A stretch of 64,000 nucleotides of DNA, taken from the NCBI GenBank assembly GCA_036936605.1, contig JAUPFV010000002.1:161130813-161194812 (forward strand). Direction: 5' to 3'. The DNA comes from Limnanthes douglasii subsp. nivea (Eukaryota; Streptophyta; Magnoliopsida; Brassicales; Limnanthaceae). Below, piece after piece: positions 1 through 64,000 of this stretch. How positions within the stretch are numbered: the first letter of the stretch is position 1; the number at the start of each line of letters is the position of its first letter. The notes under the pieces were generated by a model, which was not told the origin of the DNA, did no database searches, and saw nothing but the letters and a program-made list of their open reading frames with translations. A program made the position numbers and the translations under genes.

Positions 1-2690
1 TGAGAAGTATTGAGCTCTTCTATTTCTTTTCGGTGCACTAATCTGAGGTGATTCTTGATATAGATGAGCCTTTTGATGAATTTAGATATGGCCAATTGAA
101 ATCCATGAAATTGTTTTTTCACGAGTCCACCAAAGATTTCCCTCATTCTTTTTTCGGGAGCAACAATTTTCTTATAGCGAACCATCTCATTTTCCATATG
201 CTCTAGCTGACTTCGAGAAGATTTGATTTCTTGGGTTAATTTTTGTGTTGCATCACCAAGATTGGCAAAGGGTTGAAGAACAAGCACAACTTCTTGTGAT
301 GGATTTTTGGCATGAAAGACCATTGGACCAGGAACATGTATTAGATCACAGAAGGATGGAGGCAAAGAGAACTCTGGTGAAGTTGTTTCGAGAAGAACAT
401 GAGCAAACCTTTTACCATAATTTTTGAGTTGGTACTCAAGTTCTTGAACAAATGGATATTCATCTCTGACGAGCTCTTGAGATTGATCAAAGTTGCAAAG
501 TTATCATCACATCGATCATTGTCTGCAACAGTCTCTCCTTGCTGAGCGCCTCCTTCTTCAACACCTGCTTCATTTTCTTTTTGTTGATTCTTTACAACAA
601 CAATTTCATCAACACCGAAGGACACCTCTTTAACTATTTATATAACTTTGTTTTGAGGGGTTGTTTTAGTTGTGCTCTTCTTTTTTGTCATGACAACCGT
701 CTTCTTTATTTTTGGAGAAGGCTCAACTTCTTCTCCTTCCTCGATAGTAGGGAGGTTCTTTTTGTTGTTTTTCTCTTCGAATTTGGCAATATTGGAGCTT
801 CTGAAGGGCTAGCACAAGATGTGCTAGCTTCCTTTTTATTCTTTTTTCCATTCCTCTTCTGGGGAAGGGGGTTATCCGATCTATTTTGAACCGGCTGAAA
901 GACTTTACAGTCAAGGGCCACTAGCCTTTTAACAGCATGTAGAGGATTGGGTGGCCCCATTAGATTCTAAGTAAGAGCAGCTCCCACGTTGATTCTCCAC
1001 AGGTGGGTGTTGAGAAAGTTGATAGGTTGAAAGACTGTGTGAAATGCATTACCCCATTCTTTTCCAGCCCAGCCTGCAAGCTTAATAAAAATATATTTGA
1101 CATCTTTCGACGAAGTTTGTAACGCCTCAAAATTTCTGGATGCAACACAAGACTTTATGAGAAATAAGTAGAAAAATATTTGGAGATATAATCCAAATAA
1201 TAAAATAAAAAGACAAACTGTTACTCCTCTAGACGAGGTTCAACTTTGATGGGTTGGATTTTGAAATCTCTTTACCATTTTCCCAAGCTCCTGAGATGAA
1301 GACAAATCTTTGTTTCCAAAAGTTTTATGCCTCCAACAAATCATAGATGATCTTCAAGTCATCATCCAATGTTAGATAATAAAATGGAAGTATCGGTCCC
1401 TTCGATAATTTGGTCAACGAGATGAAGTCCTCGATACATAGGGGAATTTTGGCCAATCGAGAAGCCATAATCACAGAGAGAAAAGTGAACCATTGATTGG
1501 ATGTCACCTGAGTTGGGCACAGATCTAGAATCTCAAAATATTCAACTATCATGGGGTAAACCACCAGTTCACCTTTTTTGCAGTAAAAAAGGGTTTCTAT
1601 TTCTTTGGGTAGACAAAGTATAATGTTGTCCCTCATTCCCCATTGTTTTTTGAGCTTATCTGCTTGTCTCTTTTGGTAATATGTGTAAGCAACATTATTT
1701 AAATCCAAGATATATTATGCATCGAGAGGCTTTAGGTTTTCGCTGACTAATGCGGCCAGCTCGTCGGAAAGCTTCATAAGAGATTTATTTTTTCTTATCC
1801 TAGGTGTTTTTGCCTTCAAAACATATTTCACTATTTCACTGTATGTTTCCTTCAAACATCTTCTTCTATATCAGCTTCGATATTTGATTATGTGGCTTCA
1901 GAATCCATTTCCTTCTTGGGTGCCTCATCCACAAGTCAAGGTGCGTTACTTCAGGGATTTCGTTGAGACTTTGTTGTTGTCTCGATAATTTCCCTCAGGA
2001 GAGGAGAAAATGTTGGTGGATTTGAGACGGGATCAACATCGTCACCCGTGGCTATAAAGGTTTTTCTTTTTAGGGTTTCAGGAAGCTGAGTTTTTGTATA
2101 AACTAAAAAGGTTTCCTTGCGTATTGGACGGGGGGGGGGGTCAGAATTAACCTGAGAAAGAGTTTCCTCTGATCTTCCTGAAGAAGATTTATTTTGGGTT
2201 ACATTGTGATTGATTCGAGGATTTGAGTTTGCGGAATGAATTCGAGGTGATTATCTACTTAGAGGGGGTGAAATTCAAGGTGTCTTTGGTGTCTGAGTTT
2301 TGGATGGATGACTCTCTTCTGGAAGACAAGAATTTGAAAAGGAAATAGGATTTTTGTTTGGATTGAAGTTACCGTAGTATATTGTCTCGGTGGACAAACT
2401 ACGAGAAGCATTTCTTATCAGTCCAGCTGATCTATATTCATCTGTCCATTCGCTTATGCAGAAGTACTCGTATGATTCGAAGTGAGATTTTTGTTTATCT
2501 AGGGAAGATGAATTTAAGGGCCTTTTGGATTTTAGCTTTTAGCTTTTTGAGTTTTGGATGTTTTCTCATAAACAAACTTGAAAGGCAGGAGAAGAATTAG
2601 TGTTTTCTGGTGAAGGTAGCTTAAGGGTTAAAGATTCAGATTAAGGTAGCAAATGAACTCTCTCTCTCTTTCTCTCTCTAAACAATGTTG
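1..2690 (-). pseudogene. T1 antisense ORF (aORF), gypsy-type transposon domain plus coiled coil, partial
   Basis: On the minus strand this reads as the aORF seen in five other Tat copies here. The N-terminal part (about 2560-2340) holds a YEYFC..EYRSAGLI motif matching T7. The central domain (1708-1325) contains QWGMRD, VEYFEILDLCP, NQWFTFLSVIMASRL and LPFYYLTLDDDLKI, which I recognise as the plant putative gypsy type transposon domain (Pfam Transposase_28). It continues past one TAA into FWKQRFVFISGAWENGKE. After an intron (1136-1224) come KFEAL, GKEWGN, a basic stretch and a coiled coil with a YIKNHL motif near 30. The C-terminus runs off the window. Damage is mainly isolated stops. The biochemical role is unknown; pol would lie left of the window on the + strand. 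Confidence 0.72.
1136..1224 (-). other. Candidate spliceosomal intron in T1 aORF (89 bp)
   Basis: Read on the minus strand, the segment starts GTAACAG and ends GCATCCAG, and is T-rich between. Coding similarity to T7 stops at the donor (after SKLNLV.R) and resumes right after the acceptor with KFEAL, exactly where T6 and T7 have introns of 87 and 90 bp. Position, length and border dinucleotides agree. Splicing itself is inferred. Confidence 0.65.
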
Positions 2691-2715
2691 TGAAGTAAAG
2701 TGAGGCATAGAAGTG

Positions 2716-2723
2716 TATTTATA
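2716..2723 (-). promoter_or_regulatory. TATA box upstream of T1 aORF
   Basis: The minus strand reads TATAAATA here, just upstream of the aORF and followed by a CT/GA-rich leader (2650-2690). A TATA box in the same relative position occurs in T4 (both copies), T5, T6, T7 and T10. Confidence 0.5.
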
Positions 2724-2808
2724 AGAAACGTTGAGGGAGAGGGAAGTGAAAGAGGTGGACAAAGAAATTGGACAGTATTACAAAAGATTGCGTAAAACAA
2801 AATTGACA

Positions 2809-2824
2809 CCTATCATATGATAGG
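2809..2824. repeat. Perfect 16-bp palindrome
   Basis: CCTATCATATGATAGG reads the same on both strands. It lies between the aORF promoter and the 3' LTR of T1. No function can be assigned. Confidence 0.6.
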
Positions 2825-3065
2825 TCTAGTGGCAGACCTAGTGCATAGGACATCATAACCTATTTGATCTCTACTTCGAACAATTATGACCGCTAGAAGG
2901 AAATGACTGCATATGAAAAAAATACGAGGCATTGAGTCAGAAATATGAAAACAATAAGATTGAAGCAACTCAAACCCTGGATAAAGGGATTTTTCTCTAC
3001 CTGTAAAAATTTCCAAAGCAAATTAGTTCCTATTCATTGACTTTCATAAGAACTAAGAGAGCTAC

Positions 3066-3450
3066 TAATAAAGAAATAGAACTTTGAGGATCAAAATCTG
3101 AATAAATAAAACCTTGTATGATAAACTTTATAATTATAGGAGGGATCCAAAGCTTTATGAATTGGTGAGGGACTAATGTGTAATTAGACCTTTTATGTAA
3201 CCGATTCTGTTATGCTTAAGTCCTTGTGCCTATATATAACGGCCAGGGCTAAACTGAGAAAGGATCTGAATTTTGAGATAAACTACTCTCACTTATTGAC
3301 TTTCTCTCTCTAGAAACTACTTCTCCCAAAATCTCTATACTTCTCTTTACTTACTCGATTTTACTCTACACACCATATAAAATTATCACCATACTTTAAT
3401 TACTTTATTAAGTTTTTTATGTTTGTGTATTATATTATTAATATTATGTA
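3066..3450 (+). repeat. T1 3' LTR (approximate ends)
   Basis: The segment resembles the T7 and T8 LTRs in order: a start containing TTTGAGGATCAAA, then GGGACTAATGTGTAATT, then a CTATATATAAC TATA box near 3230, GGCCAGGGCTAAACTGAG, and a pyrimidine-rich stretch with CTTTCTCTCTCTAGAAAC. It lies downstream of the antisense ORF, where a + strand element would have its 3' LTR. Both ends are blurred by divergence; no target duplication was found. Confidence 0.5.
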
Positions 3451-4337
3451 TGTTGGATACGTTTCTGAGTTTCTTATTCCTCAAAATATGTAAAACTTCA
3501 CATGGATGAGGACCAATCATACACAATTTCATAGCAAATGTTTATAGTGAATTTTAACTTTCTCTCTCCATGACATCTTTCTAAAGATTCTGTATGCTCA
3601 TGGTTATGATATTTTCATATAACTTGTAGAGTTCTTAAACCAATTTTATCTTTAACGAGATAAAACCTAGGTCTAAACGGGAATTCAATTTTTATATGTT
3701 TTTTCATCTCTTAACATTCTGTTTTTAGGTTGTTTTCTACACGGTTGAGATTTTTTGCAAGTATATATTAATCTCGAAGTTCTACCAGTCTTTTCGTCAT
3801 CATAAAAACTACTATCTATTGTGTATCTCATACTTTTACCCATATTTTCTATCAATTTTTGAAGTTCATGTTTATTATATTTTGTACTAGTCATGAATGT
3901 GTCATAAATTTCTTTAAGAATATTTGTTTATGTATTGGTTTTGATTATGTACAAATCATAATATACCAATAAAAATTATTTTAATAATCACTAACTTTTA
4001 TAATATGTGCATATCACGAATATGGGTGCCTTGTTTTTCATTACATCGATATAACATATCGAAACTGTTTTTCAAATATGAAAACAACAATGGACGAGAA
4101 TGATAAGTTTTCAACATGTTGCATCAATATAAGTAGTAGAGTGGGACATTCCATGTTGAACCACCACGTTGACAAATACATCAACAATGACAACAATATC
4201 GATGCATGTCGACATAAGTAGCATAATATAGAATCTATGTCGACACACTACATCGACGTGTAAGGGCATGTCGACGTGACAATGCGATATTGAATGATAA
4301 ATAAGGATCCAATATCATATTTATATGTTAGCATGTT
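3451..4337. other. AT-rich stretch without recognisable gene
   Basis: No coding similarity to any element family in this window is visible. The part from about 4130 to 4280 repeats short GTCGACAT/CATCGAC motifs. A 69-codon minus-strand frame (3685-3894) has no recognisable domain. This is probably eroded repeat DNA. Confidence 0.4.
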
Positions 4338-4637
4338 TGATAAGGTCGGATAATTTTGATACTACCCCTTATATCAATCCGAAGGGCAGTTCAGAGAAAA
4401 CCAGTACCATATCCAACCGAACATGATAAATTAGTGAACATGACCCAAGCCCACAATCCGACCCGAAATACCCATGGGTCATTAATTAAGTACAAATACT
4501 CCAACTACTTTCATTATTAAGGGTAATCAAAATTTATTGCTAGTACACACCTTAATTATCTTTCTACATTTCACCTTAAATATTAAATTTCCAAAACACT
4601 TTAAAAAATTACCCTCGATAAAAAATAATCCCCACCA
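4338..4637 (+). repeat. Solo LTR, Tat family (T3 type), with target site duplication
   Basis: It starts TGATAAGGTCGGAT and ends AATAATCCCCACCA, matching the T3 LTR (15014-15370) along its length, including ATGGGTCATTAATTAAGTA and the TACAAATACTCC TATA region. No PBS or polypurine tract adjoins it. It is flanked by perfect 5-bp direct repeats ATGTT (4333-4337 and 4638-4642). That is the signature of one insertion followed by LTR-LTR recombination. Confidence 0.88.
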
Positions 4638-4810
4638 ATGTTAGTTCATATCTTTGTTACCGACTTGAACTATAAACCTAGTTTCATGATTTTTTAAAAC
4701 TAGACTTGAACTATAAACTACACTAGACATTAAAATATACCTCTATTTGTGATTCAACGACCACCCTTAACCTCAATTTGATTACTTCTTATGATAATTC
4801 TTCTATTTTT

Positions 4811-4844
<34 letters not shown>

Positions 4845-5599
4845 TTTTTTGTTTTCATTTTGATGTTTTTTAATTATTTATTTTGGTTTTGAGTACATAT
4901 AGTATAGTTCGGTTGTTATGGGTTATATTATGTGTTCGTTAACTTCATACGAGTTGCATGATATTATCAATTAACTATAATTTGAATGAGCAATTGGTCT
5001 TTTCCATACTTGGAGAAAAATGCTCCTGCCAAAATACGCGGTCTATATGAGTCTAGAGGCAATATTTAGCGTTTACACCAAACAAATATTTTTGTTTCAA
5101 AGCATCCTTCTAAAAATAGCTAAACTCAAGGTATGATGATGTTATTTTATAAGATAAACTTTAAAATTTAAATTTATAACTATCTAACTATTTTAGCTAA
5201 AGATGAAAGAGGAGGGTCATTTTAAGTAGCATAAAAATGAGTTTAATATGTGACGTAAAATAATATTTATGCTAGGTATTTTTATTAAAACCTCCTTATA
5301 GCTAGACTAATGTATATGTTTTTAGATTTTTTATAAGACTAGATATAAAAGATAATTTTTATTTTATTAGTCAATTATAAAGAGTGAATTTATCGCTAGC
5401 AAAATAAATAAATAAATTTTCTTTGTAGCATACAAATATTTTAAATTATATATTTTTATATATAATTATAATTAAATAATATAAAAGTTCACTGATAATA
5501 TGGAGTGTGATGTATGGACTAAATTTGATGATTAAAATCTGATTTGATCCTAGTTACAATTATTAATCTTTTGTTGAGTTTAATGTGAATGCTTTTATA
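4638..5599. other. AT-rich intergenic stretch
   Basis: No coding or LTR similarity is visible. It holds one microsatellite (4812-4844 lies in it) and otherwise simple AT-rich sequence. Confidence 0.4.
4812..4844. repeat. Compound (AT)n(GA)n microsatellite
   Basis: About ten AT units are followed directly by seven GA units. Confidence 0.9.
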
Positions 5600-7950
5600 T
5601 ATTTTATTATGTGTCAAGTTATATTCTTCATTGTTCGTGTTGAATCCTTCGTATTTTAAACATATCCAACTTTATTAAATCTTACACGGGTAAAATATCA
5701 TTTTATCCGTCAAACAAAACTAAGTATAAAAGCTAAAATTGTCAAATCTCTCATATTTTTGTTTTTCTTAACTTTATAAACTTTAATAATAACAAACTCA
5801 ATTCCAATTTTGTTGAGTTTTTTTTTTCAAATCGAAATGGAATATCTTGTTTTAAGTAAATTATATTATTTACATATATTTATTAGTGTTAGTAGGTAAG
5901 AATTTTTATGTTTATAAACTATAAAAAATGACAAAAAGTTTGATTGGTTTTTTATTTTTAAGTAATTCCAATCCATTTGGGCTTGTAGTTATGTGTTATG
6001 TATTGTTTGATTTATGACTGGATCGTGTAGGACATTTTAATTCATGAATTTTAAGTTGGTTATGAAATTAAGATTATTGTTGTGTTGTTTATGGATAATT
6101 TTATTTTTGTAGGTTTGTTCAGATTTCGACATAGTGGGTTCGAATATATTTTTTAATTTTGCCCTAATAGGTTGGAAAAAATTGTAAACAAAATCAACCT
6201 TAAAAAAAGATGACTAATTATACCTCATCGGGTAAGATATTGTTGTTATTTTTTACAAATCATTTCGACCCTTCATGTAGGAATCAATTATTATTTTACA
6301 AATGATTACACCTCTCGTATTAGAATTAGTTGTCTTTCCATGGTGATTCTTTTTACAACTAATCCCGACCAATTAGGGTGAAATAGTTATCTAAGAACTA
6401 CTAATTATGTCCTTTTGGGGCAATTGTTTTAAAAGGTCGGATTCTTGTCTAGTACACATATAGTTTTTCCTATTTGGTCAAACTACACTCTCTAAACATG
6501 ATAATTTACTCTTATATGTTTTGATTGTAGGTTGTTATATTTTTTTGGGTTTAATTCAATTTTTTCATCATTTATGGTTGAGAACTTGAAGTTTTTGGGG
6601 TTTGATTATATTTTTGGTTTTTCAGTTAAGTCTTAGTTCCAGCGTTGAATGATTTTGTGATTGTTGAATATGAAAGTTAAAGAGGTCAATGACATACATT
6701 TATATATTAGGTAAATCATTGAGGTCGAAATGATAAAGTCATGTTGGTGAAATAAAATCCGATTTTTAGATTAGGGAATTAACATGACTAATGACGGATT
6801 TAACATATCATAATAACAAAATAGCTAGTTGAATCCCTTATAAGTCTTGTTAAATCTCTCATCTAAAAATTATAAAAAAAAGACAATATTGATGAGTTCG
6901 GGAAACTTCAACCACAACCCACTGCATAATCCGGACAAGGGTAATTCCGAAAATGACACACCACTAAAAATCCGGACAAGACAAAAGTAAAACACCTTTG
7001 ACTAAGCTATTTGTTAATCTACTTAAATAACTAATGGGTCCTTAAACTCAAACCGGTTTCATAACTTGACCCGTAAGCCCATGGATCAGGAATTAAGAGT
7101 ATAAATACCTCAACCACTCTCATTAATGAGGGTGATCAACATTTAATACAAGCAGACTGCTTAACTATCTAACTACTCTCCACACTAAACACTTTAAACT
7201 TCACAAAACACTTTACCAAACTACCTTCAGCCCAAAATAAATCAAACCAAATACAACTTTACTATTTTGTTTTTAAGGACTTATTTAGTTTATAAACTCA
7301 TGCCATTAGCCTTCTAAACTCCTCACATTGAACAAACACAATATTAATAAAACTTGAACCAAAATTATTCAACATTTTAACTTGAATAAAAAACATAAAA
7401 ATAATCTAAAAACTTCAAGATCTCAATCATTATGTAAAAATAATTGATTCGAATATGAGGGAAAAATTCAATTCTAATCCCCAAAATCGAAAGCCTACCC
7501 GTAAAGTATATATTAGTAAACTAACATGTTTAGAGAGTGAATTTTGACTAAAATCAAGAAAAAAATATAAAAAGATTTTTATAGTTTTTTTTTGTGTCGG
7601 AAGTTAACCTTTTTTTAATCCCGACCCAAATGAGTGTAATTAATTATAAACTAAAAAAATATTTTCACCTCTTATATAAAGATAACTAGTTACTACAGAA
7701 TCAGTGGAATTAATTGTAAACAACTAATTTCTATATGAAGGGCATAATGAGTTGTCAAACAAAAATAACTAATTATGCCATTTGTGGTTAATTGTTAAAA
7801 AAACATGAATCCAAAAAATACAAATAAATTGTTCTCACGAACAGCAAGCCAGTAACAATCTTGTTTCTTTACATATATTTTGTTAATGGATAAAATAATA
7901 GTTGATTACATGAGCGATTTAACAAAAACATGAAGAATGTAACACGAATG
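5600..7950. repeat. Diverged long inverted repeat split by a solo LTR
   Basis: The reverse complement of about 7440-7560 aligns with 6480-6600; a shared core is ACTCTCTAAACATG (plus strand near 6491, inverted near 7526), followed on both arms by GTAGG and a related ATT-rich stretch. A second inverted match pairs a TTCGTGTT...ATTTTATCC block near 5635-5705 with the complement of about 7885-7955. Removing the younger solo LTR (6890-7249) brings the arms about 480 bp apart. It could be a foldback or terminal-inverted-repeat DNA element. No terminal duplication or transposase was found. Confidence 0.4.
6890..7249 (+). repeat. Solo LTR, Tat family (T10 type), with near-perfect TSD
   Basis: It starts TGATGAGTTCGGG and ends AAATAAATCAAACCA. 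It matches the T10 LTRs, including the repeated TCCGGACAAG motifs, ACACCTTTGACTAAGCTA, CCCATGGATCA and a TATAAATACC box. Flanks are AATAT (6885-6889) and AATAC (7250-7254), a 5-bp duplication with one change. There is no PBS to its right, so it is a solo LTR, inserted inside the inverted repeat described separately. Confidence 0.85.
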
Positions 7951-8362
7951 ATGCAGATAATAACTTTAGTCTTTATTATAATAATCATACATGCAAGTAC
8001 GTTCTAAATTGAATTATCTCATATATTTACAATATTCTAAATTTGAATGACATCTAACATGGTAACGGTGAAATGTGTATGCTATATTACCCCTCTTGTT
8101 ATTGAGTTGTGACTTGATAATCAAGTTTGGAATTAATAGAAAAAAAATCGTGTAACGACATGTACAAAAGATTTAATGTAAATATTTTATAAATATGTAT
8201 AATCTCTTTATTTACCACAAAAATATATTATGTTATTATAAATAAAAGATCACTATCATGTATAAATAATTTTATGAATAATATATACTATATTTTACAC
8301 ATTCTTTATCATTTTATAGTAATCTAGGTTTCAAATCTATTTAACCAGAATGTTTTGTATCA
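7951..8362 (+). repeat. Probable T2 5' LTR, start not resolved
   Basis: The sequence just before the T2 primer binding site ends TTTTGTATCA, the same ending as the T7 LTR (TTTGTATCA on its strand). A TATA-like run (TATATACTATATTT) lies near 8282. I could not find the left end, so the start given is arbitrary and may overlap the inverted-repeat arm. Confidence 0.35.
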
Positions 8363-8364
8363 AA

Positions 8365-8382
8365 TTGGCGTGTTTGTGGGAA
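8365..8382 (+). other. T2 primer binding site
   Basis: TTGGCGTGTTTGTGGGAA directly follows the LTR-like end, with the same two-base AA spacer seen in T3 and T10. It shares TTGGCG and TGGGA with their sites. The priming tRNA was not identified. Confidence 0.6.
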
Positions 8383-8399
8383 GCAATTGTTACATGAAT

Positions 8400-10740
8400 A
8401 ATTTTATTTCAAAAATCTGATACGAAAGTAGAAATAAAAATAATGGATGAAAAATTAAACCATAGATCTTGACCCACCCGTTGATGAGTACGCCAAATAA
8501 TTTCAAGCGTTTGGTCATCTGTTTCAATAGGTTCGATAACAGATTTTCAGCATCTAGCACATGACCTGCATAAGCAGCATGCTAACAATTTTAAAATTTT
8601 GCAAGCTATGTTGACCACTCAATTCCCCACGAGTATGATCAATAATCTAACATCCGAAGGATAATTAACAGGATGCAGGTGACAATGTAATGATCTTCAT
8701 GATAGGGATAGGCCACAAAAACATCACCATCATACGCAAGGTTCCCTTCACATGAGTTGGGTTTATGAATATCAAGGATGATTTAGACTGAGGATCATCC
8801 GGTAAGAGTAAAAAGATTCGCCTTAATAGAAGAAACATAATCTGTATATTAAAACAAGTTGATGAAAGAAATGAGGATCGAGTCCAAGAGCTTGGGTCTT
8901 ACGACCATGGGTTTGGTGAAGGGAAAACCTGACTACCAGCAAGCACTATACTCCATAGAAATGGGCAGCAGGCTCCACAAGTGTGACTAATACTTCAACC
9001 AACTTACCTGCAATCTCCTCTAGGGTCCATGTCAACCCATTATCAGGTCTCTCCATATAATGGAGTGCAGCCGAACCTCAAGCAATGTTAGTTGGTGTTC
9101 TAGTTGAACCATTATTAATCCTCTATATATCATGGAGTGCATATGAACCTTCAAAATACTTATTCGAGATGTTAGCTGAACATCAACAAGTTCATATAAA
9201 ACTAGGTATGGTCCATCATGGTTATCAATATACTCTTGCATCGCAAACGGGGTCCAATAGATTCATTACCAAACACTTCCACATGTGCTCCAATCTCATG
9301 ATAACTATGCACCAGTATATCTCAACATGAACGTATAATATATGAAGGCTTCGGTCGTAATAGAGGAAAGTCAGCAGAACCTATCATCATATACATACAT
9401 GTGTAAGTCAAACCATCCATTAAGTTACCCACTAGCTTAACTTAACCCTTACTATGCCTGCTACACTAAGGGTACTAGTCGACACTCCGGAATAAAAATA
9501 GTATAACTCATTCAGCTTATAAATGTTAAGGGTCAAGGTACCATCAATATTACTCATCCATCATAAAAAACAATTACATGACAATCGTTGATGTAAACTA
9601 ATGAGATTGATACATTGATCATACCGGTGGAAATGTAGCTGATTCAAGACCGCAGTCTTTATCACAATCTAGTGGCCCGATGAGAAAAAACTAAGAGCCA
9701 AACAATTCAAAAATTCACTTAATGGGCTAAAACAAAATTGTTGGGCTAATTCAAGTGGTTGCCCTGCTGATTCAAATAGTATGAAGGTGGGCTCAAAATC
9801 AAATCACATTATAATTATTAAAGTGATTGATTAACAGAGTAACAAGAATAATTATTAAAGAGATAATAAAAGGGTTTGAATATTATTAAATGACTTTTAT
9901 AGTAAATCAAATATTTCTATTAAAGTGGTTTAATTAAAGGAGTTACAAAACAACCATTACTTTAACAATTTGGGTTGTTTTAGAAATCTAGAAGTTTTTT
10001 TTTTACATTTATATTATCTTTAATTCTCATTTTGACTCTTTTATACTTGGAGCTCGTCCAATTATAAGTTGGATATTTCATAAGCTTTGTAAAGAAAATT
10101 TGAGATTTTAGAAATATCGTATTATTGTAAGTGTGTATTCTTTGTTCTTAATCGAATAATTGAACTTATCATTATATATCTTGTGACATTCAAACAACTC
10201 GTAGTCGTGGTTCTCATCTTCATAGGTGATGGGTCATGGCTAGAAAAAAAACTGTTCTAATTCGTTCTTGGAGTCATAAAACCAATTTAGTTATCGGGTT
10301 TAGTCGCATTGTTGGTTGGGTGTATATCAATCGATATCATATACGATGATGATGACTTGAGGATTTTTCACTGAACTTTAACAGCCATAAGGTAGATAAA
10401 TATAGTGGAAAATGGTATCCTTAATTTCATATTGAATAATTGAAAAAATAAATTATGTGGTATAGGACATATGACAACATGAAGTGTATGGATTTTTAAT
10501 GACCTTCAGAACCCACCATAATGTATCAAAAGCTTTTGATGTTAAGAATGAACTTCAAAACCTATTTCATTGGTTCTAATATGATAAATGGAGAGGAAAA
10601 CTACATCATTCATTATAAGAAACGACCGAAAGAAATCTTAAAGGAATATACTCAAAGGTTTATGGAAATAAAGAGCATATTACAATACTGTCATGATTTG
10701 GCAGCGCTCACTACATACCAACAAAAGAAATTGTCATGAC
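8400..10740 (+). pseudogene. T2 gag, degenerate
   Basis: This is an old Tat gag remnant, the structural capsid gene. The clearest part is 10521-10739, reading NFKTYFIGSNMI, then HYKKRPKEILKEYTQRFMEIKS and LTTYQQKKL, which matches the C-terminal half of the gag domain in T8 (HFVGSK, IIQCKQDVGEKLKDYSR) and T10. Upstream, 8690-8830 reads as a basic His-rich patch typical of the N-terminal region. A two-copy repeat of about 72 bp (around 9055-9180, each with ATGGAGTGCA) interrupts it. No long frame survives; indels and stops are frequent. Confidence 0.5.
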
Positions 10741-12239
10741 CTTTTTCATATGTCATAATGAAGAAGTATAAAATAAAATTTAAATATTTTTTAAGTAAGT
10801 GGAATGTTATATCAAGGCTGAATATATTTTTAAAGCACAAATTAATAGAGATACAAAAATTCTAATTGTATATCCTTTTTACCATCCTTTGGTGCGACAC
10901 AATGAGTCATGACCATAACACATGTTAGTAGGACTGTTAATGGGCTTACCAACCTGATAACTTGTCCCGTAAAATCCGTCTGAGACCGCCTCGATAATGT
11001 TATCGAGCCGCTTAGAAGTTGAGGTTTGAACTCATACCGATTAGCGGTCCAAACCAATAAGACGAATACAGTATCAATTAAATAATATTTTATTATTTTA
11101 TAAATATTAATGAAAAGAGGAAAAAACTAAGAAGCTAACATATTTTAAGACTAAAATTATAGACTAACCAAACAATTACTTATAAGCTAATAAAAAATAA
11201 GTTGGTGTACCATTTCAAAATATTATGTCTTCATAATTATCTCATTTCATCTTGTAAATGAAGTATGAAGTTCAATATAATTTATGAGGTATCTTAGATA
11301 AGAGTGGATGTTATTGTAGCTAAAGTAAAGTCCAAATATAGAAAAAAAGCTATGAGAGAACCAATCTGTATTGACCTCCCTTTAATGCATTTAATTAGCG
11401 ATTTAATGTAGTCTTGTGCTTCTTGCGTTTGTGTCATAACCTTTTGCGAAATTGGCAACACACATTAGTTGGAGATGCAATGCATAATATAATTCTATTT
11501 TTTACTAATTTTTGGTTAGTTCTTTTATCGTTTGGTTTTATGAAGTTACTACTATAGAATATGATTGAGACATATCAACATAAATGTATACAAGTTTGTG
11601 CAAGTTTCAAATAGCAAAAGGGTAACCATGTAAGGTCCTTACAACAAGAAACTTGGTCATAATGATTTGCAAAAAATATCATGTATCTCACATTAAAAGT
11701 AAGAAAAAAACAAGAAATTTGGCCTTAATGATTGTCAAAAGCACCCTGTATCCCACATTAGAAGGAAGAGAAAGAAAATAAAAAAAACGTAGATATAAAA
11801 TAAAGTATGCTGAATGAAATATAGTGGCGATAACAAGTTTTTTAAGTTTTATAATAACATCATACACTAATCAGTGGGTTATTAGGCTCTACAAGATCAG
11901 GTCCAAAATATGATTAATGAAGGTAAACTGTCGAAGTTTTTTAAGAAAAAAACATAAATAAACCAAGGCATGCATGTATCGATCAATCTTTCACTAAGGC
12001 ACGAGAGACAAACTCTAGAAACCCATGATGAGACAAAAGTCTTGGACAATAATGCGATAATTGTTAAATATTACCAATATATGGACTTGAATACCAACAA
12101 ACAAAGTATCAGAGTCATTGTTGAAGGAGATTCATTCTCACTAGAGACTCAAGAAATCGTCATGTAAATGATCTAGAAATCCAATACCAATGGAAAATAT
12201 CTTCGTATATCTACCGTTATCTTTACCCAATATCAAGGT
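10741..12239. other. T2 gag-to-pol interval, eroded
   Basis: Only faint coding traces remain. Within it 11641-11778 is a two-copy direct repeat of about 70 bp, each copy holding ACAAGAAA-TTGG, AATGATT and a GTATC-CACATTA end. The rest is AT-rich. The protease active-site motif was not found. Confidence 0.35.
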
Positions 12240-15013
12240 TCATTGATGATAATTTGTAGAAATTATCATCACCCCGTAATGACGGCATGCATATTATAGT
12301 AGAGTTACATAAGTATAAGTTAAATGCGTTATGATTAACGTAAGAAGCTCGATAAATATTCTATACAAGAGTATGTATAAAGAAATGAAAGGTCATCTCA
12401 TCTTAATTCCCTCTTAAAAGATCTTGACGAGACTCATGCATATGCCAATGTGTTAGGAGAACTCACTTTAGATGTCATCATTAAGATATCAGAGTTAAGA
12501 AAGAATGTATGGTGCTTGTTTATGATTGTAAAACCTTCATACTACTTAAATCTAATTTTGTGAAGATCATGGCTGAATCAAATATAATTTGTAGTCTCTA
12601 TAATACATGAATTCCTTCGATACCCAATCAACAATAAGGTATGGGTGATTATGGGGAATCTGAAGACTTCCACGTGATATTATGAAGTTTCCCTGACTCA
12701 CATAACTAAGGTACGAGTTACTTCACTTTTACAATGAAAATTAGATATATTCGCCTGGAACTCCGAAGATTTTACAAGGTCCCAACCGAAGTTATGTATC
12801 ACAAATTATCCATCAATAATAATTTTCAGTCAAATAGACGAAAAATAAAGTCCTACTCTCAACAAAAAATAAAATTATAGAGAGTTTGCATTGCTACAAA
12901 TTAATTCCCTTCAGACTGGAGAGTGTTGGGACTATGTATCATCGATAAGTTTTTTCAACACATCTTGGCTGAAAACCTATGATTTTATTTTGATGATATA
13001 TTGGTCACCAAATTTTTAAAAGAGTTTATTTTTCTAACTTGTCTGAAACATTCGTCAACCTCAGATGTGTTAATCTAAAGCTCAATCCAAAAAATTATAC
13101 TTTTGGTGTTAGGCCAGTCAAGTTTCTTAGGTTAATGTTTAGTGAGAAAAACATTAAAGCAGTAGTTAACTCTTAAAGATGACCGCCATGGATCCTTCAA
13201 GAAACATACAAGAAGTCTAAATAATAGTGGGCGATTGGCTGAATTAAAATCGGTACATTTCAATATCTAAGTTTTGAGATGAGGGTGTAATTTTATGTGG
13301 AATTAAACTTGTGTTAAAGATTTTTAAAACATCAAGAAATGCATAGCTTCTTTATAAGTATTAACAAAACCGAAACCAAAAGAATATTTGTTCATATACT
13401 TGGCAGTCTTGGATTACGATGACATTGTTGTGTATATCATAAAAAAAAACAAGGACTCTAAAATATTATACTATATAAGTAACTTGTTATTGAGTGTAAA
13501 AATTAGATACTTTTAGGTAGAAATGTTGGCCTTATCATTAGTATTTGCGGCTCAAAAGATGAGACCATACTTCCAAGCCCATATAATTATTGTTTGGATG
13601 CCATTTTATTTTAAAAATGTACTGTAACATTCGGATGTTTCGTGAAAATTAACAACGTGGTGTGTGGAGCTCGAAGACTATGATATTAATTTCTAACAAA
13701 GAACAAAAATCAAAGCCCAAATCTTGGCATATTTCTTAATTAAATTTCCGTTTGAATGACCAATACCTACCCAATAATAGGCATGATCAACTTGGTAAGT
13801 CTGAATGGATGATGAAAGTAATAACCAAGTCTTGTGGTAAAAAGTCCAACTAATATCCCCAACATAAGATATCTCAATACAATTTATAACTTTCAAACTT
13901 CTAACAATGAGGCATAATATGAAGCAGTTATTGATGGCTTTCGGTTAACTAACATTGGTGTTATGAAAAAAGTATGAATCCTTGCATATTTTTTGTTAGT
14001 GGTTCATCAAGTCCGCGGTCAAGTCGAAGCTAATGAATATACTATCATTATATATTTAGAAAAATATCAGCACCAGACAACTCTACTCGATCAAGTCAAT
14101 TTTGAACAAGTTTTGAGAGCAAAAAATATTTTTGTTGGTGCCTTGATATCTTTCTAATATTTAACCTCAACACGAAGAGGTATTGTCTAAGACAGACCTT
14201 CCATCACCCTCCCTAGTAAATTCTAATTCACAATCTTATCTTCGTGATTCATGGTAATTAAAAGAGAATAAATAAAAATAAAAAATATTCGTGAACACTT
14301 ATATAAAATACCCCGGTGAAAGGTTATTTTTTGAAAGCAAGGCCAAAACAAAAAAAATCAAAAAAAAAAAATCAACCAAATTTGTGTAGGTATCACATAC
14401 ATTATACAAGCAAATTCTCACCAAATCATTGATCTGTTACCTCAGCTCTAGTGGAGTAATATCAATTGTGGATGAGCTCCAAGATGGAAAATTTAATGTA
14501 CATTGCGGTTATAAGGCTCTTGTGAGACAAGGTTACTATCAACCTACTATGATGGAAGATGCAAAGAACAAAGTCAAAGATTATGGCACATGTCAGCGTT
14601 TCTCAAACTCGATTCAATCTTGTTTGTTTTTACTAAGAAATACTATTTGAAACAATTTATTTTGATAGATAAGGTGTGGACATCATTGTACCTCTTCTAA
14701 AATCCCAGGATGAAGAAAATTATTACTAGTAGAATGAAATAATTTTTTAAACAACTAAAATGGCTACTATTGGTGAATATTACGACACAAAAAATCATAA
14801 AATTCCTCATATATAACATTTGTTGTAAGCATTGAATACTAAGAGTCATCTCAATGAATAATCAAAATTCATTTTAAATTGAAAGACTCACGTGGTTTTG
14901 TGGAAGAAAATATATTAAACAAATTTTATCTTCTCATGTCCAGCCTTATGAAAATGGTTAAGTGAAGGCGACCAACAAGACAGTATAATATGAAATCAAA
15001 ATAATGCTCGAAT
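12240..15013 (+). pseudogene. T2 pol (RT, RNase H, integrase N-part), degenerate and interrupted by T3
   Basis: Fragments in several frames follow the T10 polyprotein order. RT entry: FAWNSEDFTRVPTEVMYHKLSI near 12745-12815, matching VFAWCNAHVIGVPANVISHQLSI of T10. RT thumb: FDDILVTKFLKEFIF near 12990, with the FLG motif near 13120. RNase H: EMLALSLVFAAQKMRPYF near 13520 and SNNEA-YEAVIDGFRLTN near 13900. Integrase zinc finger: VDELQDGKFNVHCGYKAL ... CQRFSN near 14470-14600. Integrase PYENG-VKATNKTV near 14945 stops at the T3 LTR. Part of the RT core is deleted. This is the most decayed Tat copy and the oldest layer of this nest. Confidence 0.65.
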
Positions 15014-15370
15014 TGATGAGGTCGGATCTTTTAAACACTGTATCTTATATTTATCCGGAGGCCCGTTTGGACAAAACCACTATTATAAAAAACCGAACAT
15101 GCCAAATGTAATGGAGTGTGACTAAGCTAAGTGTTGGTCACCTTACACCTTGGGCTAATGGGTCCTTAAACTTTACCCGACTTTACAATCCGACCCGATA
15201 GGCCCATGGGTCATTAATTAAGTATAAATACCCCAAACACTTTCATTAATGAGGGTAATCAGAATTTACTGCTAGCGCACAACTTAATTATATCTTTACT
15301 CTCTACCTTAAACATTAAATTCTCTATAACATTTTACAAAATTACCCTCAGACATAAATAAACCACACCA
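15014..15370 (+). repeat. T3 5' LTR
   Basis: It begins TGATGAGGTCGGATC and ends AATAAACCACACCA, directly before a PBS. A TATA box, TATAAATACCCC, lies near 15223, and ATGGGTCATTAATTAAGTA upstream of it is shared with the solo LTR at 4338. The left flank (CGAAT) is T2 integrase, so T3 is nested in T2. The matching 3' LTR is not found; the element is truncated near 20670. Confidence 0.88.
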
Positions 15371-15372
15371 AA

Positions 15373-15390
15373 TTGGCGACCACAGTGGGA
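15373..15390 (+). other. T3 primer binding site
   Basis: TTGGCGACCACAGTGGGA follows the LTR after AA. It differs from the T10 site at three central positions (CAG against TAA). Confidence 0.75.
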
Positions 15391-15395
15391 GCACG

Positions 15396-15897
15396 ATGGT
15401 GCATGAATTTCACAATTCAAAACCAGCAAACAAAGTAGTTCGTATGGATCCGAATGAGCATAATGTACCACCTCATTCGGTGGAAGTTGCAATGGAGAAC
15501 AATGAGTATACTATCGAGGAGCGCAACCACTTGAGAGCTGAAATAGAAGCGATGAGAGTAATAAAACAGGTAGGGAAATGAGCTAAAGAAAAATCCGGTG
15601 CGTCAGTACTTCACCATACTGATAATCCTGGAGAAAATGAGTAGTCCTTAAAGACCCATCTCAGTTCCAAGAAGGTTTTACCGATCTAAACTTGTGGAGA
15701 GTTCCATATCTGAGTTCTCCAGCAATTTATCTAATGAGGCAGGGCTTGAAGAATCATTATCTTCAGAACCTCATTGAAAGGGGCAAGTTAGGAGCCTATG
15801 TAAAAAAACGAGGGGGAAGCAGACGCGATAATGCTCAAATCAATACTCCCCGAACTGGTCCTTCGAACAATCCTTGAACGTTTACACAAGAGGGTGA
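15396..15897 (+). pseudogene. T3 gag, core deleted
   Basis: An ATG at 15396 opens a 61-codon frame (MVHEFHNSKPANKVV ... ERNHLRAEIEAMR) matching the N-terminus of T10 gag, where the ATG has become AAG. After a stop and frameshifts, SSPAIYLMRQGLKNHY near 15715-15760 joins the region before the gag core directly to the region after it. The capsid domain present in T10 (about 54130-54700) is missing, an internal deletion of roughly 1 kb. No capsid could be made. Confidence 0.7.
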
Positions 15898-15898
15898 A

Positions 15899-16664
15899 AT
15901 GGTAATAAATGAGAGGTTTGATATAGACTCTGAGTATCTTGATCCAGATCCGAGTCGAAATCGGATAGGGGTAATAACAGACAAGACCAGAACTGTCTCG
16001 GATATGATTAACTTCTTTAAGTCACTGACTATTTTCGGAGGGGATACTGTGACTGCGCCTTTTACTTTATCAAGGAAGATGCACATCCACAGTTTGGCTA
16101 CCCAATTGGATCGGGGGATATCTATCTACAAGTATCAATCTCCATCTCCCTTTATTATTTTCGATGAGGATGACCTGAGAGACATTGCAGGGCCTCATGA
16201 AGATGCGGGGGTAATAGGGACTTCGATAGAAGGAAACGATATACGCTGGATTCTGATTAATACAGGCAGTTCGACAAACATTCTGTTTTTAAGCTCCTAC
16301 AAGCAGATGAGAAACCCTTCGGTTATACAACATTCAAACATAACCATCGTAGGCTTTGATAAGAAGTTCTACAAATGTGATTGGGGAGTTTGAAGAGGAA
16401 GTGTTGTTGGGTAAAATACCCTTTAAGAAAATGGTAAGAGTATTGTTTGTTGTTGAGCATTGCCCAACATTTTACAATGCAATATTTGGGAGGTCTTGGC
16501 TCTCCAGAATGCATGTTGTAGCCTCTACGGTCCACCTATGTATGAAGTATTTTGTCCAGGGAAAAGTAAGTGTTGTCCAGAGCAGCCAGAAGATATCCAG
16601 GAAATGTTATGCAACAACTATTGGCCCTAAGACTTTAGAGGTAGTCAGAGTTAATAAACATTAG
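15899..16664 (+). pseudogene. T3 retroviral-type aspartic protease, active-site Asp lost
   Basis: It reads FIIFDEDDLRDIAGPHED then RWILINTGSSTNILF, with a frameshift near 16360, then the downstream GRSWLSRMHVVASTVH block. The family motif is (L/V)DTGSS, as in T10 (ILVDTGSSANIL). Here the codon at 16259-16261 is AAT, so the catalytic Asp is Asn. Proteases of this family form dimers with one Asp per subunit, so the substitution should inactivate it. Confidence 0.8.
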
Positions 16665-16670
16665 CAGTTA

Positions 16671-17693
16671 TTGGAGCCTTCTGCTGATGAAAATGAAATT
16701 GATAATCCCAAAGAGGCTTCTAGTGTCATAATACCTATTGAGGAGGTTGAAACCCACTCACTCGCAGAGGGCAAGAATGTTAAAATTGGTTCCAAGGTGG
16801 CACCGGATTTGAAAAACCGGTTATTGTCATGTTTGATGAATAATCAACATGTTTTCGCATGGTGTAATAGTGATGTCACCGGATTGCCAACTGATATTAT
16901 TTCCCATAACTTGTCAATCCGAACTGATATTGCGCTAGTTGTACAGGGGAGAAGGTATTTCCCTAAGGATAAAGTAAATGTGATTGTTCAGGAAGTTGAT
17001 CGTTTAACCAATATGGGTCACATTAAAGAATCTCAATACCCTTTGTGGACTGCCAACCCTGTTCTGGTCAAGAAAAAGAATGGCAAGTGGCGCATGTGCA
17101 TTGATTTCACTGACCTTAATAGGGCATGCCCCAAAGATCTTTATTTTGTTCCTCGGATAGATCATTTGGTGGATTCTACCTCTGGAAATAAGCTACTGTC
17201 TTTTATAGATGCTTTTTCAGGATACAACCAGATACAAGTAGATCTGAAGGATCAAGATCATACTATTTTTATCACAAGCAATGGTCTTCATTGTTATAAG
17301 GTAATGTCATTCAGATTGAAAATATTGGGGCTACTTACCAAAGATTAGTAAATAAAGCTTTTGCTAATCAGATTGGCAGAAACATGGAGGTTTACATAGA
17401 TGCTATGATGGTTAAAAGCCTAGAGGAAGATGCACATATATCTGACCTTCAAGAAACAATCTCTAACTTAGAGGCTGTGAAATTTAAAATTGAACCCTGA
17501 AAATTATGTATTTGGGGTCCGATCTGGAAAGTTCTTGGGTTACATAATAAGTGAAAAAAGGATTCAGCCTGATCAAGATCAACTTAATGTCTTGCTAGCT
17601 ATGGACCCTCCTCGGAATATCAAAGAAGTTCAAAGACTGACAGGCCGATTGGCTGCATTGAACAGGTTTATTTCAAGATCATCAGACAAGTGA
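16671..17693 (+). pseudogene. T3 reverse transcriptase, YIDA active site
   Basis: The first frame (16671-17348) carries the RT fingers and palm: QHVFAWCNSDVTGLP, IKESQYPLWTANPVLVKKK, KWRMCIDFTDLNRACPKD and DAFSGYNQIQVDLKD. A frameshift near 17310 moves the palm to another frame, where 17393-17404 reads YIDA instead of YIDD (GCT at 17402). The thumb/connection frame (17490-17693) has GKFLGYIISEKRI and RLTGRLAALNRFISRSS. Loss of one of the two metal-binding Asp residues would abolish polymerisation. Confidence 0.85.
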
Positions 17694-17696
17694 GCT

Positions 17697-18960
17697 CCAT
17701 TCTTCTAAGTATTGAGGAATGTTAAATACTTTAATTGGTATCCCAAGTGTGATCAGGCTTTTATTGAAATTCAAGAAGCATTTGTCTTGACCTAAAATGC
17801 TTTTCAAACCTGTTCGGGACGAAAAGCTCTATGTATACCTAGCTGTATCAGAGTATGCAATAAGTGATGTGTTAGTAAGAGAAGTGGACAGTTACCATCG
17901 TCTGATGTATTACATTAGCAAAAGTCTGATGGATGCTGAAAGAAGATATTTGAAGTTGGAAAAAGTTGCATTGGCCTTAGTAATTGCAGCAAAAAAGATG
18001 AGACCATACTTCTGAGGAGTCCGGATTTTCTCACCACTCACTGAGGGAACCGGACAGGGTCAATTCGGACAAAAGCCACCCATTGAACCATCAGAACATG
18101 ACTAAATGTATTAAAACTTAAATCACTTCATGACTAAGCTAATTACCTACTTGCTTAAAGATTAATGGGTCATTGAACTCGACCCGAATTCATAAGTTGA
18201 CCCAAAAGCCCATGTGGCCCATAATTAAGGGTATAAATACCCAACCACTTTCATTAATGAGGGTAATGAACATTTAATACAACCAGGCAGCTCAAGTCTC
18301 TCACTACAATTTATCCAAACATTAAATACCCTTGAAACACCACAAAACTCTGGACAACATTACCCACAACCAAAAATAAACCACACCACTTCCAAGCTCA
18401 TTCTATTGTTGTTCGAACATCTTTCCCCTTGAACGGTTTTCTTCAGAAAGATGATGTGTCAAGTAGAATGTGATATTTATTTTGCACTCCAGACAGCGAT
18501 TAAAGCCCAATCAGTGGCTGATTTCTTGGTAGAATTTCACGCTGATAGATCTTCCAGTCAAATATCAGAAAACCAGTCTAAGAAAGAATGGGTAGTTCAA
18601 ACTGATGGTAAATCAACTACTATGGGTTGTGGGGCTGGAATTTTTTTAACTTCTCCATATGGCGACAATATGTACCAGGCCATATGTTTTGACTTTAGAG
18701 CTTCTAACAATGAATCTGAATATGAGGTATCGATAGCTGATCTTAAGCCGGCTCTCATATGTGGGGCAAATAGAGTCTGATTAATGAGTGATTCCCAATT
18801 GTTGATTCACCATGCTCAAGGGAAATCTGAAGCAAAAAAGGAACATTTATTAAATATTTGGTTATGTTGAAATAAGTTGCTGCAAACTTCAAAAATATCT
18901 GCTATGAACACATCCCTAGATCGGAGAATACTGTGGCAGACTCTTTGGCAACTATAGCCT
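17697..18960 (+). pseudogene. T3 RNase H region, split by a solo LTR
   Basis: The first part (17797-18012) reads YVYLAVSEYAISDVLVREVDS ... MDAERRYLKLEKVALALVIAA and ends RPYF. The solo LTR (18013-18388) follows. The gene resumes with HSIVVRTSFPL, then WVVQTDGKSTTMGCGAG (second RNase H entry; the expected TDGG has become TDGK), SNNESEYE, MSDSQLLIHHAQGKSEAKKE and SENTVADSLATIA in shifted frames. The two RNase H-like segments in a row match T10 and the dual-RNase-H organisation reported for Tat elements. Confidence 0.8.
18013..18388 (+). repeat. Solo LTR (T10 type) nested in T3 RNase H
   Basis: It starts TGAGGAGTCCGGATT and ends AATAAACCACACCA, with CCATGTGGCCCATAATTAA, GTATAAATACCCAACC and GAACATTTAATACAACCAGG as in T10. 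It is flanked by CTTC (18009-18012 and 18389-18392); counting a shared A gives ACTTC. Removing the LTR and one duplicate rejoins the RNase H sequence in frame (MRPYF followed by QAHSIVV, compare MRPYFQSHSIVV in T10). It is therefore a clean insertion reduced to a solo LTR. Confidence 0.92.
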
Positions 18961-19040
18961 ATTCTGAATCTTACCCATAGATTCTTGTGCAAGAATGTCT
19001 ATCCGTACAAAGATGCCAAGAAAAATAAAGCAAAGAAAGT

Positions 19041-20288
19041 ATGAGTATACTTGTTATTCAACCTCAAGATTGGAGATATGATTTTCTCCAGTTTATCTCT
19101 GATGGGATATTGCTTCGGGATAAAGCCATGGCTAAAAAAGTCAAGTATAAGGCTCGTGGTTTCTTTATATTAACAGAAGTTCTTTACAAGAAATCTTTCA
19201 GCAGAACTCTCTTGCGTTGCTTAGGATTTGAAGAATCCCAAGTTGTGTTATCTGAACTACATGATGGAGAAGGTTTTGCACACTATGGCTATAGGGCCCT
19301 AACCATGAACCTTATTAGTAGGCTACTAATGGCCAACCATAGTGGCAGATGCTAAAGAGATGGTAAAAAAGTGTGATTCCTGTCAAAGATATAAAAATGA
19401 AATCCATGTGCCAGTAGTACCTATGGAAACTATATCTGAACCGATACCCTTCAACAGATGGATATTGGATCTAGTTGGGCCTCTTCCCATAGCATCCGGT
19501 GGATGTAGAACAATCATAGTTGTTGTTGACTATTTCTCTAAGTGGATAGAGGTAGCTCCTTTAGCTGGAACCACTTCGAAGGCAATCATTAAATTTATTT
19601 TGTCTAACATATGTTGCAGGTTTGGGGTTCCCATAAAGATTAGTACTGATATTGGGCCGCAATTTGATACTAAAGATATAGAAATATTATGTACTTCTAG
19701 AGGAATTTAACATTGTTTATCTTCTCCTTTCCACCCTCAAGCAAATAGGCAAGTTGAAGTTTCAAATCGGAAAATCTTGTCTGGACTGAAGAAGAATCTG
19801 GAGGGAGCTGCAGGAAAGTGGCCAAGTTATTTACAAGAAGTATTGTGGTCCCACCAAACTACACCTCGGACTGCCACACAAGAATCTCATTTTGCTCTTG
19901 TGTATGGGATGTATGCAATTACTCCTATAGAAGCTACTTTTCCATCTCACAGAGTCCAAAACTATTCCGAACAGGCTAATAATATAGCAGTCAGGAATCA
20001 ACTAGATGTAAATGAAGAAAGAAGAGTTAAAGTGCATTACCAAGGTTTGATGAGGATCAGATTTCCCTCCAAAGTTTAAAAAAGAGATTTTCAGTTAGGG
20101 GACAAAGTCTTAAGAAAAGTCTTTTTACACATCAAGGAAAAGCAGTTTGGTAAGTTGGCTCCAAACTGGGAAGACCCTTATGTGGTCTTTGGGAAAGTTA
20201 AACCAGGAACATAAAGGCTCCAAGACATGTAAGGGAGAGCACTAAAACACCCATGAAACGTTGAGCATCTCAGATTATACTTAGCGTA
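19041..20288 (+). pseudogene. T3 integrase
   Basis: Frames in order: 19041-19355 holds the N-terminal HHCC zinc motif (VLSELHDGEGFAHYGYRAL, with KKCDSCQRYKN in the next frame); 19342-19710 holds the catalytic core with LDLVGPLPIASGG, VVDYFSKWIEVAPL and STDIGPQF; after a stop, QANRQVEVSNRKILSGLKKNL brings the Glu. The C-terminal part (19777-20079 and beyond) reads GAAGKWPSYLQEVLW, TPIEATF and, with stops, KQFGKLAPNWEDPY and NVEHLRLYLA. The core DDE residues are present, but the frames are broken. Confidence 0.85.
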
Positions 20289-20669
20289 GAACTCTCTTGT
20301 AAATATTTATTTTTTAAGTATCAATATAAATATTAAGGGGCATACTTTTTCCTACCCTGGTGGCGCGGGGAGGTTTTAATGAGGTGTCCGAGTTTTTCAG
20401 TAATATATTATGCCTTCTTCAAAAGTCTGGTGCATGTGTGATTTTATTTTTGATTAAGCCACAGAATGTGCTGGTCGGATATTAAATATTTATTAAACAC
20501 CCCGGCTCTCAAATGTCTTCGAGTTGATCGGATACATTCGGTACTTGGTCACATTTATTAAACACATGTTGTTAAGGATATTTAATACCCTTGTTTAACA
20601 CCTTTGAAATATTGAAGGCTATCTAAACATTGGCCATAACTTGTCTTCCAGAACTTGTCAGCCTCGACT
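20289..20669 (+). other. T3 post-integrase region, truncated
   Basis: This matches T10 downstream of its integrase: GGGGCATACT, CCTGGTGGCGCGGGGAGGTTTTAATGAGGTGTCCG near 20340-20390, then TAAACACCC and CTCAAATGTC segments. Homology fades near 20670, where sequence related to the T4 end begins. T3's own antisense ORF and 3' LTR are absent. Confidence 0.6.
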
Positions 20670-20865
20670 ATTGACACGCGTAGTGTTTACTAGCCTTTTC
20701 ATAACGGTTAGAAATGTTTGGAATACTCTAGTATGCATGTGAAAATCCACTAGGTCTGATAAATACAGGTGTCACGCTACCCTATTGTAAGTAACCGTTT
20801 TGCAATTCTTTTTCTCCAATAGTCATCTCTACTTCTTCACCCTTATTTCTCTTTCCTTGATTATC

Positions 20866-20873
20866 TATAAATA
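20866..20873 (+). promoter_or_regulatory. TATA box, T4 aORF first copy
   Basis: TATAAATA lies 73 bp before the 43-bp repeats that begin the aORF N-terminal region, in the same context as 22030-22037. Confidence 0.45.
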
Positions 20874-20938
20874 CTCCCTTAATAATTACTTTGTCTTTCA
20901 TACAATTTTTAGTGAGAGAAAGTGAATCATCTGAAAAT

Positions 20939-21067
20939 CCAATCTTTTTGCTACTTTCGCCGGAAAACTCTTCTTTCTCATCTAGTCTCTTTGTTAACTT
21001 TGCCGGAAAACTCATCTTTTTCACCCAATCTCTTTGCTACCTTCGTCGGAAAACTTATCTTTCCCAT
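20939..21067 (+). repeat. Three 43-bp tandem repeats
   Basis: Each unit holds CTTTGCTA-CTTCG-CGGAAAACTC and a TTTC-CAT end. Because 43 is not a multiple of three, consecutive units are read in different frames, giving similar peptides (PENSSF, AGKLIF, RRKTYL). Confidence 0.85.
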
Positions 21068-22029
21068 CCAATATCGAAAACTTGATGAACTATTAAAAAC
21101 TCCTCTACTAGTAAGAAACCCATTTTTGGCATTTATGATTACTTGTACATCAGTGAAATTACTGCTGAATATGGGGCAACATGAGTAATAGATAATTTTC
21201 TACAGTTTTCAAGTTAAATCACCGTATACGGTAATTTCAACCATGTTTAGAATTCTTCTGGGTTTCAGAGTTCAATAAGTCCATCTCTTGATAATAGCTT
21301 ACTCAAATCTCCTCGACGAACATCTTCACTAATACTGCTTCAAAATCTCTCACCAACACATTATGGTAACATATCCATTCTTCCTCAGACAAATCACAAG
21401 GTAACGCGAAGAAAATGTTATAAAAAATAAACAAAGAATACTTCCCTAATCAACACTTATGTTTTTGTAACATATCTATAACAATTATTTTATTTTATCT
21501 TATATTTTATCGATTTATTTTTTAGATAAATATATCTTTTGTTCCTACGAATGCGACTCTTCTGTCAATGATTATGGCTTCTAGACTGAGCCAAACTTCT
21601 CTCTCCATTAAATAATTTATTGCCATGACTAGTCTTTCCCAAGGTTTTGTATTGCCTTTCTATTATCTGACGCTTTGAGGGGATTTCAAAATAATTTATG
21701 ATCTTCTCGAGGCTGACAAGTTCTGGAAGTAAAGATTCGTCTTACTTCGAATCTGATCTAATCATTATTATAATAAAAGCTCTATTGAATTCTCACACAA
21801 CTATTTTATTTATGTCTCGCATATTCAGACACGTAGTCTTTCACTAACCTTTTTATAACAGTTAGAAACGTTTGGAGTACTCTAGTATGCATGTGAAAAT
21901 GCACTAAGTCTGACAAAATACATGTGTCAGGCTACCCTATTGCAAGTAACCGTTTGGCGATTCTTCTTCATCGAGTAGTCATCTCTACTTTTTCACCTTT
22001 CATGAATTATTTATCTTTCCTTGATTTTC

Positions 22030-22037
22030 TATAAATA
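22030..22037 (+). promoter_or_regulatory. TATA box, T4 aORF second copy
   Basis: TATAAATA sits in CTATAAATACTCCCTTA, identical in context to the first copy. Confidence 0.5.
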
Positions 22038-22102
22038 CTCCCTTATTAATTACTTTGTCTTTCATACAATTTTTAGTGAGAGAAAATAAATCATCTGAAA
22101 AT

Positions 22103-22231
22103 CCTATCTATTTGCTTCATTCGCTGGAAAACTCATATTTCACATCCAATCTTTTTGCTAACTTCGCCGGAAAACTCATATTTCCCATCCAATCTATTTG
22201 CTACCTTTGTCAGAAAACTCATATTTCTCAT
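22103..22231 (+). repeat. Three 43-bp tandem repeats, second copy
   Basis: This has the same 3 x 43 bp structure as 20939-21067, with substitutions but no length change, so the trio existed before the segment was duplicated. Confidence 0.85.
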
Positions 22232-23607
22232 CCAATCTCCAAAACTTGATGAACTATTAAATAACTTGTATGCTAGTAAAAACCCTATTTTTTGCATTTA
22301 CAGTTACTTGCACATTAGCGAACGGGTTGTTGAATATGGGGCAACATGAGTAATAGATAATTTTACAAAGTTTTCAAGTTAAAGCACCGTATACGGTAAT
22401 TTCAACCATGTTTAGAATTCTTCTGGGTTTCAGAGTTCAATCAGTCTAGCTCTTGATAGTAGCTTACCAAAATCTCGTTGACGAATATCTTCACTAATAC
22501 TGCTTCGAAATCTCTCACCAACACATTATGGTAACATATTCATTATTCCTCAGACAAATCTCAAGGTAACACAAACAAAATCTTATAAAAAAGAAACAAA
22601 TAATTCTTCCATAATCAACACTGAGCCACCTCGAAGTTCTCGCAACGAGACACCTCGAATTCAATCAAAGACTCTTTCTTTCCAGACCCATCATGCTAGA
22701 AAAAGTTCATCTGTAGCAATGGGAGAATTCAAGGACAATAATGCTTCAAAAAATCCTACACTATTTTCTCCTCCCCCGAAGAGATATTTGAGACCAACCT
22801 GGAGTCACAACAAACTCTTTCGAATCCCCAACAACAAAATCTAGCCTCAAGCTCAAGTCTGCCCCAGGTGGTAGACAAAGTTTCTATACAAGAAGCTAAT
22901 TTTGAGGAAATGAAAGAAACAAATTCAAATGTCGAGGCTACAGAAAGAGGTGCTTCTTCTAATACCAAAGACGACACTTCTAAAAAAGTTGGAGTAAAGA
23001 AAAAAGAGAAGAAAAATATAAAGTCTATTGAACTTCTTGAAGATGTTGTCGTCACTCTAAGTGTATAGTTAAAACTAGTCCTCCCCGAATATATAATGGC
23101 GCTGAAGAATGTACCATATGACTATTGCAGTCAATACTTAGCCGGACAACTAATAAAGCAATAAGGACTGCTAGACAACATAATGCTTCCACTACCAAAA
23201 TAATGAGAGAATTCACTTAATTGTGGAGCAGATGAATTTGTGGTCTATCTTAAGATCATCAACTAGGACTTTGATTCTCACTGATACTGGAGTATTTCAA
23301 AATCCTGGATCTCTGCCCTACACAAGCAACCCAAATATATGGTTTACTCTCCTGTTAGTGATTATGGCTTCCAGACTGAGCCATACCCCTCTCTTCATTA
23401 AAGATTTTATTGCCATGACTAGTCTTTCCAAAGGTCTTGTATTGCCTTTCTATTATCTGACGCTTGGAGATGATTTCAAAATAATTGATGATCTTCTCGA
23501 GGCTGACAAGTTCTGGAAGCAAAGATTCGTTTTCATTTCTGGAGTATGGGATAATGGCAAGGAAATATCAGAAGAGAACCTTTAAAGACCGAACCTTGTT
23601 TCAAGAA

Positions 23608-23680
23608 GTACCAATAAGTTCTCTTATCTTTTCTTCTGCCCTTTATAACTTATTTTTTATATATATTACTACTGTATCCA
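23608..23680 (+). other. Degenerate intron position in T4 aORF
   Basis: The coding match stops at GTACCA (donor-like) and resumes at AAACATTTGAGG after a T-rich stretch. The acceptor position reads CCAA instead of CCAG. The site coincides with the T1, T6 and T7 introns. Confidence 0.45.
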
Positions 23681-25381
23681 AAACATTTGAGGAAGTACAA
23701 AGCTCACAAGAAGAATGTTATAGAAATGTTTGCCAAACTAACCACCTAGGCAGAAAATTCACGGGGAAATAGGTTATACTCAACTTTTATGCCCATAAAC
23801 TTTATCACCAGTCACCTATGAAGGATCTCCTCATATACAATTGCCCTAAAAGACACGATGAAACCTCAAAATCCAGATGAAACTGTAAAAATATTACTAG
23901 CGTCAGACGTTAAAGTTATACTACCTATTCGAAATAGGTCTCAAAGATATCAACCCTAAAAAAAGAAGGGTAAGAAGAAAAAAGCAACTGCTACTAAGAA
24001 TATTGTTGGTGCTAGCTCTTTAACAGATCCGGTGCCAAAGAATAGAGATACAAAAGACAAGAGGAAGGCAAATGAAGCTAGTCTCCCAACCATCGAAGAA
24101 AGAGTCGAGGTAGAAATTTCTCTAAGGATAAAACAAAACCGTTGCTTCAAAAAAGAAGAAAACCTCTTCGAAAACTCCCTCAAAAATTTCAAAGAAAAAA
24201 TTTGATGCTCCTCACTCGAGTCCAAATGTAAATATCAAAGAGATAGAAGAGAGGCTTATAAAAATAACTCATTATGATTCTGACTAAGTACTATCAGAAA
24301 TTGTGAATTCATGCGCTACTTTAAGTTCACCCTCGATCATTTGGAAATCCTCCAAGTCCTCCCACTCCTCTTATTCTTCATATGGAGGATCGTTTTGAAG
24401 AGCTATCAAATATTCTTTGACCATTCTTGAATCTTGAGAAAATATCAAAATTCTTGAGCATATAAATTATGTATGCTCAAAACAAACTCGAAGTGATGAC
24501 TACCGACATGATTTGGTACAAAAAGAACGTTGCAGCAGAAATACAGGTGAGGGAAATCTTTAGTCGACAACTCCTTTATCAATTCCAAAGTTCCTAAGCT
24601 GATAGATCTAAATCCGTAACAGAAGCAATCCATCTCAAGCGTCATTTAACAACTGTCCATAATCAAGAAAAAAATAAAACTAAGGACTTCCCATCATGCT
24701 GAACTTGATGAGCTTAAGGCTAAACATGCTAGGGAGATATCTGAGTAACATAAAAAATGTTGCTCTTTTCAAGAATCTCTGAACAAGAATGAGGAAGAAA
24801 ATAAAAAGTTGGCTGATGAAATGACATCACTTAAGACATAATTCAAAAGAGAGAAACAACTTATTGTGAATGCTACCAAAACTCAATGTGGACTGGACAC
24901 CCTTGTTGCGGTTAAAAATTTGGAGGAGCAAAGAACAATCACTTTGCTTCGTGAATTCCATGCAGCATTTCCAAAAGCAAATCAATCAGGATTTTGGGAA
25001 TTAGTCCCCATAGAGAATCGCCCAAGTGAAGCCTTCGAACCTGTACCATCTGACTCCTCCGAAGAGACGAAGTCAGAAAAAAATGAGGATGCCTCTGAGC
25101 AAGAATGACATTCTTCTGAAGAAAGCTCAGACCAGTCTCCCATTAAAGATTAATAAAATTTAGAATAAATCTTTTTATAGATGTTGTTTATTTTTGTGTT
25201 GTAAAGTTATCAGTTATTGTTGATGACTCATACTTTGTGAATGCTTAACCACTTAGCTTTTAAACTCATTTTGTAAGATCAGAAAATGAACTTCAATGAT
25301 CAAATACCTTCTTTATTTATCAAGTACTTGTTAGTTTTAACTTTATTGTGAATAACTTTTATTTTATGAATAAGTCATTAA

Positions 25382-25676
25382 CACTTCGAATCCTAGTATA
25401 TATCGAATATAACCAGTGAATTTAGAGATGTTAGCACCTCAAATACAATTAGTGCATTTAAAAGATCGTATAACACCTCGAATATGACCAGTGCATTTAA
25501 ATAATGTTAGCACATCGAATACAAATAGTGTGTTTAAAATAACGTATAGCACCTCGAATATGAATAGTGCATTTAAAGAACATTAACACCTCGAATACAA
25601 ATAATGTGTTTAAAAGAACGTATAACACCTCGAATATGACCACTGCATTTAAAGAACGTTAGCACCTCAAATATGG
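25382..25676 (+). repeat. Tandem array of 37/39-bp alternating units (76-bp dimer)
   Basis: About eight monomers start CACCTCGAATA. Type A (37 bp) reads ...TGACCAGTGCATTTAA...GTTAG and type B (39 bp) ...CAAATAGTGTGTTTAAAA...CGTATAA; they alternate regularly. The array sits between the convergent ends of the aORF and T4 integrase. A looser set of CACTTCGAA motifs occupies the same place in T7 (45540-45660). Confidence 0.85.
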
Positions 25677-25799
25677 TTTTTTCGAATAATGTTCTCAATA
25701 AGCGTATAACACTTCGAATAAAAACAATTACTATTGGTCAACCACTTCAAAGATGATCACTCTTTGACTAGTTATCAAAATAATTTAGATACTTGTATT

Positions 25800-26660
25800 T
25801 AAACAACCATTTGCCAAAAAATAATTTTATTAATATCTTTGAATATACACATGACACTTTATTAAAACCTTCATGGGCCAAAAATCATTTAAAAAAAATC
25901 AATCCTAATGTATTTTCATATGTGCTATAACTCTTTTCTCTTCGATCAAGTCTAGGTCTGTTTTTTCCCTATTCATTTAGCTCTTTAGAATAATGAAGGA
26001 CTATATAAGAAGGTAAGGTAGATTATGCAGGGCTTACAGCATCCATACCATATACCAATGTAAAGGAAGTTTCTTTAGTAGCCTCTCTAGGAGTCGTACG
26101 ATAAGCCCACAACACCTCTTACAAATAGTCAGGCCATTTTCCTGCAACACATGTTAAATTTTTCTTCAAACCCTCTAGAATAGACCTATTAGTTACCTTA
26201 ACTTGAACGTTTTCTCGAGGATGAAAAAATGTAGAAAAACATTGTACAATACTCATCGAAGTATAAAAAGAGACCATTTCTTTGTTGTTAAATTGAGAAC
26301 CATTATCTGTGGTAATTTTCTAAGGAACTACATAGCGACAACAAATATTATTCATAATGAATTTAATAATATCCTTTGCTTTCGTACCGGATAATGGTTC
26401 AGCCTTAGCCCACTTCAAAAAATAATCAACCGTCATAATAATCATTTGACGCCCTCTAGAATCCATAATTCATAGACAAAATCCCTACTATGTCTATTCC
26501 CCACTATCAAAAGGAATAACTTCATAGATAGAAGTAAGTGGTACTGCTGGTTTGTGAATAGAATTGGCAAAGCGTTGACAAGTATCACAGCCTCGAACTA
26601 AAAATTCAGCATCATTCTTGCCAATAAAACCCTTCGTGTTAGCCAACTGTGTATCTTGAG
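25800..26660 (-). pseudogene. T4 integrase, truncated
   Basis: Read on the minus strand from 26610: CDTCQRFANSIHKPAVPL (zinc finger end), [91 protein letters not shown] and LVYGMDA. The DDE residues are visible but stops and frameshifts are present. The upstream zinc-finger half is cut near 26640, just before the T5 LTR. The region 25800-25920 carries the conserved post-integrase segment TTAAAACCTTCATGGGCC, also seen at 45790. Confidence 0.8.
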
Positions 26661-26673
26661 GTAATGTACCTTT

Positions 26674-27058
26674 TGGTTTGGTTTATTTTGGGCTGGGGGT
26701 AATTTTGTAAAGTGTTTTACAAAGTATTTTGAGTATTAAATGTTTGGTATAAAGTAATGAGAGATTTGAGCAGCCTGGTGATATTAAATGTACATTACAT
26801 TCATTAATGAAAGTAGTTGGGATATTTATACCCTTAATTAAGGACCCATGGGCTTTTGGGTCAAGTTATGGAATTGAGTCAAGTTTAAGGACACATTACT
26901 CTTTTAAGTTAATTAGCACATAGCTTAGTCAAAAGGTGTTTAGGTATTTCTTTACTTTTGTCCTGTCCGGATAGTTCAGTGGTACATTTATGTCCGGATT
27001 TCCCTTGTCCGGATTACACAGTGACACTGAGTTGTGACTAGATAATCTGAACTCACCA
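26674..27058 (-). repeat. T5 3' LTR
   Basis: Read on the minus strand it starts TGGTGAGTTCAGATT and ends AATAAACCAAACCA, matching the T10 LTR type (TCCGGACAAGGGAAATCC, GACTAAGCTA, GTATAAATATCCC). A polypurine tract, AAAAAAAGGGG, directly precedes its start (27061-27072), so it is a true 3' LTR rather than a solo LTR. The left flank is T4 integrase, so T5 inserted into T4. Confidence 0.85.
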
Positions 27059-27390
27059 TTAACCCCTTTTTTTAGGCCTTGTCAAATATCTTTGGTAGGA
27101 CTAAAAAAATTATTTAGCCAGTAACGACTTTGTCCGACCTGTCTGTGCATTTAGTTCGAAGTCTGTCTGAACTGACTTCTTTATCCAGAATTCTAAGAGT
27201 TTTATTTATGGATCGTGGGACACGTGTCACAATCTAGTTTGACTTACAAGCCGTTTTTCTTCCTAGACCGGCGTTCCGACTAAGCCTAAAAAGTGACCTA
27301 GGCATTTAATCCTTCACACGTTTGCGCCGTCTTTAATCATTGCCAAACCTCTTCAACTCCTCGCAGGTAACAGTTACGTTTTTCTACTTT

Positions 27391-27397
27391 TATATAA
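27391..27397 (+). promoter_or_regulatory. TATA box, T5 aORF
   Basis: TATATAA lies 98 bp upstream of the aORF ATG (27489) and outside the LTR, on the strand opposite to pol. Confidence 0.55.
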
Positions 27398-27488
27398 ATC
27401 ATTTTTCACTATTCCATTGTCTTCATCACTCAAAAATGTTCTAGAGAGATTTTCACCATTGTCTTCAAACTTGTTCTTGAAGAGTTTT

Positions 27489-28484
27489 ATGTTCACAGCC
27501 AGAAACGCACTTGTCAAATGCGGCTAGTTAAATTTATCAGAGCTTAGAAAATGCTAGAAAAATTGAAAGGGAGACTCGTATTGCTGCTGGTCTCTCAGTT
27601 TGCCCAAGCGAAAAGTATGGTAAACCAACCCAAGAAGCTGACTAAGGATCATCATCCTCTAGAAATCCCAAGCCCAGACAGTTATTCAAACCAAGCCTCT
27701 CTCCTCTCCCCTCAGGCTCTTCTGTTCAAGAGTCCCAACTTTCTGTTGCCAAGGAAAAGGCGGTTTCGAGTGTCAGAAAACCCTTCCCCTTTCTTAGCAA
27801 TGGGTTTAGACATTGAGAAGTCCCGAGAAAAATCAACTCCATGCTAGACGACTAGCCAAATCCCAAACAACTACTTCACTCCCAAAGCCCTCTAGATCTG
27901 AGGCATCCAAGGCAACATCAAAAGATAAGCCCTCCGGATCAGAGGCATCTAAAATAACATCAAAAGATAAGCCCTCCGGATCGAAGGCATCTTGAATAGC
28001 CCCAAAGGCTAAGTCCTCCGGATCCCAACCTCAACCGAACACCAGGCATTCAGAAACAACAAGCGCTCATTCATCCGAACAAAATTTGGTGCCAGAAGCT
28101 GATCCTCCCATCCAAGGAAATTGGTAAACCTTCCACAGTGATGGAAGAAGTAATGGAAGATAGTATCGAAGAGGCTCCCTTTGAAACTGAAGCATCAGGT
28201 CAAATTGGGGATGCTGCTTCTGACAGGAAGGGTAAAGGCAAAGTCAAAATCTTCTTGACCCATCCAGAGCTTCCAGAGTGCCTAGAGGGCTAGGTAGTCC
28301 CTTGCTTCAAAAATGTCACTATTAAATATCTGTTAGCTCTTCAAAACATTAACTATGTATATACTCATATTGCTGAGTTGGGCCGGATCCGGACAAAATG
28401 GAGGATCCTAGAGACGGTGAAGGTAAGGATACCTGTAACTCTAGAGACTCCGATCAACGGTAAACTCAATGAGGTGGTCATATT
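27489..28484 (+). pseudogene. T5 aORF, N-terminal part, cut by the T6 LTR
   Basis: The ATG at 27489 is chosen because T6 and T10 start the same way (MFTARNAFVKGG, MFTTRSALVKGG). The first exon runs through a Ser/Pro-rich linker with two repeats of an SKDKPSGSEAS-type motif (27900-27990), then EEVMEDSIEEAPFETEASGQ and the start of the gypsy-type domain. It stops at 28484, where the T6 LTR begins, before the conserved MASRL block. Stops and a frameshift occur. It is nearly identical in arrangement to 29285-30250. Confidence 0.75.
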
Positions 28485-28852
28485 TAGTTTGGTTTATTTT
28501 GGGCTGAGGGTAATTTTGTAAAGTATTTTGGGTATTAAGTGTTTTGGTATAAAGTAGTGAGAGATTTGAGCAGCCTGGTTGTATTAAATGTTCATTACTC
28601 TTACTAATGAAAGTAGTTGGGGTATTTATACCCTTAATTAAGGACCCATGGGCTTTCGGGTCAAGTTATGGAACCGGGTCAAGTTTAAGGACCCATTTAC
28701 TTATTAAGCTGATTAGCACATAGCTTAGTCAAAAGATGTTTAGGTGTTTCTTTACTTTTGTCTTGTCCGGACAGTTCAGTCACACGTTTATGTCTGAATT
28801 TCCCTTGTCCAAATTAAACAATGAGCTATGACTGGATAATCCAAACTCATCA
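28485..28852 (-). repeat. T6 3' LTR, inserted in T5 aORF
   Basis: Minus-strand start TGATGAGTTTGGATT, end AATAAACCAAACTA (terminal CA has become TA). It is very similar to the T5 LTR throughout. A polypurine tract (AAAAAAAGGGC, 28857-28867) abuts it. The left flank is T5 aORF coding sequence. Confidence 0.85.
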
Positions 28853-29183
28853 GTAGCCCTTTTTTTAGGCCTTGTCAAATATCTTAGGCAGGACTAAAAA
28901 CTTTACTTAGCTAGTGACGATTTTGTCCGACCTACCTATGCATCTAGTTTGAAGTTTGTCCGAACTGGCTTCTTTTCCCAGAATTCTAAGAGTCTTCTTC
29001 TTGGATAGTGGAACACGTGTCACAATCCGATTCGACCTACCAGCCATTTTTCTTCCTAGATCAGTGCTCCCACTAAGCCTAGAAAGTGACCTAGGCATTT
29101 AATTTTTCACACGTCTGCGCCGTCTTTAATCATTGCCAAAACTCTTCAACTCCTCTTAGGTAACAGTTACTCTTTTCTACTGT

Positions 29184-29190
29184 TATATAA
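29184..29190 (+). promoter_or_regulatory. TATA box, T6 aORF
   Basis: TATATAA lies 101 bp upstream of ATG 29285 in a context nearly identical to T5. Confidence 0.55.
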
Positions 29191-29284
29191 ATTCCTTTTC
29201 ACTATTCCATTGTCTTCAGCACTCAAAACTTTCTAGAGAGAGATACTCATACATTTATCTTCAAACTTGTTCTTGAAGAGTTTT

Positions 29285-32215
29285 ATGTTCACAGCCAGAA
29301 ACGCATTTGTTAAAGGCGGCTGGTTGAACTTGTCAGAACTAGAAAAAGCGAAAAAAGTTGAACTGGAGAAACGCATTGCTGCTGGTCTCTTAGTTTCCCT
29401 AAGTGAGAAATCCAGTGAGCAGACTCAAGAGGCTGACCAAGGATCGTCCTCCTCCTGAAATCCCAAACTTAGACAGTTATTCAAACCAAGCCTCTCTCCT
29501 CTTCTCTCAGGCTCTTCTGTGCAAGAGTCTCAACCCTCTGTTGCAAATGGTTATGTGCAAGAGTCTCAACCCTTTATTGCAATGGGTCTAGAAAACCTTT
29601 CCCATTCATAGTTATAGGTTTTGACATTAAGAAGTCCCCGGAAAAATCAACTCCTCGCCGAACGACTCGTCTGTCCAAATCCCAAACAACTACAGTACTG
29701 CCAAAGCCCTCCGGATCAGAGACAACTACAACAACTTCAAAAGATAAGCCCTCCGGATCTGAGGCATCTAAAGCAGCCCTAGAGGCCAAACCCTCCGGAT
29801 CTCAATCTTAGTCGGACACTAGGCCTTTGGAAACAACAGGTGCTCATTCATCCGAACAACTTTTAGTGCCAGAATTTGATCCCCCACTATCCAAGGTGAC
29901 AGATAAACCTTCCATAGTGATGAAAGAAGTAATGGATGATAGTATCAAAGAGGCTCCCTTCGAAACTGAAGTATCAGGTCAAACTGGGGATGCTGCCTCT
30001 GATAGGAACGACAAAGACAAAGTCAAGGTTGGTGTGGCTCATCCATATCTCTCGTTGTGCTTGGAAGGAAAGTTAGGCCCTTGCTTCAAAAATGTCAATG
30101 TTAAATATTTGTTGGAGCTGCAGAATATAAACTATGTCTACACCCAACCGCCAAGTTGGGCCAGATCCGGACAAAATGGAGGATCCTAGAGTCAGTGAAG
30201 TTAAGGATACCTGTCACACCAGAGACTCTGATGGACTGTAAACTCAATAAGGTGGTCATTTTCACCGAGGTGCTAAACTGGGGACTTTGATTCCCACTGA
30301 ACTCAGAAATTTTCAAGTATTTTCACCTGGTGAAGCTCTGACCAAGATAATTGAGCATGAATGTCTGGTACTCTCTCCTCTCCTGAATAATGGCATCGAG
30401 GTTGTCTAAAATCCCTCTCCCAATGGAGCAATTTACCGCTGTGGAAATTCTATGCAAGAATCACCATATTCCCTTCTACCATCATAATATGGGGAACGAT
30501 TTCAAGGTGGTAGACGACTTACTGGAATCTGAGAAGAACTAGAGGATACAGTTCTTGTTCATCAGTGGGTCATGGGAGAATGGTAAGAAGATCAAAGCCA
30601 ATATCAACCCAAGTATGTTAACTAGCAGATGGAAGAGTATGAGTAAGTTCTTTATCTTTTCTTTTCATGTTCTTTTTTCTTTAACTTACAAGTATTTCTC
30701 TCATGATTTATTTATCACTTCTTTTTTAGTGATACCAAATGAGTTTTCCGGACACCTGGAGGAGGGGCAAACAACTTGTGTCAAACTGAACGCATGAGCT
30801 GCGGAGCATCGGGGGAATATCTTCCAACCTGCTTCACCTCAGGTAATCTGGTGAGGTCCCATCTGTAGAACATCACAGGTCGGAGGGATCTCACATAAGA
30901 AGAACTAACTACACCTCATCCTTTTGGCATAATCCTTAAATGGACAGAAGCCAAAGATGGTAAACTAGTCTTGCCTTCTAGAGCCAAAGCTCCCAGCAAG
31001 ATGAAAGGGAAGAAAAAGAAAGCTGCAACAGAGGCAGTCCAAGCTGCCACAAAGGGGACTAGTTTGGGGAACCAAGGGGGAATCGATGCTGCTTTTCCCA
31101 AGGTAGTAGAAGTTGAGACTGTTAGGGAGGCAGGAGAATCACAAAACCCACCAAGGCCTCCTAAAATGGACTGGAAAAGAAGAGCAAACAGTGATAAAAG
31201 GCTGTCAAAAAGAAAAAAGTCACCTTAGAGGAAGAAATAATTCTTCGCCCTTCGGAGCTTCTACCTTCACCAACCCCTGTTGACCCCACCCTACAAGAGA
31301 AGATTCCAACAGGTCTGCAGTCTGGAGAGGGTACCGGAGGAGAGATTGATGGAGTGGATATCAGTTCCCTTCAAGACATTGATCTTTACTTCAACGACTC
31401 TGAGAAGGTTGAGTTTGTTGGTCCCTTCCATTCTTCAAGCTCTTCTAGCATGGTGACTTATAATGGTAAGTCTTTCTCCGTCTCCGGAGAACAAGATATT
31501 GTGGCCCATTTTATTTTTTGTCGCATCCAGCCAGTGCTTGATCTAGAGAGACAAGTGAAGAGTCAAACTACACTCATCAATACCCTCACTACTGAAAAAG
31601 AGTCTCTGTCAACCAATCTTATCAATGCTAATCTAAGCATAGAAAAATTGAAGAAAGATATAGAAGCACTGAGGAAGGAAAAAGAAGATCTATCAACTAA
31701 ACTTGCCACTTCAGAGACGACCAATACCGAACTCCAAACCAAGTGCTCCTGTTTGGAAAAGGATCTCACAACATTAAAAGAAGACTTGAAGACCAAAGAT
31801 GGCATCATTCAAACTTTTTACGATAAGAATACTTCCTTAGAAGGTACTGTGTCTAAGGTAATCAAGGAGAAAAAAGACTTGGTAGAGGAGCAGGAATAAA
31901 ATATACAGGCAAACATTGATAAATATACCAATGAGGTGATAGACTCCCTTGAGAAAAGATACAATGAAGTTAGGTCTGACATGGTGCTACTCTTTCATAA
32001 GACATTTCTGAAGAGGACTCTTGGTCCCCTATGAAAATATGTAGAATACGAAGATCTTTCTCATCACACCATGGCAACTGCTGGCAAGTATAACTTTTCC
32101 AGTGGAATTGACTCCACTACTGATGATGAAGAAGGAACCGGTGAGAGTTAAAGTGCCGAACTCAAAAGTCCCAAGAAATAAGGTAATGAAGGAAAATCTG
32201 AAGGGGATAAGCCCT
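29285..32215 (+). pseudogene. T6 aORF, two exons, full span
   Basis: Start MFTARNAFVKGGWL with ELEKAKKVELEKRIAAGLL. A Ser/Pro-rich linker with frameshifts (29460-29826) is followed by VMDDSIKEAPFETEVSGQTG, GPCFKNVNVKYLLELQNINYV, a frameshift near 30150, then the gypsy-type domain (TPETLMDCKL, FKYFHLVKL, MASRLSKIPLPMEQF, IPFYHHNMGNDFKVVDDLLE, FLFISGSWENGKK). After the intron (30643-30729) come NEFSGHLEEGQTT, a basic SKMKGKKKKAA block (31000), PFHSSSSSSMVTYNGKSFSV (31425), a coiled coil of about 130 residues from LERQVKSQTTLINTL to VIKEKKDLVEEQE, and an acidic tail ending near 32215. The function is unknown; nucleic-acid binding and self-association are guesses from the basic and coiled-coil parts. 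Confidence 0.8.
30643..30729 (+). other. Candidate intron in T6 aORF (87 bp)
   Basis: The donor is GTAAGT, with a T-rich body and acceptor CTTTTTTAG. Joining the flanks keeps the frame from RWKSM into IPNEFSGHLEEGQ. It sits at the same codon position as in T1 and T7. This is the best-preserved example. Confidence 0.75.
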
Positions 32216-32574
32216 AAGGTTTAAACATCTTTTTGTTTTTTTTTAACTTTTATGAACTACTAAAGTCCTTGGATGGACAATGAATTTTTGTAATGTTTTC
32301 CGGTTTGAGTCCGGATAAGTCTTTTAAAATACTTAAAGTCCTTGGATGGCCAAGGCATATTTTGTAATTTGGTAATGTTATCCGGCTCCCGTCGGGACAG
32401 GTTTATTTATTAAATCTTGATTTGTTTAATACCTTCTTTCCTTTTAATTTTAATGGCTAATGTTTAAATAGCCCCAATTATTTCATAAGTATTGAAATGA
32501 AAGTGTTTAATATCTCCGATGACATGTATTTAATGATCATCACTCAACCTGATATATTTGGTCATTGTCATAAG
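32216..32574 (-). other. T6 region between aORF end and lost pol
   Basis: The reverse complement matches T10 from about 59400 to 59700, including two copies of AAAGTCCTTGGATGG-type sequence and CTCCGATGACA. Homology ends near 32570, where the copia LTR fragment starts, so T6 gag-pol and 5' LTR are missing. Confidence 0.7.
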
Positions 32575-32879
32575 CTATTCCAATGAATAATGGGATACGT
32601 TTATGCATTTCATCATTCTAAACCCTAATCACAAAGACAACCGCTTCTTTCAGTGTATGGAAACCATTATTACTAATTGGATTCTGTAGGTTTCTCAAGT
32701 TCATATACAGAATCGTTGAAGAATATAATTGAACGAAAGAATACTAGATGGAAAGTTGAAGGCAACCCCGTGAGTATTCTTGTTTTTTTATTCATTAGGT
32801 GAATCTAGAAAATGGTTTATATCATTTTTTCGCATTTTGTTATATTTAATTTGATGCGATATCAAAATAAAATATAACA
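32575..32879 (+). repeat. Ty1/copia 5' LTR, 5'-truncated
   Basis: It matches the last 290 bp or so of the 3' LTR (38015-38303): GCATTTCATC, CCCTAATCACAAAGAC, GAATACTAGATGGAAAGTTG, GTGAGTATTCTTG and the end AAAATATAACA. The first 700 bp is lost at the junction with T6. Confidence 0.85.
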
Positions 32880-32880
32880 A

Positions 32881-32896
32881 TTGGTATCAGAGTCTG
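32881..32896 (+). other. Copia primer binding site (initiator Met tRNA type)
   Basis: TTGGTATCAGAGTCTG starts one base after the LTR end. TGGTATCAGAG is the standard Ty1/copia site complementary to the 3' end of initiator tRNA-Met. Confidence 0.9.
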
Positions 32897-34290
32897 CAAA
32901 AACCTTTTTTGGATTCGATAGAATAATCGAACTGTATGTTTATATATATTGATGCATGTTTTTATTCACTATGAAGAATCCATGTTATTGGAATTATGTG
33001 TTGATTGAGCTGGTTAGGGCATGTATTTATGAACTGTATGAAAATCATGTTTATGTGCTTTATTTTTATTGAGAATAAACTGTATATTTAATAGTTTGGG
33101 ATTTTTTTTGATTAAATTAGGGTTGATTGATGTCTTAAATTTATTCTCCCAAAATTAACATCAAATTATTCATAATATAACGAATAAAATCAAAATTATT
33201 GGGGAAGTGGCTCATCGAAGGATTAATTTCGGATGTTAACGATGATCGAAGTCTGTCCAATGGTGCAGAGGTTATGGTGAACGTCGTGACCAACGAGGAT
33301 TCGAAAACCCGTTGTTATTGCGATGATAGCAGTGAGAAGTCCTTGGTTGGGTATAAACCCAATGACACTAGTGTCGTTGTGGGTCGGGAGCGAATATTTT
33401 CGGATTTGTTTTTCAATTTTTAAGTGTTTGGGCATGCTAATTATTTATATATATTTGTGAAATTAACTTAAGTATGTTTGAATAATTAAATGGTTTTGGT
33501 TTTAGTAGATGTTTGTATAAGTTAACTACACAATGTAGTTTACTTGTTATAAAAAATGATTAGCTAATTCATAAGTTGTATTAACAATTTGTAAAGATTC
33601 ATATTGTGTTCAATGAAATTTTAATTCTTGGGAAAAAAATTGAATAATTAAATGGTGATATATGACTAAGATTTCGTCAACCGATAAGTGAAACTAAGAA
33701 ATTAATTTAATCGGTCCTCCTAGAAGGTTATAGTTAAATTTATTATGGATTCTAGGCTTCGAAACGTTCAGGGATTAATTTAAATTCAAATATTACAGCC
33801 CCCCGGAAGGTTCACGTTTGGGTTTAAATTAATCATGAATGAGAGAAAATCACTCAAAATGACCATGATGTTGTTTTTAAATTTAAGTAGATGAAATATG
33901 TCATTTAGAAGCTTTCATCAGTGCTTAAGATAAATTAAATTCATCCTTGCATTTTTTTTATTTTAAGTAGGTACATCGGTCCTCCGGAAGGTTTCACCGA
34001 TACTTAAGAATATCAAATAAAGGTTATTAAAATTTAAGCAAATGACATCGACCCTCCAGAAGGTCTGATTGGTACTTAGGAAATTAAAATAATGATAATG
34101 GTATTTTTCTCAAACTCATAAAATTGCATGTTAGTAGGATTTGTCCTATGGTATCTATTATCATGAAATTTTATGTTTTACATGTATTTGTCATGCTCAT
34201 GCTTATGTTTTAAATTATATAATAGGATGTTAAATATGTTTTGTGTGTTGTTTGTTCTTATGATAGTGTCCACTGGTTACAATTTATTGA
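32897..34290 (+). other. Copia 5' leader with repeated quasi-palindromes
   Basis: This long leader lies between the PBS and gag. Four related motifs occur: 33710-33728 (TCGGTCCTCCTAGAAGGT), 33799-33816 (CCCCCGGAAGGTTC), 33975-34002 (ATCGGT, CCTCCGGAAGG, then ACCGAT) and 34048-34073 (ATCGACCCTCCAGAAGGT). The third is a clear hairpin, with ATCGGT/ACCGAT arms around the palindromic CCTCCGGAAGG core. A short frame at 33199-33423 (GKWLIEG...) has no recognisable domain. Confidence 0.6.
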
Positions 34291-34991
34291 GAAATCGTCC
34301 ATCTATGTTGGATTATTCGAACTTTCGATCATGGAATGAAGATATGATGATGTTCTTATCTGTAAATTATTATGACTATGAACTGACAACTCCCAAACCA
34401 TCCCCCCTTAGTCCGGAAAGTAGACCGGAGGAAACTAAGGTAGATAAAACGTGGGAGAAGTCAAATAAGTTGTGCATGACTTTCTTTTGATAGGGGATTC
34501 TAGTAGCATTGCATGGGGTTTCCTCTAAAGGTGTTACCACTGTCTCAGACTTTCTCGCGGAGGTCGAGAAACCCTTTGCCAAAAATGAGATGGTAGAGAT
34601 GCATCGTTTGCTCATCGAGCTAGCTACAAAAAAGTATATTTGAAAATGTAAAATTTATGAGCACATTCTGAGAATGTCTATGATTGGCCAAAAGTTAAAG
34701 GCAATCGGTTTAGATCTTCCAAAGAAATGCATAATGAGGTTCATATTTCATTTGCTGCCACATTGGTTTAAGTATTTCCAGTCCAATTATAATTACATGC
34801 GGGAAAAGTGGAATATTAATGAGTTAATTTCCCACGCTACACAAAATGAGGAGAAACTTAAAGGCACATCACTTGATGTTAATATGATTACATCTACAAA
34901 AAAAAGACAGGGACTGAACGGAAGGCATATGGCAAAGGACCGGGTCATGGTCTGGTCAAGAAGAAAAACACATGACCCTAGACAAGTTTAA
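34291..34991 (+). pseudogene. Copia gag, partial
   Basis: It reads MLDYSNFRSWNEDMMMFLS, then KTWEKSNKLCMTFF, a stop, SDFLAEVEKPFAKNEMVEMHRLL, MSMIGQKLKAIGLDLPKK and WNINELISHATQNEEKLK, the standard order of the copia gag domain (UBN2-type). The zinc knuckle and the whole protease are missing; the sequence passes almost directly into integrase near 35040. Confidence 0.8.
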
Positions 34992-35039
34992 AGATTTTAT
35001 GACTAAAATTTTAAAAAAAACTTGACAAGAGCATTAGGA

Positions 35040-35640
35040 TTGTTAGATCTGACCGTAGTAGTGAGTATTATGGCACACATGATGGGTTGGATGAACAACG
35101 TTAATGATCTTTTACTAAATACCTAGAGAAGTTTGAAATAGTCTTTCAATGCACAATGTCGGGTTCACCTTTCATGAATGGTGTATCTGAGAGACGGAAT
35201 TGAACACTCACATATATGGTTATAAGCAGGATAAGTCACTCATCTTTACTATTATCTCTATAGGGAGAAGCCATCAAATGTGCCGCTTACATACTCAACC
35301 GAGTACCCAGTAAGGCTACATTTAAGATAGCATATGAGCTTTGGAATTGCCGGAGATCATATGTATGTGTGGGGTTGTCCAGCTGAGGCAAGGCCTTACA
35401 AACCTCAAGAAAAGAAACTAGATCAAAAAATAGTGAGTTGCTTCCTCATAGGTTATTCCAAACATTCTCAGGGCTTTAAGTTTTATGATTCTCTCACTTG
35501 TACAATATTTGAGACATGAACGACCAAGTTTCTAGATGATGTTGAATTTGGGAGGAAGAATAAGAGAACAAACATTGATTTTGAAGAAGAATATTTAGAG
35601 ATTCATGAAGGTTTTAACAGGGATACTCAGGTATAATAAG
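35040..35640 (+). pseudogene. Copia integrase, C-terminal half
   Basis: Fragments: EYYGTHDGLDEQ, CTMSGSPFMNGVSERRN, AAYILNRVPSKAT (shifted frame), and at 35334-35519 WGCPAEARPYKPQEKKLD, VSCFLIGYSKHSQGFKFYD and TIFET. This is the end of the integrase core and its usual C-terminal block. The N-terminal zinc domain and the first catalytic Asp are deleted. Confidence 0.8.
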
Positions 35641-35879
35641 ATTGAACATCAAGGTAATCTTCCATAAGAAGATCAAAATGACATTGTTCATAATGATAAC
35701 ACTCAACCTCCTAAAGAAATGCAACAAGAGGAAATAGAGCATTTAAAAAGGTTCACGAGAGAAAAGAAGAGTAATATAGGTCCATAATTTGTAGTAGCAT
35801 GATGAGCCATGAGATGGAACTGTAGATGATCCTTGATACTACAAAAATTCCACGTAAAGCTCTAACTCTCGATAGTAGA

Positions 35880-36460
35880 TTAACGCTATGAAGGAATAGT
35901 ATAAATCAATGCAGGATAATGCGGTCCATTACCTGGAGGGATAATGACAATGAGTTTTAAGTGGGTCTACAAAACCAAACACAATTCCTTAGGTAATGTG
36001 GAAAGACATAAAGCACGTCTTATAGCGAAGGGTTATACTTAGCATGACATTAGTTGCAAATTTTAACCTTAAGCTCCATCAGATGGATGTTAAGACCGCA
36101 TTTCTGAATGGTGATATTGAGGAAACAGTCTATATGGTGCAACCAGAACATTTTATAGAAAGCAACTTAAATGATCTGATTTGCAGACTTAAGAAATCCA
36201 TTTATGGGCTTAAACAGGCCTCTCAACAATGGTACCACAAATTCCTTGAGGTGATAGTCAGTTATGACTTGGAGATCAATTCGGTTGAGGATTGCATGTA
36301 TCACAAGTTCAGTGAGAGTAATTTCATATTTCTTATAATATATGTGGAAGACATATTGTTTGCCTTGAACAATAAGGAATTGTTAAACATTATAAAATGA
36401 TTTATATTTGACGAGATTGATATAAAGGATCTTGATGATGTCAGTTTTGTGTTAGGAATC
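35880..36460 (+). pseudogene. Copia reverse transcriptase, YVED site
   Basis: The main frame 36044-36400 has FNLKLHQMDVKTAFLNGDIEE, VYMVQPEHF, LKKSIYGLKQASQQWYHKF and IYVEDILFA. Copia RT has YVDD; here GAA at 36347 makes the first Asp of the pair Glu. The preceding WVYKTKHNSLGN-type segment is in another frame, and the upstream part has stops. Copia order (integrase before RT) is clear. Confidence 0.88.
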
Positions 36461-36699
36461 TAGATACATCGGGATCTCTCTCATGGTATTCTTGGATTAT
36501 CATAAAAGGCATACATTGAAAGTATGCTAAAACGGTACAAATTAGCATACTGCAAACCCTTAATTACCTCTATAACAAAGGTGATAGACTTAGTCTGGGT
36601 TACTGTTCTAAGACAAAACTTGAAATTCATGAAATGAAAACGGTCCATTATGCTTCGGAAGTTTGGAGTTTAATTTATGCTCAAATTTGTCATAGGGCG

Positions 36700-37130
36700 T
36701 AAATTTCATTTGTTGTAAGTATGTTGGGAAGATATGTCAGTAACCCACGCATGGGTCACTGAAAAACAGTTAAAAGGGTACTTTCATACCTGCAAGGAAC
36801 AAAATGGCACATCTTGACATATGAGAGGTCGGATAAACTGAAGATCATTGGATATTTCGACTTAGTTTTTAGTGGATGCAATGACACACTAAAAAGAACT
36901 TCGGGCAACATAATCTCATTAGATGGAGATGTAATATCTTGGAAAAGTGTAAAATAAACACTTATTGCATCGCCCAACATGGTGGAAAAATTTGTTGCGT
37001 GATTTGAGGCAACAACTGGTAATTGTGGCTCCGGAATTCCGCAATAAAATACTCTAACAATAATAGGAACTTATCTAGGTCCAAATACATAGACATACAA
37101 TTATTTTCTGTTAAAGCGATGGTTCAGATA
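36700..37130 (+). pseudogene. Copia RNase H
   Basis: It reads LGRYVSNPRMGH-KTVKRVLSYLQGTK, GYFDLVFSGCNDTLKRTSGNII and DVISWKSVK-TLIASPNMVEKFVA-FEATTG, matching the copia RNase H order (SDWAGC.D.R.STSGY, WKS..Q..VA.ST.EAE). Several active residues are changed and in-frame stops are present. Confidence 0.82.
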
Positions 37131-37257
37131 AGTTAGGTAAACATATGGTACAACAGCACAAACTCCATGGTAGCAAATCCTCTATAGAATGCGGTTTTGA
37201 CTAAGGTTTTCCACCGACACACAATTAGTATGGGTACAATTGATTTAGAGGATTGTT

Positions 37258-37275
37258 GAATCAGTGGGAGAGTTT
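37258..37275 (+). other. Copia polypurine tract region
   Basis: GAATCAGTGGGAGAG lies 18 bp before the 3' LTR start. The short gap suggests an insertion or a shifted tract. Confidence 0.5.
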
Positions 37276-37290
37276 GTACTAGGTTTTCCA

Positions 37291-38303
37291 TGTTATATTT
37301 TGCAATATTGTGCACATTAAGTATTATTGCAATATATATATATACATAATTGGAAATATTTATTGATATTTGTACTTTATTTGATCTCCAAAGGTAGAAA
37401 CCATTAAAGAGTAAATGTGTACAATTAAAAGCCATATTACTCTTAGGCCACACTCCGTAATTGGCCCAAGTAAATGATTGATAATGATAATGTGATTAGT
37501 GTTGCATCATATTGTTCACATTACGAGAAAGAGGTCTTTAGTCCTTTATTGTTATCTGTCATGTACGGGGTTGTACCATTTTCTGGTTAACAATGAATAC
37601 ATAGATCCCATTAAAGTTGCATATGTATTTTTAGTAACATGTGGTGGTCCAATTGGGAGATTCTTAGAATACATTTCTTTAATATATATATATATATATA
37701 TATGGACCGGCATGTTAAATAAACATATCCGGTCATTGTCTTAAAGAAGTCCAAATTAAAAGTAATCGAGTTAATTATTTAATTGAATAAATTGGACCTA
37801 TGAGTGTAAAAGAGTTATGGGCTCAAGTGTGGTAACCCAGTTAAATTTGGAAACTCTAATGAAAATGACCAAAATCTCAACACTTAAGCCTGAACTAATA
37901 AATGAGAGAATAAATTGAATTATCAATTTATCGGGTTATGGTCCTCAGACACAAGGAAGTATTAAATGGTGAGTTTTACTATATTGGGATTTACATTGTA
38001 AAGACTATAAATAAGGGGCTAGATTTAGGCATTTCATCCTTTTAAACCCTAATCACAAAGACGACCGCTTCCTTTAGTGTGTGGAAACCTTTTTTTTGTT
38101 AATTCGGTTATGTAGGTTTCTTAAGTTCATATACAAAACTGTTGAAGAGCAAAAAGGAACAAAAGAATACTAGATGGAAAGTTGCATGCACACCCGTGAG
38201 TATTCTTGTTTTTGTTTATTCGTGAATCTAGAAAAGGGTTTATATTTATTTTTCCGTATTTTGTTATATTTAATTTGATGCGGTGTCAAAATAAAATATA
38301 ACA
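37291..38303 (+). repeat. Copia 3' LTR
   Basis: It is 1013 bp long, starting TGTTATATTTTGCAA and ending CAAAATAAAATATAACA, so its ends form an inverted repeat (TGTTATATTTT/AAAATATAACA). It contains two AT microsatellites (37328-37343, 37680-37701). The last 290 bp match the truncated 5' LTR. The left flank is lost, so no target duplication can be tested. Confidence 0.9.
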
Positions 38304-39989
38304 AAAGAAGCTTTCAAATGAAATCTTTTGATAAAAAAATCTTTAAATAAAAAAATCTTACTACATTTTCAAAATATTCTTGTCATTATTATAATTTTCG
38401 AATAATTATTTAGCTAAAGTATTATATCTTTATAAATATTTTTAAATATTCTCTTATATTTTTAAAAGAATATTTTTCAAACATATATTTTAAAATATTC
38501 TTTTCAATATATTCTCTTATATCTTTTCAAACATATATCTTTTCAATATATTCTCTTATATGTTTATAAATATTTCTATAATATTATTATCATCTCTTTC
38601 ATCTTCCAATAGTCACTTAAAAGTATTATATTATTTATTAAAAAAAAGGTAAGTTAATGATATTCACATGGATATAAATCAAATTATCAATAACCACTTA
38701 GATTTTGAAGTTTATCAAAAACCATATGTCGTCTATAAATATCTTTAGAAAATAATTTTTTATTTAATTTTTAAACCATACAATATACACACGACACGTT
38801 GAATCTTAAACCATGGACAAAACTTAATTTTTTATTTGTTTTTTTAACTTTCAAAATATCATATCTTTCAAACCTAATTTAATTTCTTTTTCTAAAAACA
38901 CATATATTTATACTTTTAAAGACGAACAAACTAAATCCATGAGTGATGTGTTTTGAGAATATATTTCTTCAAGCCAAATTCGTAACTAAACAATGGTTGT
39001 TATTCTTTAGACTTCTTTCGCAACTAAACAACAGTGTAGACTTATTCTGTAACTAAATTACACGTAGTTTCACAAATAAATCAAATTTGTTTTTTACAAA
39101 AAAATTACACGTAACTTAGCAAGTAAACAACGATTGAAATTTCTACTTTTGCAACTGATTTCTTCTTATTTTTGCAACCCAGTTGTTCATATTTCTGCAC
39201 CTCCAATTTTTTGTTCTTTTTTTTGCAACTAATATGCACGTAATTTTGTAACTAAAATAAAAAAATATATGTAATAGATCTAGTTTTGTTTTTCTAAAAA
39301 ACAAAACCAATGATATTTTTAGATATTTTGTGGGAAATATGGCGTGAAAGATATGATATTTTAAAAATATATAAAAAAAAATATGAGAGACAAAATGGTT
39401 GGGGGTATATTGGTATTAAAAAAAGTTGTAATTAACACTAGATGGTTATCTGTAATTTATCCAATATCGGGTTGTTATTTATAAATTTAGGGGTATATTG
39501 GTATTAAAAAAAAGTCGATGTGTTTAACACTAGATGGTTATCTTTACTTTATCCAATATCGGGTTGTTATTTATAAATAAGTTTGACGTTTGGTGGTTAT
39601 TGGTAGATTAATCATTTAAAAAAAATTGTCACCCATTTCAGATGCTAATATTCAATTGTATGATTTAAAAAAATGAAAATCAAATTTTTTAAAATAAAGA
39701 TCTTTGGTATTATCAAATTGTTGAAAACAACAATACGAGTGAATCAATTCAGCATGCATTACCCAATTCAATATTTCGTCATTCTTTCGAGGGATTGATG
39801 TTGTGAATGGATTATTTATAAATATAAGATTATTATATATATAAGAAGGATGTTAGTTTTGTAAAGTTTTAAAGGATACATATTGTATTGGTGGAAACAC
39901 CTCAAGTTACAAAGATTTCTCGAACACTTGTTGTCAATTACAAGATGAGTTTATTGAAGCTTCACTTGAAGAGAGAGTTCCTACCTCTG
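38304..39989. other. AT-rich stretch, no gene
   Basis: No coding similarity was found. TTTTCAAACATATAT/AATATATTCTC motifs repeat at 38470-38570, and GCAACTAA motifs recur at 38980-39250. ATTATCAATAACCACTTA near 38685 is roughly inverted near 39590 (GGTGGTTATTGGTAGATTAATC), hinting at a small inverted-repeat element. Confidence 0.35.
39402..39580 (+). repeat. Two tandem copies of an 88-bp unit
   Basis: Both units start GGGGTATATTGGTATTAAAAAAA and contain ACACTAGATGGTTATCT and TTATCCAATATCGGGTTG (39402-39489 and 39490-39580). Confidence 0.85.
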
Positions 39990-41416
39990 AACTAAAAAGT
40001 AATAATTTTCAATAATTTAGGGTGTCTTCATCAAGATTCTAGTTTTGAAACTTATACCAGACAATTTCAAGAGTTTGCTCATAGCTTGAAATTAGGTTTT
40101 TTAAAACAAATACTTGCATTTATATATAGAGGGCTTAAAAATAGAATGGCAAGCTCATTTAGTGAGGCATAACTTTGCTTCTATTTGTGATGCTTATGTT
40201 TGCACCAAAAAATAGAATGAAATTTAAATACTCTTATCGCTTCAAGATCTATAATTTTACCTATTGTGCAAGATGATTCATCAATTTTTTGTGAGAACCT
40301 TTATATTAATGTTGTTTCTTTAGAGAGTTTAACATAATATAGCTATATTGAACTAACTAAATATTTTAAGGATTTTGTCGATTTTACCGAGACAATTCCA
40401 CCTAATAAAATTTCTTTTACGTTCAATAAAGTAAAGGATTTTGATGATTGTTTTTAAAACAAAAACCTTATAATTTACCACAAATTTTTCAGATTGAGTA
40501 TCAGGCTAACTTGGTGTCAGGAGCTTTCATTCATAACAAATTAACTTATAAAATGAATCTAGATGAGACAAAATAGCTGCACAAGTAAGGTGGTGAATAG
40601 ATAAAGAAGAGACGCATACTCAAAAGCATGGTCTAATTTTTTGTTCTAATTCTAAAAGTTATTAATAAGGATGTGACTTAGACGATTTATGTTGATTACA
40701 GACTCATAAACAATATGACGGTAAATACATATATCATGTTCCTCGTTTGGATAATATATTGGATGAATTGTATGGTTCTTGTATGTATTCTAAGATTAAT
40801 TTTAATAATTGTTATCAATAGATTCTTATGAAAGAGGGTAATGAATGGAAAACTAATTTTAAAACAAAACATAGTTTATTTGGATGCTTAGAGATACAGT
40901 TTGGATGGACTAATACATTGAGCCTTTCAAGAGATTATATAATCATGATTTGAAACCATTCATTATAATATTTGTTGTTATCTACTTAGATGACTTACTA
41001 ATTTATTGCAAAAGCTTAGATGACCATATTGAGAATTTGGAGCTTGTTTTTTATGTTTTAAGAAATAAGAAGTTGCTTGCTAATTTTTAAAAACATACCT
41101 TTTACAGAGATAATATTGTTCTTCTATGATTTTTTGTAAGTGCGCAAAGTATACGAATTTATGAAGATAAAGTAAGGTTCATTCAAGAATGACCTAGCCC
41201 AAAGACTATTGAGGAAGTATGAAGCTTTCATGGACTTGTTGGTTTCTATAAAAGTTTTCATATAGACTTTAGCACAATTAAAAACACACTTACATAAATA
41301 ATCAAGAAAGATATACGATTTAAATATGAACAAACTCACGAAGAAGTGTTCCAAATATTGAAGGAAAACCTAACTAATGTTCATTTCGTCTTTGGTGACC
41401 ATGGTGGGATTACATT
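39990..41416 (+). pseudogene. Chromovirus-like Ty3/gypsy pol fragment
   Basis: Read in shifting frames: NLVSGAFIHNKLTYKMN (near 40505), LINNMTVKYIYHVPRLDNILDELYGSCMYSKI (40700-40795), KEGNEWKTNFKTKHSLFG (40840), VVIYLDDLLIYCKSLDDH (40975), VFYVLRNKKLLANF, FHGLVGFYKSF and EEVFQILKENLTNVHFVFGD. This is the RT of a chromovirus-type element, not Tat, as shown by LDELHGS/KTKHGLYEW-like blocks. It ends at the T7 LTR, so T7 inserted into it. No chromodomain or LTR was found. Confidence 0.7.
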
Positions 41417-41902
41417 TGATACAAAGATTCACGGTTGAAATACAATCCCGAAATTAGATCTGATCCAGTAATTCTGGTGAAAAACGAGGTGCTCGAGTCA
41501 GTACTAGTTAGAGAAAAAAAAATCGAGGTGAGATTCGAAGTTGATGAGTTAAGATTTCACCTTAGTAAATTATTATAAGAGAAGTCTAGAGAGAGAAAGA
41601 GTTTGAGAGTTTTTAGAGAGAGAAAGTTTAAGTACAAATGAGTTCAATAGAAAAAGTGTTCAACCCATTTATCAGGTTAGCCTTGCCCTTTAGATAGAGG
41701 AGCCAAGTCTAATCCTTAAAAGTGAAATCTGTTACAAAATAGGACAAATTGCTCTTTAGTCCTTAACAATTATTCATAATTATAAATGTTCTCTAAAACT
41801 TACAATGAATATAATTTAAGGACCGCACTTATGTTATTTGTAGTTTAATCCTTAAATTTACATTATTTACAATTTAATCCTCAAAATCCTACTTCCATAT
41901 CA
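41417..41902 (-). repeat. T7 3' LTR
   Basis: Minus-strand start TGATATGGAAGTAGG (41902), end CTTTGTATCA (41417). It is about 350 bp collinear with, and inverted relative to, the T8 LTR at 48527. It contains a GA-rich tract and TATTCATAATTATAAATG. The ending matches the T2 LTR end. The right flank is T7 internal sequence (GAGAACTGTGGGGCTTC on the minus strand, possible polypurine remnant). Confidence 0.75.
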
Positions 41903-42047
41903 GAAGCCCCACAGTTCTCATGTCAATAAATGAACTTCGAACTAAAATGTCTTCGAATTAGAACATATTCGAATCCTTTCATACGTAAAATTGAAATGTT
42001 ACTGTTTAATACAAAATCAAAATCCAAAAATTCATTTGAATATACAA

Positions 42048-42138
42048 ATTCGAAGCAACCATTCGAAGTAACCATTCGAAGCAACGATTCGAAGTAACCA
42101 TTCGAAGCAACCATTCGAAGCAACCGCTCAAAGTTACC
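42048..42138 (+). repeat. 13-bp minisatellite, about seven units
   Basis: Unit ATTCGAAG(C/T)AAC(C/G) repeats without gaps between the T7 LTR and the aORF promoter. Confidence 0.9.
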
Positions 42139-42415
42139 AAAATTTAATATAACTTCGAAGCCAATAATTCTCCTCGAATCATTATGGAAACATAATTTGA
42201 AAATGTAATCATCGACTTTTACTAAATCAATACACAAAAGTAAGTGTTTTATATAACCGTTTGAATCCATCATGACTATATAGTTTTTAGACCCAGAGCT
42301 AGATATCTAGCCTGACAGATGTCGAGCTCTTAATCTTCTCACTACTTTGTATTCTACCCTATCACTATCAAAGTCCCTTAAACTTCACATGTCTCCTTTT
42401 CTTTCTATAAATTTA

Positions 42416-42422
42416 ACAGTAG
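42416..42422 (+). promoter_or_regulatory. TATA box, T7 aORF
   Basis: TATAAAT lies in CTTTCTATAAATTTAACA just before the aORF, antisense to pol, as in the other copies. Confidence 0.5.
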
Positions 42423-42459
42423 CCTTACTTTTCATTATCACAACACAAATCATTTGAGA

Positions 42460-45317
42460 GAGAAAATTTAAACGCTTGGCTACCTTCATCGCATTCTTTT
42501 TTTTTTTTTTCCAGAATCTTCATCAGAAAAAACAACACTTTCTGATCAAAATTCATCTTCTCCAACCAACCTTTATCTGGTTTATGAGAAAAAAATCCAA
42601 GAACCATAAAATCCAAGGCTAACATACCCAAGAAACCAAAATCTAGAAAACCTGATAACAACTTAGTCTTCGGATCGTATGACTACTTCTGCATTACTCA
42701 AAGAGCAGAAGAATATAGAGCTGCAGGATTAATCAATAACACTTTTGTCGGAACAACCACCAAAACAATTTATTATGGTAATTTTGATCCAACCAAAGCT
42801 CATGTTATTTCTCCTTCTCTTATAGTCGAAGAACGCTCCTCGTCCAAAATCCTAGGACCTAAAACACCTCGAGCCTCTTCATCTCAAAGTAAAATTTCTC
42901 ATTTGGTTATTGAAAAATCTCCTTTAAGTAAAAAATCAAATACTTCTTCTTCGAATTATTCTTCAATAACCAGAAAAAGAAGAACTTTTATTGCCATGGG
43001 AAACGAGTCAGAAATTATCCCAACTCTTCCCCTTCGAATCCAGATACTGAAGCTCCTCATCAGAGAAAAGTAATTGAGGAAATTCTTCAAGCTAATAACC
43101 CTTCACTAGAAGCTGTTAATCTATTACCTCAACAATCTAGAGAAGAGACATCAAAAGCTAATGGATTTGATTCTGAGGCAACAAAAACCGATCTTGAAGC
43201 TGAATCCGACGATGGGAACTCATACAATACCCATAAGCCTCAAGCAGAAAAATATAATTTCTTTGTTTCCGAAGAATAAAGAGCTAAAACTGGCAGAAAC
43301 TTAAGGAATCTTGAGGTTATATACATCATTGCTTTGAAAAACGTTCAGTACATATATTGCAAGGATAATCAAGCTTCGGCTCTAAAAAAGCAATGGGGAA
43401 TGGGAGATAGCATAACTCTTCGACTACCTAAAGAATGAGAAACTCCCTTAGACTGCAAAGGTGACAAACTAATAGTCTACCCCAAAATCATCAACCAGGG
43501 TCTTCGGTTTCCATATGATCGTGGAATACTTTGAACTCCTCAACTTATGCCCTACTAAGGTGACAACAAATCAATGGTTCACCCTTATGTCAGTGATTAT
43601 AGCATCTCGACTATCTCAAATTTCAATCATCATCAAATACTTCATCTCATTGACTCAACTATCGAAAGGTCTAAAGCTTCCCTTTTACTACCTCACCCTG
43701 GTGGATGACCTCAAAATCATCGATGATCTCTTAGAAGCTGATAAATTCTGGAAGCAGAAATTCATTTTTATTTCAGGTGCATGGAGAATGGCAAAGAAAT
43801 TTCCAATATTAATCATTCAAAGCTAAATCTCATCTAGAGAAGCAATCGTAAGCACTTCGAAATTTTTACATTCTGAAATAAATTATATTTTTTTGCCCTT
43901 CTCTTTCCTTAACTTTCTACTTGCATGATTATTTCAGAAATTTCAAAGCGTTATTCAGCACGTCGACCAACTACTAGGGATATTTTCCAAAAACTTGTTG
44001 TTTGGACTGAGAAAGAATGGAATAATGCATTTCACACTGCCTTCCAGTCCATCAATTTCCTTAACTGCCACATGTTTCCAATCTCAGAGGGTGACTTGCC
44101 ACCTCGAAATTTGATGTCAGAGCCCGATCGAAAGATAGTCTGAAAACAAATAATTCAACCTGATTGTAAAGTCTTTCTTTCTATTTGCAACAGATCAGAG
44201 TCATTTACCAAAAAAGAAGAAATAAAAATTTATCAAATAGAAGAAAGGTAAAAAGACAGCTAGCACATCTGGTGCTAGCCCTTCAACTTCATCGAAGCCA
44301 AAGCCTCGAAAAAGAAAAACTGTTGAACAGGTTTTCTCACACATCGAAGAGGGAAAAGATTAAGAACCGTCTTCAAAGAAAAAGAAAGCTTCTTCCAGTT
44401 CTCATGGAAAGAAAAAGAAACAGGCAAGAATCACTTACTGGTGAAGACGATCCTATTCTTCGAGTAATTTAAAATCATATGCTTAATTTTGGGAGACCAA
44501 CACCTATCGATGCGTCTCCAGAAATTATATGTCCTCCTGTTCCAACCACAACTTTAGATATGATTCAATTTCCTAGTTCAGCAGAAATAGAAATTTCTCC
44601 TCCTCCTTCGAATCCTGCGAACGTTGTTGCACTTCAACCATTTACCGATCTCGACATTGAAGCAAAAACACTTGCTTCTCAAGTCGAAGCTTCTCAAAAC
44701 CATCTAAAATAATTGGCTAAAAACATGGTCTATTACAAAGGATCTTATGAAGCTTAGAAAGAATTAAGAGAAGATTTGCATATCAAAGTGGTTGAGCAAT
44801 TTCACTTGTATGAAGTAGCGAGGTCTGAGCTAATAAAAGGCGCTCTCTGCATAAAAAATCATTTGCGAATAACACATATGATTGACAAAGAACTGCTGAT
44901 GACTTCTCATGAAAAGGATATGAATAAGCTCAAAATTGATTATACTACTGAACTGGCTGCCAAAATATCAACTCCAAAGGTCTGCAAAATTCTCTTACCC
45001 TTTGTGAGACAAAAAACAAAGACTTGATCGACGAGATAGTTAAACTAAAGAAAGATTTCGAAGTGGAAAAAACTATTGTTGTTGCTGCTGCCGAAGCTAA
45101 ACTTTCAAAAGACATGCTTGCTGCTATTAACACGAGAAAAGAAGAAACAACCATTCTCCTTCTTCGAGAACTTCACGCTACTTATTCAAAAATCAACCTT
45201 ACAAGTTTATGGAACGACATTCCCATGGATAAACGTCCAAGTGAAGCTTTTGATCCTATTCCTGATCCATCATCTTCAGAAGAAGAATCGTGCGAGAAGG
45301 ACGAGTCGTCTGATTAA
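42460..45317 (+). pseudogene. T7 aORF, two exons
   Basis: No clear ATG remains. The N-terminal part shows FGSYDYFCITQRAEEYRAAGLIN (42670-42740) and TIYYGNFDPTKAHV, then a Ser-rich linker and KRRTFIAMGNES. The central domain (43310-43800) has ALKNVQYIYCKD, KKQWGMGDSITLRLPKE, MIVEYFELLNLCPTKV, NQWFTLMSVIIASRL, LPFYYLTLVDDLKIIDDLLEADKFWKQKFIFISGAW. After the intron (43848-43937): KFQSVIQHVDQ-type sequence in mixed frames, EKEWNNAFHTAFQSINFLN, a basic patch, coiled coil (44776-45280) and a conserved end, RPSEAFDPIPDPSSSEEE. It is convergent with T7 integrase. Confidence 0.78.
43848..43937 (+). other. Candidate intron in T7 aORF (90 bp)
   Basis: Donor GTAAGC, T-rich body, acceptor TGATTATTTCAG. 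Coding similarity to T1 continues directly after it (AAATTTCAAAGCG against AAATTTTGAGGCG). Confidence 0.72.
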
Positions 45318-45839
45318 CTTTATCATTTTTTGTGTTTGTCAGGTTAAAAAATTGCTTTTTGTACTTCAAAGAATTAATCTAATCGACAAATGGTTTCCTT
45401 GTTTTATTATTCTCTTCACATATTATTTGATGCTAAATTTTAAAAACAAATATGACTTAAGTACTTTGAACTTTCAACATATAATTATAAACTGTAAACT
45501 TACCACCTCAAATACCTTAATGAAATTGATGAACATTGTAGCGCTTCGAAAAATTCTCAGTGTGTTGTTCAGCTTTCACTTCGAAAAAATTGTGATGTGG
45601 GTATTAAACATGGTTACTTCTTCGAAAAATGTTATAAACACTTCGGAATATTCTACTCTTAGCCAACCTCAAAGATGATCAGTCTTTGATAAGTTGTTAA
45701 GATAGTTGTATTCAAGCATGTGTAAACAACCATTGGCCAAAAATGAACTTTATTGATAATATTGAATATGTACACAACCCCTTATTAAAACCTTCATGGG
45801 CCAACAATATAGGAAAGAGTATGTTATTCAAAAGTAAAA
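45318..45839. other. T7 spacer between convergent aORF and integrase
   Basis: Irregular repeats of CACTTCGAAAAA/GCTTCGAAAAA occur at 45540-45660, followed by AACAACCATTGGCCAAAAATGAACTTTATT and TTAAAACCTTCATGGGCC, both shared with T4 (25800-25880). Confidence 0.6.
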
Positions 45840-46960
45840 ATTCCAGAATACGCAAACATATCTACTCCTAACAAGGCTTCAAGTGTTTTATATTCCATAA
45901 ATGTTGAAGCATCCTCCCCTCGAAATCACAAAGACGGTAAGACCATGGATTTATCCTTTCAACAACCATATAAGGCCCTTCCCAGTTTGGAGCCATTTTT
46001 CGAGGTTCTTCTCCTTTGTATGCAAGAAAACTTTTCTCAACACCTTATCACCTTCTTTAAAATATCTTCTCTTCACCTTCGGATCATATATATTCCTCAT
46101 AAGTGTTTGATAGTGGATTACATTCAAATGAGCTCGAACTCTTTTTTATTCAATCAAATCTAAATTCGCTCTTCGAACTTCATCATTAGATCTTTCAGAA
46201 TATTGAGTTATTCTAAAAGATAACAATATAGATTCTATGGGGCTGACTGCATCTATTGCATATGCCAAAGCAAAATGAGTCTCCTTTGTAGCCTCTTTAG
46301 GAGTTATCTAATAAGTCCAAAGCACCTCTTGCAAATAGTTTGGCCATTTTCCGCTGCCCCTGTCAATTTCTTCTTCAAGCCATCTAAAATTGTTCTGTTT
46401 GTTACCTCCACTTGCCCGTTAGCTTGAGGATGAAAAAGCGTCGAAAAATATTGTTGAATTCCTTTAGAATTACAAAATAAAGCCATTTCTTTGTTATTAA
46501 ACTGAGGGCCATTATCTATTGTACTCCTTCGAGGAACTCCAAAACGACAACAAATGTTGTTCACAATAAACTTGATCACGTCCTTTGGTTTGTACCTGAT
46601 AATGGTTCTGCCTCTGCCCACTTTGTAAAATAATCCACCACTACAATTATCATCTGTCTTCCTCCAGAAGCCATCGACAAAGGTCCCACAAGATCAATCC
46701 CTCATCTATCAAATGGTAGACATAACTGGCACCGATGGTCTATGAATAGCATTAGCAAATCTCTGACAAGTATCACAACTTCAAACTAAATTCTTAACAT
46801 CATTCATGATTGTAGGCCAATAGAATCCTGCAAGTAAAACTCGAAGTGACAGAGCTTTGAATCCACAATGAGTTGATATTTCACCATCATGCAATTCTGA
46901 TAACACTTCTTGTGATTCTTTCTTGCTTCAAAATCGTAACAATGGCCTGCTCAATGCCTT
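45840..46960 (-). pseudogene. T7 integrase
   Basis: Minus-strand order: ELHDGEISTHCGFKALSLR (zinc motif, near 46880), CDTCQRFANAIHRPSVP, then KDVIKFIVNNICCRFGVP, STIDNGPQFNNKEM, LFHPQANGQVEVTNRTILDGLKKKL (46621-46304), and a C-terminal part KEGDKVLRKVFL, EKWLQTGKG near 46050-45960. The second Asp and the Glu of the DDE triad are visible. Frameshifts and stops interrupt the frame. Confidence 0.82.
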
Positions 46961-47760
46961 TTTATACAATATTCCATCCAATACTATGTATTTGAAGGCT
47001 TTACTTCTCAATTTTTTAACCAATCGTGAATCATCTGGTAATGTTCCTTAAGTAAAAAAATTGAGAATGTCTAATCCCTAATCGCATCGGATTACATAAG
47101 ATGTAACAAAGAATTCCTATATACATTCACGTTGGTTAGATTGAGTAACAATTGAAGGATTTTATTGTAACAAAATCCAAGGATATTCTTCCTTGTAAGC
47201 GATATTTTCCAAAGAATCAGCGACCATGTTACTCCATCGACCAATATATTCCACAACAACATTGTCAAACAGAAGCATTAAATTTCGAAGTTCCCGAAGA
47301 TATAAAATCAAACGATCATTTCTTGCTTCGGCAAATCCAGATACCTGATTTCTTTTTTTTTTAGAATTTGTTTCCAAGCGTATTGAAGTTGCTCCATAAA
47401 TTTTTTCCAATCTTAAACCTGCCAAAGCAGCTTCATATTCAGCTTCATTGTTTGAAGCATGAAAACCTAATTTAATAGATTAAATCATTGTCTCTCCAGT
47501 TGGAGATATTAACTGAACCCTAGCACTGCACCTTGAAACACTAGATCCTCCATCTGTTCGGATAACCCACCTCGAATTTACTGGAGTATCCTCTTTGCTT
47601 TCTTCCTCATCTGATCGGCTCGAATGGAATTCAATAAAAAAATCTGAAAATACTTGCACCTTTATTGTTGTTTGAGGTGTAAACAAAATGTCATAGTCCC
47701 CCAACTCCACTAACCATTTAGTCATTCTCCCCAAAGTATCAGGTTGTTGTAAAACTCAGA
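46961..47760 (-). pseudogene. T7 RNase H region
   Basis: 47734-47480 reads RMTKWLVELGDYDILF, KVQVFSDFFIEFHSSRSDEEE and WVIRTDGGSSVSRCSARVQLISP (archaeal-like RNase H entry). 47425-47162 reads AGLRLEKIYGA, YLRELRNLMLLFDNVVVEYIGRWSNMVADSLENIA. This matches T10 57320-57840. The sequence before 47734 (MRPYFQAHVI-type) links to RT. Confidence 0.8.
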
Positions 47761-48395
47761 ATTCAATAACATGAGCTTGAAAATATGGACGCATCTTCCT
47801 AGCAGCAATCACCGGTGCTAATGCCAGTTTTTCTAATTTCATATATCTCTTTTCTGCTGCCACCAAACTTTTACTAATGTAGTACACCAGCTTCGGAATT
47901 CCTGAATCCTCACTAATTCATATTGTGCTTAGTTCAAAATCTGATACCGCGATGTACAAAAAGAGTTTCTCCCCATTTCGGGGCTTTGATAAAATTTCAG
48001 GTGATGACAACAAATTTTTAATGTTCGTGAATGCTACCTCACATTCCGATGTCCATTCAAACCAATTTGGTTTTCATAACACTTGAAATAAAGGAAAATA
48101 TTTGTCATAAAATCTAGAAATAAATCGATTAAGTGTTACTAACCTTCCTGTCAGAATTTGCATGTCTTTCATAGGTCGAGGTGAATTCATTGTTATCAAG
48201 GCTTTCAACTATTATGGGTCAGCTTCTATTCTTTTTTTACAGATGACAAAACCCAAAAAATTCCCCGATCGAACTCCGAAGTTGCACTTTTCAAGATTTA
48301 ACTTTAACCTAATTGCCCTTAAATTCAAAAAAACTTCCTCTAAATCATCAAGATGCACTTCATCCTTTGAACTTTTTACCACCATGTCATCCTTT
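47761..48395 (-). pseudogene. T7 reverse transcriptase, C-terminal part only
   Basis: On the minus strand it begins with DDMVVK (48390), the end of the YIDDMVVK active-site block, then HLDDLEEVFLNLRAIRLKLNLEKCNF-like thumb sequence with GKFLGF and an LTGRLVTLNRFISRF-like segment near 48130. The N-terminal half of RT, protease, gag and 5' LTR of T7 are absent; the sequence ends at the junction with T8. Confidence 0.75.
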
Positions 48396-48526
48396 GAATT
48401 TTAAATTTAGTTTTAAAATTGTCAGTAAAAGTTTTTCGATTTTACAAAATCTATAAATTTAGTTCATCGACTTTGCAAAATCTATAAATTTAAATTATAA
48501 AGTTAAATTTAACTATTTTTCTGTTC
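48396..48526. other. AT-rich junction between T7 and T8
   Basis: It contains a two-copy motif, CGATTTTACAAAATCTATAAATTTAGTTCA / CGACTTTGCAAAATC, with no coding content. It is filler between two head-to-head element ends. Confidence 0.5.
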
Positions 48527-48890
48527 TGATATGGAAGTAGGATTTTGAGGATTAAATTGTAAATAATATAAATTTAAAGATTAAGTTGCAAATAACATAA
48601 GTTCGGTTCTTAAATTATATACATTGTAAGTTTTAGAGAATATTTGTTATTATGAATAATTGTTAAGGACTAAAGAGAAATTTGTCATATTTTGTAACAG
48701 ATTTCACTTTTAAGGCTAAGTATTGGCTCTTCTATATTAAGGGCAAGGCTAACCTAATAAAGGGGTTGAACACTTTTTCTATTGAACTCATTTGTACTTA
48801 AACTTTCTCTCTCTAAAAACTCTTTAACTCGTTCTCTCTCTAGACTTCTCTTATAAAAAATTACTAAGGTGAAATATTAACTTATCAGAA
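48527..48890 (+). repeat. T8 5' LTR, 3'-truncated
   Basis: It starts TGATATGGAAGTAGG. Compared with the T7 LTR on the minus strand, it is collinear for about 350 bp (TAACATAAGTTCGGTTCTTAA, AACAGATTTCACTTTTAAGG, CTATTGAACTCATTTGTACT) up to ACTAAGGTGAAAT. The last 90 bp or so and the PBS are missing; gag sequence starts soon after. Confidence 0.75.
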
Positions 48891-50480
48891 GTAATGATCA
48901 ATGCAAGCAATCTAATGTGGAATCAGATGAATTAATTTTTAGAAAGAATAGTTGATTTGAACAATCAACTTGATCAAATGGAACAACAACTTTAGTCTGG
49001 TAGAGTACAATCCTATGTACAACGTGTAAATAAAAAGGAGTTGTAAGATCCATCCTATGAGTTTCACGATGCTCACTGAGCATGAAGTTATCGTAAAAAA
49101 ATACAGTTTCAGTCAGATAATGGATATCACTCTTCTAGAAAGGATAAGAAGGATAAACATCAATACATTCCAACCAATGCAAGTGGATCTTCTGAGTCAG
49201 ATTCTGAAGAAACATATCAAAACCATGAGGAAGAAAACCCAAATAAGCGAGAGAGAGAGAGAGAGAGAGAGAGTATACTCTATAAAGATGATGAGGCTGT
49301 ATATATAATGGATAATACATTGTTTGAAAGTAATACATTCAATTAATATATTAATCATCCAGATCAAATTTGTATGCAATTATGGAAATAACTGGGGCTA
49401 ATCAATACATGCAAGGAGTAGACTCAAGATCCTCTTTTTTTCATCTGAAATAAGACCGATACCTCTTCCGAGACGTTTTGACATTTCAAAGATAGATAAA
49501 TTTGATAGCACGCAAGATCCTGATGATTATATTGAATAATTCAAGAATTATATGATGAATTTTGAAGATGGTCATAGGTAAATGTGTAGAGCTTTCTCAT
49601 AAACTTTCAAAGGTCCGAATTTAAAATGGTACAATAGAAGGATTAAGGGTTCAATAGCCAACTTTGGGACTTTCTATACTGCTTTTCGAAGACATTTTGT
49701 GGGGAGCAAATAAATGCGAGCTTATGGTGATACCATAATTCAATGTAAGCAGGATGTAGGAGAGAAGTTGAAAGATTATAGTAGATGCTCTGTGTTAACA
49801 AATACAGAGTTGCAGGAGTGTGATGAACAAGTAGCGTGTGCAGCTTTTAGACAATGATTGCTTCGTGGTGATTTAGTGAACGAAATTATAAGGAGAATGA
49901 CGTTAAATTTTAGGGCTTTGATGGCTCAAGTTGAAGAACGGATTAAAGTGGACGAGTCAACGAGGGTTTAAATTTTATCCGATTCATCTCAAAGGAATTC
50001 ACGGCAAGACCCTATTTTTACTAGCCAAGGGTACCAATGCAGTACTTCGAAATCTCATATTGTAAGTACCATAATGATATGAGGCATGACACAACAAATT
50101 GTATAGCATCAAAAAAAAGATTCAAATTTTGATATAGAATGACAAGCTAACAACTTTTGTGAAAGGACAAAAGTATTGTCGGAATAATCTGAGTACATAT
50201 ACGCAACATGTTGTCAATGTGTTTTCAAAGCATGAGAATACATTAATTGATTCAAAGTTTGGGAAGCATGAGAGATTTGATGCATCATTTGAATACTTGG
50301 ACTCAAATTCATATTGAAGAATAATGGTGGTTGTAAATAAACTAGTGGTAGAAGGAAGGGTTTGTAGTTTATGCGAAGACTTTGAGTCCTTAACAATTTT
50401 TGGAGGATATGTTGTGGCTGGAAATACTAATAGCTATAGGAAAAGACACGTGATGAGTTTAGCAACTCAATTGAAACGAA
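48891..50480 (+). pseudogene. T8 gag, degenerate
   Basis: The N-terminal part has ERIVDLNNQLDQMEQQL. The core (49440-49970) reads PRPLPRRFDISKIDKFDSTQDPDDYIE, FKNYMMNFEDGHR, FKGPNLKWYNRRIKGSIANFGTFYTAFRRHFVGSK and IIQCKQDVGEKLKDYSR, LRGDLVNEIIRRMTLNFRALMAQVEERIKVDE, the same order as T10 gag. In-frame stops interrupt it. A (GA)n run (49249-49272) lies in the N-terminal region. Confidence 0.75.
49249..49272 (+). repeat. (GA)12 microsatellite
   Basis: Uninterrupted GA dinucleotides inside the T8 gag leader. Confidence 0.95.
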
Positions 50481-51145
50481 AAATGTCCACTCATTTGTAT
50501 TAGAAGAATGTTACACATTTCATTTTGTTTGATGACGATGATTTGAGGGGCATAACTGGTCCTCGTGAGGATGTCGTAGTGATCGGGGCGGAAATACTGA
50601 AATCTGATGAATAATCATCTACTAGCTGATCAAATGTGTTGTTTAAGTCAACATATGAAAGGATACACAATCCACCTATGATTCTCCAATCTGAGCGCAC
50701 TATAGTTGAGTTTACAAGGGTCACATCACAAGTCATCAGAGAGTTCGCAGGTGAATTTTTGTTAGGACGTGGTTATTTAAAAAAAAGAGTTCAAGTTTTT
50801 CTCGTGGTGGTGGATTGTGCGACCAACTACAATGCTATTTTTGGGAGATCATGGTTATCGAAAATGCACGTTGTAGCTTCAACGATCCATCAATGCTTGA
50901 AGTACGTTATCGAAGATCGTGTTAGAGTAGTTCGAAGTGATTAACAAATGACTAGAGAGTGCTACACGACTTCTCTGCACATTAGAAATACTATAGCTAG
51001 TGATTAAATAACAAAATAACAGTCAAGGGGGTTGTCATCAGATATTGATGGGGTGGATGATCCGAGGGGCACTCCGGGTTCATTAATAGCATATGAAAAT
51101 GTGGAAGAGTATGAGTTTCATGATGGAAGGATTTTGCGAATAGGG
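50481..51145 (+). pseudogene. T8 protease region
   Basis: It reads FILFDDDDLRGITGPREDVVVIGAEI, a damaged active-site area with two stops near 50612-50632 (SSTS and NVLFKSTYE remain of the GSSTNVLF block), then FAGEFLLGRGYLKKRVQVFLVVVDC and YNAIFGRSWLSKMHVVASTIHQCLKY. The catalytic Asp-Thr-Gly cannot be seen. Confidence 0.75.
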
Positions 51146-51860
51146 ACATTGTTGTGACCTACATTATATTACCAGTTGTTAAGGTACTTGTCCAAAAATT
51201 TAGAAGTTTTTGCTTGGAAAGTGGAAGATGCTGTCGGGGTTCCTTCCGATGTTATATGCAATAGCTTTGCTTTAAACCTAAACGTTAGACCTATTGGATG
51301 ATATTATTCCAAAGATGTAATAAGATTCTTTCTTTCATGGATATGTTCACATGATATGATCAAATTTAGATGAATCCCAAGGATCAGGAAAACACTACTT
51401 TAATAACTGATAAAGGATTGCACTATTATCAGTTTATATCTTTTGGTTTCAAGAATGCTGGAGTTGTGTATCAAAGATTAGTGAACAAGGTTTTTTTTTA
51501 ATTAGAAGGAATATGAAGTTTTATATTGATGATATGTTAGTCAAAAGGTCGGAAGATGACGAACACCTTCATGAGTTGGAATAAAATTTCTCGAATTCAA
51601 TAATTCTTCACTTAAAGTTAAATCAATAGAATTGTACCTTTGCTGTCAGCTTGGAAAATTTTCTTGGGGTATATAATAAGTGAAAAAAGAATGGAAGTTG
51701 ATCATGATCAGTTAAAGGCTTTGATATCAATAACCCATCATCAGTCGATTAAGGAGGTGCAAGTTATGACATGAAGGTTGACAGCTCTAAATAGATTTAT
51801 ATCTAGATGTTTTTATAAATGTGTTCTTTTTTCCAAGTTCTAAGATAATCAAATGAGTTT
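51146..51860 (+). pseudogene. T8 reverse transcriptase with internal deletion
   Basis: It starts FAWKVEDAVGVPSDVI, then jumps from YYSKDVI (51310) almost directly to a DAFSGYNQI-like trace and MNPKDQENTTLITDKGLHYYQFISFGFKNAGVVYQRLVNKV. The central fingers block (WRMCIDFTDLN) is deleted. FYIDDMLVKRSEDDEHLHELE (51518-51580) keeps YIDD. The thumb has FLGYIISEKRM and RLTALNRFISRC. Confidence 0.8.
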
Positions 51861-52715
51861 TCCTGGACACCGTAGAGTAAGGTGGCATTTTCCAAAATTA
51901 TAGAGCATTTATCATTGCCAAAAATCTTGTATAAACCTAAAGTAGGGTAGCAGTTATTTTTGTATGTTGTTGTACCGGATTATACAGTCATTGTTGTGAT
52001 GGTAATGTATGTAGATGTGTATCCTCACCCGATATATTATGTAAGTAATAGCTTACTTGCATCAGAGAAAAGATATTTGAAGCTCAAAAAATTGGTTTTA
52101 GTCTTGATTGTCCCTGCACGGAAATGGGCCCTTACTTTCACGCTCACTCGATTATTGTTCGAACAACATTGCTGGTAGGATGAATAAGTGGTCTATTAAA
52201 TTAAAGGTTTATAAAATTGATTTTTCTCCTTGAACGACTATTAAGGCTCACGTTTTAGCAGATTTTCTTATTGATTCCATTTGAGTCGTTCTAATGAAGA
52301 GAATGATGTGAGCACATCATCAAAAGCTTCAGATAGGGTGGTTTGAACTGATAGAGGTTCCAGTGCTTTGGGATCAAGTGTGAGAGTACAGTTAATTTCT
52401 CCTTTCGGAGAAGCCATGTATTAGGCCATACAGTTCAGATTCAGTGCGTCAAATAATGAAGCAGAGTATGAAACTGATTTAGCTGGGTTAAGGCTTGCAA
52501 GTATTTGTGGAGCAAAGGGGGTTCGATTACAAGAGAATTTACAACTTGTAGCAAACCACACGTTGGGAGTATCTGAGGCTAACAAAGAACAAGTTGTCAA
52601 ATATTTGAATGAGTTACAAGGGTCGACCCTTTTGTTTGATGAAATGATAGTTGAACACCATTATAGTTGCGGTGGATTATTTTTCAAAATAGGCTGAATT
52701 CGAACCATTATTTTT
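51861..52715 (+). pseudogene. T8 RNase H region joined to a scrap of integrase
   Basis: It reads YYVSNSLLASEKRYLKLKKLVL, FHAHSIIVRTTL, MNKWSIKLKVYKIDFSP, KAHVLADFLIDS and shifted traces of the second RNase H (SASNNEAEYE, ASICGAKGVRL, NHTLGVSEANKEQ). Near 52660 it passes to TIIVAVDYFSK-AEFEPL, part of the integrase core, so the zinc-finger part is deleted. Coding ends at 52715. Confidence 0.72.
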
Positions 52716-53170
52716 CATCTATACCAATTTTATTAAGTGACCATTACCCCTCGGGCTCAGTGTGGTCCCTTACGTAGATTTATATGCTTATTGAAATAAT
52801 CATTTTAATTATTTTTAAATCTATGAGTCATGGCTTTGTGTGGACCATTACATAGCTATGGTGGCATGATTTTTAACATTTTTAATAGTTTGTATCATTA
52901 GCCGGCCCCGTGCAAAATTTATTGATGTTGAAATATTCTCGTAGGACAATTAGTCATATCTATTGATATATTGATCTCGCTATGGTGATTATAACTAAAC
53001 ATATGATTCAAACTATTTAATATAGAGATGAACAAATAATATTTTGGCATTGGAACATTTCATTAAGTCATTGACTTACAATATGCCTCGTTAAAAAACC
53101 CTTAAGCGCCACCAAAAAGGAAAACAAAATATACAACCACTCTACATGGCGTGGTGATACAATTTTAAAC
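52716..53170 (-). other. Downstream end of T9, split from its integrase by T10
   Basis: On the minus strand 53050-53165 has the post-integrase block seen after T10 and T3 integrase (CTTTTTGGTGGCGCTTAAGGGTTTTTTAACGAGGC against ACCCTAGTGGCGCGGGGAGGTTTTAATGAGGT). The matching integrase end lies at 63491 onward, on the other side of T10. Two motifs, CTC-GTGTGG-CC-TTACGTAG and GGCTTTGTGTGGACCATTACATAG, repeat at 52756 and 52831. The outer part is unassigned. Confidence 0.6.
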
Positions 53171-53557
53171 TGATGAGTCCAGAATTATTCACCACTGCTC
53201 ACTGATAAAACCGAAGAGGGGTAATTCAGACAATAGATACCCACTGAACTATCCGGACAGGATAAAAAGTACTAAAACACTAAACACCTTTTTACTAAGC
53301 TAAGTGCTAATCTACTTAAAAAACTAATGGGTCTTTAAACACGACCCGGTTTTGCGACTTGACCCGAAAGCCCATTGGTCCATAATTAAAGGTATAAATA
53401 CCCAACTACTTTCATTCATGAGGGGGATGAACATTTAATACAACCAGGCAGCTCAAATCTCTCACTACAAAACACCCAAACACCCAAACATTCAATACCC
53501 TTGAAATTCCCCAAAAAACCTGACGAAATTACCCTCAGTCAAAAATAATCCACACCA
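53171..53557 (+). repeat. T10 5' LTR
   Basis: Start TGATGAGTCCAGAAT, end AATAATCCACACCA. It has TATAAATA at 53393-53400, and (A/C)CCAAACA repeats near 53480. It is followed by AA and the PBS. Confidence 0.93.
53393..53400 (+). promoter_or_regulatory. T10 LTR TATA box
   Basis: TATAAATA within GGTATAAATACCC is conserved in all LTRs of this type here (T5, T6, solo LTRs), and is the likely promoter for the gag-pol transcript. Confidence 0.65.
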
Positions 53558-53559
53558 AA

Positions 53560-53577
53560 TTGGCGACCATAATGGGA
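53560..53577 (+). other. T10 primer binding site
   Basis: TTGGCGACCATAATGGGA begins after AA following the LTR. The priming tRNA was not identified by eye. Confidence 0.75.
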
Positions 53578-53587
53578 GAAGAAGGTG

Positions 53588-55120
53588 CCTGAATCTAGCA
53601 TTCAAAACCAGCAAGAAAAATCAGTTCGGATGAATCCGGACGAGCAAGTAGTGTTACCGCCTTTGATAGAAGTGGTGGGCAAGAACGAGACAGACTGAAA
53701 GCTGAAATAGAATCCTTGAGAGCTGCTAAAAAGGCGGAGTTAGGCTTGAAATAAAAATCGAAAGTGTCAGCCATTCAACACACTGACAATCAAAAGGAGA
53801 ATGACCCATCAGCAAAAACTCATTTGAGTGCTAAAAAGACCCATGTCAGTTCCAAAAAGTTTCACCGGTCTAAACCGGTGGAGAGCTCAGATTCTGAGTC
53901 CTCTAGTAGCTCCTTGAATGAGGATGAACTTGAGGAGTCCCTGTCATCCAGTAGTGATGAGGGCAGATCCAAGAAAAAGAAAAAGTTGGTTAAAAAGTAT
54001 TCAAGAAAGAGGGACAGGCATGGAAGGTTGAAAAGGCATCTAGGAAAATGGTCATCTCACAGCCATAGCCGGAGGCATGTAGATCAGCTGCTGATGGATC
54101 TCTTTGCTTTCCATGATGAGCCATGTATTTTTGCAACACCTAATGAAGACACTGTCTTTAGTCGTGGCCGAAATTGGAGACAATTTCCATTGTCCTCCAA
54201 AATACTGTTCGGAAACCTTCCTAAGAGGTTTGACAATACTAAGATGGAAAAGTATGATGGGAGCAAGAACCCAGATAATCATCTGGAACAGTTTAAAAAA
54301 TTTATGATGAATTTTGACAATGATGACAAGTTGCTCTGCAGATCCTTCTCTCAATCTTTTACGGGGAGCGCTCTGAAATGGTACAATAGCCTACCACAAG
54401 GGTGCATCATGAACTTTGATACGTTCTGGGTGGCCTTACGGAGGCAGATTCTTAGAAGTAAAGAGGTGAAGGCCAATGGAGACGCTATTATCCATTGTGT
54501 CCAAGAGCCAAATGAATCATTAAAAGACTATATAAGTTGGTTCGTGAACACAAAGAATGGGTTAGCTGATTGCTTTGAACAAGTAGCAATAGCTTCTCTG
54601 AGACAGGGCTTGAACCCTGTGAACTTGGCCGATTCGATAACCATGAAGAAGGTCATGACGTGGGGCGGTTTACTGAACCAGGTGGGAAAGCAAATCAATG
54701 TAGATGAAACGAAAAAGACTAGGGTGCACAGGCAAGTGAAACATGCCCCAGCTGCACCAAACTAGAATCAGTTCGGATACAAGGCCAAGGAAGCCGGATA
54801 GGGTCCCAACAGGGCCAAGGCTCAATCTCACCCAGCTCTAGCTCAGAGCCAGCAGTCTAGAAATAAACGAGGACCTTGGGTCCAACCGGAGTGGTTTGCC
54901 GATGTTAAAAGAGAATGTGGCAACTATCTATGACAAAACAAAAGATGAGGTGCATTTTAAGAAGCCGACAACGCTTCATTCTCTTAGGGAAAGTCGTAAT
55001 ACTTGTTTCCATCAATATCATCATGATATTAGCCATTACACAGAATATTGCATTTCTTTGAAACAATGCTCAAGAGAAGAAGTGAGAATATGCATAATAA
55101 TGCTCATTGGGCCGGTCTAA
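53588..55120 (+). pseudogene. T10 gag
   Basis: The original start is lost: the T3 ATG (15396) aligns with AAG near 53585, and two stops precede the long frame 53764-54765 (333 codons). That frame has a Ser-rich acidic stretch (SSDSESSSSSLNEDELEE), a basic patch (RSKKKKKLVKKYSRKRDR), then the capsid-type domain (about residues 150-300: KRFDNTKMEKYDGSKNPDNHLEQ, FTGSALKWYNSLP, FWVALRRQILRSKE, IIHCVQEPNESLKDYISWF, SLRQGLNPVNLADSI). After stops at 54766 and later, RGPWVQPEWFADVKREC and CFHQYHHDISHYTEYC (about 55004) give a zinc-knuckle-like end. Confidence 0.88.
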
Positions 55121-55920
55121 CAAATAATGCGGGGACACCGACTCCAGATGGGGCCATGGTGATTATTGAAAGATTTGATGTAGAATCAGGGTATTTGGAT
55201 CCTGATCTAGCCTGGAATAAGGTGGGTGTTATAACAGAGCACACCAAGATGGTTTCTGGGCTCATAAGCTTTTTTGAGTCACTTACAATATTCGGGGAAG
55301 ACACAATGACTGCACCCACTCCTTCTTCAAGAAAGAGGCATGTTCACACTCTAGCTACTCAGTTAGAGGGAGTCATGTCCTCATATCAATCCTAAATTCC
55401 TTTTCCCTTCATTGTTTTTGATGAAGATGACTTGAGGGACATAGATGGTCCTCATGAAGATGTTGTGGTGATAAGAACATCAATTGGGGGCAATGACATT
55501 AGGCAAATTTTGGTTGACACTGGAAGCTCAGCCAACATCCTCTTTTTAAGTTCCTATAAACAGATGAAGAATCCGGTAGTGATTCAGCGTTCGAACATAT
55601 CCATTGTAGGTTTTACTGGAAGCTCTGCGGACGTGGTCGAGGAGTTTGAGGAGGAGGTTTTGTTGGGCAAGGGCCCTTTCAAGAAAATGGTCAGGGTACT
55701 TTTCGTTGTGGTAGATTGTCCCACATGTTACAATGCGATCTTGGGAAGGTCTTGGCTCTCCAGGATGCATGATGTGGCATCAACAGTTCACCAATGTTTA
55801 AAATATGATGTTCAAGGAAAAGTGGGAGTTGTCCGGAGTAGCCAAAAGATAGCAAGGGAATGTTATGCAACTGCGCTTGCCCCTAAAACTCTGGGGGCAG
55901 TCCGGGTAAACGAAGGTTAG
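55121..55920 (+). pseudogene. T10 aspartic protease
   Basis: It reads MVIIERFDVESGYLDPDLAWNKVGVIT, LISFFESLTIFGEDTMTAP, one stop near 55393, then FIVFDEDDLRDIDGPHEDVVVI and RQILVDTGSSANILFLSSYKQM. The catalytic Asp is at 55516-55518. The C-terminal EEEVLLGKGPFKKMVRVLFVVVDCPTCYNAILGRSWLSRMHDVAST follows. The active site looks intact, unlike T3. Confidence 0.85.
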
Positions 55921-56860
55921 CAGTTGGTGGGGCCCTATGGGGTGAGGGTGAAATTGATGACCCCAGATAGACCCCTGGTGTTTTGATTCCAATTGAAGAG
56001 GTTGAAACCCACTCTCTAGCTGAAGGAATAAATGTCAAAGTTGGATCTAAGATGACATCAGAATGAAAAAGCAAAGTGTTGTCCTTTTTGGCAAACCACC
56101 AACTTGTTTTTGCTTGGTGTAATGCTCATGTAATCGGAGTGCCTGCAAATGTTATATCACACCAATTATCCATCCGGAAGGATGTAGCACTTGTTGTACA
56201 AAAAAGAAGAGCCTTCTTTAAAGAAAAAGCTGATCTCATAGTTCAAGAAGTTGATCGGCTCACCAAAATAGGGCACATAAAGGAATCTCAATATCCTTTA
56301 TGGACAGCCAATCCAGTATTAGTGAAAAAAGAAAAATGGGAAATTGCGAATGTGTATTGACTTTACAGACCTCAATAGGGTTTTCCCAAAAGATCTGTAT
56401 CCAGTCCCCCAAATAGATCAATTGGTAGACTCCACATCTGGGAACAAGTTGTTGTCCTTCATGGATGCTTTCTCCGGTTATAATCAGATACAAGTGGATC
56501 CGAAGGACCAGGAACACAGTACTTTTGTTACAGATATGGGCCTCCATTGTTACAAGGTGAGGCCTTTTGGGTTGAATAATGTTGGGACTACCTATGAGAG
56601 GTTGGTGAATAAAGCGTTCACTGATCAATTTGGGAGAAATATGGAAGTATATATTGATGACATGATGGTAAAGAGTGTGGAAGAAGAATTACACTTGGCA
56701 GATCTTCAAGAAATTTTTACCAACTTGGTAAAAGTTAATTTAGAGTTAAATCTAGAAAAATGTGTTTTCAGAGTACAGTCCGGGAAGTTTTTGGGGTATG
56801 TGATAAGTGAGAAAGGGATACAGCCTGATCCAGACCAGCTTAATGCCTTATTATAGTGCA
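55921..56860 (+). pseudogene. T10 reverse transcriptase
   Basis: The first frame (56076-56360) reads HQLVFAWCNAHVIGVPANVISHQLSI and IKESQYPLWTANPVLVKK. A one-base loss near 56330 shifts to 56344-56856, with MCIDFTDLNRVFPKDLYPVPQID, SFMDAFSGYNQIQVDPKDQEHSTFVTD, RPFGLNNVGTTYERL and VYIDDMMVK. YIDD is at 56650-56661 and intact. GKFLGYVISEKGIQPDPDQLNALL ends the palm/thumb; a stop lies at 56854. Confidence 0.9.
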
Positions 56861-57900
56861 AAAATTGACAGGAAGGTTGGCTGCTCTAAATCGTTTTATC
56901 TCAAGGTCTTCGGATAGGTGTGCCCTATTTTTACAGCCTTTAAAGGGTGCTAAAGACTTTAACTGGTCTTCATTGTGCGACCAAGCATTCAATGAAATAA
57001 AAAAAATCATTTATCTTCCCCCAAGACTCTCTACAAACCTATTGATTGAGAGACATTATACATATATTTAGCAGTGTCCGAATGGGTTATAAGTGGGGTA
57101 CTAGTATAGGAGGTGGACAATTATCCTCGTCCGGTGTACTACATCAGCAAGAGCCTGATGGATGCTGAAAAAAAGGTACTTAAAACTTGAAAAACTAGCA
57201 CTAGCTTTGGTGATTGCTGCCAGGAAAATGAGGCCCTATTTTCAGTCTCATTCTATTGTCGTCCGAACGTCTTTTCCTTTGAAAAATGCTCTTCAGAAGG
57301 CACATATATCAAGCAGGATGACCAAGTGGTCAGTAGAATTGGGTGATTATGATATTAATTTCGCCCCTCGGAGTGCAATCAAAGCTCAATCTGTTGTTGA
57401 TTTCTTGGTTGAATTCCATTCGGACAGAAGTACTAAGCAAGCTCCAGATGAAAAAACTAAAAAGGTATGGGTTGTCCGAACAGATGGTGGTTCAAATACC
57501 ATGGGTTGTGGTGCTGGGATATGTTTAACCTCTCCATATGGCGATAAGTTATACCAGGCTATATGTTTTGCTTTTAGGGCTTCTAACAATGAGTCATAGT
57601 ATGAAGCTGCTATAGCTAGTTTGAAATTAGCCTTTCTATGTGGGGCTAAAAGAGTCAGGTTAATGAGTGATTCTCAACTTCTTGTCCATCATGCCCAAGG
57701 TCAATCTGAGGCAAAGAAGGAGCAGTTGATTAAGTACTTGTTCATCTTTAAAGAAGTAGCAGCCAACTTAAAAAATGTTAGCTATGAGCACATACCCAGA
57801 TCAGAGAACACACTAGCAGACTCCTTGGCAACCATAGCATACTTTGAGTCCTACCCATGGATTCATGTGCAAGAATGCCCATCCATTCAACCCAATCAGG
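56856..57900 (+). pseudogene. T10 RNase H region (RT connection plus second RNase H)
   Basis: LTGRLAALNRFISRSSDRCALFLQPLKGAKDFNW (56865-56960) is followed by a damaged first RNase H (YIFSSVRMGYKWGTS-type shifted frames near 57060-57140), LKKRYLKLEKLALALVIAARKMRPYFQSHSIVV and MTKWSVELGDYDINFAP. Then a second RNase H starts at WVVRTDGGSNTMGCGAG (Asp near 57483) with ASNNES-YEAAIA, VRLMSDSQLLVHHAQGQSEAKKEQL and SENTLADSLATIAYFES. This second domain corresponds to the archaeal-like RNase H described for Tat elements. Confidence 0.85.
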
Positions 57901-59212
57901 GAAAGGAAGAGGAGGAAAGTTTAAGTATACAAGTGGTTCAACCTAAAGACTGGAGGTATCCTCTTCTTCAATATATTTTGGATGGCATTTTGCCCCCGGA
58001 GAAAGCAGTAGCAAAGAAAATGAAGTATAAGGCTCGTGGTTTTTTAATCATAAGAGACATCCTTTACAAGAAGTCATTTAGTAGATCTTTCTTGCGTTGT
58101 TTGGGGATTGAAGAGTCCCAAATAGTTCTATCTGAACTACATGATGGTGAAGGATCAGCACATTGTGACTATAGAGCTTTAACCCGAAGGGTTTTGTTAG
58201 TCGGATACTACTAGCCATCCATAATGGCATATGCCAAGGAATTAGTAAGGAAATGTAACCCATGTCAAAAATATAGTAATGATATTCATACCCCAGCTGT
58301 CCCACTGGAGTCAATTTCTGAGCCAGTGCCCTTTGCTCGTTGGGGACTGGATTTAGTAGGGCCTCTATCGATGGCATCCGGAGGGTGCAAAACTATTATT
58401 GTGACCATTGATTATTTTCCAAGTGGATAGAAGCAACCCCCCTAGCAGGAACTACTTTGAAAGCTGTTATAAAATTTATCATGTCTAACATATGTTGCAG
58501 ATTTGGGGTTCCACAAAAGATAACCACAGATAATAGGCCACAATTTGATAACAAGGATATGGAGAGTTTTTATGCCTATAGGGGCATTCAGCATTGTTTA
58601 TCTTCTCATTTCCTTCCACAAGAAAATGGACAAGTTGAAGTGGCAAACATAACCATTATGTCCGGTCTCAAAAAGAATTTAAAAGGGGCTGGTGGAAAGT
58701 GGCCAAACTATTTACAAGAAGTATTATGGGTGTACCGTACTACTCCTGAAGCTGCTACATAAGAATCTCCTTTTGCCTTGGTATATGGGATGGATGCAAT
58801 TGCTCCTGTAGAAGCAACTGTTCAATCATACCGAGTCCACAATTTTTCCAAACAGGCTAATGAAGTGTCAGTCAGAAGTCAATTGGACTTAATAGAAGAA
58901 AAAATGGTTAAGGCTCATCTTAGAGCCACCCATTATCGAGGTTTGTTGAGGAGCAGGTTTGCTTCCAAAATTATAAGAAGGGATTTTCGACCGGGGGACA
59001 AAGTATTGGAAAACGTCTTCTTACATACTAAGGAGAAGCAGTTCGGCAAGCTAGCTCCAAACTGGGAAGGGCCCTATGAGGTCTCCGAAAAGCTTAAGTC
59101 TGGGACATACATGCTTCAAGACAAAGATGGAAGAATCTTAAACCACCCCTGGAATATTGAACACCTCCGGTTGTATCTGGAATATAAGTTGTGTAAATAT
59201 TTACTTGTTTAA
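57901..59212 (+). pseudogene. T10 integrase
   Basis: Zinc motif: LSELHDGEGSAHCDYRAL and RKCNPCQKYSN. Core: first Asp in WGLDLVGP (58350), a one-base loss near 58420 after IDYF, second Asp in TTDNRPQF (58529; the usual Gly is Arg), Glu in NGQVEVANITI (58637). One TAA near 58762 interrupts. The C-terminal frame 58778-59212 has MVYGMDAIAPVEATVQSYR, RDFRPGDKVLENVFLHTKEKQFGKLAPNWEGPYEV and HPWNIEHLRLYLEY. DDE is kept. Confidence 0.88.
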
Positions 59213-59719
59213 AGTCCATGTAAATATTATGGGGCATACTCTTTCTTACCCTAGTGGCGCGGGGAGGTTTTAATGAGGTGTCCGGGTATTTTAATAAAAT
59301 TTGATGCCTTCTTTAAACATTCAAAGTGTTTTGATTTACAGTTTCTTTAAAGTCTTCTAAAGATTTTTTGCAGATCGGATTGATCTGGTGGAATGATGAC
59401 CATTTAAACATTCGTCATCGGAGATTTTAAACACTCTCATCTTAAATACTTGTGAAACAAAAAAATGCTATTTAAACATCAGCCACTGAAATTTAACAAA
59501 TATGAAACAAAACAAAAAATTTGCAAAGTAAACTTATTCGGCTAAAACCAGATGATAATATTAAAACACAAAATATGCCTTGGCCATCCAAGGACTTTGA
59601 GTTTAAAGAATACCTTAAACGGACTCAAACCGGACACAGTTACAAAAATCCATTGGTCTTCCAAGGACTTTAGTATTTCATGAGGATAAGAGAAACAAAA
59701 AATAGTTAAAGTATCATGG
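59213..59719 (+). other. T10 spacer between convergent integrase and aORF
   Basis: It starts with the post-integrase block (GGGGCATACT, GTGGCGCGGGGAGG). TTTAAACA motifs follow, then two copies of a CCAAGGACTTT segment (59586-59606, 59660-59680). Most of it is shared in inverse orientation with T6 (32216-32570). Confidence 0.65.
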
Positions 59720-62677
59720 TTAATTCCCTTTCGATATTCCTACATCGTCTTTCTTCTTGGGATCTTTGGATTCGTCACTGGAACTCTCCCTTGTTCCTTC
59801 CTCCTCATCAGTAGTGGAATCAATTCCACTACTATAGCCATGTCGATCACCTTCCGCCATAGTATAAAACGGGAGGTCCTCATACTCCACATATCTCCAT
59901 AAATCTCCAAGGGTTCGCTTCACAAATTTCTGGTGAACAAGAAGTATCATGTCAGATTTGACCTATGCATCTCTTACCTCCAGGGAGTCTATCACCTTAT
60001 TCGTATTCTCATCGATCTTGGCCTGGATATTTGTTTCCTGATCTTTCACCAAATCCTCTTTCTCTTTGGTGGCCCTGGACACAGCTTCTTCGAGAGAAGT
60101 CTTGGCAGTGGACAAGGCTTGGATGGTATCATCCTTGATCTTCATGTCTCCCTTCAAGCTGGAAAGATCTTTTTCCAATCCAGAGCATTTGGTTTGGAGC
60201 TATGTGTTAGCTATCTCCGAAGTGACCACCTTGACTGTCAGATCTTCTTTATCCTTTCTCAATTCTTCAAGCTCCTTCTTCAAGGCCTCAACACTTTGGT
60301 TATCGTTTATGAGGTCAGTTGATAATGTTTTTTTGTCTGCTTTGAGGGTGTCGACGAGGGAAGATTGATTCTTTACTTGCTTTTCCAAGTTGAGTACTGG
60401 CTGAATCTGGGCCAAGAGAAAGTGGGTCACCACTTCATGTTCCCCGGAGACGGTAAAGGACTTGCCACTGAAAGTTACCATGTTGGAGGAGCTTGGAGGA
60501 AGGTATGGGCCAGCAAAGTCATCTTTCTCAAACTCTCCAAAATAGAGACTAATGTTTTGAATACCACTGATGTCTACCCCATCAATATTAATGACCCCTC
60601 TGGTACCCTCTCCGGTATATAGATCAGTGGGGATTTGTTCTCCTAAAGTGCGATCAGTTGGATCGACCGAAGGTAAAGACTCTGAAGGGTGGAGGACTAT
60701 TTCATCTCCTAAAGAGACCTTCTTCTTCTTAGCAGCCTTCTCGTCGCTGCTAACTCCCATTTTTTTGGTCCTTTTTAGGAGGCTTTGGTTGGATTTGGGG
60801 TTCACCTGCCTCCTTAATGGAATTTTTTCAGCTACTTTAAGTAAATCAGCATCAATCTCTCCCTGGACCTGTTCTCCTTGACCCTCTGGAGCAACCTCTT
60901 CTGCAGCACCCCGAACGGCCTCTACTGCAACCTTATTTTTCTTGCCTTTCTTCTCTTTAATTTTACTTGGGGCTTTGGCTCTGGAAAACAAGGAAAATTT
61001 ACCGTCTTTCGCTTCTGTTCTTGTAAGAATAACGATTAGAGCAGGTGGTGTAGTCAACTCCTCCCAAGTGAGGTCTCTCCGGCCCGTTGTGTTCCATAGG
61101 TGGGACCTCACCAAGTTTCCTGAGGTGAAGCAGTTGTGGAAAGTATTCCCCCAACGCTCAGCAGCCCAAGCATTTAATTTGGCACATGTCGTCTGCCCCT
61201 CCTCCAAATAATCGGAGAACTTCTTCAGCAATACTGACATAAAAGAAAAGGCAATTCAGTGATAAGTTTTTGTTGCAAAATGAGAAGACAAACAAAGTAA
61301 GCTTTTCCACCTACTGGTGAGCATACTAGGATTGACACCAGCTTTGATTTTCCTCTTATTCTCCCACGCCCCGCTAATGAACAGGAACTGGGTCTTCCAG
61401 TTTTTCTCTTACTCGAGCATGTCATCCACCACTTTAAAGTCATCTCCCATATTGAAGTGGTAGAATAGGATATGGTGGTTCTTACAAAGGTTGGCCGCTG
61501 CAGCAAACTGCTCCATTGGAAGAGGTATACCGGACAGCCTTAACGCCATAACGCAGACGATGAGAGTATACCAAGCATTGGGACTCAAATGGCTTGGATA
61601 GAGTTTTATCATGTGGAAATACCTAACAATTTCTGGATCCAAGGGAAATCTGAGCCCCCAGTTGAACAACTCAGTATAGATGATGATTTCGCTAATCTTG
61701 CAGTCCATCAGAGTCTCTGGTGTGACTGGTATCCTCACCTTAACAGATTCAGGGATCCCCCACTTGGTCCGGATCCGGTCTAACTCAGCAGTGTGAGTAT
61801 AGACATAATTGATATTCTGTATGGCCAACACATACTTCACATTGACTTTATGGAAGCAAGGTCCCACCTTGCCTTCCAGACTCTCCGGCAGATCCGGATG
61901 GGTCATGCAGACTTTCTCCTTGCCTTTTCCCTTTTTATCGGAGGCAGCATCTCCAGTCTGCCCGGAAGCTTCAGTCTCGAATGGAGCATCTTCAACACTA
62001 TCATCCATCACCTCTTCCATTACTATGGAAGGTTTATCAGCTATTGTTGATGGGAGAGTGCTAGTTGGTGGCTCAGCAGGTTGTCCGGACGGTTAAGCAT
62101 CAGCCTCTCTTAAGGCTATGGTGTCCGGCTGAGGCTCAGCTCCGGAGGACTTAGTATGAGAGCTGGTTCTAGTGGCCTTGGGTCCTGAGGGTTTGTCTTT
62201 TGGGGCTCTAATAGATGCCTCCGATCCGTAGGCTTTATCTTTGGCCCCAGACTTGGAGGGCCATGTTTTGGAAGACTTGATTTGAGATCCAGTTGCTTGA
62301 CCCTTTACTAAACGTGTTGTTCGACGAGGGTTAGTTTTTTCTAGATATTTCTTGATGTCTGACCCCATAGCGATGAACGGAGAAGGCTTTCTAACACTCG
62401 ATACCGCTTTTTTTTGCACGGTAGAAGGCTGAGACTCTTTAACCGAGGATCATGAAGGGATTAGTGAGAGTTTGGGTTGGAATAAACACCTAGGTTTTGT
62501 ACTTTTGGTAGAGGATGATCCTCGATCAGCTTCTGAAGATAGTGTGTCAGGTTTACTAATTAGAGAGACTAGAAGACCAGCAGCGATACGTCTCTCACGT
62601 TCAACTTTTTGTGCTTTTTCTAGTTCCGAAAAATTTAGCCAACCACCTTTCACGAGAGCGCTTCTCGTTGTGAACAT
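59720..62677 (-). pseudogene. T10 aORF, best-preserved antisense gene
   Basis: Start MFTTRSALVKGGWLNFSELEKAQ (ATG ending at 62677). The Ser/Pro linker has SSSTKSTKPR, RTTRLVKGQATGS and PKDKPSGPKATRTSS. It continues VMEEVMDDSVEDAPFETEASGQTG, GPCFHKVNVKYVLAIQNINYVYT, the gypsy-type domain (61900-61409: IRTKWGIPESVKVRIPVT, VRYFHMIKLYPSHLSPNAWYTLIVCVMALRL, ILFYHFNMGDDFKVVDDMLE) and FLFISGAWENK. After the intron: FSDYLEEGQTTCAKLNAWAAERWGNTFHNCF, basic IKEKKGKKNK, MVTFSGKSFTVSGEHEVVTHFLLAQI, a coiled coil (60440-59990) and an acidic end (TTDEEEGTRESSSDES). Each exon keeps one frame, broken by only five stops (62450, 62093, 61409, 60200, 59963). Confidence 0.85.
61235..61302 (-). other. T10 aORF intron remnant
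   Basis: The acceptor reads TTTTATGTCAG on the minus strand at the homologous place. The donor corresponding to GTAAGT of T6 reads CTTACT, so it is mutated or shifted. Length is approximate. Confidence 0.5.
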
Positions 62678-62773
62678 AACATACCCAAGAAAGGTTTTGA
62701 GAGAAGAGGTAAAAATCTCGGAGAAGAAGAAATTGCAAAAGTGATGAAGATGGTGAAACCGTAAAGGAAAATA

Positions 62774-62780
62774 ATTTATA
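62774..62780 (-). promoter_or_regulatory. TATA box, T10 aORF
   Basis: The minus strand reads TATAAAT, 97 bp upstream of the aORF ATG and outside the LTR, matching the T5 and T6 spacing. Confidence 0.6.
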
Positions 62781-63095
62781 CTAGTGAGGTAAAAGTTACT
62801 GATACCTAGGAGAAAACAAAGAGACTAATGTAATGATTAAAGGCGGCACAAACGTAAGAAACATTAAATGCAGGAGTTGCTTTTTGGGCTTAGTGGGAGC
62901 GTTGTTCTAGGAAGAAAACGGTAGGTAGAACGAATTAAAACGCGACACATGTCCCACGATCCAGAGCAAAACTATTGGAATTCTGAGAAGGATTCAGTCC
63001 GGATAAACCCTGAACTGAATACATGAACGATCCGGAGAATGGTGTTATTTGCTAAATGAGTTTTTTAGTCCTGCCAAAGATCTTTGACAAAACCT

Positions 63096-63106
63096 AAAAA
63101 AGGACA
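63096..63106 (+). other. T10 polypurine tract
   Basis: AAAAAAGGACA lies just before the 3' LTR; T5 and T6 have AAAAAAAGGG at the same position. Confidence 0.7.
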
Positions 63107-63108
63107 AC

Positions 63109-63490
63109 CGATGAGTCCGGAATTATTCACCACTGCTCACTGATAAAACCGGACAAGGGTAATTCAGATAATAGACACCCACTGAACTATCCGGACAGGA
63201 CAAAAGTACTAAAACACTAAACACCTTTTGACTAAACTAGGTGTTAATCTACTTAAAAAAACTAATGGATCTTTAAACACGACCCTGTTTTGCAACTTGA
63301 CCCGAAAGCTCATGGGTCCATAATTAAGGGTATAAATACCACTTTCATTAATGAGGGGGATGAACATTTAATACAGCCAGGCAGCTCAAATCTCTCACTA
63401 CAAAACACCCAAACACCCAAACATTTAATACCCTTGAAATTCCCCAAAATACATGACAAAATTACCCTCATTAAAAAATAATCCACACCA
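63109..63490 (+). repeat. T10 3' LTR
   Basis: It starts CGATGAGTCCGG (first T changed to C) and ends AATAATCCACACCA. It is collinear with the 5' LTR apart from a 6-7 bp deletion after TATAAATACC near 63340. Confidence 0.92.
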
Positions 63491-64000
63491 CAAACGATTA
63501 ATATTCCATGGATATTTTAGTTTATTATCATCTATTTCCTCCAATAGATACGCCATGCGGTGTCCTTTGGAGATTACTATGCACAGGTTATCCCAACTCG
63601 GGGCCAGTTTCCAAGAATTCTTAGTCATGAGCTCGATGAAAGATCTTCTTCATGACTAGCTCATCACTTTGAAGGCCTGTGGTTTCAATTTGGAGTTGAA
63701 CATGATTCTTATCAAACTCTTATAATGCTTTAACCAAACCCTGATCTCATCGTTCTTTGATTGAGTATAAAGATAATTTTCAATCTTCAGTATTAAGATT
63801 TTATGAGTAATTTGCAATTCGATGCATGGGTATCATGATCTTTTCTGGTACCATAGCTTTCATCCCGTACACCAAAGAAAAAGATGTTTCCTATGTAGAT
63901 GATCGTGGGGTCGTTTGGTATGGCCATATGACCTCGGCTAATTTATTAGGCCACTTGCCTTTGGTTCCCTTCAATTTTCTTCTTTATCCCTTACAAGATT
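63491..64000 (-). pseudogene. T9 integrase, C-terminal part
   Basis: On the minus strand from the window edge: KKKIEGTKGKWP-type start (63980), NKLAEVIWPYQTTP, ETSFSLVYGMKAMVPEKI, then with stops SWKLAPSWDNLCIVISKGHRMAYLLEEIDD and YPWNINRLW (63628-63500). This matches the end of T10 integrase (GKLAPNWEGPYEV, HPWNIEHLR). T10 cuts it directly after this block; the sequel is at 52716-53170. Confidence 0.75.

Follow-up and report, generated by a model that had tools for sequence, protein, structure and literature searches.

Antisense open reading frames (ORFs) are an established feature of Retand elements. They lie between pol and the 3' LTR, where some have Transposase_28 matches and some have Smc-like coiled-coil matches (PMC11963269, PMC7264820). 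A role in DNA binding and regulation is suggested for Transposase_28 proteins in PMC11963269, and the origin of the antisense gene is left open in the same paper. Grande gene23 of maize, which is also antisense and located between pol and the 3' LTR, has its own upstream promoter and encodes a nuclear protein (PMC7264820). Among animal retroviruses, HTLV produces spliced transcripts, HBZ and APH, from the strand antisense to gag-pol (PMC10186651). Ogre, a sister clade of Retand, and EVADE carry introns on the sense strand (PMC12786077, PMC6317226).

Neither PMC11963269 nor PMC7264820 uses the word "intron" in its main text, and no mention of an intron in a Retand antisense ORF was found in the open-licence literature; the original papers on Grande gene23 (2013), extra ORFs (2011) and Retand (2006) may differ in this respect. 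Here, we describe a T-rich segment that, judging from the sequence, is very probably a spliceosomal intron of ancestral origin, located in an antisense gene of Retand-type elements that has a promoter of its own.

Retand-type elements and their antisense genes

The window, i.e. the whole stretch of 64,000 nucleotides of Limnanthes douglasii subsp. nivea DNA that was analysed, is AT-rich and crowded with LTR retrotransposons. The features discussed below are listed in Table 1. The least broken element in the window is T10, whose sequence has profile matches to RVT_1, RT_RNaseH, RVT_3 and rve; the RVT_3 match is presumably an archaeal-type RNase H. Its domains thus follow the order reverse transcriptase (RT), RNase H, second (archaeal-type) RNase H and integrase, and an ORF antisense to gag-pol is located between pol and the 3' LTR. 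The same domain order is given for Ogre and Retand in PMC6317226, and the layout matches the description in PMC11963269, which together point to the Retand lineage of Ty3/gypsy. The antisense ORF of T6 likewise belongs to a Retand-type Ty3/gypsy element.

The antisense ORF of T10 keeps a single frame over 985 codons and is interrupted by six stops, including one within the putative intron. Exon 1 of T10 matches Transposase_28 (PF04195) weakly (21.1 bits, curated cut-off 26.2, profile positions 1–45 of 69), and no Transposase_28 match was found in the shorter exon-1 pieces of T6, T7, T1 and T4b. The coiled-coil part also matched many unrelated Pfam coiled-coil families, always under their cut-offs, and these matches were disregarded. 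The predicted structure of the T10 exon-1 piece has a mean pLDDT of 35, too low to use.

A tblastn search of the window with three T10 and T6 pieces revealed copies of the antisense gene that define two families: family A (T5, T6 and T10) and family B (T1, T7, T4a and T4b). The exon-1 protein pieces of family B are 32–45% identical to T10 in the aligned parts. T4a and T4b are duplicates (86% identical), the latter being the better of the two. The intron comparison covers five related copies in one window (T6, T10, T7, T1 and T4b); T5, which stops short of the intron site, and T4a, which diverges there, were left out. No relatives outside the window were found in protein searches (1986 and 3284 candidates) or in scans of viral contigs and genome contigs; all of these collections presumably contain little plant DNA.

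Several repeats are found among these elements. A tandem pair (26672-28484 and 28483-30262, 79% identical) comprises an LTR together with the initial portion of the antisense gene (T5 and T6), and looks like a duplicated element end or a recombination of two related elements. A direct pair (20663-21457 and 21816-22622, 86% identical) carries the T4 antisense upstream region and its TATAAAT box twice. Short tandem repeats of ∼76 nt occupy 25403-25720 of the T4 element, in the region from pol to the 3' LTR; such arrays are reported in about half of the Retand elements surveyed in PMC11963269. An inverted pair of 364 nt (41542-41905 and 48524-48887, 92% identical, 6.6 kb apart) lies around the T7 element. 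A weak copia-type gag match (Retrotran_gag_2, 21.5 bits, cut-off 27) is located at 34644-34988.

Table 1. Coordinates of the T10 element, antisense genes, predicted introns and TATAAAT boxes in the window.
Feature	Position	Strand	Description
T10 element	53168..63490	+	LTRs, gag, protease, RT, RNase H, second RNase H-like domain, integrase, antisense gene
T10 antisense gene	59720..62677	-	ATG at 62677, stop at 59720
T6 antisense gene, predicted exon 1	29285..30642	+	starts at ATGTTCACA; reading broken by stops and frameshifts
T6 antisense gene, predicted exon 2	30730..32217	+	broken; Lys-rich stretch, coiled-coil-like C-terminal part
T6 predicted intron	30643..30729	+	87 nt, phase 1, GTAAGT...TTTTTTAG
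T7 predicted intron	43848..43937	+	90 nt, GTAAGC...TTTCAG, two in-frame stops
T1 predicted intron	1136..1218	-	83 nt, homologous donor GTTTGT at 1218
T10 candidate intron	61234..61293	-	60 nt, in-phase GTTTGT...TGTCAG
T4b putative intron remnant	23614..23681	+	68 nt, ATAAGT...CCAA
T6 TATAAAT box	29186..29192	+	99 nt upstream of ATGTTCACA
T10 TATAAAT box	62774..62780	-	103 nt upstream of ATGTTCACA; within element, outside LTR
T7 TATAAAT box	42406..42412	+	antisense gene upstream region
T1 TATAAAT box	2717..2723	-	antisense gene upstream region

A T-rich segment at one codon of the antisense gene

A T-rich segment is located at the same codon and in the same phase (phase 1) of the antisense gene in all five copies, which represent two diverged families. 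It is flanked by a Lys/Arg-Ser codon pair in exon 1 and by an exon-2 codon for Ile or Leu (four copies) or His (T4b). The stretch between these conserved codons measures 93 nt in T6, 96 nt in T7, 89 nt in T1, 69 nt in T10 and 74 nt in T4b. The donor GT is exactly 4 nt past the Ser codon in T6, T7 and T1, and ATAAGT occupies this place in T4b; the T10 donor lies one codon (3 nt) downstream of the homologous place. The acceptor AG is exactly 2 nt ahead of the conserved exon-2 codon in T6, T7, T1 and T10, with AA at this place in T4b. An in-phase GT...AG pair is therefore intact in four of the five copies (T6, T7, T1 and T10), and each T4b border (AT...AA) has been lost by one base. The T6 segment reads GTAAGTTC...CTTCTTTTTTAG and consists of 59% T, compared to 47% T in T7. 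At 60 nt, the T10 segment is short for a plant intron.

An intron at a fixed position of the antisense ORF had been proposed in the initial annotation, and the recurrence of the segment at one codon and phase in all five copies bears this out; the 87 bp (T6) and 90 bp (T7) segments given there, with GT..AG borders and a T-rich body, are confirmed. The segment is likewise present in T1, but the donor claimed for it at 1224 (89 nt, GTAACA) lies 6 nt upstream of the homologous donor at 1218; the frame is the same either way. T4 and T10 had both been considered degraded. This holds for T4b, which lost both borders, but not for T10, which retains its in-phase 60-nt GT...AG pair.

A different explanation for the segment is a fast-evolving coding linker, in frame and rich in Phe, Leu and Ser, which is translated without splicing and has GT...AG borders by chance. 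If retained, the T6 segment would indeed stay in frame and add 29 codons without a stop, and the T7 and T10 lengths are also multiples of three. However, T6 is the only copy that can be read through: in the exon-1 frame, the segment contains two stops in T7, one in T10 and one in T4b. In T1 and T4b, the segment has a length that three does not divide, and the flanking frames are offset by exactly that amount. Leaving out the segment between its borders brings the flanking frames into register in all five copies. Further frameshifts occur shortly before the segment in T7 and shortly after it in T1; as all copies are broken and these two frameshifts are so close, the frame arguments rest on local reading.

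Both flanks of the segment are under strong coding constraint, where this is calculable. Between T6 and T10, dN/dS is 0.10–0.13 in four of five pieces, which cover both exons, and synonymous sites are saturated in the fifth (pS 0.79). Of the three family B pieces, one has a dN/dS of 0.13 and the other two are synonymously saturated. The segment behaves differently. Within families (four pairs), its alignments score only z 0.4–1.8 over shuffles, i.e. almost no similarity, compared to z 9.7–12.5 for the exon-1 flank and z 2.8–15.2 for the exon-2 flank. Between families (six pairs), the exons score z 2.4–7.4 and the segment z 0.3–4.1, so that the contrast between exons and segment is clear within families only. 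Some similarity of the segment is seen in two of the ten pairs, both between families (T6-T4b, z 4.1; T1-T10, z 3.7). Linkers between domains can also lose all similarity, which would agree with a translated segment.

The chance of obtaining such borders was estimated by dinucleotide shuffling (20,000 trials for each copy), with a criterion framed after the sites had been seen: a phase-1 GT no more than 12 nt beyond the final conserved codon of exon 1, and an AG at a distance of exactly 2 nt from the first conserved codon of exon 2. Shuffled sequences satisfied it in 1.1% (T6), 0.15% (T7), 0.67% (T1) and 0.38% (T10) of the trials, and the T4b segment, with its AT and AA, failed it. These percentages do not multiply, because the copies share descent. 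Nevertheless, with synonymous sites near saturation, drifting borders would hardly have stayed in place, and shared descent is thus informative. The antisense ORF regions were also scanned for GT...AG pairs of 60–120 nt with at least 45% T. All such pairs overlap the site in T6 (16 of 16), T1 (17 of 17), T10 (1 of 1) and T4b (3 of 3), and one of four does so in T7, where the three off-site pairs are near 45.3–45.5 kb. In T6, T10, T7 and T1, the 80-nt stretch with the highest T content in the ORF region overlaps the segment; the overlapping one in T4b ranks third. No branch point motif is shared by the segments more than expected by chance (96 of 200 sets of shuffled sequences did equally well).

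A translated linker is quite improbable in light of the internal stops, the lengths that are not multiples of three, the paired in-phase borders that shuffling rarely produces and, in T6, T10, T7 and T1, a T content far above that of the remaining ORF region. The segment could also be viewed from the other strand, as a purine-rich tract of the genomic RNA that is kept for reverse transcription, for example as an extra polypurine primer. In favour of this view, each of the five copies has a T-rich segment on the antisense strand, which corresponds to an A-rich stretch of the genomic RNA. However, its body is not conserved within families, and a primer leaves unexplained the features that are fixed, namely the GT...AG borders and the antisense coding phase, which makes this role highly improbable. 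A spliceosomal intron accounts for the phase-compatible GT/AG borders (four of five copies) and the T-rich non-coding body between coding flanks.

A second GT...AG pair, located in a conserved coding part of T6 (31466-31530; GTAAGT, with CATCCAG ending 65 nt on), was set aside, since the T10 coding sequence continues through this place and has GCAAGT there. This pair is probably due to chance, or possibly an intron that can stay as coding sequence.

Proposed antisense promoter and expression

The motif TATAAAT is found ahead of the antisense ORF in all seven copies that have an upstream region, three in family A and four in family B, compared to a window-wide frequency of 0.39 per kb on each strand. 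The T5 box is 96 nt upstream of ATGTTCACA, similar to the spacing in T6 and T10 (Table 1), and the family A boxes are inside the element and outside the LTR. In family B, the motif is at an aligned place in all four upstream regions, of which T4a and T4b are not independent. A conserved TATAAAT box strengthens the notion, put forward in the initial annotation, that the antisense strand is transcribed and spliced as its own mRNA. This notion is further supported by the position, phase and borders of the segment, the coding constraint, the near absence of similarity inside the segment within families, and the flanking frames that come into register. Taken together, these features suggest that, in several old retrotransposons, the opposite strand served as a separate gene that was transcribed and spliced. 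Position, phase, borders, constraint on the two exons and the TATA box are features of the DNA itself, from which we infer transcription, splicing, a joined protein and its function.

In the proposed mechanism, RNA polymerase II would initiate at the TATA box that lies inside the element, flanked by the antisense gene and the 3' LTR, and proceed towards pol. The host spliceosome would then excise the phase-1 intron of 60–90 nt and join exon 1 to exon 2, such that the resulting protein would combine the region with the weak Transposase_28 match with the basic stretch and coiled coil. The genomic RNA, transcribed from the 5' LTR in the opposite direction, would bear the reverse complement of the intron, which has no such splice signals and would be copied into every new insertion. 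The antisense intron would be inherited because the genomic RNA carries only this reverse complement.

It is also conceivable that the intron was real in the ancestor, while transcription or splicing of the antisense gene has since ceased in this genome. This alternative shares the identity of the segment with our preferred explanation, and its odds were counted apart; we consider it rather unlikely. In its favour, stops or frameshifts break the antisense gene in all five copies and T4b has lost both borders. However, the protein was constrained until the synonymous sites of the families were nearly saturated, indicating that antisense expression lasted through long evolution, an argument that is silent on the present-day copies. 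In addition, the T10 LTRs are 91.6% alike over 391 aligned columns, so that T10 is not among the oldest elements.

Comparison with known antisense genes and introns

An antisense-strand intron survives retrotransposition as a trace of past splicing, and would identify the antisense ORF of these elements as a gene with independent transcription. As to the origin of this gene, the intron speaks for capture in the form of DNA or a later gain, and against uptake of a sense-direction spliced mRNA. For annotation, it implies that separately listed ORFs may be exons of one gene. More tentatively, and with less than even probability, the intron could have been present in the ancestral antisense gene of the Retand lineage as a whole. 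This gene would then have been acquired, in the form of DNA, from an intron-bearing nuclear gene, and would have retained its intron ever since, as the splicing of its mRNA leaves the genomic RNA unaffected; the separately listed Transposase_28 and Smc-like ORFs would be exons of one spliced gene, perhaps encoding a nuclear regulator.

The antisense genes in the window resemble the surveyed Retand ORFs in being long, antisense to gag-pol and located between pol and the 3' LTR (PMC11963269, PMC7264820). They differ in that the ORFs of these surveys were counted as they stand, whereas the gene described here appears to consist of two parts with an intron between them. Grande gene23 shares the antisense orientation and the location between pol and the 3' LTR, and the TATAAAT boxes of T6, T10, T5 and family B fit the statement in PMC7264820 that gene23 has its own promoter upstream. 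That paper presents gene23 without mention of an intron, and the promoter proposed here is a TATA box recognized in the sequence. The HBZ and APH transcripts of HTLV offer a parallel for an antisense intron that the sense RNA passes on (PMC10186651). However, they belong to animal retroviruses, use a promoter in the 3' LTR and encode unrelated proteins, so that the likeness is one of workings and not of membership. Ogre and EVADE, as described in PMC12786077 and PMC6317226, also have introns within plant LTR retrotransposons. Their introns are part of the sense transcript, and Ogre splices only a subset of its transcripts, whereas an antisense intron would be inherited however fully it is spliced.
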